Shown here in pieces: positions 1 through 40,521 of a DNA stretch of 40,521 nucleotides. This stretch comes from Gemmataceae bacterium (lineage in GTDB: Bacteria > Planctomycetota > Planctomycetia > Gemmatales > Gemmataceae). Both the position numbers and the translations under genes were made by a program. The notes under the pieces were generated by a model. That model was not told the origin of the DNA and ran no database searches. It was given only the letters and a program-made list of their open reading frames with translations. Position 1 is the stretch's first letter; each line of letters begins with the position of its first letter. The stretch is taken from positions 1 to 40,521 of the forward strand of contig JANWYO010000261.1 in the NCBI GenBank assembly GCA_025055215.1, written 5' to 3'.

Positions 1-19
1 CGGCCCAACGGCCGGGCCG
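1..19 (-). terminator. possible terminator after the microcompartment operon
   Basis: A 6-bp inverted repeat (CGGCCC / GGGCCG, 7-nt loop) starts 5 nt past the stop of the last operon gene. There is no T run visible, and the window edge cuts off what follows, so this is only a candidate. Confidence 0.3.
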
Positions 20-24
20 CCCGC

Positions 25-1026
25 TCAAGCGCCGGCCCGCTGCCAGGCCGAGCGCGGAATCCGCCGCTCCACCGCCACCGATGGACGCGGCCGGCCCAGG
101 CGTGCCTCAACCTGGTCGATGATCTCCCGCAGCACCCGGGCTGAATTCTGAAGCCCGGCCCGCTCCTTGGCCGATAGCGGCAACTCCACTTGCTGCCGCG
201 CCCCGCCACAGCCCACCACCGTGGGCACCGACAAACACACGTCGCGCACGCCGTACAATCCTGATTGCAGCGTGCTCACCGGGAGGATCCGGCGGCTGTC
301 GTACAGCAGCGCCTGCACCACCTCACGGATCGACAAGCCGACCGCCATCCCCGACCCGCCTTTGAGCTTGATGAGCGTGGCCCCGGCCGTGCGGGTCTCC
401 TCAAACACCTTGGCCGCCACCGACGGGCTAAAGCCGGGCCACTGCTCCACGGGAAGGCCGGCCACCGTGGCGCTCGACCAGATCGGAACCATGCTGTCGC
501 CGTGCTCGCCCAAAATCACGGCCTGCACCTGCGTCGCTGGTACCTGAAGGGCCCGTGCCAGGTAGCTACGGAAGCGGACGGTGTCGAGCACCGTGCCCAA
601 TCCCAGGACGCGCTGCCACGGCAGCCCCGAACGCTGCACCGCCAAATACGTGAGCACGTCTACCGGATTGCTCACGACCAGCAGATAGGCATTCTCCTTG
701 AGACCAGCCGATTTCACCTGCTCCAGCAGGGTCAGGAAGAGATCGACGTTGCGGTTGATGAGGTCGAGCCGGCTTTCCTCGGGCTTGCGCCGCAGTCCCG
801 CGGTGATGACGACGACGTGGCTGGAGGCGATGTCGCTCATGTCGCCGACCGTGATGCGCTGGTCCGCGCCCAGGCACGAGCCGTGGAGCAGCTCCGTGGC
901 ATGGCCCAGGGCGGCGTCGGCGTTGGCGTCGATCAGGCAGATATGGCTGCCGATGCCGCCGGCCTGTAAGGCGTAGGCGGCGCTGCTCCCCACCAGTCCG
1001 CCGCCGCCGATGATGCTGATTTTCAT
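25..1026 (-). CDS. L-lactate/malate dehydrogenase family protein of the BMC operon
   Basis: An NAD-dependent 2-hydroxyacid dehydrogenase of 333 aa, the usual family length. The N-terminal Rossmann motif GGGGLVGSS (7-15) is followed by D33, which binds the NAD ribose. Catalytic residues are D148, R151 and H175 (in LGEHGDS), with R86 as a further substrate-binding Arg. The substrate-discriminating position, Q102 in Bacillus LDH, is R80 here (in GLRRKP), as in malate dehydrogenases, while the following SRLDL resembles LDH. It is the last gene of the minus-strand microcompartment operon, 43 bp after the aldolase gene. Family members at PVM loci are thought to balance NAD/NADH for the aldehyde dehydrogenase. 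No encapsulation peptide is visible at either end, so it may act outside the shell. Family assignment is firm; substrate (lactate or malate) is open. Confidence 0.93.
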   Translation of the reverse strand: MKISIIGGGGLVGSSAAYALQAGGIGSHICLIDANADAALGHATELLHGSCLGADQRITVGDMSDIASSHVVVITAGLRRKPEESRLDLINRNVDLFLTLLEQVKSAGLKENAYLLVVSNPVDVLTYLAVQRSGLPWQRVLGLGTVLDTVRFRSYLARALQVPATQVQAVILGEHGDSMVPIWSSATVAGLPVEQWPGFSPSVAAKVFEETRTAGATLIKLKGGSGMAVGLSIREVVQALLYDSRRILPVSTLQSGLYGVRDVCLSVPTVVGCGGARQQVELPLSAKERAGLQNSARVLREIIDQVEARLGRPRPSVAVERRIPRSAWQRAGA

Positions 1027-1069
1027 GGTGCGACTCGCTTGACCGAAGGATGCTCCCGTGGCAACGACG

Positions 1070-1954
<885 letters not shown>

Positions 1955-1978
1955 CGCGGGCACCGTCCTGAGCGAGTG

Positions 1979-2296
1979 TCAGCGACCGTCCTCGGTGGAG
2001 GAAGCACGGTCGTCGTGGAGGTAAATCCGGTCGAGGATGCAGCCGGCATAGGCATCCACCGGCTTTTTCGCCGGGGTGAACGGGGCGGCGGCCTCGGCCC
2101 CCTCGGTAAACCCGACGCGCTGGCCCACCCCGGCCCCCAGCACGTCCAGGAGGACGATGTCTTCTCCGTCGGGCCGGCCGGCCGCGAGGCCGCTCCGACT
2201 GAAGGGAACGCCGATGATCCAACGGGCGCCCCGCACGCTCGGATGCACCCGCGACAGCGTCACCACGCCGATGACTTCAGCGATGCGCATGACCAT
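1979..2296 (-). CDS. BMC-P pentameric vertex protein (EutN/CcmL family), third copy
   Basis: A shell protein of 105 aa that should form pentamers capping the vertices of the microcompartment. The N-terminus (MRIAEVIGVVTLSRVHP) and the later segments DIVLLDVLGAGVGQRV and VDAYAGCILDRI are the standard EutN/CcmL pattern. It has a slightly longer middle loop than the other two copies. The start overlaps the end of the RpiB-like gene by 20 bp. Two ATGs lie 6 bp apart (2296 and 2290); GGGAG stands 4 nt before the first and 10 nt before the second, so either may be used. Three different BMC-P genes in one operon is a hallmark of PVM-type loci. Confidence 0.93.
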   Translation of the reverse strand: MVMRIAEVIGVVTLSRVHPSVRGARWIIGVPFSRSGLAAGRPDGEDIVLLDVLGAGVGQRVGFTEGAEAAAPFTPAKKPVDAYAGCILDRIYLHDDRASSTEDGR

Positions 2297-2738
2297 CTAG
2301 CTCCCGCAGCACGCCCGCCACGCTGGCGGGGCAGTCTGCGGTGACACTCTCTTGGCACAACCGCAACAGCTCCCGGCACTCGAAATACGTCCGTCGGTTC
2401 GGGTCCACGACCAGGAGGTTGGCCCGCCAACGGCCGATGGCCCGCCGGGCCTGCTCCAGGGTGTCCACGGCCAGGCAGCGGACGCCGGGAACCTTGTTGG
2501 CGATGCAGCAGGCCAAGCCGGGGTCGTGACAGAAGACGACGGCGGCGCGACAGAGGCCATCGCGGAGCGCTTCGGCAATGCGGCGGACCCAGGCCGCCGC
2601 GTCGCCCTCGGCCGCGGGCAGGGCGGCGCCGGCTCCGTTGCGGCGCTGGTGCGCCCGCAGTGCCGCCTGCAACAAGGGCGATGGCCGACCCTCGACCGCG
2701 TAGCCCCAGCCGGCCTTGTGGTCGCCCGTGCCGCTCAT
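2277..2738 (-). CDS. RpiB/LacAB-like protein of unknown role, conserved position in the BMC operon
   Basis: A 153-aa protein whose residues 65-130 resemble the second half of ribose-5-phosphate isomerase B: VVFC (C70 aligns with the RpiB catalytic Cys), then CCIANKVPGVRC and a segment like the A-x-x-A-R helix and NVL/LG strand. The GTGIG phosphate loop is replaced by HDPG, and the usual N-terminal strand with its Asp-His residues is not recognisable; the first 35 residues look unstructured. It overlaps the preceding vertex gene by ATGA (2735-2738) and the following one by 20 bp, so it is translationally coupled to two shell genes. It may be a sugar-phosphate binder, a divergent isomerase or a structural factor. 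Fold similarity is moderately supported; function is not known. Confidence 0.8.
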   Translation of the reverse strand: MSGTGDHKAGWGYAVEGRPSPLLQAALRAHQRRNGAGAALPAAEGDAAAWVRRIAEALRDGLCRAAVVFCHDPGLACCIANKVPGVRCLAVDTLEQARRAIGRWRANLLVVDPNRRTYFECRELLRLCQESVTADCPASVAGVLRELDGHAHR

Positions 2739-2992
2739 CCGTCACAAATCCCCAAAACGAACCAACGGGCCGGTGAATCCGCCGCTCCCACCAGTTTCCT
2801 GGCTTCCGCCCCATCGTTGCAGGCGATGACCCGGCTCCCCGGCCCCGCCCCCAGCTGGTCCAGGGCCAGGATCGGCTCCCCGTCATCGCCGCCGTCGGCG
2901 GCCAACAGCTGGAGGAGCAACAGCCGCCAGCCGCGATAACTCGGGTGCTTGACCGTGGCCACCGCCTGCCCGATGACCCGCGCCAGCTGCAT
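2735..2992 (-). CDS. BMC-P pentameric vertex protein (EutN/CcmL family), second copy
   Basis: A compact 85-aa EutN/CcmL protein, close to the minimal length of the family. It starts MQLARVIGQAVATVKHPSY and contains ILALDQLGAGPGSRVI, the conserved core that packs at the pentamer interface. It has a strong ribosome site (GGGGAGGAG, about 7 nt before ATG 2992) and its stop overlaps the next start as ATGA. The gene follows the aldehyde dehydrogenase by 39 bp. The C-terminus (WFVLGICDG) ends just after the last strand, without a tail. Confidence 0.93.
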   Translation of the reverse strand: MQLARVIGQAVATVKHPSYRGWRLLLLQLLAADGGDDGEPILALDQLGAGPGSRVIACNDGAEARKLVGAADSPARWFVLGICDG

Positions 2993-3031
2993 GCGTCGTC
3001 TCCTCCCCGCTTCGTTCGTGTCGACGACACC

Positions 3032-4447
3032 TCATACAATTCGCAGGCTGCCCACGGTGGTCGTCCGCCGCTGACGGGTGAACGTCAGCGGCGTCGTCAC
3101 CCCTTCGCCCGTGGGCGTGGCAATGCTGAAGCTCAAATATCCCTCGCCGCCGCTCCCCAAGCCGGCCATGCTCGGACCGTTCTGAATAAACAGCGTGGTG
3201 TCCAGCTCCCGGCCCATGCGCGTGATGGTCTCGACGTTCCGCGAATGGATGATGGCCGTGTGCTTGAAGCCGTGCTCGTATTTCTTGGCCAGGGCGATGG
3301 CGGTATCGACATCGGGCACGCGAACAAACGGGATGAAGGGCATCATCTGTTCGTGGGAGACGAAGGGATTGGTTTCGAGCGTCTCGCCGAACAGGATTTC
3401 GGTGTCGGCGGGGACCGTCAGGCCCACGTGGCGGGCCAGGATGGCGGCGTCCTGGCCGATCAGGTCTTTGTTCACGGAAAGGTGTCCCTTTCCGTCGTCG
3501 ACGAATGCCACCCGGGTCAGCGACTCGATCTGCTTGGCATCCAGCCTCACCCCCTTGGCGCGGGCGACCGCGTCCAGCAACTCGTCGAAGATGCTGGCGA
3601 CGGCGAAGACTTCCTTCTCGCCGATGCACAAGAGATTGTTGTCGTACGCGGCCCCGGCCACGATGGAACGGGCGGCGTTTTCCAGGTCGGCCGTCTCGTC
3701 CACCACCACCGGCGGGTTCCCCGGGCCGGCGACCACCGCCCGTTTCGGGCTCCGCAGGGCGGCCCGACCCAGCGCCGCTCCACCGGTGACGCAGAGCATT
3801 TTCACGTCGCGATGGTCGAAAATCGCCTGGGCCGTTTCCAACGTCGGCTGGGCAATGATGGTCACCAGGTTGTCGATCCCAATCGCCTCGTGGATCGCCT
3901 GGTTGAACAGCCGTGTCCCTTTGACCGCAACCTGCGCTCCGGCGGGGTGCGGGTTGCAGACCAGGGCGTTGCCGGCCGCCAGCATGTTGATGGCATTGCA
4001 CGCCAGCGTCGGCAGCGAATGCGTCACCGGGGTCACGACACCGATGACGCCAAACGGCGCGTATTCCTGGAGAGTGATGCCGTGTTCGCCGCTGAAGGCC
4101 TCGGTTTTCAGAAACTCCACTCCCGGAATCCGCTCGGCGATGACCTTCAGCTTTTCGATCTTGTGCGGCAGCCGGCCGATCTTCGTCTCCTCGAACTCCT
4201 CGCGGCCGAGGGCCTCGGCGTGCTCGGAGCAGATGCGGCGGATGCAGTCCACCGCCTTGCGGCGGTCGGCGAGGCCCCGGCGCTCAAATTGCCGCTGGGC
4301 CTCGACCGCAGCCTGCACGGCGCTGTTGACGTCGTCGAAGACCCCCCACGGCCGAGCCTGACCGTTGGTTGGTCGGCTCGGCCCCGAACGCATCTGCGCC
4401 AACACGTCTTGCACAATCGAGCGGATCAATTCGTCAGTGACTTGCAT
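3032..4447 (-). CDS. CoA-acylating aldehyde dehydrogenase of the microcompartment (PduP/EutE-like) with N-terminal encapsulation peptide
   Basis: Expected to oxidise lactaldehyde to lactyl-CoA with NAD+ inside the shell. The 471-aa protein matches the PduP/EutE family: VTPVTHSLPTLACNAINM (138-155) in the cofactor domain, NPHPAG (165-170), GPGNPPVVVD (241-250), and the nucleophile C274 in NNLLCIGEKE. The first ~20 residues (TDELIRSIVQDVLAQMRS) form a predicted amphipathic helix joined by a Pro/Gly-rich linker to the enzyme, as in other encapsulated aldehyde dehydrogenases. A purine-rich site (GGAGAAAGGGA) precedes ATG 4447. It lies between two vertex protein genes, so shell and cargo genes alternate. 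The family is sure; lactaldehyde as substrate is inferred from the aldolase in the operon. Confidence 0.95.
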   Translation of the reverse strand: MQVTDELIRSIVQDVLAQMRSGPSRPTNGQARPWGVFDDVNSAVQAAVEAQRQFERRGLADRRKAVDCIRRICSEHAEALGREEFEETKIGRLPHKIEKLKVIAERIPGVEFLKTEAFSGEHGITLQEYAPFGVIGVVTPVTHSLPTLACNAINMLAAGNALVCNPHPAGAQVAVKGTRLFNQAIHEAIGIDNLVTIIAQPTLETAQAIFDHRDVKMLCVTGGAALGRAALRSPKRAVVAGPGNPPVVVDETADLENAARSIVAGAAYDNNLLCIGEKEVFAVASIFDELLDAVARAKGVRLDAKQIESLTRVAFVDDGKGHLSVNKDLIGQDAAILARHVGLTVPADTEILFGETLETNPFVSHEQMMPFIPFVRVPDVDTAIALAKKYEHGFKHTAIIHSRNVETITRMGRELDTTLFIQNGPSMAGLGSGGEGYLSFSIATPTGEGVTTPLTFTRQRRTTTVGSLRIV

Positions 4448-4510
4448 CGCTGGTCCCTTTCTCCAGACGCCGCGGCGGGCGACTGCCGACCGGCGTCCTC
4501 GGTGGCAACC

Positions 4511-4822
4511 TCATGCCCGGGCCGAAAAGATCGTCCGATTCTCCACGTTGACCGTATCGACGATGCCGACAATGGCGGCATCCACGGGCAGCTTCTCGGT
4601 TTCCGGCGTAAAGCGGGCACTGGAGCCCTGCACAATCAGCACCAACTCCCCTTGGCCCGCACCGACCGTATCGACCACCACGAATGTCCGCCCGGTGCCG
4701 ACCAGGCGGTCGCGCTGGGCCGGGTCCACGCGAAGGGGCTCGACGGTCAGGAGCTTGTGGCCGGTCATGCTGGCGACTTTCTGCGTTGCGACCACGCTGC
4801 CGGTGACTTTGGCCAGGAACAT
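4511..4822 (-). CDS. BMC-P pentameric vertex protein (EutN/CcmL family), first copy
   Basis: A 103-aa vertex protein starting MFLAKVTGSVVATQK, with FVVVDTVGAGQGELVLIVQGSS-like core (given here only in outline) and the C-terminal VDAAIVGIVDTVNV strand. This copy is the most canonical of the three: the VDxVGAGxGE and PVDAAIVGIVD patterns are typical of EutN. GAGG lies 7 nt before ATG 4822. It is separated from the kinase gene by about 100 bp that hold a strong hairpin. Confidence 0.95.
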   Translation of the reverse strand: MFLAKVTGSVVATQKVASMTGHKLLTVEPLRVDPAQRDRLVGTGRTFVVVDTVGAGQGELVLIVQGSSARFTPETEKLPVDAAIVGIVDTVNVENRTIFSARA

Positions 4823-4839
4823 GATGTTTCCTCACTGTC

Positions 4840-4871
4840 GGCGGCGTGGCCCGGTGCCGGGCCCCGCCGCC
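4840..4871 (-). other. strong intercistronic hairpin between kinase and vertex-protein genes
   Basis: Two 7-bp arms (GGCGGCG and GGCCCGG with their complements) stack around a single T/C mismatch with a 2-nt apex, giving about 14 GC-rich pairs. It lies within the operon, 17 nt upstream of the ATG at 4822, and there is no T run, so it is more likely an mRNA processing, stabilising or attenuating element than a full terminator. Confidence 0.5.
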
Positions 4872-4924
4872 GGGCCAAGGGGCCTGGCGCTCGCCTCCCG
4901 CGACCGATGGCCGCTCGGCGACAT

Positions 4925-6115
4925 TCAGCCGGCCCCACGACGGTTCAACCACTCTTGCGCCTGCCGGGCGACGATCAACTCCTCGTTGGTCGGCATGATC
5001 CAGATGGCCACCCGGCTGGCGTCGGCGTGGATCGGCACTTCGCCCTGGGCGGTGCGGTTCTTCTCGGCATCCAGGGCAATCCCGAACCAGTCGAGCTGGT
5101 CGCAGATCATGGCGCGGAGGAGGGCGGAATTTTCGCCGATGCCGCCGGTGAAAACGATGGCGTCGGCGCCGTTGAGGCGGACGAGGTAGGCACCCAGGTA
5201 GTGGCGGACCGAGGCGGCGAAGACTTCCAGGGCCAGGTGTGCCCGGGAGTTGCCCCGAGCGCTGGCTTGTTCCAGGTCGCGGAGGTCGTTGCTGAGGCCG
5301 CTGAGCCCCAGGAGCCCGGAGCGCTGGGCGAGGTCGTCGAGCACCTGCTCGAGCGACCTGCCCGTGGCCCTAAGGAGGGCTGGCAAGGCGAAGACGTCGA
5401 AATCGCCGACACGGTTGTTGTGGGGCAGGCCGCTCTGCGGGCTGAAGCCGAGGCTGTTGGCCAGCGACTGGCCAGCGCGGATCGCACACAGGGAGCTGCT
5501 GCCCCCGAGATGGCACGAGATGATCCGCGCTTCGGGGTCGCCCAGCCGCTGCGCGGCCCGCTCGGCGATGTAGCGGTGGCTGGCTCCGTGGAAACCCCAG
5601 CGCTGGATACCGTAGCGCTCCGCCCATTCCCAGGGGACGGCATACAGCCGGTCGGCCGGGGCGATGGTCGCGTGAAAGGCGGTCTCGAAGGCGGCGATCA
5701 GGGGGATGTCCGGCAACTGCTCGTGCAGCAACCGCATGGCCTGGACGTAGGGCGGGTTGTGGGCCGGGGCCACGTCGTTGTATGCCTCCATGGCCGCCAG
5801 CACCCGCTCATCCACCCGTTGGACGCCGCTGATCCCTTGAGCATGGACCGCCTTGAAGCCGATGGCCGACAATTCTCCCGGATCGCGCAGGCAACCGTGG
5901 TCAGTCAGTTGCTGGAGGCAGAGCCGCACCGCCGCGGCGTGGTCGGGGGCCAGGACCTCCGCCTCGGTGCGCTGGCGGGCGACTTCGACGAAGCACCGCG
6001 ACTTGGGCGAGCCGATACGTTCCACTCCTCCGCGTGCCAGCACCGTCTCGTCCGTCATGTCGAAGAGACGGTACTTGAAGCTGGTGCTGCCGAGATTGGC
6101 CACCAGGACTTTCAT
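4925..6115 (-). CDS. ackA: acetate/propionate kinase family enzyme (acyl-phosphate to acid plus ATP)
   Basis: A 396-aa member of the acetokinase family, full length. The N-terminus MKVLVANLGSTSFKYRLFD has the Asn and Ser of the first phosphate loop. HGASHRY, HLGGSSSLCAI and FTGGIGENSALLR are the expected ATP- and substrate-binding motifs. Within this operon it should convert the acyl-phosphate made by PduL (lactyl-phosphate if the cargo pathway starts from lactaldehyde) to the free acid and recover ATP. No encapsulation peptide is visible, so it may act in the cytosol. GGGAG stands 7 nt before ATG 6115. The symbol reflects the family; the true substrate need not be acetyl-phosphate. Confidence 0.93.
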   Translation of the reverse strand: MKVLVANLGSTSFKYRLFDMTDETVLARGGVERIGSPKSRCFVEVARQRTEAEVLAPDHAAAVRLCLQQLTDHGCLRDPGELSAIGFKAVHAQGISGVQRVDERVLAAMEAYNDVAPAHNPPYVQAMRLLHEQLPDIPLIAAFETAFHATIAPADRLYAVPWEWAERYGIQRWGFHGASHRYIAERAAQRLGDPEARIISCHLGGSSSLCAIRAGQSLANSLGFSPQSGLPHNNRVGDFDVFALPALLRATGRSLEQVLDDLAQRSGLLGLSGLSNDLRDLEQASARGNSRAHLALEVFAASVRHYLGAYLVRLNGADAIVFTGGIGENSALLRAMICDQLDWFGIALDAEKNRTAQGEVPIHADASRVAIWIMPTNEELIVARQAQEWLNRRGAG

Positions 6116-6137
6116 CGTCGCGCTCCCGTGGGCCAGC

Positions 6138-6162
6138 GCGGGGCCCGCCGGGCGGGCCCCGC
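6138..6162 (-). other. very GC-rich hairpin between BMC-H and kinase genes
   Basis: A perfect 10-bp inverted repeat (GCGGGGCCCG / CGGGCCCCGC, 5-nt loop) fills the gap between the first BMC-H stop and the kinase start. There is no T tract. It separates the abundant shell genes from the enzyme genes downstream and could protect the upstream mRNA or reduce read-through. Confidence 0.5.
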
Positions 6163-6179
6163 GGTCCCGGAGTCTGCCA

Positions 6180-6479
6180 TCACTTCAGGAACATCTCCAA
6201 CACGGCCTCATCCGGCCGGGGAATCACATGGGCGCTGACCAGTTCGCCGTTGGCGCTGGCCGCTTGGGCGCCGGCATCGACGGCGGCTCGCACCGAACCG
6301 ACGTCGCCGCGGACGAACGTGGTGACGTAAGCGTTGCCGATCTGCACTTGGCCGGCCAGCGTGACGTTGGCGGCCTTGCACATGGCATCGGTGGCGGCGA
6401 TGGTGGCGATCAGGCCTCGCGTTTCGATCAGGCCGAGCGCCTCGTGGTTGGCACCGTTACGCAGAGAGTTGAGGGCCAT
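6180..6479 (-). CDS. BMC-H hexameric shell protein with an unusual pore sequence
   Basis: A single-domain BMC-H protein (99 aa) that should tile the facets of the microcompartment. [20 protein letters not shown] (13-32), AANVTL and FVRGDVGSVRAAVDAG are the canonical BMC core, and the C-terminus ends VISxP-like (HVIPRPDEAV). At the central pore the family usually has I-G-S-G; here it is I47-G48-N49-A50-Y51, so larger side chains line or shape the opening. AAGGAAG precedes ATG 6479 by about 8 nt, one of the best ribosome sites in the operon, fitting the high copy number a facet protein needs. It follows the second BMC-H gene by 33 bp. Confidence 0.97.
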   Translation of the reverse strand: MALNSLRNGANHEALGLIETRGLIATIAATDAMCKAANVTLAGQVQIGNAYVTTFVRGDVGSVRAAVDAGAQAASANGELVSAHVIPRPDEAVLEMFLK

Positions 6480-6512
6480 GAGTCAGCTTCCTTTTTCCCA
6501 GGGTTCACGAAA

Positions 6513-6836
6513 TTAACCACCCACACCGGCGGGCTGGGCCGCCGTCTTCTTCCCCGCCACCGGCAGGACGGCACCGAGGTCGTCGTGCGGCCGCGGCAGG
6601 ACCTGGACGCCGACGACTTCGCCGACCCGGCCGGCGGCGGCCGCCCCGGCATCGACCGCCGCTTTGACGGCGGCCACGTCGCCGACGATGAACGCCGTCA
6701 CCATGCCGCTGCCGATTTTCTGCCAGCCGAGCAGGGTGACGTTCGCAGCCTTGAGCATGGCGTCGCAGGCCTCGACCAGCGCCACCAGCCCCTTGGTTTC
6801 AATCAGACCTAACGCTTCCAAGTGAGCACTCGCCAT
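6513..6836 (-). CDS. BMC-H hexameric shell protein with canonical GSG pore and C-terminal tail
   Basis: A 107-aa BMC-H facet protein. [20 protein letters not shown] (5-24) and [15 protein letters not shown] (40-54) are textbook BMC-H, with the usual I-G-S-G pore loop at 41-44. After the fold ends (VLPRPHDDL) there is a 20-residue Ala/Gly/Pro tail. The reading frame is open upstream to 6893, but ATG 6836 is preferred: GGGGGAG lies about 8 nt before it and the BMC domain begins right after it. It is transcribed just after pduL and just before the other BMC-H gene, which differs at the pore, so mixed facets with two kinds of pore are likely. Confidence 0.96.
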
Positions 6837-6907
6837 TGCATGTCTCCCCCAGAGGGTTGCCAGAACCGGGTCGCGGCGGCGACGGGCGTCCACCGCCCCG
6901 CATCAAG

Positions 6908-7582
6908 TCAACGGAACAATTCCACTTTGGTTGCATGAGACAGGTCACACGCATTGCCTTCGTCCGTGTCGAGGTGGACCTCCAGTTTCGACTTGGGATC
7001 GACTCGGCACAGCAGGTTCTCGAAGACCACCGAACAGCTGCTGGTGACCCGCAAGTGGATGCGGTCGCCGTCGCGGACACCGTAAAAAGCGGCATCGGCC
7101 GGGCCCATGTGAACGTGGCGTTCGTGGCGGATGACGCCACGCGGCAGCTGAATCATGCCGGCGGGGCCGAGAAGGTAGCAACCAGGCGAATCGCGGTGGT
7201 CGCCGCTGCGGCGGACGGGCACGTCGAGGCCCAGGGCGATGGCGTCGGTGAACGCCAGCTCGACTTGGCTGTGGTCGCGGCAAGGGCCGAGGATCCGCAG
7301 GTTCGGGATCAGGCGGTGGCGCGGGCCGATGATGGTCACCGTTTCCTCGGCGGCGAAAAAGCCCTCCTGATACAGCCACTTGGCCGGCGTCAACCGGTGG
7401 CCCTTGCCGAACAGACGCTCGAGGTCTTCCTGGGTGAGGTGGCAGTGGCGCGCCGAGACGTTGACCACCAGCTTCGGGGCGGCGGCCGACCCGTTGGCAG
7501 CTGGCAGCCGAGCGAGCCGCTTGGTCAAGGCCTCCCGCACTAAGCGCTCCACCACAGACCGGTCAATGGTGGCCAGGCTCAT
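6908..7582 (-). CDS. pduL: PduL-type phosphate acyltransferase with N-terminal encapsulation peptide
   Basis: Transfers the acyl group from CoA to phosphate, regenerating CoA inside the shell. The 224-aa protein has both PduL halves and its zinc ligands: H46 and H48 in SARHCHL, H156 and H158 in RHERHVHMGP, with H203 in EVHLDTDEGNA. Residues 6-23 (DRSVVERLVREALTKRL) form a predicted amphipathic helix followed by an Ala/Gly linker, the usual PduL targeting peptide. The start overlaps the stop of the DeoR gene by ATGA, so regulator and enzyme are translationally coupled. It is the first cargo gene in the operon. In PVM-type organelles the natural product is probably lactyl-phosphate, inferred from the aldolase and aldehyde dehydrogenase downstream. 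Confidence 0.96.
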   Translation of the reverse strand: MSLATIDRSVVERLVREALTKRLARLPAANGSAAAPKLVVNVSARHCHLTQEDLERLFGKGHRLTPAKWLYQEGFFAAEETVTIIGPRHRLIPNLRILGPCRDHSQVELAFTDAIALGLDVPVRRSGDHRDSPGCYLLGPAGMIQLPRGVIRHERHVHMGPADAAFYGVRDGDRIHLRVTSSCSVVFENLLCRVDPKSKLEVHLDTDEGNACDLSHATKVELFR

Positions 7583-8367
7583 GGGTGAAACTCCTCGCCG
7601 TTGGCGGTCTCGCCGGCGACGATCAGACGCGGCCCGGCGTCGGCAAGCAGGGCGCGCTGTTCGTGTGTCAGGCCGGCGTCGACAATCAGGGTGTCGATCT
7701 CTCCCAGGTCGCAGAGGAAGGCCAGGGCTTGTCGGCCGACCTTGGTGTGGTCAGCGACGACAACGACCTCATCGGCGCAGCGCATCATCTGCCGCTCGGT
7801 TTCGACCAGCAGGATGTTGCTGTTGAACAGGCCCTTGGCGGTGATCCCGCCGACACTCAGGATCGTCTGCTGCACATGCAGTTCGGTCATCATCCGCACC
7901 GTCAGCGGCCCCAAGGCCACGCCCGTTTTCGGATAGACGTAACCACCAAGCATCACCAGGTCGGCTTCCCGGCTGTTGGCGAACAGCTGCGCGATGGGCA
8001 GGCTGTTGGTGACGATCTGTACCGCTCGACCCACCAGCAACCGGGCGACTTCGAGCGTCGTGGTGCCGCCGTCCAAGAGGATGGCATCGCCGTCGCGGAT
8101 GCGCGCCGCTGCCGCGCGGGCCACCAGACGCTTTTCTTCGATCTGGCTGGCAGAGCGATCCTCCAGGGCCGGTAACGTGGCCGCGTCGCCGATGTAGATG
8201 GCCCCGCCGTGGGTGCGACGGATCAGCCCCTGCTTGTCCCAATAGTCCAGGTCGCGCCGCAACGTCGATTCAGAAACGTCGATCGACTGCGCCAAGTCGG
8301 ACAACGCCACAAAGCCCCGCCGACTGATCAGATCCAGCACCCGTTGGCGGCGTTCCTCAACAAGCAC
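7579..8367 (-). CDS. DeoR-family transcriptional regulator of the microcompartment operon
   Basis: A 262-aa DeoR/GlpR-type sugar-phosphate-responsive regulator. The N-terminal winged helix carries the signature RRQRVLDLISRRGFVALSDL, then SESTLRRDLDYWDKQG and IRRTHGGA. The C-terminal DeoRC sensor domain has DAILLDGGTTTLEVARLL and IVTNSLPIAQLF, the ISO-cot fold that binds sugar phosphates. Start chosen at GTG 8367 with AGGA about 9 nt before it; the open frame extends to 8457 but that part covers the AT-rich promoter. It is the first gene of the operon and overlaps pduL by ATGA, which suggests autoregulation. A likely inducer is a deoxysugar phosphate or DHAP-type compound, by analogy with the family. 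Confidence 0.93.
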   Translation of the reverse strand: MLVEERRQRVLDLISRRGFVALSDLAQSIDVSESTLRRDLDYWDKQGLIRRTHGGAIYIGDAATLPALEDRSASQIEEKRLVARAAAARIRDGDAILLDGGTTTLEVARLLVGRAVQIVTNSLPIAQLFANSREADLVMLGGYVYPKTGVALGPLTVRMMTELHVQQTILSVGGITAKGLFNSNILLVETERQMMRCADEVVVVADHTKVGRQALAFLCDLGEIDTLIVDAGLTHEQRALLADAGPRLIVAGETANGEEFHP

Positions 8368-8424
8368 GATACGTCCTGAGTGTTTGTGCCTAGAATAGAT
8401 TGTGTATAAGCGTCGTATGCGATA

Positions 8425-8453
8425 TATTTTGACCACAATAGATCGTCTGTCAA
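8425..8453 (-). promoter_or_regulatory. sigma-70-type promoter of the microcompartment operon
   Basis: On the minus strand a perfect -35 TTGACA (8448-8453) is followed after 17 bp by AAAATA (8425-8430), in a markedly AT-rich stretch. This leaves a leader of about 50 nt before GTG 8367. Near-identical 9-bp direct repeats (8392-8400 AGAATAGAT and 8435-8443 ACAATAGAT on the plus strand) flank the -10 region and could be DeoR sites. Confidence 0.6.
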
Positions 8454-8490
8454 GCAAGAAATCGAAAATAAACTGAAGATTTCAGTCATC

Positions 8491-9267
8491 ATGGCTGCGC
8501 GAACATGGAAACTTCCGCCGGGAGTGACGGCCGGCGTGTGGCACTACGCCCACGACCCTGATTTGGCCCGAGGCTACGACGCGAGCCTCGCCGACTCACC
8601 GCTTCTCACATGGGACCTGGAATTTGCGGAGAAGCATCTCTGCCGGCCGGGCCGGTTAATCGACCTCGGCTGCGGCACGGGTCGTCTTTTAATCCCTTTT
8701 GCGCAGCGCGGCTTCTGGGTTCTTGGGGTAGACCTTTCGGCGGAGATGCTGAGGGTGGCCGCGGACAAGGCCCAAGCCGCCGGCGTCCATGTCCACCTGC
8801 TCCGAGCCAATCTCGTGCAGCTGGAAGCGATCACCGACGGTGCCTTCGACTACGCCGCTTGTCTGTTCAACACGTTGGGCATGATCGACGGCCCAGCGAA
8901 TCGACAACGGGTGTTGGACCACGCGTACCGCTTGCTGCGGCCCGGTGGGATTTTCATCGGGCACGTCCACAACCGCTGGTTCAACCTCTGGGACCCGCAA
9001 GGGCGTCGCTGGGTCCTGCGGAACCTGGTGCGCTCGGCCTTGGGCTTGGAGGAAGGTGGCGACGTGGCCATGCCAGTGCACCAAGGGATCGCTGGGCTGA
9101 CCCTTCATGTCTTCACACGCCGCGAGATGGTCCGCCTCCTCCTTCGTGCCGGTTTCCGCCTGATCGAAATCAAGCCGCTGGGCCTGCGGCCGGACGGCCG
9201 GCTGCCATGGCCGAGGTGCTTCGGCTGGTTGCGGGCCTACGGTTATTTGATTGCGGCCCGTCGCTGA
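8491..9267 (+). CDS. class I SAM-dependent methyltransferase
   Basis: A 258-aa methyltransferase. Motif I is LIDLGCGTGRLLIPFAQRG with the acidic residue of motif II in VLGVDLSAEML; the later FDYAACLFNTLGMID and LLRPGGIFIGHVHN are motifs typical of small-molecule methyltransferases such as the Methyltransf_25 group. The substrate cannot be told from sequence. It starts the plus-strand group and is divergent from the microcompartment operon across about 120 bp. Two glycosyltransferase-like genes follow in the same direction, so the target may be a glycan or lipid-linked sugar. No strong ribosome site is seen before ATG 8491. Confidence 0.88.
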   Translation: MAARTWKLPPGVTAGVWHYAHDPDLARGYDASLADSPLLTWDLEFAEKHLCRPGRLIDLGCGTGRLLIPFAQRGFWVLGVDLSAEMLRVAADKAQAAGVHVHLLRANLVQLEAITDGAFDYAACLFNTLGMIDGPANRQRVLDHAYRLLRPGGIFIGHVHNRWFNLWDPQGRRWVLRNLVRSALGLEEGGDVAMPVHQGIAGLTLHVFTRREMVRLLLRAGFRLIEIKPLGLRPDGRLPWPRCFGWLRAYGYLIAARR

Positions 9268-9336
9268 TCCGAAGGCTCCCTTGTGGGGCCGAGACCGTTC
9301 TGTTACACCACTGGCGGTCATCTGGTGGAGTCGGGC

Positions 9337-10878
9337 ATGGATGCGCAGCGCTCTCAGCCGTTCAATGGCTTAGCCGTCAATTGGCCGGTGTGGCCGGCGA
9401 CCCGGAGCAGGCCGTCGCCGTCGGTCGCTTTCTGCCTTGGTCTCAGCGCCTTGGCGGTGGTCGGGGGCGGCTTATTTTTTCACGACCTTGGGCGGCGTGG
9501 TGTCTGGAGTGCCCACGAAGGCCGCGCTGGGCAGAATGCCCAGACGATCCTGGACGACGGCTGCTGGGGATTGCCGCGGCTTTTCGACGGACATCCGGAG
9601 TTGCAGAAACCCCCGATGTACTATTGGCTGGTCGCGGCCAGCGCTTGGCTGCGCGGCGGGCGGGTGGAGGCGTGGGACATCCGCGTGCCGGCTGCCTTGG
9701 CCGGCTGGCTCGGCGTCGTCGGCCTGGCCTTGCTGGGTTGGCGCTTGGGCCGCCCCGTAGCTGGCTTGGCCGCCGCCTCGACCTTGGCCAGCATGGTTCA
9801 CTACACTTGGCTGGCGCGCGTCGGCCGGATCGACATGCCGTTGACGCTCGTTGTGGGCGTGACGATCGCCGCCGGCTACCTGGGACAGTGGACCCGAGAT
9901 GATCGTTGGCTGATCCTGGCCTTCGTGGCCGTCGCTGCCGCCATCATGTTGAAGGGGCCGATCGGTGCCGTCCTGCCGGGCGTCGTGTTGGCGGCCGTGG
10001 CGCTGGCGGAGCGCCGGCCGATATTCGGCCGGTCGCTCCTTTGGGGCGTGCCGCTCGTGCTGGCGTTGGTGCTGCCGTGGTACGTCTGGGTTGGGTTGCA
10101 GACGGAAGGCGCGTTTTACCGGGTTTTTGTCTGGTACCACAACGTGGAACGAGGCCTCCTTCCCTCCGAGGGTTTGGCCGCTCGGCCGTGGTGGTTTTAC
10201 GGGCCACGTTTGTTGGTCGACATGCTCCCGTGGAGTCCGCTCCTGGTAGCGGCGGGGTGGTATTGGTTTCGCTGCGGCCGTTGGCGGGACGACGCGCTGG
10301 CCCGGCTAGGGTTCGTGTGGATGGTCAGCGTGGTTGCGTTCCTGTCACTGATGCGCTTCAAACGAGCCGACTACCTCTTGCCGGCCTATCCCGGGGCGGC
10401 GCTGTGGATGGGCAGCACGCTCGAGGCGTGGTCGCGGGCATCGCGGCGGCCGGCCGGGTGGGTCTGGGGCGTAGCTGTGGTGTTGGTCGGCGCGCTGCTA
10501 GGGTGGCAGGTGTACGAAGGGCACATCCTTCCGCAACGGGAGCCGTTGCGCGACCAGCGCCCCTTTGCCGAGGCCATTCGTCGGCTTGCCCCAGCCCCGA
10601 CGGAAATCCTCTTTTTCCGGGCCGAGGCCCACGACTTGGCGTTTTACCTGGGTCGGCGGCAAAACACCTTCCTGGAATGGGAAAATCTGGACGTGTGGGC
10701 CGGCCGACCAGGCCGCTACTATATCGTGATGCCGCCGGCGTGCGCCGCCGAATGGGGTCGGCATGTAGCCTCCGGCCGACTCGTCGAGGTGCTGCGGAAC
10801 ACTGACTTGGCAGGGGGCCGGCACGAGCGGCCCTTGGTCTTGATGCGGACCGAACCCCACCGTCGAGAGCAGCCATGA
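9337..10878 (+). CDS. GT39/ArnT-like polytopic membrane glycosyltransferase
   Basis: A 513-aa integral membrane protein with about ten hydrophobic segments in the first 400 residues and a soluble C-terminal part. The first periplasmic loop reads like the PMT/ArnT pattern: HEGRAGQNAQ, then QKPPMYYWL, and later GRIDMPLT. In ArnT-like enzymes the loop carries a D-E pair; here it is H-E. Such enzymes move a sugar from a polyprenyl-phosphate carrier to lipid or protein on the outer face of the inner membrane. Start set at ATG 9337, 6 nt after GGAG; an open frame begins 54 bp earlier with GTG. The stop overlaps the next start by ATGA, so the two products probably work together. Confidence 0.87.
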   Translation: MDAQRSQPFNGLAVNWPVWPATRSRPSPSVAFCLGLSALAVVGGGLFFHDLGRRGVWSAHEGRAGQNAQTILDDGCWGLPRLFDGHPELQKPPMYYWLVAASAWLRGGRVEAWDIRVPAALAGWLGVVGLALLGWRLGRPVAGLAAASTLASMVHYTWLARVGRIDMPLTLVVGVTIAAGYLGQWTRDDRWLILAFVAVAAAIMLKGPIGAVLPGVVLAAVALAERRPIFGRSLLWGVPLVLALVLPWYVWVGLQTEGAFYRVFVWYHNVERGLLPSEGLAARPWWFYGPRLLVDMLPWSPLLVAAGWYWFRCGRWRDDALARLGFVWMVSVVAFLSLMRFKRADYLLPAYPGAALWMGSTLEAWSRASRRPAGWVWGVAVVLVGALLGWQVYEGHILPQREPLRDQRPFAEAIRRLAPAPTEILFFRAEAHDLAFYLGRRQNTFLEWENLDVWAGRPGRYYIVMPPACAAEWGRHVASGRLVEVLRNTDLAGGRHERPLVLMRTEPHRREQP

Positions 10879-11672
10879 CGCAGACCACGGAGCGACCCTC
10901 GGTGGCAAACTCCCCGGTTTCGGTGGTCTTGCTGCCGACAAGTGCCACGGCACCGGTGGCGAGCGGTGTCGCGGAGTGGGCTCGCTTCTGCGACGGCTTA
11001 GGCCGTGACTACGAGCTGCTCCTGGTCGGCGGTGAGGGTGAAGTTCCTGGCGACTGCGTGAAGACTTGCCCGCGGTTGCGGCTGCTCAAGGGCGACGGGC
11101 GCTGCGGCCTCGGCGCGGTGCTTCGGGCAGCGGTGGCGGAGGCCCGCCACCCGCTGCTGTTGCTGGCCCCCTCACCCCCCCCGGCAGACCCAGCGGTTTG
11201 CCGTGCGCTCTTCTCGGCCATCGACCCGGTTGATCTCGTCTCAGGATTTCGTGCCGCCTGGTCGGTGCCCGTGTTGCTCCGCGTGGCCGGGCTGGTTTAT
11301 CGCTGGTCGGTCGCTCTGGCCTTTGGCGTGACACTGGAGCCGTGGCCCGGTTGGCTGGGGTGGCGGGGCCACGGGTTCGCCTGGTTGAATCGACTATTGT
11401 TCGGCGTGCGGATCATCGACGTGGGCAGCCCGTTCAAGTTGTTCCGCCAGTCTATCTTCGACCGCCTCATCATCCAGTCGGACGGTGACTTCGCTGTCGC
11501 GGAGGTGCTGGCAAAGGCGAATTTCCTCGGCGTGTTGATGAACGAGGTCGCCATCCCGGCCGAGCCGCGACCCCCGGCGGAGCCTTGGGGCCAGATGGTC
11601 CGCGAACTCCGGCAAGTGTTGGTACGGCCGATGTTTCGCACGAGTCGGGCGGTGCAGGTCAAGGCAAATTGA
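10875..11672 (+). CDS. GT2-like glycosyltransferase, DxD motif missing
   Basis: A 265-aa protein with the outline of a polyprenyl-phosphate mannosyl/glucosyltransferase of family GT2: a VSVVLLP-type first strand, a YELLLVGGEG segment, LLLLAPSPPPADP where the D-x-D metal site should be, and VGSPFKLFRQSIFDRL, which matches the G-F/K-L-F-R motif of dolichyl-phosphate sugar synthases. The usual L-D-A-D-L-Q is replaced by L-A-P-S-P-P, so metal-dependent catalysis is doubtful. It is coupled by ATGA to the GT39-like gene, and active relatives of this kind make the carrier-linked sugar that GT39 enzymes use. It may be a divergent enzyme or a non-catalytic partner. Confidence 0.75.
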   Translation: MTQTTERPSVANSPVSVVLLPTSATAPVASGVAEWARFCDGLGRDYELLLVGGEGEVPGDCVKTCPRLRLLKGDGRCGLGAVLRAAVAEARHPLLLLAPSPPPADPAVCRALFSAIDPVDLVSGFRAAWSVPVLLRVAGLVYRWSVALAFGVTLEPWPGWLGWRGHGFAWLNRLLFGVRIIDVGSPFKLFRQSIFDRLIIQSDGDFAVAEVLAKANFLGVLMNEVAIPAEPRPPAEPWGQMVRELRQVLVRPMFRTSRAVQVKAN

Positions 11673-11812
11673 TGGCGCGCTTCCGAAGTGGCGAAAACCG
11701 CATTTCGGTCCACGTCGTAACCAGTTCGACGCCTCCGCGGGCTCGAAGTCGCTGATGGCGGCCGACATTGTGTGAAGAGTGGAAGAATTGCCGCCGAAAC
11801 GAAGCAAAGCGA

Positions 11813-11830
11813 TGGGAATACGGGTTCCCA
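11813..11830 (+). promoter_or_regulatory. palindromic candidate operator
   Basis: TGGGAA-N6-TTCCCA is a perfect 6+6 bp inverted repeat, the spacing typical of a dimeric helix-turn-helix protein. Its right arm is the same DNA as the proposed -35 box (11825-11830) of the downstream operon. The TetR gene at the end of that operon is the obvious candidate binder, by position only. Confidence 0.4.
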
Positions 11831-11854
11831 AGCCACCAGTAGGGGCATTATAAA
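11825..11854 (+). promoter_or_regulatory. putative promoter of the GAF/HlyD-WD40-M50 operon
   Basis: TTCCCA (11825-11830), 18 bp, then TATAAA (11849-11854), followed by an A-rich stretch. The -10 box is good for such GC-rich DNA, the -35 weak. The start codon at 11968 is about 105 bp downstream of the expected transcript start. Confidence 0.45.
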
Positions 11855-11967
11855 GAAAAAGGACTCGTGGCGCGCTCCCCTCCTTGTGCGGCGGCGCGGA
11901 ACCAGATAGGCTGAAACAGCTTTTCGGGGCCTGCGGGCAATTCCTGTCATCCAGTCGAGGTCCAGAG

Positions 11968-14067
11968 GTGACTACCAACTTCAACACGGCGTCTTCGGTC
12001 GATGCCAACCTGCTCGAGCAGGCCAGGCGGCAAGTCAACCGGCTAATCGAGGAAGTCGCCCGGCTCTCCGAGTTGGACCTGTCACCGGCGAACTACTACT
12101 GCGAGTTCCTGGAACGGGTCTTGACGGCGATTGCCGCTCCCGCCGGGGCGGTTTGGCTGCGGAACCCGCAGGGCCATTTGCAGTTACAGTACCAGGTGAA
12201 CATCCGCCAAGTCGGCATCGACAAGGACGACGCCTGCCGGCAGGTCCATTCCGAACTGCTCCGCCACGCCTCCAACACCGCCCGGCCGATGCTGGTGCCG
12301 CCGCACAGCGGCGCCGGCGACGTCCAGGACGGTTCCTCGGCCGGCAACCCCACCGACTACATGACCCTCATCGCCCCGATCCTGATCGAAAAACAGGTCG
12401 TCGGCCTGGTCGAGGTCTGGCAGAGCCCCGACCGCAATCCGGAAGCGCAGCGCGGGTTCCTTCAATTCATGGTCCGCATGGCCGAGTTGGCTTCCATCTA
12501 CACCCGCAACCAGCAGCTGCGGGCCATGGTGGGTCAGCAGCAGATCTGGACCCAACTGGAAGCCTTCACCCGCCAGATCCACGGCAGCTTGCACCCCACC
12601 GAAGTCTCCTACCTGATCGTCAACGAAGCACGTCGGCTGATCGACTGCGATCGCGTCAGCGTGGCCACCCGCAATGGCAAGCGAACGAGCATCGAAGCGA
12701 TCAGCGGTGCCGACGTGGTGGAAAAGCGTTCCAACCTGGTGCAGCTGATGCGCCGCCTCTGCGACGAGGTGATCGTCTGGGGCGAAAAACTGACCTTCAC
12801 CGGCCAGCTGGACGACAGCCTTCCCCCCAAGGTGTTTCGCGCCCTCGACGAGTACCTTGCCGAGAGCAACAGCAAGCTGCTGGTGGTGTTGCCGCTTAAG
12901 GATGAGCGGCAAAAGGACACGCACCAGCCGGCCCGGGCAGCGCTGGTGATGGAGTCGTTTGAGCCAGCCGCCTCGCCGGAACAGCAGACGGCCCGGTTGG
13001 AAGTCATCGCCCGGCACGCCACCAGCGCCTTGTACAACGCCCTGGAATATCACCGCATTCCGATGCGCTTCTTGTGGCTGCCGTTGGCCCGGATGCAAGA
13101 AGGTTTGGGGGGCAAGGCCCGGTTCGTCACGGCCACCGTCGGCACCGTGTTGGTGGCCATCGTGCTGATGCTGATTTTCGTCCCCTATCCCCTGAAGCTG
13201 GACGCCCAAGGGACGCTCCTGCCCATGACGCGGCGGTGGACGTATTCGCCGGTGCCGGCCACGGTGGTGCGGTTTGAGGATGCGATCAAGCCGGGGGCCA
13301 AGGTGACCAAGGGCCAGCACTTGGTCAAGATGTTCGACTACGACTTGCAGATGACCCTCAACCGTCTCAAGGCCGAAATCGCCGACGCCACCAACAGCAT
13401 CCCGGCCCTTGAGGCGCAGCTCAACACCACGACCAATCCCACGGAAAAGCTGCGTATCGGCACGGAAATCGCCCAAAAACGCTCCCTCCTCCAACGGAAG
13501 CAACGGGAGCTGGACAACTTCCGCGAGCGCACCGATTCCGTGGCCGACTCCCCCGGCTATTTCATGCTCAAGGCGCCGATCGACGGCACCATCCTCAGTT
13601 GGGACTTCCGCGAGACGTTGACCAACCGCTACGTCAAGCCGTCCGACCCGCTCCTCCGCATCGGCGACTTGTCGGACCGCTGGGAGATCGAGCTGAAAAT
13701 CCCGCAAAAATACATCGGCCAGGTGCTACGGGCCTTCGATCCAAAGGATCCCCAGGCGACCCTCGACGTTGACCTGTTGCTGTTGACGAAACCGACGGAA
13801 ACGTTCAAAGGGAAGCTGTCGCGCGACCGCATCGCCGCCGAGGCCACGCCTGATAAGGACAACCCAACCGATTCGGAGCCAGTGGTGCTCGTCTCAGTGC
13901 GGATCGACGGCGACGACATTCCCGAAGCCTACCGCATTCCCCGCGAATATCTGACCACCAGTACGGAAGTCCACGCCAAGGTCCGGTGCGGCAACCGACG
14001 CATGGGCTACTCGCTCTTCTTCGGCTTGTGGGAATTCTTCTACGAAAAGGTGGTTTTCTTCTTCTAA
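11968..14067 (+). CDS. GAF-domain protein fused to an HlyD-like membrane-fusion adaptor
   Basis: A 699-aa fusion. Residues about 25-375 are cytoplasmic and hold one or two GAF-like sensor domains (for example LTAIAAPAGAVWLRN and RRLIDCDRVSVATRNGKR), separated by a helical linker. A single membrane segment lies at 386-408 (FVTATVGTVLVAIVLMLIF). The outer part is HlyD-like: PATVVRFEDAIKPGAKVTKG is the first half of a lipoyl/barrel-sandwich domain, then a coiled coil with LRIGTEIAQKRSLLQRKQ, the second half FMLKAPIDGTILSW, and a beta-barrel. The C-terminus is strongly hydrophobic and ends FFYEKVVFFF. Start set at GTG 11968, 7 nt after GAGG. It is the first of four co-directional genes and probably senses a small molecule inside the cell and passes this to the envelope partner proteins; that role is inference. 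Confidence 0.85.
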   Translation: MTTNFNTASSVDANLLEQARRQVNRLIEEVARLSELDLSPANYYCEFLERVLTAIAAPAGAVWLRNPQGHLQLQYQVNIRQVGIDKDDACRQVHSELLRHASNTARPMLVPPHSGAGDVQDGSSAGNPTDYMTLIAPILIEKQVVGLVEVWQSPDRNPEAQRGFLQFMVRMAELASIYTRNQQLRAMVGQQQIWTQLEAFTRQIHGSLHPTEVSYLIVNEARRLIDCDRVSVATRNGKRTSIEAISGADVVEKRSNLVQLMRRLCDEVIVWGEKLTFTGQLDDSLPPKVFRALDEYLAESNSKLLVVLPLKDERQKDTHQPARAALVMESFEPAASPEQQTARLEVIARHATSALYNALEYHRIPMRFLWLPLARMQEGLGGKARFVTATVGTVLVAIVLMLIFVPYPLKLDAQGTLLPMTRRWTYSPVPATVVRFEDAIKPGAKVTKGQHLVKMFDYDLQMTLNRLKAEIADATNSIPALEAQLNTTTNPTEKLRIGTEIAQKRSLLQRKQRELDNFRERTDSVADSPGYFMLKAPIDGTILSWDFRETLTNRYVKPSDPLLRIGDLSDRWEIELKIPQKYIGQVLRAFDPKDPQATLDVDLLLLTKPTETFKGKLSRDRIAAEATPDKDNPTDSEPVVLVSVRIDGDDIPEAYRIPREYLTTSTEVHAKVRCGNRRMGYSLFFGLWEFFYEKVVFFF

Positions 14068-14165
14068 GACCATCCGAGCGAACGACGGACACGGCGTAGG
14101 AGTCGGCAATGTGGCCGCGACCTTCCCCGGGTGCTGGGTCGTGGGAACGACGGAGGAGGACGGCG

Positions 14166-16208
14166 ATGAGATACACCCTTGCGAGCACAGCGAGCCTGGG
14201 CCTGCTGGCTGTGGTGTTGGCTGGCTGCAACAGCCCGGCCTCCCCGGCCGTGGCCGCTTCCGACAAGACCGCGCCGACAGACGAGGAAGCCACCACCCGG
14301 TCACTGCACGAGCGAGAAACCGGCGCCCCACTCTATCAGGTGGAAGCCCCCAAGCTCCCCGACGCCGACGGCCACGCCAAACCCGATGAAATCCTGCCCG
14401 ACCCGGTGGTCCTGCACAACAGCCGCGTCACCATCTACGAAAAGCGCGAAGTCCCTTCGCAACGCGAAGGCGTCGTCCTGTGCATCGGGCGGGAGCTGGA
14501 GCCCGGTGAAACGCCGGAGAGCATCCCGGCCGACCGATTGATCCAGGTCAAGATCGGCGGTGAACCGAAGTATTTTTACCGCCTGAAGGAGGGAGACCGG
14601 GTCAAGCAGGGGCAGCTGCTGGCCCAACTCGACAATCGCCTGGCCCTGGGGGAATACACCAAGCGTGTCTGCGAGCGGACCAAGGCCGAGTCCGAGAGCC
14701 GAGCCACCGAATTGACGAAGGAGGAAGCGTATCAGCGGTACCTGACGATCGACAAGCTGCGCGGGCAAGGCAAGGGACGGGCACCGGACGAGGAGGTGCG
14801 CGGGGCGTGGCTGACCTGGAAACGCTATGAATCCGAGACGGAATCGAAGCGCGAGGCGGTCAAGCAGGCGGAAAGCGAAATGAAGCAGGCCCTGACCGTC
14901 CTCGACATGCACCAGATCCGGAGCCCGATCGATGGCACCATCAAGACAATCTACAAAAAGTCGGGCGAGGCGCTCAAGGCGATGGAGCCGATCTTCCATG
15001 TCCAGAATGATGACCGTCTGCGGATCGAAGGGCTGATGGAGCTGCAACACCTGGCGCGGGTGTCGGCCCACCCGGACCGCTGCCGGGTGGTGGTGGAAGC
15101 ATCGTACCCCACGAGTCCGTTCTTGACGCTGACCGGTCACATGCAAGAGGTCAACGGTGTGGCGGTCCGGCAGGGAGGGAAGGACGTACTGGTGGTGTCG
15201 GCCAGCGAGGACGGGACGGTCGGGGTCTGGAGCAAGGCGTCGGCGGGGCTGGTGAAGCTTTTGCGGCATCCGGGGCCGGTGAAGGCGGTGGCCTGCACGC
15301 CGCCGTCCGCCAAAGCGTCGTGGTGCGTTTCCGGGGCGGGCGATGGCAAAGTGCGGGTCTGGGAGCTGGAGCCGCTCCGCGACGAGCCGCTGCGCGTGCT
15401 GGCCGGGACGCACGAAGGGGCCGTCACTTGCGTCGCCATCAGCCCCGACGGCGAATGGGTTGCCAGCGGTGGCGAGGACCGCAGCATTATCATCAGCCGA
15501 CTGTCCAGCGGCGAGGAAAAGTTCCGCGTTAAAGGGGCCCACAGCGGCGCCATCACCTCGATCCAGTTCACGCCCATCTCCGGCCTGGTCACGGCTGGCC
15601 GGGACAACAGGCTCCGCACCTGGAAGCTGGGTGAAGCCGGCGCCCGCCTGGAACTGAGCATCGACCGGCGCTCCGGCGACGTGACGACCCTGGGCGTCAG
15701 CCCGGACGGCAAGCGCATGCTCTTCGACCAGGGTAAGGAGTTGCGCGTCCTTGGTCTGGAGAACGGCCTGACCCAGGCCACGTTGCAATCGCCGGCCGGC
15801 GCGGCCAGCTTCACCACCTTGGCCCTGTTCTCGCCCGACGCCCAGCTGATCTTGACCGCTGGGGGCGCGGAACACCGCCTCCAGCTGTGGCGGACCCCGA
15901 CGCGGCGAACCCGCGGCTATGAAGTGCGGCAGCTGGTGGCGGCCGACCATTCCGTGCCCACTTGCGCCGCCTTCGCCCCAGATGGGTCGTTCATCGTCAG
16001 CGGCACCCGCGACCACAAAGTCCTGCTGTGGTCCGTGCCCGCCAAGGAGGAGATCGAACGGCAATTGGTCGCCCAGATTACCCGCATCGACCGGTCGGTG
16101 GATTCCGGCCAGCGTCACGTCAGCATCTGGGCCGAAGTGGACAACCGTGACGGCCGGCTCGTGCCGGGCACGACGGTGACCATGGCGATCTATCCACCGG
16201 GAAACTGA
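14166..16208 (+). CDS. lipoprotein HlyD-like adaptor with an inserted WD40 propeller
   Basis: A 680-aa predicted lipoprotein: signal peptide with lipobox LAGC (Cys at about residue 20). Residues 82-318 are a membrane-fusion adaptor: VTIYEKREVPSQREG, then YRLKEGDRVKQGQLLAQLDN, a long helical hairpin, and IRSPIDGTIKTIYKKSGEAL. Residues about 319-627 are WD40 repeats (LTGHMQEVNGVAV, SEDGTVGVWS, GDGKVRVWEL, GEDRSIIIS, GTRDHKVLLWS). The last 50 residues (ISIWAEVDN-like and LVPGTTVTMAIYP) match the end of an adaptor beta-barrel, so the propeller seems inserted in that barrel rather than added at the end. GGAGGA stands before ATG 14166. It lies between the GAF/HlyD gene and the M50 protease gene. 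Confidence 0.85.
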   Translation: MRYTLASTASLGLLAVVLAGCNSPASPAVAASDKTAPTDEEATTRSLHERETGAPLYQVEAPKLPDADGHAKPDEILPDPVVLHNSRVTIYEKREVPSQREGVVLCIGRELEPGETPESIPADRLIQVKIGGEPKYFYRLKEGDRVKQGQLLAQLDNRLALGEYTKRVCERTKAESESRATELTKEEAYQRYLTIDKLRGQGKGRAPDEEVRGAWLTWKRYESETESKREAVKQAESEMKQALTVLDMHQIRSPIDGTIKTIYKKSGEALKAMEPIFHVQNDDRLRIEGLMELQHLARVSAHPDRCRVVVEASYPTSPFLTLTGHMQEVNGVAVRQGGKDVLVVSASEDGTVGVWSKASAGLVKLLRHPGPVKAVACTPPSAKASWCVSGAGDGKVRVWELEPLRDEPLRVLAGTHEGAVTCVAISPDGEWVASGGEDRSIIISRLSSGEEKFRVKGAHSGAITSIQFTPISGLVTAGRDNRLRTWKLGEAGARLELSIDRRSGDVTTLGVSPDGKRMLFDQGKELRVLGLENGLTQATLQSPAGAASFTTLALFSPDAQLILTAGGAEHRLQLWRTPTRRTRGYEVRQLVAADHSVPTCAAFAPDGSFIVSGTRDHKVLLWSVPAKEEIERQLVAQITRIDRSVDSGQRHVSIWAEVDNRDGRLVPGTTVTMAIYPPGN

Positions 16209-16283
16209 CGAGTTGCGCGTCACGATTGTCGGTGCTTGGCCCCATGGCCGGGGCCAAGTACCGTGGTGGCTTGGGGAGGACTT

Positions 16284-18542
16284 ATGCCGGCTGCGCCACC
16301 CATCACCCTCAGCCCGGACCTGGAACGGCGCAAAAAGGTCCGCCTTCGCCTCCGCTCCGACCTGACGATCACCCCGACTCGTTACGAGGGCAAGACCTAT
16401 CACATCGTCAAGGATCCGGTTAGCCTCCGCTACTACCGCTTCAAAGAGCAAGAGTATTTCCTTCTGCGGATGATGGATGGCAAGCACACCTTGGACGAGA
16501 CGCAGAAGGAGTTTGAGAAGCGCTTTCGGCCGGAGCGGTTGTCGCTGGAAGACCTGGAGGCATTCGCCCAGCAGCTGCTGAAAGTGGGGCTGGCGCACAA
16601 CGAGTCGCCGCAGGCCGGTCAGCAGCTGTACGAGAACAAGCGGAAGCGCCGGCGGCGTGAGATCCTGGCGGCCCTGACCAACATCCTGTACATCAAGGTT
16701 CCCGCCTACGATCCGGACAAGCTCCTGACGCGGATGCTTCCCTGGTTCCGCTGGATGTTCACGCCGTGGTTCTTCGCCTTCAGTGTGTTGTTCATGCTCT
16801 CGGCCATCCTCCTGGTGGCCACCCATTTCGACACCTTCCTCGACAAGCTGCCGGCCTATCATGAATTTTTCAATTTCCAGAGCCTGGCTTACATGTGGTT
16901 CGCCCTCGGCTCAGTGAAGATCATTCATGAGTTTGGCCACGGCCTGAGCTGCAAGGCCTTCGGCGGCGAAGTCCACGAGATGGGGCTGTTGGCCCTGTGC
17001 CTGTCGCCCGCCATGTATTGCAACGTCTCCGATGCCTGGACGCTGCCCAACAAATGGCACCGCATGATCATCAGCTTCGCGGGCATCTACGTCGAACTGA
17101 TGATCGCCGCCCTGGCCACCTTCATCTGGTGGAACACCCCCTCGCAACCGTTCATCAACAACCTCTGCCTGAGCCTGATGATCGTCTGCTCCGTCAGCAC
17201 GGTGATCTTTAACGGCAATCCGTTGATGCGGTTTGACGGCTACTACGTGTTGGCCGACTGGCTGGAAATTCCCAACCTGCGGGAGAAATCGGGACGGTTC
17301 CTCCAGCGCCTGATCCTCGACAAGTGTCTGGGAGTCGAGGTGGCGCCAGAGCCCTACATGGCCCCTTGGCGGCGCGTCCTGTTCGTGACTTACGCGATTG
17401 TCAGCAAGGTGTACATGTGGGTCGTCACCTTCAGCATCCTCTTTTTCATGCACCGGTTCCTGGAGCCGTACAAATTAGGCATCATCAGCAAAGCGATGAC
17501 CCTGATGGCGGTGGTGTCGCTGTTCGGCTGGCCTCTGGGTCGATTCATCCACAACCTGCACAAGCGGGGGAGACTTCCCGACATGAAGCCCGCGCGTGTC
17601 TGGACCACCTGTACCATCCTGACCCTCATCGTCCTGTTCATTTTCACCGTGCCCCTGCCCGTGGCCCGTGTACGGGAGACGGCCCTGATCGAGTTGAAGC
17701 CGGAAGCGGTCGAGAAGGTATTTGTCCCATTTCCCGGTGGGGTGCTGGAGCACATGCCGATCCGCTATGGGCAATACGTGGAAAAGGGGGACATTCTGGC
17801 CCAGTTCCGCAACATCGAGCTGGAGAACCAGCTGGAGGAGGCCCGGAGCGAATACGACATCCGCACCGCTCAGATTGCCGCCCTCCGCAAGCAGCGCGAT
17901 GAAGCGTTCGATCCGCTGGAGCGGGAAGCGATCAACGTGCGCATCCAGGCGGTCATCGGGGAACAGGAACAATTCTTCCGCAAGCAGCAGACGCTGTCCG
18001 AGGCATTTCGCCGCCTGGTATTGCGGGCCCCCCGCTCCGGCGTGGTCATCAACCCGCCGCGGGTCGAGGAAATCGGCAAGCTTTGGGAGAAAGACTCGGA
18101 CCAGCCGTTCTGTAGCATCGGTGATCCGAGCCAGCTGCGGGCCTTGGTCCCCGTGCCGCCGATGGACTATCGCCTCCTCAAGGACAACTTCCACAACTGC
18201 CGGCGTCGCAATGCCGACCTGCTTGCCACCATTCGCGTCAAGGGCCAGGTCGAGCGGACCTGGCCCGGCCGGGTGTCCCAGCTGCCGGAGGCCTCGGCCA
18301 CGGAGGTGCCCATCCAGCTAACCACCCGCGGAGGCGGCCCCTTGGCTGTTAAGCCGACTTCCCGGCCGGACCGGCTTGAACCGCAGAGTCAGCAGTACCT
18401 GGTGGCCGTCGATTTCCTCCAGGCGGATCGCTCGATCTGTCCGGGAACGCTCGCCCAGGTGAAGATCCACTGCGAGTGGCAGACGATCGCCTGGTGGTTG
18501 TGGCGGGTGATAAATGCCACCTTCGACTTGGGGTTGATCTGA
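16284..18542 (+). CDS. M50 site-2-type zinc protease with N-terminal PqqD-like and C-terminal HlyD-like domains
   Basis: A 752-aa polytopic protein. Residues about 20-110 look like a PqqD/RRE winged helix (YYRFKEQEYFLLRMMDGKHTL, then LEAFAQQLLKVGL), a fold that binds leader peptides in RiPP systems. The membrane core has the zinc motif HEFGH (215-219) and the third ligand D318 in NGNPLMRFDGYY (310-321), both intact, so it should be active. About six to eight membrane segments surround these. From about residue 470 there is an HlyD-like part: GGVLEHMPIRYGQYVEKGD, a coiled coil, VLRAPRSGVVINPP and a barrel ending SICPGTLAQVKI. Start ATG 16284 follows GGGAGGA. Family known from peptide-zinc-metalloprotease annotations; substrate unknown. 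Confidence 0.88.
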   Translation: MPAAPPITLSPDLERRKKVRLRLRSDLTITPTRYEGKTYHIVKDPVSLRYYRFKEQEYFLLRMMDGKHTLDETQKEFEKRFRPERLSLEDLEAFAQQLLKVGLAHNESPQAGQQLYENKRKRRRREILAALTNILYIKVPAYDPDKLLTRMLPWFRWMFTPWFFAFSVLFMLSAILLVATHFDTFLDKLPAYHEFFNFQSLAYMWFALGSVKIIHEFGHGLSCKAFGGEVHEMGLLALCLSPAMYCNVSDAWTLPNKWHRMIISFAGIYVELMIAALATFIWWNTPSQPFINNLCLSLMIVCSVSTVIFNGNPLMRFDGYYVLADWLEIPNLREKSGRFLQRLILDKCLGVEVAPEPYMAPWRRVLFVTYAIVSKVYMWVVTFSILFFMHRFLEPYKLGIISKAMTLMAVVSLFGWPLGRFIHNLHKRGRLPDMKPARVWTTCTILTLIVLFIFTVPLPVARVRETALIELKPEAVEKVFVPFPGGVLEHMPIRYGQYVEKGDILAQFRNIELENQLEEARSEYDIRTAQIAALRKQRDEAFDPLEREAINVRIQAVIGEQEQFFRKQQTLSEAFRRLVLRAPRSGVVINPPRVEEIGKLWEKDSDQPFCSIGDPSQLRALVPVPPMDYRLLKDNFHNCRRRNADLLATIRVKGQVERTWPGRVSQLPEASATEVPIQLTTRGGGPLAVKPTSRPDRLEPQSQQYLVAVDFLQADRSICPGTLAQVKIHCEWQTIAWWLWRVINATFDLGLI

Positions 18543-18573
18543 CGGGAGCCGAGGGCTTGCGAGTGCCAGCGCC

Positions 18574-19245
18574 ATGGGGACGAGCGGGAACATGAGGGCG
18601 TCGGTGAGTGCCGCGGAACGCCGCAAAGCCACCTCCGCGCAGAGCCGTCGTCGATTGCGTTCGCAGGAGCAACGGCCGCTTGTGCTCCGGCGAGCTCAGG
18701 AGGTCTTGAGCCAGTGCGGCTATCGGGACACCACCTGGGCGCGCGTCGCCGAGGCCGCCGGTGTCTCGGAGACGACCGTCAGCCGCATGTTCAAGACCAA
18801 GGCCGGCCTCGTGCGGGCGATCCTCGAGGAATTGGCGACCGCCACCGTGCGCCGCTGGCGCGGCGAGATGGCGTTGATGAGCGACCCGCTGGGAAAATGG
18901 CACGCGGCTGCCGATTTCTGCACGACGGCGGCCCGGGAGCATGCCGAGACGCTCCGCCTGCTCTACCGCGTTTACCACGAGGCGGACGACCCCGACGTCA
19001 CCGCGGCGGTCCAAGGCCTTGGCCAGGAGGTCGAAGACCTCCTGGCCGACATCATCCGCGAAGGGCAGCAGGCCGGCGTCTTCCGCTTGTCGCTCGATCC
19101 CCGCGTCGCAGCCTGGGAATTGGTGCATGCGACCATCGGCCGAGCAGTCACCGCGACGTTGCCGGTCCCCGTGGTGCAATCGGAAACTTACGCCGCGCAG
19201 GCGCATGATTGCGCCCTCCACGGCCTGCTCAAGACCGACGTGTGA
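18574..19245 (+). CDS. TetR/AcrR-family transcriptional regulator
   Basis: A TetR-type repressor of up to 223 aa. The DNA-binding domain is RAQEVLSQCGYRDTTWARVA, then AGVSETTVSRMFKTKAGLV, with the classical turn; the C-terminal helical ligand domain (LADIIREGQQAGVFRL) is of normal length. Start is uncertain: ATG 18574, ATG 18592 and GTG 18604 are in frame, and the last has GAGG 5 nt upstream. The N-terminus before the helix-turn-helix is Arg/Ser-rich and may be partly untranslated. It follows the M50 gene by 31 bp and is likely co-transcribed with the adaptor operon; the palindrome at 11813-11830 is a possible target. Ligand unknown. Confidence 0.88.
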   Translation: MGTSGNMRASVSAAERRKATSAQSRRRLRSQEQRPLVLRRAQEVLSQCGYRDTTWARVAEAAGVSETTVSRMFKTKAGLVRAILEELATATVRRWRGEMALMSDPLGKWHAAADFCTTAAREHAETLRLLYRVYHEADDPDVTAAVQGLGQEVEDLLADIIREGQQAGVFRLSLDPRVAAWELVHATIGRAVTATLPVPVVQSETYAAQAHDCALHGLLKTDV

Positions 19246-19414
19246 TGCTCCCCCCAGGGCCGGAAGAAGCCCCGGCCGACATTTTTCCGAGTTTTGCTCT
19301 TTGCATTCGGCCGGCGATCGGTCAAGATCGAATCAGCCATGAATCGCCCGCCTGCCTGGCGGCGGCTGGGGCCGGGCTGCGGCTTGCCGTCGCTTCTGCG
19401 AGTCCCGGTTTTGG

Positions 19415-22036
19415 ATGAGGATTGTTTCCGTGGTGCGTACTGGGTTGATGATTGCGGCGTTGGGGGGCTTGCTGACTGTCTCTGGTGGTGGAGCCCAGGA
19501 CAAGCCCGTGAAAAAGAAGCCACCGGAACCGCCCGTCAAGAAGGCGGCCACTCCAGCGGAGGAGTTGGACACCCTCCCGGGCTTTCGCGTGGAGCTTCTG
19601 TACACTGCCGACCCGCCGACCGAAGGATCCTGGATCAACCTGGCGAAAGACCACAAAGGCCGACTGTTGATAGGCGGTCAGCGCGGGCAGCCGATGTTGC
19701 GGATGACGTTGGCCAACGGCAAGGTCGGGAAGGTGGAAAAGCTGTCAGTCCCGCTCACCGAGGTGATGGGACTTTTGTATGCGTTCGACAGCTTGTACGT
19801 CGTCGGCGCCGGTCCGGGCGGGGCTTACGGGCTGTATCGCTGCCGCGACACCAAGGGAACCGACCAATTCGACGACATCAAACTCCTGAAAGACTTCCGC
19901 GCCGGCGGAGAACATGGCGCCCACGCGGTGGTCCTCGGCCCGGATCGCAAGAGCTTGTGGGTCCTCAACGGCAACCACACCGACGTGCCGCCGGGGATGT
20001 CGCCGCAGTCGCCCCACCGCAATTATCAAGAAGACTTGCTGCTGCCCCGACAATGGGACGGCAACGGCCACGCCGCCGGCCGCCTGGCGCCCGGCGGCTA
20101 CGTCCTCCGCACCGACCCGGACGGCCAGACTTGGGAACTCATGCTCGGTGGTTTCCGCAACGCCTACGACATGGCCTTCAACGCCGACGGCGAATTGTTC
20201 ACCTTCGACAGCGATATGGAATGGGATTGGGGCTTGCCGTGGTATCGCCCCACCCGGGTCAACCACTGCACCAGCGCCGCGGAGTTCGGCTGGCGCTCCG
20301 GCACCGGCAAATGGCCCGACTACTACCCCGACAGCCTCCCCGCCGTCGTCAACATCGGCATCGGCTCACCCACCGGCGTCACCACCGGCGCCGGCGCCCG
20401 TTTCCCCGCCCGCTATCAGAAGGCACTCTACATCTGCGACTGGACCTACGGCCGGCTCATGGCCGTGCACCTGACCCCCAAAGGATCCAGCTACACGGCC
20501 ACTTTTGAAAACTTCGTCGCTCCCAAGGGGCTGAAAGGAGACGGCCGCAAGCTGCCGCTCAACCTCACCGACGTCGTCGTCGGTGACGACGGGGCGTTGT
20601 ACTTCACGGTGGGTGGCCGAAATACCCAGGCTGCCCTCTACCGGGTGACGTATGTCGGGCCGGAATCGACGGCCCCAGCCGACCTGCGCGACGCCGAGGG
20701 GGCCAAGGAGCGGGCCCTGCGGCGGTCGCTGGAAGCGTACCACGGCCGAGCGGATCCCCAGGCGGTGGCGGCGGCATGGCCGCATCTGGGCAGCGACGAC
20801 CGCTTTTTGCGGTACGCGGCCCGAATCGCCGTCGAAAGCCAGCCGCTGAGCGAATGGCAGGCCCGCGCCGTAGCGGAGACCCGCCCGACGGCGGCCCTGA
20901 CCGCATTGTTGGCGTTGGCCCGCTGCGGCCCACGGGAGAGCCAGCCCGCGCTCCTGACGGCGCTGGCCCGGTTTCCTCTGGCCTCGCTGCCGGAAGACCT
21001 CCAACTCGACAAGCTGCGCGTGTTGGGCGTCAGCTTCGCGCGCCAAGGGCGGCCGGCCTCTCCCGAGGCCGTCCGCCAGCTGGTCGCCGAGCTGGACCCG
21101 CTGTTTCCCAGCAGCAGCGAGCGGCTCAACCGGGAGCTGGCGATGGTGCTCATTTACCTGGGGGCGCCGCGCGTCGCGGAAAAGTCGCTGAAGCTGATGG
21201 CTGCCGCCCGGACGCAGCCGGACCGGCTCCATTACCTCTTCCACCTGCGGACACTGCCGATCGGCCACTGGACGCTGCCGCAGCGGCGGGAGTATTTCGC
21301 CTACTGGTCGAAGGAGCAGAAAAAGTTGCCCCACGACCCAGAGCTGTTGCGGTGGTTTGCCGAGGCCGGTCGACCGCCTGCCGACGGCAACAGCTTTGCC
21401 AACTACATGAAGAATTTCTTCAAGGAGGCGACGGCGAACCTCTCCCAAGACGAGCGGCAGGCCTTGGCCGACCAGCTGAAGGCCATCGACCAGGCGAGCA
21501 TCCGCACCTACGACATCAAGCCGCGGCCGGTGGTCAAGGAATGGAAGATGGAGGACTTGTTGCCGCTGCTGGATCGCGTCGATCGCGGCCGGAATTTCGC
21601 CCGGGGCCAGGAAGCGTATCTGGCCGCTCAATGCATCAAGTGCCATCACTTCGGCAACGAGGGGGGGACGATTGGGCCCGACCTGACGGCCATCGCCGCT
21701 CGCTTCAGCCGCCGCGACATGCTGGAATCGATCCTGGAGCCGAGCAAGGTCATCTCCGAGCAGTACCAGAACGAGGTCATCACTACCGTTGCAGGCAAGG
21801 TCTATACCGGCCGCCTGATGGACGAGACCGCGGACACGCTCGTCCTCCAGCCGGACCCGCTCTCCCCGGAGCGGGTCGAGATCCGCAAAGCGGACGTGGA
21901 GACGCGGGCCCCATCGAAGGTTTCACCGATGCCGGAGCATCTGGTGGACGTGCTGACCGCCGAGGAAATCCTCGACTTGTTGGCCTACCTGGAATCGATG
22001 GGTCGGCGGAACTACCGGGCGTTTCACCAGAAGTAG
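19415..22036 (+). CDS. secreted PVC-type heme protein: sugar-dehydrogenase-like propeller, helical repeats and CxxCH cytochrome domain
   Basis: An 873-aa exported protein of a family expanded in Planctomycetes. After a signal peptide (hydrophobic core [11 protein letters not shown]) comes a long beta-propeller related to soluble glucose/sorbosone dehydrogenases ([58 protein letters not shown]). The middle (about 430-700) is Ala/Leu-rich helical repeats. Near the end a single heme site CIKCH (740-744) in [20 protein letters not shown] is followed by the usual heme-domain sequence with [17 protein letters not shown]. It should be a periplasmic redox enzyme, perhaps oxidising sugars. The exact start is uncertain: ATG 19415 has no clear ribosome site. 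It stands alone, closed by a hairpin at 22079-22116. Confidence 0.88.
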
Positions 22037-22046
22037 GCGACGGCCG

Positions 22047-22066
22047 ACGCTGGCCGCTGCCAGCGT
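22047..22066 (+). terminator. hairpin just after the heme-protein gene
   Basis: A perfect 8-bp stem (ACGCTGGC / GCCAGCGT, loop CGCT) 10 nt past the stop codon. It has no T run and is followed by a second, longer hairpin, so the two may act together. Confidence 0.4.
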
Positions 22067-22078
22067 GCCGGTCGAGAG

Positions 22079-22116
22079 ACGAAGAACGCCTGGCGACCGC
22101 CGCCAGGCGTCTTCGT
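22079..22116 (+). terminator. 16-bp hairpin terminator between the heme-protein gene and purC
   Basis: Arms ACGAAGA-CGCCTGGCG (one bulged A on the left) and CGCCAGGCGTCTTCGT pair over 16 bp with a 5-nt loop, followed by TTGG. Strong and well placed as an end for the upstream transcript, although the T run is short. Confidence 0.6.
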
Positions 22117-22172
22117 TTGGGGAAGAGTTGGTGCACAGGATAAACGCCGCGGTTCGCGGAGCTTGCGCGGGA

Positions 22173-23078
22173 ATGGTGCCGATGTCGCACGTGCCGTTAC
22201 TGCGGAGCGAGGTCGCTGGTTTCCCCTGCCGCCGTGGCAAGGTGCGCGATGTCTACGACCTGGGCGATCGGCTCGTCCTTGTGGCCACCGACCGCATCAG
22301 CGCCTTCGATTGGGTCCTGCCGACCGGCATCCCGGATAAAGGGCGAATCCTCACCGCCATGTCGTGTTTCTGGTTCGACTTTCTTGGCGAGCCGAACCAC
22401 CTGCTGAGTACCGAGGTGACAGACCTGCCGCCGGCCTTCGTGGCCCAGGCCGACGTGCTGCGCGGACGGGTGATGTTGGTGCGCAAGACCGAGGTCGTGC
22501 CGGTGGAGTGCGTGGCCCGAGGTTACTTGGCGGGGTCGGGATGGAAGGAATATCAGCGGCAAGGGGCGGTCTGCGGCGTGGCCTTGCCGCCGGGGCTGCG
22601 AGAAAGCGACCGCCTGCCGGAGCCGATCTTCACGCCGGCGACCAAGGCGCAGTCCGGCCACGATATGAACATCGGCTTCGACGAGATGGCCCGTCTGGTG
22701 GACCAAGCGGTGGCCGAGGAGTTGCGGCGGCGAACCCTGGCCATCTACCGCCGGGCCGCGGACTATGCCCTGGGCCGGGGCATCATCGTGGCCGACACCA
22801 AGCTGGAATGGGGCCGACTCGCTTCGGGCGAGCACATACTGATCGACGAAGTCCTGACGCCGGACAGCTCACGTTTCTGGCCCGTGGCGGGCTATCAGCC
22901 AGGGCGCAGTCAGGAGTCGTTCGACAAGCAATTCGTCCGCGACTGGCTGGAGACGACTCGCTGGGACAAGAACTCGCCCCCACCTCCGCTGCCTGCGGAG
23001 GTGGTGGCGCGGACGCGGGACCGCTATGTCGAAGCCTACGAACGCCTGACCGGCCAACGCTTCGCCGCGACGGCGTAG
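22173..23078 (+). CDS. purC: phosphoribosylaminoimidazole-succinocarboxamide synthase (SAICAR synthetase)
   Basis: Joins CAIR and aspartate with ATP in purine synthesis. The 301-aa protein is of the longer PurC type (about 300 aa): [20 protein letters not shown] is the nucleotide-binding start, [17 protein letters not shown] the following signature, [28 protein letters not shown] and [13 protein letters not shown] are further family motifs, with [15 protein letters not shown] near the end. Start at ATG 22173 or ATG 22182; neither has a strong ribosome site, and the longer frame from 22065 would cross the terminator hairpin, so it is rejected. It is convergent with the Fur gene, with only 16 bp between the stops. 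Confidence 0.96.
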
Positions 23079-23094
23079 CGTTGCCCGCTACGTG

Positions 23095-23583
23095 TCAAAT
23101 CATGTCGAGCCGGCGCTTGGTGACGCGGGCCCGATTGCACTCGGCGCAGGTGCCGCGGACGATGAACGTGTGCCCGGTGCGGTGGAATTGGTGCTCGCGG
23201 CAGACATCGTTCAGGATGGTTTCCAGCGTGCTGTTCTGGAACTCGATCATGTTGCCGCACGCCTCGCACACGAGGTGTTCGTGCTGCGGGTAGCCGTAGT
23301 CGTGCTCGTAGAACGTCTTCGACCCCAACTCCAGGCGGCGCAGCAGGCCGGCATCGACCAACTTGGCCAGGGTCCGATAGATGGTCGCCCGGCTGACACG
23401 GAAGCCGGCTTGCTTCATGCGGTCGATCAGTTGGTCCGCGTCGAAATGATGGTGCTGCGAGAAGATGTAGCGCACCATGTCGCGCTGCTGTTCGGTGTAG
23501 CGCTGCGGCTTGGGCCGGCTGGCCAAGTATTCCCGAAACTTGCTTTCTGGACTTTGTGAAACTTGCACGGCCGGCAATGACAC
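23095..23583 (-). CDS. Fur-family metal-responsive regulator
   Basis: A 162-aa member of the Fur/Zur/PerR family. The winged helix shows YTEQQRDMVRYIFSQHHHFD and SRATIYRTLAKLVDAGLLRR; the dimerisation domain has HDYGYPQHEHLVCEACG, then HTFIVRGTCAECN, so both CxxC pairs of the structural zinc site are present. The H-x-H in PQHEHLVC is the expected regulatory metal site. It has a 40-residue N-terminal part before the DNA-binding core, a little longer than in enteric Fur. GTG 23583 is the start: GGAGG lies 8 nt upstream. I cannot tell iron, zinc or peroxide sensing from the sequence, and no Fur-controlled transport gene is next to it. Confidence 0.94.
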   Translation of the reverse strand: MSLPAVQVSQSPESKFREYLASRPKPQRYTEQQRDMVRYIFSQHHHFDADQLIDRMKQAGFRVSRATIYRTLAKLVDAGLLRRLELGSKTFYEHDYGYPQHEHLVCEACGNMIEFQNSTLETILNDVCREHQFHRTGHTFIVRGTCAECNRARVTKRRLDMI

Positions 23584-23663
23584 GGCCTGATCCTCCGGTG
23601 TCGAGGCGGATCCCCCGCTCGGCTAGAGAGGCGACTTACCCTCGGCGAACACGAGGCGCCGCT

Positions 23664-23693
23664 ATTCTACATCGGACCGCAAAACGGCGCCAA
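23664..23693 (-). promoter_or_regulatory. putative promoter of the Fur-family gene
   Basis: On the minus strand TTGGCG (23688-23693), 18 bp, TAGAAT (23664-23669). The transcript would start about 75 nt before GTG 23583. Fair -10, moderate -35. Confidence 0.4.
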
Positions 23694-23714
23694 CGGCTGC
23701 CGCGGATCAAGAGA

Positions 23715-23747
23715 GACCGCCCGGCGCAACTCCTTGGCCGGGCGGTC
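23715..23747 (-). terminator. terminator of the FlgM-like gene
   Basis: A perfect 11-bp stem (GACCGCCCGGC / GCCGGGCGGTC, 11-nt loop) 21 nt past the stop at 23769. On the minus strand it is followed by CTCTCTT, a pyrimidine tract with several T, as in an intrinsic terminator. Confidence 0.65.
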
Positions 23748-23768
23748 GTCAGCTGGTGGGCTGCGGGG

Positions 23769-24002
23769 CTATTCCGATTGCAGGTCCGCCCAAAGGCGGT
23801 CGAGGGCGATGGCCCATTTTTCGGGCGTTTCGTAGGTGCCGGCCGCGATTTCGCGCCGGACCCGTTCGACCAGTTCGGTGCGGATGGCGCCGTCGGCGCG
23901 TGGGGGGCGTCGTCGGGGCGGTTTGGGTGGCGGCGTTTGAGACCACCAGTCGCGGGAGCGGGTGATGGGACCAGGCAGGCAGCTGGGACCGTGTGCGTGC
24001 AT
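23769..24002 (-). CDS. small FlgM-like protein
   Basis: A 77-aa protein. The first 38 residues are Pro/Arg/His-rich and probably disordered (SQTPPPKPPRRRPPRADG); the second half, IRTELVERVRREIAAGTYET and PEKWAIALDRLWADL, resembles the C-terminal sigma-binding helices of the anti-sigma-28 factor FlgM, whose hallmark is VxxLRxxIxxGxY followed by an amphipathic helix. Start ATG 24002 is chosen because GGGGAG lies about 9 nt before it; the frame is open further up but across the promoter. It has its own promoter and terminator, so it is a single-gene unit. No flagellar gene is nearby, so the partner may be another sigma factor. Gene reality is well supported, function only by motif. Confidence 0.68.
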   Translation of the reverse strand: MHAHGPSCLPGPITRSRDWWSQTPPPKPPRRRPPRADGAIRTELVERVRREIAAGTYETPEKWAIALDRLWADLQSE

Positions 24003-24066
24003 GGGTCTTTCTCCCCTGACGGCCAAGGCCGCACCGACGGCGCGGACGAGCCTCGCCGGCAGGAAC

Positions 24067-24096
24067 ATCATAGGGTTTGGGATAGGGCAGAATCAA
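24067..24096 (-). promoter_or_regulatory. promoter of the FlgM-like gene
   Basis: On the minus strand TTGATT (24091-24096), 18 bp, TATGAT (24067-24072): both boxes differ from consensus at one or two positions. The leader would be about 58 nt. Confidence 0.55.
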
Positions 24097-24388
24097 CCCT
24101 TTCGGCCGCCGGGACAGGAACTCTGCGGCCGAGGCGATGACGGGTCACACGATTCTGCTGGGTCGTTACATGCCTTCTAACGGGTCGGGCCGCTCGAACC
24201 GACGGGGCTGAACACCCCGCCGCGTCTGCCGATGGGCACCCTTCGGACCGGCGGCCCCAGGTCCGCGATGCTCGGAGGAGTTACTGTTCAGCTGCTCACT
24301 CCGCGGCGTTCCAGTACTAGGTATCGTCTCCACGCCGGGGGAGGTTTAGGTAATCCGACGCTGCCCTGCACCAACTTCGCAAGCTGGA
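24097..24388. other. non-coding stretch with several hairpins, unexplained
   Basis: About 290 bp between the secreted glycosidase-like gene and the FlgM-like promoter. It is less GC-rich than genes around it. A 7-bp hairpin directly past the glycosidase stop (24371-24387, CCAACTT / AAGCTGG, one G-U pair) may be its terminator. Further on are CGGGG-CTGAACA-CCCCG and CGGACC/GGTCCG inverted repeats. Short frames here have no plausible start signals. I could not match it to tmRNA, RNase P RNA, SRP RNA or 5S rRNA by eye. Confidence 0.4.
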
Positions 24389-26221
24389 CTAGGGCTGCAA
24401 GTCTATTCGTACCACCGCGTAAACCAGGAACTTCGGGACGGTGAATTGGACTCGGCCATTCCGCGACTCCGCCGCCACCGCGATTGGTTCCGGCTCCTCC
24501 GGGATGAGAACCTGGACCTGTCGCACGCGGGCACCAGGTGGCAACCGGACTTCCGCCCGAACGCCCTCAACCGGAATCGGTTTCTCGTCAGCAAGGCCGC
24601 GGCCGGGGCTTTTCGGCTGGGCTGGCTCAGTTCGGTTGTAGTTCACGAAGTGCAGCGTCAACTCGTGCCCGCGTGCCGGCCGACTTGCCGACACCCGCAC
24701 GGTCTTCGGGGCGTCGAATCGGCTGAAGTCATCCCAATCGGTTGGGGGCGGCGCTTCCTCCGCCGGCAGGCGCAGCACCCTCCGGTAGCCGGCCAGCTGG
24801 TCCGGAGGCGCATCGTCGGGCCGGATGTCGAACAGCACGTGCTGGTCCAGGAGGGCCAAGCCCCAGCGCTTGAAGTGCTCCACGGCGGCGATGTCGCCGC
24901 CATGGACCCGCGTCCGCGGGAAGAGCAGGACCGCTTCGGCATAGGGGCGGTTGGCCCGGTAGAGGGCGTCGTGTCGCTCCAGAAACCGGTAGTAGCGGAC
25001 GATCTCGGCCCGCGCCTCGGGATCGCGAAAGCGGGTGTAAAACCCCATCGGCGCCCCACCGTTGGCTGCCAGTTCCGCGATCGCCACCCGAATGCGCGAC
25101 TGTTCGTATTTGCCAAGGGTAAACGGCTTGTCGTCGAACGCCCCGCGGAGGTACCGGGCCTGGAGCGTCCCCTCTCCCAGATAACCGTTGGCCAAGTCGG
25201 TATAGCAGGCAGCCGAACCGGTGCTGTACCAGAGGTAATCCTCGTCCCGGCCCCATAAGTCGCTCGGGAGAAGGCAGCGCTCGTCGCCGCTGATCTGGCT
25301 GAAAAACCCAAGATGGTTCCACTGCGCGACGATCAAGTCCGGTTTGAGAGACCGCCCGTAGCGAACAAAGACCTCGTCAAACGCCCTCTTGGTGCTGATC
25401 TGAGAGAAGCGGAGCATTTCCCGGCGGAGTGGCGTCGACTCCTTTGGATCGTGCCAGCCAACGATTTCCGAGAACTGGTGTCCGGCCAGGTCGGCAATGC
25501 CCAACTGTCGCCGAAGCTCGTCGGCCGTGAACCGCTGCGCCAGATATTCCTTGAAACCGGCACGGCAATGAGGGCAGAGGCAGTTATGGCGGTAGAAATA
25601 GTTGGCGATGAAGCCATCCACGCCGCGGCTGATGCCGACTTTGACCCAGGCTTTGAGGACAGCCCGCCATTGGGGATTGTTGAGGCAGGCCCAATACTCT
25701 TTCATGCCGCCGATCTGGTAGGTGTCGTGGACGATCGGCGTCCCGTCGGCGTTTTTCTGGAGGAAGTCGATCGGATCGGCGATGGGCTTGGGACCCAGCT
25801 GCTTTTCGTCCCAGAGGTCGCGGTAAAACTTGAAAAAGCCGCGCGGCCCCTGCGGACCGTCCGGGTCGCCGACGAGGAAGGTGACGTTGAAATGGCCGAC
25901 GACGCGGGCACCGCGCTGCCGCAGCTGCCGGTTCAGCTCGGCGAACCAGGCGCCGCACTCATCCAGGCCCTGCACCGGAAAATGGGCCGGATAGCCCTTG
26001 TACTGCGGCGTGTGCGCCAGGCTCCAGAAATGGGCCCCATAGAAACCGACCTGCACGATTTCCGGTCGGGCCTCTTCGACGAACGTCAGGTAGGCGGGGT
26101 CGGCATACTGGTCCCAGTGAGCGATCAGGCGGGTGAACTCCAGGCGTGGCCGCTCCTGGCCGCCGGCCTGGCGCGGCCACGTCACCAGGATGGCCAGGGT
26201 GCAGGAAAAGCGCGACATCAT
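24389..26221 (-). CDS. secreted glycoside-hydrolase-like protein (GH42/alpha-amylase-superfamily type barrel)
   Basis: A 610-aa exported protein with a short N-terminal signal sequence (FSCTLAILVTW, then GGQERP). The core reads like a TIM-barrel sugar hydrolase: IVQVGFYGAHFWSLAHTP, GARVVGHFNVTFLVGD, VKVGISRGVDGFIANYFYRH, then a C-x-C-x-x-C cluster (NCLCPHCRAGFKEYL), and LIVAQWNHLGFFS. The C-terminal 150 residues look like the accessory domain found after such barrels. Similar planctomycete proteins are annotated as hypothetical glycosyl hydrolases; I cannot fix the catalytic acids or substrate. The gene is divergent from the DUF1080 gene over about 100 bp, and two ATGs (26221, 26218) are possible starts. 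A role in plant or algal polysaccharide use, matching the microcompartment, is inference. Confidence 0.75.
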   Translation of the reverse strand: MMSRFSCTLAILVTWPRQAGGQERPRLEFTRLIAHWDQYADPAYLTFVEEARPEIVQVGFYGAHFWSLAHTPQYKGYPAHFPVQGLDECGAWFAELNRQLRQRGARVVGHFNVTFLVGDPDGPQGPRGFFKFYRDLWDEKQLGPKPIADPIDFLQKNADGTPIVHDTYQIGGMKEYWACLNNPQWRAVLKAWVKVGISRGVDGFIANYFYRHNCLCPHCRAGFKEYLAQRFTADELRRQLGIADLAGHQFSEIVGWHDPKESTPLRREMLRFSQISTKRAFDEVFVRYGRSLKPDLIVAQWNHLGFFSQISGDERCLLPSDLWGRDEDYLWYSTGSAACYTDLANGYLGEGTLQARYLRGAFDDKPFTLGKYEQSRIRVAIAELAANGGAPMGFYTRFRDPEARAEIVRYYRFLERHDALYRANRPYAEAVLLFPRTRVHGGDIAAVEHFKRWGLALLDQHVLFDIRPDDAPPDQLAGYRRVLRLPAEEAPPPTDWDDFSRFDAPKTVRVSASRPARGHELTLHFVNYNRTEPAQPKSPGRGLADEKPIPVEGVRAEVRLPPGARVRQVQVLIPEEPEPIAVAAESRNGRVQFTVPKFLVYAVVRIDLQP

Positions 26222-26281
26222 GGAAGCGAACCTGTGCGTGCGGGAATCTGGCAGCCGGTGGTCGCGACTTTGTCGTCAAGT

Positions 26282-26287
26282 TATAAT
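26282..26287 (+). promoter_or_regulatory. perfect TATAAT -10 box before the DUF1080 gene
   Basis: TATAAT in GTTATAATCCGG, 36 bp before ATG 26323, with no good -35 at 16-18 bp (TGGTCG at 17 bp is poor). The same TTATAATCCG string stands before parA at 34103, so this may be a common promoter form in this genome. Confidence 0.45.
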
Positions 26288-26322
26288 CCGGTCTGTTCCC
26301 CCCGTTATTATGGAGAGTTCCC

Positions 26323-27660
26323 ATGTCTCATGCCTGCCGCTTCGGCGCGATTGCCGTGACCCTGGGCGCGCTGGCCGGCTCGGCCCCGGCGGCCGACGAC
26401 GGTTTCGTGCCGCTGTTCAACGGTAAGGACCTGACCGGCTGGGTCAACGTCAACACGCAACCCAGCACCTGGCGGGTGGAAGACGGCGTGCTGATTACCA
26501 CCGGCCAGCCCATGGGATTCCTGCGAACGGCCCGGATGTACGAGAACTTCATCCTCGAGCTGGAATGGATGCACGTCCCGCCTCGGCCCGATGCCGTCGG
26601 CAACTCCGGCCTCTTCGTCTGGTGCGATCCGCTGCCGGCCGTCGGCACGCCGGTCTTCACCCGAGGTATCGAGGTGCAGATTCTTGTCAACCTTGACCAA
26701 GAAGGGGCTTACACCAGCCACGGCGACATATTCAGCATCTGGGGGGCGGATTGTGTCCCGGATCGGCCCCACCCTAAAGGCGCGAAACGCTGCCTCCCCA
26801 GCGAGCGCCGCTGCAAAGGGGCCAATGAATGGAACCACTACCGAGTCGAGGCCATCGACGGCCGCATCACCCTCGCCGTCAACGGCAAGGTGGTTTCCGG
26901 CGTCAGCAAATGCACCCCGCGAAAAGGCTACCTGGCGCTGGAGGCCGAGGGAACCGAGTGCCGCTTCCGCAACATCCGCATCAAGGAGTTGCCGAGCAGC
27001 AATCCCCGGCCAGAGGAAATTGCCGAGGAAGCACACGATTGGCAGCAGCTGTTCAACGGCATCGATTTGACCAACTGGCGGAAGGATCCCGGTCACGAGG
27101 GACATTGGCAGGTTCGCCGCGGCATCCTGGCCTACGACGGCCGTAGCGAAGCCAAGGACAAAAACCTCTGGACCGAGCAGCAATTCGGCGACTTCGTCCT
27201 GACGGTCGATTGGCGTTTCCCCGGCCAACCCAAGCCGACCCCGCGCCCGGTCATCCTCCCCAGCGGCGACTACGCCCAGGAGGGCGGCAAAACCAAGATG
27301 GTCGAAGTCCTCGATGCCGGCGACAGCGGCATCTACCTCCGCGGCAGCAGCAAAAGCCAAGTGAACATCTGGTGCTGGCCCGTCGGCTCGGGTGAGGTTT
27401 ACGGCTATCGAACCGACCCGAAGCAGCCCCCAGAGGTCCGCGCCGCGGTCACGCCCAAGGTCAAAGCCGACAAACCGCTCGGCCAATGGAACCGTATGGT
27501 CATCACCCTCAAGGGGGACCGGCTGACGGTAGACCTCAACCGCCAGCGGGTGATCGACAACGCCCCGCTTCCGGGCATTCCCAAGACGGGACCAATCGCG
27601 CTCCAGCACCACGGCGACCCGATCGAGTTTGCGAACATTTTCATCCGCCCGCTACGCTGA
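26323..27660 (+). CDS. secreted protein with two DUF1080 (3-keto-disaccharide hydrolase) domains
   Basis: A 445-aa exported protein: signal peptide up to about residue 24 (TLGALAGSAPAADDG). Two tandem DUF1080 jelly-roll domains follow. The first starts FVPLFNGKDLTGWVNV (about 28) and the second WQQLFNGIDLTNWRKD (about 242); each has the N-G-x-D-L-T-x-W opening, an NFILELEW/DFVLTVDW strand and a late NRMVITL / NHYRVEAID strand. Family members with known function hydrolyse 3-keto-glycosides. The two domains are clearly unlike in sequence, so this is an old duplication. GGAGAG lies 6 nt before ATG 26323. A palindromic hairpin at 27710-27728 may end the transcript. Confidence 0.9.
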   Translation: MSHACRFGAIAVTLGALAGSAPAADDGFVPLFNGKDLTGWVNVNTQPSTWRVEDGVLITTGQPMGFLRTARMYENFILELEWMHVPPRPDAVGNSGLFVWCDPLPAVGTPVFTRGIEVQILVNLDQEGAYTSHGDIFSIWGADCVPDRPHPKGAKRCLPSERRCKGANEWNHYRVEAIDGRITLAVNGKVVSGVSKCTPRKGYLALEAEGTECRFRNIRIKELPSSNPRPEEIAEEAHDWQQLFNGIDLTNWRKDPGHEGHWQVRRGILAYDGRSEAKDKNLWTEQQFGDFVLTVDWRFPGQPKPTPRPVILPSGDYAQEGGKTKMVEVLDAGDSGIYLRGSSKSQVNIWCWPVGSGEVYGYRTDPKQPPEVRAAVTPKVKADKPLGQWNRMVITLKGDRLTVDLNRQRVIDNAPLPGIPKTGPIALQHHGDPIEFANIFIRPLR

Positions 27661-27709
27661 TGTAACGTTGCGGTGCCCGGGCCCCCGGCAGATCGGACGA
27701 CGGCGCCAG

Positions 27710-27728
27710 CCGCGGCCGACGGCCGCGG
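27710..27728 (+). terminator. possible terminator after the DUF1080 gene
   Basis: An 8-bp perfect stem (CCGCGGCC / GGCCGCGG, loop GAC) 50 nt past the stop. All-GC and without a T run, so only a candidate. Confidence 0.35.
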
Positions 27729-27872
27729 GCGTGTCCCTCCAGATTGGAGCGGAGCGAGGACCCAAACCATAGGGGCACCTCGCCGACATCGGTCGCTTGC
27801 TTCTGCCCACACCTTGACGTATCATGCGCGGGTTGCCTGCCCTCCCCGTTTCCCTCCGACAGGAGGCCTACC

Positions 27873-29363
27873 ATGCTCCGTATCCTCGGCTCTCGCAAGC
27901 ACCTCTGCGATGGGTGGTCTCGCCGTGAATTCCTTTGGGCCAGCGGCTTGGGGCTTCTCGGGCTGACGTCAACGCCGCCCACGCCGCTGGCGCGGGTGCA
28001 GGGAGCGAACCGTCCGGCCCCCCGCTTTGGCCAAGCCAAGGCGTGCATCCTCCTATTCCTCTATGGCTCGCCCAGCCAACTTGAAACCTGGGACATGAAA
28101 CCCGACGCCCCGGAGGAAATCCGCGGCGAGATGAAACCCATCCGCTCCAGCCTCCCGGGACTCGACATTTGTGAGTACCTGCCGCGCTCCGCGAAGATCA
28201 TGGATCGCGTCACCGTCGTCCGCTCGATGACGCATCCGTACCCCATTCATGGGGTCGCTTACGCCACGACCGGGGTGCCGCACATCGATGTGCCGATGGA
28301 GCTGAACCCGCGCGATTCCCGCCATTGGCCATTTGTCGGCTCGGTGGTCGATTACTTGACCCCTCCTGCGCGCCGGCGGCGGGATATGCCAGTGAACCTG
28401 GCCCTGCCGTTCCCGTTCAGCAGTCAGCGGACGGGCGAGGTGCAGCGCGCCGGCCCCTACGCCGCTTGGCTGGGCGGTGCCTACAACCCCGTCTGGACCG
28501 AGTTCCATGGGACGGCGACCCGACCCATGACCAAACGGCTGGGGGAGCAGACGCTCGACGTCCTGGAGCCTTATGTCGGCATTACCGCCGACAGCCGGCT
28601 GGAACTCGCTTCCGGGGCGACGCTGCCGGCCGACATCACCCTGGACCGGTTGAATGGTCGAAAATCGCTCCTGGAGCAATTTGACCAGGCCCGCCGCGAC
28701 CTCGACCGCTCGGCCGCGGGCCGCGATCATGGCCGCTATCGCTCGATGGCCTATGACCTGATCGCCTCCGAGCGGATCCGCACCGCCCTGGATGTCAGTC
28801 GCGAGCCGATGCCGCTGCGCGAAAGCTACGGCATGACGCTGTTCGGCCAGGCGGCCCTGACGGCCCGCCGGCTGGTCGAGGCCGGCGCCCGTTTCGTCAC
28901 CGTCTTCTGGGACGAGTATGGCCTGGCCGGCTCCGCCTGGGACACCCATTGGGACCACTACCCGCGGATGAAGGAGGAACTTCTGCCCGGCCTGGACATG
29001 GCCCTGTACGGGTTGATCAGCGACCTCAACCAGCGCGGGATGCTGGAGGAGACGTTGGTGTGGTGCATGAGTGAGCACGGGCGAACGCCGAAACTCAAGA
29101 ATGTCCGCGGCGGCGGCCGCGACCACTGGTCGCGGGCCTACAGCCTCTTGGCCGCGGGGGGCGGGATCGCCCGTGGCCGAGTGGTGGGCCGTTCCGACAA
29201 GCACGCCGACAGCGTGGCCGACCGCCCTGTGTCGCCCAAGGACATCCTTGCCACGACGTATCACCTTCTGGGCATCGACCCGCAGGCCACGATCCTGGAC
29301 CGGCTGGGTCGGCCGATGCCCTTGGTGCCGGAAGGAGAGGTTGTGGCCGAGATGCTGGCCTGA
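27873..29363 (+). CDS. DUF1501 Tat-exported protein (sulfatase-like fold)
   Basis: A 496-aa DUF1501 protein. It opens with a twin-arginine signal: SRREFLWASGLGLLGLTS (about 19-36). The rest shows the family: ACILLFLYGSPSQLETWDMK, MDRVTVVRSMTHPYPIHGVA, ARFVTVFWDEYG, WDTHWDHYPRMKEELLPGLD, CMSEHGRTPKL and GGGRDHWSRAYSLLAAGGG; the H-W-D and E-H-G-R-T-P motifs resemble the metal site of alkaline phosphatase/sulfatase proteins. Start ATG 27873 follows a perfect AGGAGG by 6 nt; a longer frame from 27744 is rejected. In Planctomycetes DUF1501 genes are usually next to a DUF1549/DUF1553 cytochrome-like gene; none is present here, so this is a solitary copy. Function unknown. Confidence 0.92.
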   Translation: MLRILGSRKHLCDGWSRREFLWASGLGLLGLTSTPPTPLARVQGANRPAPRFGQAKACILLFLYGSPSQLETWDMKPDAPEEIRGEMKPIRSSLPGLDICEYLPRSAKIMDRVTVVRSMTHPYPIHGVAYATTGVPHIDVPMELNPRDSRHWPFVGSVVDYLTPPARRRRDMPVNLALPFPFSSQRTGEVQRAGPYAAWLGGAYNPVWTEFHGTATRPMTKRLGEQTLDVLEPYVGITADSRLELASGATLPADITLDRLNGRKSLLEQFDQARRDLDRSAAGRDHGRYRSMAYDLIASERIRTALDVSREPMPLRESYGMTLFGQAALTARRLVEAGARFVTVFWDEYGLAGSAWDTHWDHYPRMKEELLPGLDMALYGLISDLNQRGMLEETLVWCMSEHGRTPKLKNVRGGGRDHWSRAYSLLAAGGGIARGRVVGRSDKHADSVADRPVSPKDILATTYHLLGIDPQATILDRLGRPMPLVPEGEVVAEMLA

Positions 29364-29392
29364 GCGGGGGGCGGGCGACGGCCCGCCGCCCA

Positions 29393-29944
29393 TCAACGGT
29401 CGCTGCCGGCCGGTTCGCCGGCGAAGACCTCTTGATAGAGCTTCCAGGCGCTGCCGCCCAGACGCTCGGCCATGCCGCGATAGGCGGCCCGGCGATAATC
29501 CCACCGACCGCTCCGCTCGACCTGCTCCAGCCAGTCGAAAAGATGGACCCGGCACAGATCGTCGAAGTCCTCGCGGGTCAAGCTCACCGTCTCACCCGTG
29601 AGACGGTCGCGGAAGGTGTACGGTTCGGTTGCCTGCGGAACGGCTCGATCGAAACTGGCGCGATCCATGGCGCAGTTCAGGTACGCCAGCCGTTCGGCCC
29701 GTTCGCCGATCAGCTGCCGCACTTCGCTCCGCCGCTCCAACGGGAGCTTGAACCCTTGGAACAGTTCCGTGCCATAGATCGAGTGAAACATCCCGGCCCG
29801 GCAGGCGTCCGGGCCGCAGCCGTGGCGCTCCATCAGCCGGTGCACCGCGATGAGGTGGCCCAGGTAGGTCTTGCGGGTGTGCGGCACGTTTTCAATCCCC
29901 AGCCCGGTGAGGAAGTCGGTCATCTGCTTGTAGCTGGCGTCCAT
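29393..29944 (-). CDS. DUF6817-like protein (HD-domain-like)
   Basis: A 183-aa protein recognised by LGIENVPHTRKTYLGHLIAV (12-31), then AGMFHSIYGTELF (50-62), the pattern of the DUF6817 family, whose spaced His residues recall an HD-type metal site. The C-terminal half is helical (LCRVHLFDWLEQVERS). Start ATG 29944 comes after a G-rich stretch; the frame is open to 29983. It is convergent with the DUF1501 gene (29 bp apart) and follows the photolyase gene by about 44 bp, so the two are probably co-transcribed. Substrate and role are not known. Confidence 0.75.
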   Translation of the reverse strand: MDASYKQMTDFLTGLGIENVPHTRKTYLGHLIAVHRLMERHGCGPDACRAGMFHSIYGTELFQGFKLPLERRSEVRQLIGERAERLAYLNCAMDRASFDRAVPQATEPYTFRDRLTGETVSLTREDFDDLCRVHLFDWLEQVERSGRWDYRRAAYRGMAERLGGSAWKLYQEVFAGEPAGSDR

Positions 29945-29988
29945 TGGATACCCCCCGGTCAAGCCTCGCCCTGTTGCCGGCATTGTAG

Positions 29989-31479
29989 TCAGCCGGTGGC
30001 CGCTGGCCGGTCGGCAAGTGACCGGACATACGCAAGGTAGGCCTCAAGGCGGAATTTCCGGGCCGTATTCTCCGAGGACATGTAGCGGACCGTCCCAAAA
30101 ACTTTGCGCTCGGGCGCCCACGGCCGATCGAAAAGGCCGAAACACCAGAGGATGCCGGTGTAGGAGTTCGGATTTCGGCCATCGAGGGCGTATTTGTTGT
30201 TGAGATGTTCCAAGATGCGATAGGCCTCTTCGGGGGTCGCTGACCATTCGATCACCTTTTTCCCCCAGAGCATGCGCAGGTAGTTGTGGATGGTCCCGGC
30301 GTGCACCAGTTCGATCTGTGCGGCGTTCCAGAGCGGGTCGTGCGTTTCGGCCGCCTCCCACTGCTCCAGGCGGTAGCAATAGTCGCGCGGGTCGGCGGCA
30401 TGCTTGCGGAGGGTGGTCCACGCCCAGGCCGGCAGGGCGCGTTCGAGCGAGGTCGTGTCGCTCCGCCGGTGCCAGTGCCAATGAAAACCGAGATCGCGCC
30501 AGACGATGGCCTCGTCGAGGAATGCATTCACGTCGGCGTTTGCGCTCCAAAAGCCCTCGCGCCGCCCCACGCAGCGTTCGTCGAGCTGCTGCGGCGACCA
30601 GCCCACGGAAGCGAGCACCGTTGCCACGACTTCTTCGATCGAAATGTGGCCGAAGTGGAGATACGGACTGAGGCCGCTGGCGTGGCCCTGCTCGGGCGGC
30701 AGGGGATGGGACCGTCCCTCGGCATAACCTGGCAGCTTTCGGCTGACAAACTCCGCCAGTCGCCGGCGCGCCGCCCGGCTGCCGCCGGGCGTCGTGGCCA
30801 CCGGGCGAACGCCCGGGTCGATGGGCAGGCCGTCGATAAAAGTCGTCAAGTCTTGCCCCGGATCCCAAAGGGGAAACGGCGGCTCGACCGTCCTGCGAAC
30901 AGGACGCGGAAAGACCGGCTCGGCGACGGCCCGTTCGCTCCAGGCCGCGGCGAAGGCGCGGTGGATGCGCGGCCGCAGGTGGGCCGCCGCAGTGGCCGGC
31001 GGGCCCAGCAGGGACAGGGGCACCACGCCGTTGCTGTCGATGGCCACCACCGGCGTCGGCGTCTGGCGGGCCAGCGCCGCCGTCTGGTCGGGGATGATGA
31101 AACAGGGAAAATCATCGGTCACGACCAGACACGCCCGCGCCGCCAAGCGCCGCAACAGCCCGCGGCCGCTTTGCTCTGGTGTCTCGACGAAAGGCCAATA
31201 ATTCAGGCCGATCTCGCGGGCCTGCCCGGCGTTGGTTTGCATTCCTTCCAGGATGAAGCGGTGGAGCCGGCGGCTGGCCCACGGGTAGCCGAGCTTGAGC
31301 CCTTCGTAAACTACCAGCGGCTTTTTGAGGCCGACGGCCCAACGGAGGGCGTAGTCCAGGGCATGGTTGTGAGCGAGCCGACGGTAAATTTGCATCCAGT
31401 AGAGGACGTAATCGCCGGCGACGGGGGCCTGGGGGCCGCTGACGTGGCGGACGCGGGCTGGAGACGCGGCGGAAAGCAT
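29989..31479 (-). CDS. class II CPD photolyase (deoxyribodipyrimidine photo-lyase)
   Basis: A 496-aa light-driven DNA repair enzyme using FAD. The class II signature is clear: YVLYWMQIYRRLAHNHALDY (about 23-42) near the start, VTDDFPCFIIPDQTAALA, and the C-terminal block with WGKKVIEWSATPEEAYRIL, NNKYALDGRNPNSYTGILW, and RPWAPERKVFGTVRYMS, which hold the FAD-binding and electron-transfer region. Start is ATG 31479; there is no good ribosome site before it, and an upstream in-frame start at 31572 would overlap the FkbM gene. It ends 44 bp before the DUF6817 gene. Planctomycetes commonly carry class II enzymes. Confidence 0.94.
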   Translation of the reverse strand: MLSAASPARVRHVSGPQAPVAGDYVLYWMQIYRRLAHNHALDYALRWAVGLKKPLVVYEGLKLGYPWASRRLHRFILEGMQTNAGQAREIGLNYWPFVETPEQSGRGLLRRLAARACLVVTDDFPCFIIPDQTAALARQTPTPVVAIDSNGVVPLSLLGPPATAAAHLRPRIHRAFAAAWSERAVAEPVFPRPVRRTVEPPFPLWDPGQDLTTFIDGLPIDPGVRPVATTPGGSRAARRRLAEFVSRKLPGYAEGRSHPLPPEQGHASGLSPYLHFGHISIEEVVATVLASVGWSPQQLDERCVGRREGFWSANADVNAFLDEAIVWRDLGFHWHWHRRSDTTSLERALPAWAWTTLRKHAADPRDYCYRLEQWEAAETHDPLWNAAQIELVHAGTIHNYLRMLWGKKVIEWSATPEEAYRILEHLNNKYALDGRNPNSYTGILWCFGLFDRPWAPERKVFGTVRYMSSENTARKFRLEAYLAYVRSLADRPAATG

Positions 31480-31550
31480 GGCCGATGGGAGAGATGGAGG
31501 CTGGGGCGACGAACCGCGGCGCCATGGGCACGAACCTTGAGGCGGGCGGC

Positions 31551-32417
31551 CTAGCCCGCCCGCCGAAGCCAACGGCGGGCTCGGCGTTTCCAGCGGGTGA
31601 GTGCGCGCGCCAGGCTCAACCCGTAGTGCAGCGCCCGCGGACCAATGTCGGCGACGAGTTTCCGCGCCTCCGCCAATTCGTGCTCCAACCCCGCGATCCG
31701 GGCCTGCTGCAGGTGCAGCAGGTCTCCCAACTCCTTCATCTCGGCAAGAACATAATGGTCGAAAACATTGGGCGGAACCCGGAGTTTCTCCGCCAACTCT
31801 TGATTTTCCCGACGGACGTAGAATCGATTCAAGCCGTCGAAACAGGCAAACAGATAGTCGGCCCCCAGCAACAGTGGCTCCCAGGCATGATGGCTAGGCT
31901 CAGGAGACATCGGCTTGGTCGCCTCGACCAGGACCAACTGCGGGCGATAGCGCGACCAGTCATTGCCGCGGAGCACTTGGAGTTCATGCCCCTCCACGTC
32001 TACAGACATGAACGAGACCCCCGAGGCGGGCCAGTATTCCTCGAAAATGTCGCGCAACGTACGGGCGGTCACCGGCCGTGTCACTTCGCCTGGGGTGGTG
32101 CCAGGGCCAACGTGAGACAAGCCGCTATACAGCGGCCCCTCGCTGTAGAGGATCGTGCCGGCGGTGTCGGAGACGGCGACGTTCAGGTTGATGTCGCGTG
32201 GTCGGGCAGCGGCCAGCTTGGCGAAGATTGGGCCCGGCTCAATGTTGATGCCGCGCCAGCCTCGGTCGTAAAACGTTCGCGTCACCGAGCCGAAGGTCGG
32301 ATGGTGGGCCCCGACATCCACATAAAAGCCCTCCCGCTGGTCAGCGAAGACGCGATGTAGCAGCACGTCTTCACGATTCTGAGCGTAACTGACCATGGGA
32401 ACTTTGTCGGGGAACAT
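31551..32417 (-). CDS. FkbM-family SAM-dependent methyltransferase
   Basis: A 288-aa protein. The N-terminus SYAQNREDVLLHRVF and GFYVDVGAHHPTFGSVTRTF (SAM-binding motif I with D-V-G-A), GWRGINIEP (motif II), and FMSVDVEGHELQVLRGNDW (motif with D-V-E-G-H-E) define the FkbM type. Residues 220-288 are a helical extension with a possible coiled coil (LLHLQQARIAGLEHELAEAR) and a basic end (RWKRRARRWLRR). FkbM enzymes methylate sugar hydroxyls in polysaccharides or natural products; the tail may anchor it to the membrane or a partner. GGGGGAGG lies about 7 nt before ATG 32417. It lies upstream of the photolyase gene on the same strand with a 71-bp gap. Confidence 0.92.
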   Translation of the reverse strand: MFPDKVPMVSYAQNREDVLLHRVFADQREGFYVDVGAHHPTFGSVTRTFYDRGWRGINIEPGPIFAKLAAARPRDINLNVAVSDTAGTILYSEGPLYSGLSHVGPGTTPGEVTRPVTARTLRDIFEEYWPASGVSFMSVDVEGHELQVLRGNDWSRYRPQLVLVEATKPMSPEPSHHAWEPLLLGADYLFACFDGLNRFYVRRENQELAEKLRVPPNVFDHYVLAEMKELGDLLHLQQARIAGLEHELAEARKLVADIGPRALHYGLSLARALTRWKRRARRWLRRAG

Positions 32418-32589
32418 CGGCCTACCTCCCCCGCACCGGCATGGGCCCCATCCTGGGGGACCATCTTATCCGCACAGGCGGCAAGTAACGCAAGAGCAAG
32501 TCCTACGTGCGAGAAGCCGCGGCAGCAGACGCCGTTGGAGGCCTTTCGGTCGGGCAAGGCGTCGGGGCAAACCCGGGACAAGCCGCAAG

Positions 32590-33630
32590 TCAGGGACCAT
32601 CCTTAGGCGGAGTGAAATCGGCCAAATAAAGTTGCGGCGGTTGCCGCCCGTCGCGCGACGACGTCCACAAAACTTGCCGATAGTCGGGGCTGAAAACGGG
32701 CAAAACGTCGGCACCCGGAGCATACGTCAGCCGCACCTTCTGGCCCGTTTCGATGTTCATCCAATACAAGTCGTAATTCGGCCGGCCGGCGGCGGTGTGG
32801 TCAGCGGCGGTGTAGATGATGTGCTTGCTGTCCTTGTACCAATAAGGCGCCCAATGGACCCAGCCCAGGTCGTCGGTCAGGGCCCGCTCGCCGGAGCCAT
32901 CGACGTTGATGACATACAGCTGGAGGTGGTCCTTCTTCTTCCGGTCGCTGCGGAAGATGACCTTGGTCCCGTCGGGGGAAAAGAAGGGACCGCCGTTGTA
33001 GCAGCCAGGGGCCCGCGTCAACTGGCGGACGTTTTGGCCGTCGGCCTCCATGATGTAGAGTTCCAGGTTACCGGGGCCCGAGCGGTCGGAGGAGAAGACG
33101 ATGTGCTTGCCGTCGGGGGAGTAGCTTCCCTCGGCGTCGTAGCCCTTACTGGTGGTCAGCTGCTTCAATTCGGTCCCGTCGGGATTGGCCTCGAAGATGT
33201 CCATGAACGGGTCAAAGTCCCAAAGGTAGCGGCGTCGTTGGCCGCTCACCCGTTCCTCCTCGCGCCGGCGGTATTCATCGGCATACTTGCTTCGGGCGTC
33301 AGGGTCGAGGTGCGAGCTGGCGAAGATGATCTTACGGCCATCGGGTCGGAAGAAGGCACACGTCGTCTTGCCGACGCCGGGGCTGACGCGCCGATACCGG
33401 CCCGTGGCCAAGTCCATGACGAAGATCTGGTAGAAGGGGTTGCCCGTCCCTGGCTCCTCGGCTTGAAAGATGATCTGCTTACCGTCCGGGGAGAAGTATC
33501 CCTCGCCGGCGCGAAGGAAATCGCGGGTGATCTGTCGGATGTTGGTCAGGTGGGCCGCCTCCTGGCGTTGCCAGTCGGCGGCGGGATCGGCGGCAAGAGG
33601 CCCGGCGAGGAGGCAATATAAAGCGAGCAT
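32590..33630 (-). CDS. secreted TolB/WD40-like beta-propeller (PD40) protein
   Basis: A 346-aa exported protein with at least five PD40 repeats: GEGYFSPDGKQIIFQ, CAFFRPDGRKIIFAS, DAEGSYSPDGKHIVFSSDR, GGPFFSPDGTKVIFRSDR, VHWAPYWYKDSKHIIYTA, and DVLPVFSPDYRQVLWTSSR. The start is ATG 33630 (GAGG 8 nt before), giving a short signal peptide MLALYCLLAGPLAADP; the frame runs open to 33858 but the extra part has no signal and lies over the promoter. The propeller resembles TolB C-terminal and dipeptidyl-peptidase-like propellers, but no peptidase domain follows. The role is probably protein binding in the periplasm. No tol or pal genes are near. Confidence 0.85.
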   Translation of the reverse strand: MLALYCLLAGPLAADPAADWQRQEAAHLTNIRQITRDFLRAGEGYFSPDGKQIIFQAEEPGTGNPFYQIFVMDLATGRYRRVSPGVGKTTCAFFRPDGRKIIFASSHLDPDARSKYADEYRRREEERVSGQRRRYLWDFDPFMDIFEANPDGTELKQLTTSKGYDAEGSYSPDGKHIVFSSDRSGPGNLELYIMEADGQNVRQLTRAPGCYNGGPFFSPDGTKVIFRSDRKKKDHLQLYVINVDGSGERALTDDLGWVHWAPYWYKDSKHIIYTAADHTAAGRPNYDLYWMNIETGQKVRLTYAPGADVLPVFSPDYRQVLWTSSRDGRQPPQLYLADFTPPKDGP

Positions 33631-33675
33631 GGTCAGATCCTCGAGGGAATGCATCGGCCTGGGGCGACCGCAGCC

Positions 33676-33681
33676 ATTATA
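33676..33681 (-). promoter_or_regulatory. TATAAT -10 box of the TolB-like gene
   Basis: A perfect TATAAT on the minus strand, 45 bp before the chosen start ATG 33630. The -35 at 17-18 bp is poor. Confidence 0.4.
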
Positions 33682-34103
33682 CGGGCAACCGGGTTGGTGC
33701 TGGCGCCTCATGCGTTTTGGGGGTGTCCCCGGATCTCGGCAGGTTAAGGGTGCAGCGACGGAGACGGATTGATCGGTTCGCGCTCGGGCGAGGATGTGAG
33801 ACGCCTGCTGGCCACTCGGCGATCGTTCACGATTCATCGATTCGCGCTCGCTCAGCACGCGGCGGGCGCGAACGGAGGAATCGCCGCGGGCGAACCTGAG
33901 GAATCGGCGTGGAAAAAATGCCGCCCGGAGCGCCCAATCCCGCCCAAAACAAAAGGCGCACCCCGTCTTGGCGGCAAGCGGAGCTTACCGGCGACCGGGG
34001 TGGCGGCGACCGGCGTGCGCGAACCGCCAAAGTCCGCGGGGAGATGATGCGGCGCCGCGCCACCCCCAAACAGGTTGGGGTTCTCCCGCGAACCACCGCC
34101 GTT
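33682..34103. other. intergenic region with direct repeats, no gene seen
   Basis: About 420 bp between the divergent TolB-like and parA promoters. It holds a 20-bp direct repeat with 2 mismatches (33767-33786 and 33831-33850; core TTCGCGCTCG), a shorter pair around GAGGAATCG (33876 and 33898), and two GGCGACCGG copies near 33990-34010. No frame here has both a start signal and a recognisable product. No match to a known parS sequence. Confidence 0.45.
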
Positions 34104-34109
34104 TATAAT
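34081..34109 (+). promoter_or_regulatory. putative promoter of parA
   Basis: TTCTCC (34081-34086), 17 bp, TATAAT (34104-34109), giving a leader of about 35 nt. The -10 box is perfect, the -35 weak. Confidence 0.45.
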
Positions 34110-34148
34110 CCGCCCATCTTTCCCACCCCGGCACGGAAAGGACCACCG

Positions 34149-35045
34149 ATGCGACGGATCGCAATCCTCAACCAAAAAGGCGGCGTCGGCAAGACGACCA
34201 CCGCGGTCAACCTGGCCGCAGCCCTGGCAGAGTGCGGCCAGCGCGTCTGCGTCCTCGACCTCGACCCCCAAGCCCACGCCACCACTCACCTGGGCGTCGA
34301 GCCGAACGGTCAACGGCCGTCGATGTACGATGTCCTCGTGCACAATCGGCAGCTGGCAGAAGTGCGGTTGAAGGTCGGGGAGCGACTCTGGCTGGTTGGT
34401 TCGGACATCAACCTGGCTGCCGCAGAGGTCGAATTGGCGGGCGTTGTTGGCCGCGAGGTCATCCTTCGCGACCTCCTCCTCCAAGACGAGGGGACGTTTG
34501 ACTTTGTTCTGATGGATTGTGGGCCGTCGTTGGGGGTCTTGACGCTCAACGCCTTGGCCGCCGCCAACGAGGTTTTCATCCCCTTGCAACCCCACTTCCT
34601 CGCCCTGCACGGCATGGGAAAGCTCTTCGAAACCACGGCACTCGTCGCCAAACGGATTAATCCTGCCTTGAAGGTGACGGGGATCATCGTTTGTCTGTAC
34701 GAGGCCACCACCCGCCTGGCTCAAGAGGTCATCCGCGACCTGTCGGCCTACCTGGAGAAGAGCCGCGGCGGGACCTCTCCTTGGGCCAACGCCCGGATTT
34801 TCCGGACACGTATCCGGCGGAACATCAAGCTGGCCGAGTGTCCCAGCCACGGCCAGTCGATCTTCGCTTACGCTCCCGGATGCAACGGCGCGGCGGACTA
34901 TCTGGCGTTGGCCCACGAGGTGCTGGGGGAAGACGAGCAGGTCGTGGCCGCTCGCGTGGGGATCGATGACCGGGGCGTCGTCGAGTTGCTGCCCGAAGTG
35001 CCCAGCCGAGGGCCAAGCCCCGCCCCCGTGGGAGAATCGGCGTGA
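34149..35045 (+). CDS. parA: ParA/Soj-family ATPase, without a parB neighbour
   Basis: A 298-aa deviant Walker ATPase. KGGVGKTT (10-17) is the Walker A with the signature lysine, VCVLDLDPQAHAT the Walker A' strand, and FVLMDCGPSLG the Walker B strand. IRRNIKLAECPSHGQSIF near the end is the standard Soj C-terminal motif, so this is the chromosomal ParA class rather than MinD. It lacks the N-terminal helix-turn-helix of plasmid ParA proteins. The 40-residue C-terminal tail (after the ATPase fold) is Pro/Glu-rich. AAAGGA stands 7 nt before ATG 34149, and the stop overlaps the ybeY start (GTGA). The usual partner parB and the gid/rnpA neighbourhood are absent, so its cargo is uncertain. Confidence 0.92.
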   Translation: MRRIAILNQKGGVGKTTTAVNLAAALAECGQRVCVLDLDPQAHATTHLGVEPNGQRPSMYDVLVHNRQLAEVRLKVGERLWLVGSDINLAAAEVELAGVVGREVILRDLLLQDEGTFDFVLMDCGPSLGVLTLNALAAANEVFIPLQPHFLALHGMGKLFETTALVAKRINPALKVTGIIVCLYEATTRLAQEVIRDLSAYLEKSRGGTSPWANARIFRTRIRRNIKLAECPSHGQSIFAYAPGCNGAADYLALAHEVLGEDEQVVAARVGIDDRGVVELLPEVPSRGPSPAPVGESA

Positions 35046-35503
35046 TCCGCGTCAGCATCGCCAGCCCGCAGCAAACCGTTCCCATCGACCGGGGAGGGGT
35101 GCGGCAGGTGGTCCGTACCGTGCTTGAACAAGAGGGGATTCACGACGCCGAGATCAGCGTCGCCTTTGTGGATGATGCCACCATCCATCGGCTCAATCGC
35201 CAATTCCTCCAACACGACGAACCGACCGACGTTCTGACCTTCCCTCTGAGCGAGCCGAAGGCCCGACGGCTCGCCGGCGAATTGGTCATCGGTGCGGAAG
35301 TGGCCCAACGTCAGGCCGACGAGCGGGGCCACGCCGTCGGCGCTGAGCTGGCCCTGTACGTCATCCACGGGCTGCTGCACCTGTGCGGTTACGACGACCA
35401 CCGGCCGGCCGACATTCGTACAATGCGTGCCAAGGAACGGGAGTATTTACGGCGGCTCGGGTTTCCGGACATCGTCGACGAACCGAGCCGCGACCGCCCT
35501 TGA
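35042..35503 (+). CDS. ybeY: YbeY endoribonuclease (rRNA maturation), slightly altered zinc motif
   Basis: A 153-aa single-strand endoribonuclease of the UPF0054 family, needed for 16S rRNA 3' maturation and ribosome quality control. The pattern ISVAFVDDATIHRLNRQFL, then EPTDVLTFPLSE, and HGLLHLCGYDDH (109-120) is clear. In the common motif the third His stands 6 residues after the second; here D119 occupies that place and H120 comes one later. Start is GTG 35042, coupled to parA by a 4-bp overlap. recO follows after about 50 bp. Confidence 0.95.
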   Translation: MIRVSIASPQQTVPIDRGGVRQVVRTVLEQEGIHDAEISVAFVDDATIHRLNRQFLQHDEPTDVLTFPLSEPKARRLAGELVIGAEVAQRQADERGHAVGAELALYVIHGLLHLCGYDDHRPADIRTMRAKEREYLRRLGFPDIVDEPSRDRP

Positions 35504-35551
35504 TTTTCCCGACCCGACGGGTCTTCCGTTCCGCCCGGCCGGTAAACGGAC

Positions 35552-36382
35552 ATGTCGGAAAAAGCCCTGGCGTTGGTGGTGCGCGCCATTGATTGGAGCG
35601 AGACGAGCCGAATCGCCACACTCTGGACGCGCGAACTGGGGAAGGTGCGTGCCTTGGCCAAAGGTGGCAGACGCCTGGGGTCGAACTTTGAATCTGCCCT
35701 TGACCTGCTCACCGTCTGCCGTATAGTCCTCCTCCGCAAATCGTCGGGCAGTCTGGATCTGTTGACCGAGGCACAGGTCGTCGAGCGGTTCCCGCGCCTG
35801 CGGATCGATCTGGCAGCCTTTTATGCCGGCTGCTATATCGCGGAGCTGCTTGCGGATTGGACCGAGGACGACGACCCACATCCGAAGATATTCGACGAGG
35901 CTTGCGCGGCTCTGCGGGTGCTGGGAGATCCGCCCAGGGCAACCGGTCTACGGCTGGCGCGTTTTGAATTGGTGCTCTTGGAGGAATTGGGCTATCGCCC
36001 TGTGTTCGACCGATGTGCCGTCTGCGCGGCCGGCGTGGCGGACAACGCCGCGGCGGCTTTCAGCCCGTCGGTCGGCGGCATGGTGTGTGCCAAGTGTCGG
36101 CCGGGCCGGCGCGACAGCCGACCTTTGGGACCGAATACCCGGCGAGCCTTCCAGGCGCTCGCCGAGTCGGACGACGCCTGGCGGCGCGATTGGCCGTTGG
36201 CCGTGCAAAAGGAACTGCGTCTGCTCCTGGGGGAATATGTCACGTATGTGCGGGGTCGGCGACCACGGTTATTGGGGTATGTGGAGAAGCTGTCGCTGCC
36301 CGGCCACCGCGGGACGCCCGCCGATTCCGGGGGAGGAGATCGTGAGCCGCCATCAGGGCAAAGGGAGGATCAGGCACGATGA
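35552..36382 (+). CDS. recO: DNA repair protein RecO
   Basis: A 276-aa RecO protein, which helps load RecA at gaps together with RecR. The N-terminal OB fold starts KALALVVRAIDWSETSRIAT with TRELGKVRALAKGGRR; the helical domain has DLAAFYAGCYIAELLADWTE; the zinc site is RCAVC...GMVCAKC (two CxxC pairs). The last 25 residues are Gly/Arg-rich and overlap the next gene's start by 41 bp (36342-36382), which is large, and may mean the real product relies on translational coupling. Start ATG 35552 is the first in frame with family similarity from the second residue. Confidence 0.95.
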   Translation: MSEKALALVVRAIDWSETSRIATLWTRELGKVRALAKGGRRLGSNFESALDLLTVCRIVLLRKSSGSLDLLTEAQVVERFPRLRIDLAAFYAGCYIAELLADWTEDDDPHPKIFDEACAALRVLGDPPRATGLRLARFELVLLEELGYRPVFDRCAVCAAGVADNAAAAFSPSVGGMVCAKCRPGRRDSRPLGPNTRRAFQALAESDDAWRRDWPLAVQKELRLLLGEYVTYVRGRRPRLLGYVEKLSLPGHRGTPADSGGGDREPPSGQREDQAR

Positions 36383-37661
36383 CGGGGCCGGGCGCGGCCG
36401 GCAATGCCGTTGGGCCATGGCGCTGGCTGTGGTGCCCCTGGTCCTGGCCTCCGGTTGTGCCTGGGACTCCTGGTGGAGGAAAAAGGCGGACGCCGCCGGC
36501 CCGGCGGCCGTCGGCGACAGCCTGGTGCTGCGCGATGGCAAGCTCGAGGCCGAGGCGCCGCCGGCGGCCGGGTCTGCCGCCGCCGAGTTGGCCCAGGCCC
36601 ACGAGCTGTATCGCCAGAACGACTTCGCCGCAGCCGAGAAAATCTACCGCAAAATCGCCAAGAACCAGAAAAACCCCCAGCACATCGCCGAAGAGGCCCG
36701 CTATTACGAGGCCGAATGCCTGCGCATGCAGCTGAAATATCCCAAGGCCTGTGACACCTACGCCAAGCTCCTCAACGACTTCCCCGCCGGCGCCTACCGC
36801 GAACAGGCCCTCCAGCGGATGTTCGACATCGCCAACTACTGGCTCGACGACACCCGTGCCCAGATGGAGGCCTACAAGGAGAAACGCGAGGGCAAACGTT
36901 TCTGGGTGGCCCCCAACCTGATCCACTGGGACAAGACCAAGCCTTTCTTCGACGAAGAGGGCCGCGCCTTGGAGCGGCTGGAGCAGGTGAGCTACACCGA
37001 CGTGAGCGGCCCCTTGGCCGACAAGGCCCTGTTCCTGGCCGGCAGCGTCAAGTTCTACCGCGAGGACTACAAAGAAGCCGACCGCTTCTTCAGCCAACTC
37101 ATCGAACGTTACCCGCACAGCCCGCTGGCCCCCCAGGCGCTGGAGTTGGCCATCATCGCCAAACACCTCAGCACCGGCGGCTCCGATTACGACGGCCGCA
37201 AGGTCGCCGAAGCCCGCCGATTGGTGAACACCGCCCTGATCAGCTATCCGGAGCTGGCGCAACAGAAACGCGACTTCCTCGAACGGCAGCTGATCGGCAT
37301 CACCTTGCAGCAGGCCGAAAAGGAGTTCAACATCGCGGAGTTTTATCGGCGCACCGGGCACCCCGGATCGGCGTATTTCTACTACGAAATCGTCCGTCGG
37401 TCGTATCCGGGAACGGAATTCTTCGACAAGGCCACCGAACGGATGCACGAGCTGCGCGCCGAGCTGGAGAAGGCCGAGCAACAGAAGACGGCCAAGGGCG
37501 ACGACGCCGCGTCTGGCTCGCCGCCCGACGCGCCGGAGACGGCCCCGCCGCCGCGGAAGCTGCCCGAGAGTCTGGCGCCGTCGTCGTGGCTGCGGCGATG
37601 GCTTCCCGCAGCGTCGTCCCACCCGGGCCAGGAGGCAGGCATCACGCGGGAGGCCCCATGA
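36342..37661 (+). CDS. BamD-like outer-membrane lipoprotein with TPR repeats
   Basis: A 439-aa predicted lipoprotein: basic N-region, hydrophobic core MALAVVPLVLA and lipobox LASGC (Cys about residue 38). After it are TPR-like helical repeats (LAQAHELYRQNDFAAAEKIY, YYEAECLRMQLKYPKACDTY, LFLAGSVKFYREDYKEADRF, RYPHSPLAPQALELAI, ISYPELAQQKRDFLE), then a Pro/Ala-rich tail. Such proteins (BamD/YfiO group) help insert outer-membrane beta-barrels; this one is longer than enteric BamD (about 245 aa). Start GTG 36342 is preferred over ATG 36417 because it follows GGGAGGA by 5 nt and supplies the positive N-region. It overlaps recO and is coupled by ATGA to the LptE-like gene. Confidence 0.88.
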   Translation: MSRHQGKGRIRHDDGAGRGRQCRWAMALAVVPLVLASGCAWDSWWRKKADAAGPAAVGDSLVLRDGKLEAEAPPAAGSAAAELAQAHELYRQNDFAAAEKIYRKIAKNQKNPQHIAEEARYYEAECLRMQLKYPKACDTYAKLLNDFPAGAYREQALQRMFDIANYWLDDTRAQMEAYKEKREGKRFWVAPNLIHWDKTKPFFDEEGRALERLEQVSYTDVSGPLADKALFLAGSVKFYREDYKEADRFFSQLIERYPHSPLAPQALELAIIAKHLSTGGSDYDGRKVAEARRLVNTALISYPELAQQKRDFLERQLIGITLQQAEKEFNIAEFYRRTGHPGSAYFYYEIVRRSYPGTEFFDKATERMHELRAELEKAEQQKTAKGDDAASGSPPDAPETAPPPRKLPESLAPSSWLRRWLPAASSHPGQEAGITREAP

Positions 37662-38383
37662 GCACTGCAACCAACACGCGCCTTTCCAGCCGACGCCCGG
37701 GCAACTTGCCCACCTGGCTCGGCCTCGCGGCCGCCACGCTCCTGGTGCCCGCATGCGAAGGAGGAGGCCACTTCCGCATCCTCGGCTACTCGACCAAGCC
37801 CAATTACGACGAGGGGATCCGCACGGTCTACGTCCCCGTCTTCAACAACCTCACGCTCCGCCGCGGCTTGGAATTCGACCTCACCCGTGCCGTGGTCCGG
37901 CAAATCGAAACCAAGACGCCGTATAAAGTCGTCTCCAATCGGGAAGCCGCTGACACCGAACTCCTGGGCACCATCATCAGCCTGAACAAGGCAATCATCA
38001 ACCGCAATCAGCTCAATGAAGTGCGCGAGGCCGAGACGACGCTGGCCGTCGAGGTGGTCTGGCGTGACATCCGCACGGGCGAACTCTTGTCCCGCCCGCG
38101 GCCGCAGAACGGCATCGTTGCCATACCGCCCGGGGGCCTGGGGATTCCGGGACTGCCCGACCTGGGCGTGACGAGCACGCCGTCGCCGCCGGGTGTCGGC
38201 GGCACGGCGGTGCCGCCGACACCGCTATCGGCGCCCGCCCCCGCGCCGCCCGCCGGGCCGGTCCTGGTGCAATCGCTGGCCAACTTCATCCCGGAGCTGG
38301 GCGAATCGCTGACTACGGCCGAGCAGAAAAACGTCAACCGCCTGGCAGTACAGATCGTGTCGATGATGGAAAAACCGTGGTGA
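37658..38383 (+). CDS. lptE: LptE-like outer-membrane lipoprotein
   Basis: A 241-aa lipoprotein with lipobox LLVPAC and a core like LptE: GYSTKPNYDEGIRTVYVPVF, then LEFDLTRAVVRQIETKTPYK, ADTELLGTIISLNKAIINR, the standard secretin-like alternation of strands and helices. In LPS assembly LptE plugs the LptD barrel. A Pro/Ala-rich insertion of about 35 residues (TSTPSPPGVGGTAVPPTPLS and on) splits the last part. It is coupled by ATGA to the BamD-like gene, so both are outer-membrane assembly factors. Gene symbol follows family resemblance; LPS in this cell type is expected from established knowledge of Planctomycetes. Confidence 0.82.
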   Translation: MSTATNTRLSSRRPGNLPTWLGLAAATLLVPACEGGGHFRILGYSTKPNYDEGIRTVYVPVFNNLTLRRGLEFDLTRAVVRQIETKTPYKVVSNREAADTELLGTIISLNKAIINRNQLNEVREAETTLAVEVVWRDIRTGELLSRPRPQNGIVAIPPGGLGIPGLPDLGVTSTPSPPGVGGTAVPPTPLSAPAPAPPAGPVLVQSLANFIPELGESLTTAEQKNVNRLAVQIVSMMEKPW

Positions 38384-38437
38384 CGACCGCCGGTCCGTAC
38401 GTCAGCAACCCGCCCACGAGCCAGCCTCGGCGGGTAG

Positions 38438-38459
38438 CCATGGTCTCCGAAGACCTTGG
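38438..38459 (+). terminator. possible terminator after the LptE-like gene
   Basis: Arms CCATGGTCT and AGACCTTGG pair over 9 positions with one mismatch and a CCGA loop, 55 nt past the stop, followed by TGTTTG. Weak but the best candidate here. Confidence 0.3.
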
Positions 38460-38577
38460 TGTTTGCGGGTCATCCTCCCCCAAGGGCATCCGTTGGCCGT
38501 CTGCGGAAGCTTGAGCCGGCCTCGGTGTTATCCCCTGGGTGGTCCCGTGGCGCAAGTCGCGGTGCCCGGCAACGCCA

Positions 38578-38606
38578 TTCTCGGGGCAGCAGCAAGGGCG
38601 TACAAT
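38578..38606 (+). promoter_or_regulatory. putative promoter of the CbiE/CbiT gene
   Basis: TTCTCG (38578-38583), 17 bp, TACAAT (38601-38606), 43 bp before the start. No cobalamin-riboswitch consensus was found between the LptE-like gene and this one. Confidence 0.4.
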
Positions 38607-38649
38607 CTGGCAGCGGGCAGCACCTAAGCCGGTCTGATCGGGAGCGACC

Positions 38650-39936
38650 GTGTCCGCCGCGGAAGCGAAGGTTCACATTATCGGCATCGGCAGCGATGGC
38701 CTAGCCGGCCTGACCGGCCGGGCCCGCGACCTGTTGACCTCTGCGGAGTTGGTCATCGGCTCGGAACACGCGCTGGGGCTGGTGGCCGAGCTGCCCGCCG
38801 AAAAATGCCGAATCGGTCCGGACCTGCACGAGGTGGTGCGAACCATTGAGAACAACCTGGGACGCAAGCGCATGGTGGTCGTGGCGGGCGGCGACCCCCT
38901 TTTTTATGGCGTGGCTCGCTACCTCTGCGACCGCCTCGGCAAGGACCATTTCGAGGTCTGGCCGCACGTCAGCAGCATGCAGCTGGCCTTCGCCCGCATT
39001 AAGGAAAGTTGGGAAGACGCCTACCTGACCAACCTCGCCACCCACCCGCTCGATACCGTCCTCGACCGCATCCGCACGGCGGAAATCGTCGGTTTGTTCA
39101 CCAGTGAACAGGAAGACCCGCCGAGCGTGGCTCGGCAGCTGCTGGCCCGCGGCCTCGATTATTTCCGGGCCTATGTCTGCGAGAATCTCGGCAGCCCCGA
39201 CGAGCGCGTCACCCAAGGCGAGCTGAGCGAAATCCAGGACCTGGAGTTTGCGCCGCTCAATGTCATGATCCTCAAACGCAAGCCGGATCGCCCCGATGCG
39301 CCGCGCCCCGTCGGCCGCTTCCGCCGCTTCGGCAACCCCGACGACGTCTTCGCCCAAAGCCGGCCCAAGAGCGGTTTGATTACCCAAGCCGAAGTTCGTT
39401 CCATCAGCCTGGCCCTCCTCGACATCCAACCGGGGAGCGTGGTCTGGGACGTGGGAGCCGGGTCCGGCTCCGTGGCCATCGAAGCCGCTCAGCTCGCCCA
39501 TCCCGGCATGGTCTTCGCCATCGAGCAAGACTCGGCTGACTACCACTTAATCCTGGCCAATGCCGAGACGTTCGGCGTCCGCAACCTGACCGCGGTGCAT
39601 GGCATCGCGCCGGCGGTCTTCCACACCCTACCGGCCCCCGATGCCGTCTTTGTCGGCGGAACGGGCCGGGAAGTCGCTCGACTCCTGGAAAGCGCTTTCG
39701 CCGCCCTCCGTCCCGGAGGACGGCTGGTGGCCAACGTCGCCACGCTGGAAATGCTCACCGCCACCTACGCCACGTTGAAGGCGCTGACCGGCTCCGTCGA
39801 AGTGCTGCTGGTGAACATTGCACGGGGTGTCGAGCAGCTGGAAACGCTCCGCTTCGATGCTGTCAATCCCACCTTCCTCTTGGCCGTCCGCAAGCCCGGA
39901 CGCGATTCCGGCGGTCCACCGCAAATCGCAGGCTAA
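38650..39936 (+). CDS. cobL: cobalamin biosynthesis CbiE/CbiT fusion (precorrin-6Y C5,15-methyltransferase, decarboxylating)
   Basis: A 428-aa two-domain enzyme that methylates precorrin-6Y/7 at C5 and C15 and removes a carboxyl group. The CbiE domain (5-215) is of the tetrapyrrole methylase fold: [38 protein letters not shown] and [17 protein letters not shown]. The CbiT domain (235-415) is Rossmann-like: [39 protein letters not shown], and [18 protein letters not shown]. The start is GTG 38650 with GGAG 5 nt before it. No other cobalamin gene is adjacent, so it is either a dispersed pathway gene or a solitary one. Length and domain order match CobL. Confidence 0.93.
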
Positions 39937-40235
39937 GCTGTCGCCGCCGCGACATCCGAAAGCTCCCGAAGCGAGACGCGGTGCCGTGTCAGCGCGTGGT
40001 GAGCTGTGCCGATTTCGCGCACGCATCGCCCTGCCGCCCCCTCCGCACGCCGCAGGGGCGCAAGACCCCGACGCTACCCCGCTCATCCCCTCGCTCCCCT
40101 CTTAGCGTACCCCCAATCCGGGGGGTCGTGGAAAGTCGGTTGCGGGGTTCACAAAATAAATCAAGCGGCCATGTTACACGATTGACGTGCCGCCGATCCA
40201 TCGACGAGACGAACCCTCGCCTTACGGAGGTCGCT
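39937..40235 (+). other. intergenic region with one hairpin, no gene seen
   Basis: About 300 bp between the CbiE/CbiT stop and the LarA-like start. ACCCCC / GGGGGT (40109-40126, 6-nt loop) may end the upstream transcript. From 40150 on the sequence becomes AT-rich (ACAAAATAAAT), which suggests the LarA promoter, but I cannot choose its boxes. Confidence 0.4.
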
Positions 40236-40521
40236 GTGCGCGTGAAGCTCGACTATGGCCGGACGGGGCTTGAAGTCAATTTGCCCGACGACCGGGTCGT
40301 CGGGCCGCTCACCATTCGGCCAGCCCCTCCCCTTTCCGACCCGAAACGGGCGGTGGCCGAGGCGCTGCGGCAACCGATCGGCACGCCGCCGTTGGCGGAG
40401 TTGGCACGGGGCCGGCGGGATGCCTGCGTCGTCGTCTGCGACATCACGCGCCCGGTGCCCAACCGCCTGATCCTGCCCCCGATCTTGCGCACGCTGGAGG
40501 CGGCGGGGATCGCCCGCCGCG
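40236..40521 (+). CDS. LarA-like (DUF2088) nickel-dependent lactate racemase family protein, 3' end outside the window
   Basis: Only the first 95 codons are present. [20 protein letters not shown] (3-22), then [19 protein letters not shown] and [18 protein letters not shown] match the N-terminal domain of LarA and its DUF2088 relatives; the D-x-T-R-P motif is a family signature and part of the active site. LarA interconverts D- and L-lactate (or other 2-hydroxyacids) with a nickel pincer cofactor. The start is GTG 40236 with GGAGG 5 nt before it. The microcompartment at the other end of the window should give lactate, so a link is possible but unproven. Which 2-hydroxyacid it uses cannot be told from the part seen. 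Confidence 0.85.

Follow-up and report, generated by a model that had tools for sequence, protein, structure and literature searches.

The locus considered here lies in a window of 40,521 nucleotides (the whole stretch of DNA that was analysed) from a planctomycete genome whose assembly amounts to 4.58 Mb, referred to below as the host genome. Among the fetched relatives that resemble the window most are MAGs labelled Gemmataceae, and the window probably comes from that family. Four open reading frames follow one another on the + strand, and the domains that an earlier sequence-only reading had claimed for them (GAF, a lipoprotein with WD40, M50, HlyD-type parts and TetR) are borne out by the window ORFs and by Pfam matches. 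The first three genes, their main parts and the fourth gene are as follows.

11968..14067, + strand: gene 1, GAF-adaptor; GTG start most likely (Pfam GAF 9.8e-9, HlyD_3 8e-9)
14166..16208, + strand: gene 2, lipoprotein adaptor with 7-bladed WD40 propeller, 680 aa (RBS, lipobox, AlphaFold2 model)
15114..16043, + strand: propeller of gene 2, residues ~317–626 (DSSP of the AlphaFold2 model; structure match 7big)
16284..18542, + strand: gene 3, RRE-like (PqqD-type) domain, M50 site-2 protease and HlyD/MacA-type adaptor, 752 aa (Pfam/NCBIfam; AlphaFold2 model; structure matches)
16338..16607, + strand: predicted RRE-like domain of the leader-binding type, gene 3 residues 19–108 (structure matches 5v1v, 6jx3)
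16926..16940, + strand: HEFGH zinc site, gene 3 residues 215–219 (H215, E216 and H219 invariant)
17211..17240, + strand: NGNPLMRFDG, gene 3 residues 310–319, including D318, presumably the third ligand of the zinc (D318 and P313 invariant)
17655..18488, + strand: adaptor (membrane-fusion) part, gene 3 residues ~458–735 (match to MacA)
18574..19245, + strand: TetR-family regulator, a neighbour judged to lie outside the system (TetR_N 6.4e-10)

In gene 1, two GAF domains (residues ~48–172 and ~211–355) are followed by one transmembrane segment and a periplasmic HlyD-type adaptor (~440–650). The better starts of genes 2 and 3, at 14166 and 16284, both have GGAGG upstream; gene 2 contains the lipobox LAGC and matches WD40 (8.5e-37) and HlyD_3 (4.8e-9), and gene 3 matches Peptidase_M50 (1.6e-6) and, more weakly, PqqD (0.0069, below the cut-off) and HlyD/biotinyl-lipoyl. 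The claim that no pump, ABC protein or outer-membrane channel is encoded holds for the genes adjoining the trio within the window but not for the genome, in which about eight TolC-family (OEP-family) proteins and a secondary SecA are encoded on other contigs.

Predicted folds of the second and third proteins

The AlphaFold2 model of gene 2 (pLDDT 85) runs from lipoyl and hairpin parts through the first strands of the barrel and a complete 7-bladed propeller to the remaining barrel strands, the propeller being nested in the adaptor beta-barrel with strands 275–292 before it and strands 634–643, 651–659 and 670–676 after it (DSSP). It superimposes on the 7-bladed propeller 7big with a Z of 37.1 and an rmsd of 2.0 over 283 residues. 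A propeller is present in 46 of the 120 middle genes compared; the other 74, which come for the most part from families beyond the two nearest, encode plainer adaptors, most of them of 260–470 aa, and short adaptors lack the propeller at the same insertion point inside the adaptor barrel. The propeller is therefore an addition, specific to certain lineages, to what is otherwise an ordinary adaptor. The one match given by PADLOC, in gene 2, was driven by WD40 and was not accepted as a sign of defence.

Gene 3 possesses both zinc motifs of a site-2 protease (M50), HExxH and the NPxxDG type. The sequence-only reading had called the zinc site intact, and rightly so: HEFGH and NGNPLMRFDG are complete, H215, E216, H219, N310, P313 and D318 show no variation among 18 planctomycete relatives, and 10 proteobacterial relatives likewise keep H215, E216, H219, P313 and D318 without exception. 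In the AlphaFold2 model (pLDDT 81) residues 19–108 match TbiB1 with its leader peptide (5v1v; Z 11.6, 86/88 residues, rmsd 2.5) and the lasso peptide B1 protein with leader (6jx3; Z 11.1), residues 193–328 match the site-2 protease RseP orthologue 7w6y (Z 10.2), and the C-terminal part is matched by MacA as it stands within the MacAB-TolC pump (9qgy; Z 16.0), all of these Z values being derived from one multi-domain model and the RRE match spanning almost the whole small domain. A Rhizobium relative of gene 3 matches PqqD at 1.5e-6 (Pfam). In its predicted fold the N-terminal domain thus resembles an RRE, a PqqD-type winged helix, and may bind a leader.

The same predicted fold would fit a RiPP-type system in which a small peptide binds to the RRE/M50 protein through its leader, has that leader cut by the same protein, in a daptide- or epipeptide-like manner, and is exported by the adaptors. 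Gene 3 does match the NCBIfam daptide metalloprotease model (3.5e-58) and the YydH/LiaK epipeptide protease model (1.9e-11), and it shares with these enzymes of peptide leader processing an M50 protease with a PqqD-like start. The daptide match, however, scores 197.5 bits against a curated cut-off of 300 (NF041824), and unlike those proteases gene 3 is fused to an adaptor, belongs to an adaptor trio and has giant proteins as its apparent substrates. Beside the trio in relatives there is no modifying enzyme and no conserved small precursor; the small gene conserved nearby in other orders encodes DUF3467 rather than a precursor, and the relatives' modules adjoin genes for giant proteins. We consider a RiPP-type system unlikely.

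The locus in relatives and the module described in 2015

Of 59 related genomes, 54 encode the M50-adaptor, and nearly all fetched planctomycete loci repeat the order GAF-adaptor, adaptor, M50-adaptor, so that the trio recurs far beyond chance; the lack of an M50 match in G016, G021 and G025 (93–95% complete) may be an assembly gap. The co-occurrence of the trio genes proposed as a check by the sequence-only reading is thus found in relatives, where the trio is not paired with a standard pump, and the search for a small peptide gene as conserved neighbour gave none in the loci of close relatives. The TetR regulator had been counted as a component. As no TetR gene stands beside the trio in any of the 59 relative loci (blastp), it is not part of the system.

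Neither the upstream glycosyltransferase genes nor the downstream cytochrome gene is kept beside the trio in relatives. The latter (19415–22036, +) codes for a secreted protein that ends in a cytochrome c domain, as is typical of the membrane-bound dehydrogenase-like proteins of planctomycetes. Elsewhere (25–7582, - strand) the window carries a bacterial microcompartment locus, which we presume to resemble the planctomycete fucose/rhamnose microcompartment and which comprises the following genes.

25-1026, - strand: lactate/malate dehydrogenase
1070-1963, - strand: class II aldolase
1979-2296 and 2735-2992, - strand: two EutN/CcmL pentamer proteins
6180-6479 and 6513-6893, - strand: two BMC shell proteins
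6908-7582, - strand: phosphate propanoyltransferase

Among the small neighbours, DUF3467 is found in Pirellulales-type loci, adjoins the module in many relatives and is also encoded in the host genome; it gave no sequence match in the PDB, and that it may act as a SecB-like chaperone is offered as an idea only. In some close relatives (loci L043, L046, L047, L054, L056, L058, L110 and L139) a conserved ORF of 100–170 aa (LTRGLGDAEARMLVEWLVDRAE-like), missing from the window, lies just upstream of the GAF-adaptor gene.

A module in which genes for M50-HlyD, HlyD and GAF-HlyD proteins accompany one for a secondary SecA_DEAD protein was described in 2015 by Kamneva, Poudel and Ward from planctomycetes as well as verrucomicrobia, proteobacteria and other groups (PMC4452313). 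They did not report an ABC transporter in this module, noted that parts of it may sit elsewhere in the genome, and suggested secretion while leaving its role open (PMC4452313). Adjacent GAF-HlyD, HlyD and M50-HlyD genes are what we find at the window locus. The host genome encodes a secondary SecA of 701 aa (G000:C255:869-2974), which groups with the module SecA2s on a branch separated from canonical planctomycete SecA with 100/100 support. SecA2 is not encoded in the window, and its presence at the same locus is not a required feature of the module (PMC4452313); it lies directly upstream of the trio in several planctomycete loci (including G047 and G056) and adjoins the M50 gene in many other families. 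The trio belongs to the 2015 module, with which it shares the three protein types, the conserved neighbourhood and a secondary SecA that falls with the module-linked ones in the SecA tree, and it is a variant differing in that SecA2 is unlinked, on another contig, and the middle adaptor bears a 7-bladed propeller. The impression that the combination fits no well-described system has therefore to be narrowed: the module was described in 2015 together with its secondary SecA, but its function was left open there (PMC4452313).

Two types of module can be distinguished, one with GAF and SecA2, often also with DUF3467, and one with TolC that is devoid of both SecA2 and GAF; because the second type lacks SecA2, the motor is not universal. 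GAF-adaptors occur in alphaproteobacterial modules as well, and TolC genes lie inside several proteobacterial modules. Site-2 proteases commonly act in signalling, and together with the GAF domains the site-2 protease fold would suit a regulatory, signal-gated protease, the GAF domains sensing a small molecule, the M50 domain cleaving a membrane-bound regulator and the adaptors serving as a scaffold only. Three adaptors, the TolC genes of the proteobacterial modules and a SecA motor nevertheless point to transport, and among the genes of the locus we saw neither a conserved anti-sigma factor nor a conserved regulator, the TetR gene not being conserved, which makes a purely regulatory function quite improbable in our estimation.

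Tagged giant proteins as candidate cargo

The planctomycete extracellular motif PF07595 is introduced in PMC8567305, where Studholme 2004 is cited for it, as a putative export signal, and 52 genes of Tuwongella immobilis, including those of 8 of its 10 longest proteins, carry it (PMC8567305). Discussed below as the LExRxLL/LEPR-XLL tag, this 'cell-surface' export motif of planctomycetes is PF07595 in Pfam and has its NCBIfam counterpart in the LEPR-XLL domain NF012209; the same tag is borne by giant genes adjacent to the module and by proteins of the host genome. The searchable literature names no exporter for tagged proteins, and we found in it nothing on LEPR-XLL export, on PqqD, HlyD and M50 in combination, or on giant proteins with site-2 proteases.

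In proteobacteria the tag is present on all nine of the large module-adjacent genes with a known N-terminus. Three are annotated LEPR-XLL proteins on plasmids of Thalassospira, Pseudosulfitobacter and Pontibrevibacter, and the tag is in all six N-termini read by us (e.g. FEALEPRLLLSAD, VLALEPRMMFDAA and RFALESRQLFDGA). The module neighbours include an Ig-like gene of 31.5 kb in Mesorhizobium, a LamG gene of 26.5 kb in Methylosinus, a DUF4347 gene in Niveispirillum, Ig-like genes in E. coli and Kosakonia, and, on a Variovorax plasmid (L195), a giant gene of 48.7 kb with tandem-95 repeats directly before a TolC/adaptor/M50 module; the plasmid modules of Azospirillum and Phyllobacterium have no obvious tagged neighbour. 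On the Variovorax plasmid a type II secretion cluster comes after the stretch with the giant gene and the module. Among 72,556 plasmid records, ~81 contain the M50-adaptor, and all five records that match the LEPR N-terminus at E≤0.01 carry it; these five include the record of the query itself and three related plasmids of Rhizobium, so that the independent cases number fewer than five.

For the phylum, the LEPR-8K model (NF012209) at E≤0.001 gave matches in 3 of 59 related genomes, a low yield due to its 24 positions being too short for this threshold, and our own 26-column profile (A3), trained partly on module-adjacent proteins, was used instead. Among 244 genomes of the phylum, A3 detects the tag in 58 of the 75 with the M50-adaptor versus 16 of the 169 without it (Fisher 5e-26), and outside the class of the window in 26/37 versus 16/167. 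The association persists when stratified by family (within-family permutation, p=2e-4). No tag was detected in 17 of the 75 genomes with the M50 gene, and the 16 genomes with a tag and without this gene contribute 19 matches, about 3 being expected by chance. A link between SecA2 and the tag within one family is only suggestive (p=0.07). A strict form of the motif has 11 occurrences in 907 proteins, all of them within the first 150 residues, three of these 11 having been fetched by the motif itself.

These data bear on the possibility that the trio takes part in efflux of small molecules or metals with an unlinked pump, the correlation with the tag reflecting shared lineage only. The RND/MacA-like adaptors and the TolC-family proteins of the genome would agree with such a function. 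It would, however, leave the RRE-like domain and the protease unexplained, no pump was seen beside the copies examined, and the association with the tag holds within families, outside the class and as direct adjacency in proteobacteria; we deem efflux very unlikely.

The host genome encodes at least nine tagged proteins in frames of ~620 to 4,055 aa, most of them with Ig-like, FG-GAP, cadherin, NHL, CAP or cyclophilin domains, and in this genome neither a tagged gene nor SecA2 is linked to the trio. PF07595 itself gives weak matches in this genome (0.011 and 0.038). The best of the tagged proteins, a cyclophilin/Ig protein, is homologous (34%, 5e-47) to the tagged protein encoded beside the module in G056. 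The leaders are devoid of a Sec-like hydrophobic core, their maximal Kyte-Doolittle values being 0.5–1.8 versus 2.6 for the lipoprotein signal. One tagged host protein (G000:C330, L240) has an open frame of ~4,055 aa with autotransporter-type PATR repeats. Six further A3 matches in the host genome (L238, L242, L243, L244, L247 and L249) look like out-of-frame chance matches and were discarded. In place of the peptide cargo suggested earlier, the likely cargo is the large tagged surface proteins encoded elsewhere in the host genome.

A possible export route for tagged proteins

We consider it probable that the trio forms the envelope-spanning core of a machine for the export and processing of large surface proteins with an N-terminal LExR tag. 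The conservation of the trio, the secondary SecA, the genomic link to tagged giants, the RRE-like predicted fold and the protease motifs constitute the computed support. The chances appear to us evenly balanced for the wider proposition that planctomycetes and proteobacteria share a distinct class of secretion system, made of a SecA paralogue, a fusion of RRE, site-2 protease and adaptor, and accessory adaptors, in which the LExR leader is recognised and cut in the membrane and proteins of giant size, with coding sequences of up to tens of kb, are passed through a TolC-type channel.

We infer the mechanistic steps, including the leader cleavage site and the role of the propeller, to be of the following kind. 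The secondary SecA encoded elsewhere in the host genome would drive the substrate, the basic LExR leader of which may be bound by the RRE-like domain of the M50 protein and cut, at the membrane or within it, by the site-2 protease. The three adaptors, one tethered to GAF domains, one to the protease and one anchored by lipid and bearing the propeller, would build the path through the periplasm that leads to a TolC-type channel. Gating of this route or sensing might fall to the cytoplasmic GAF domains, and the propeller may perhaps hold the substrate or the sister adaptors. The envelope complex for processing or export envisaged by the sequence-only reading is in this respect retained, the conserved gene order, the invariant motifs and the giant neighbours in relatives arguing for it, except that TetR does not belong to it.

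The proposed route resembles type I secretion and MacAB-TolC in the adaptor fold and the probable TolC partner. It differs from them in that the trio has no ABC or RND protein, the inner-membrane part being the RRE-M50 protein, in that the proposed signal is N-terminal rather than C-terminal, and in that the motor would be of the SecA type. The LExR-tagged cargo and the RRE-like domain are not found in the paper on the 2015 module (PMC4452313); what is new here is the assignment of this cargo and of this recognition domain, both of which are testable. If true, the proposal answers the question of how tagged giant proteins leave the cell, and suggests that leader recognition of the RiPP style, as in the maturation of peptide natural products, also serves protein secretion. 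The joining of an orphan module (PMC4452313) to the tagged proteins makes both of them accessible to experiment, in planctomycetes that are in culture as well as in those alphaproteobacteria that possess giant LEPR-XLL proteins.

An E. coli plasmid (L187, 7478-13773) also carries a related module that lacks SecA2 and comprises TolC, two adaptors and the M50-adaptor, accompanied by a tagged 13-kb Ig-like gene; it is found in 24 of 5,426 E. coli genomes and is mostly plasmid-borne.
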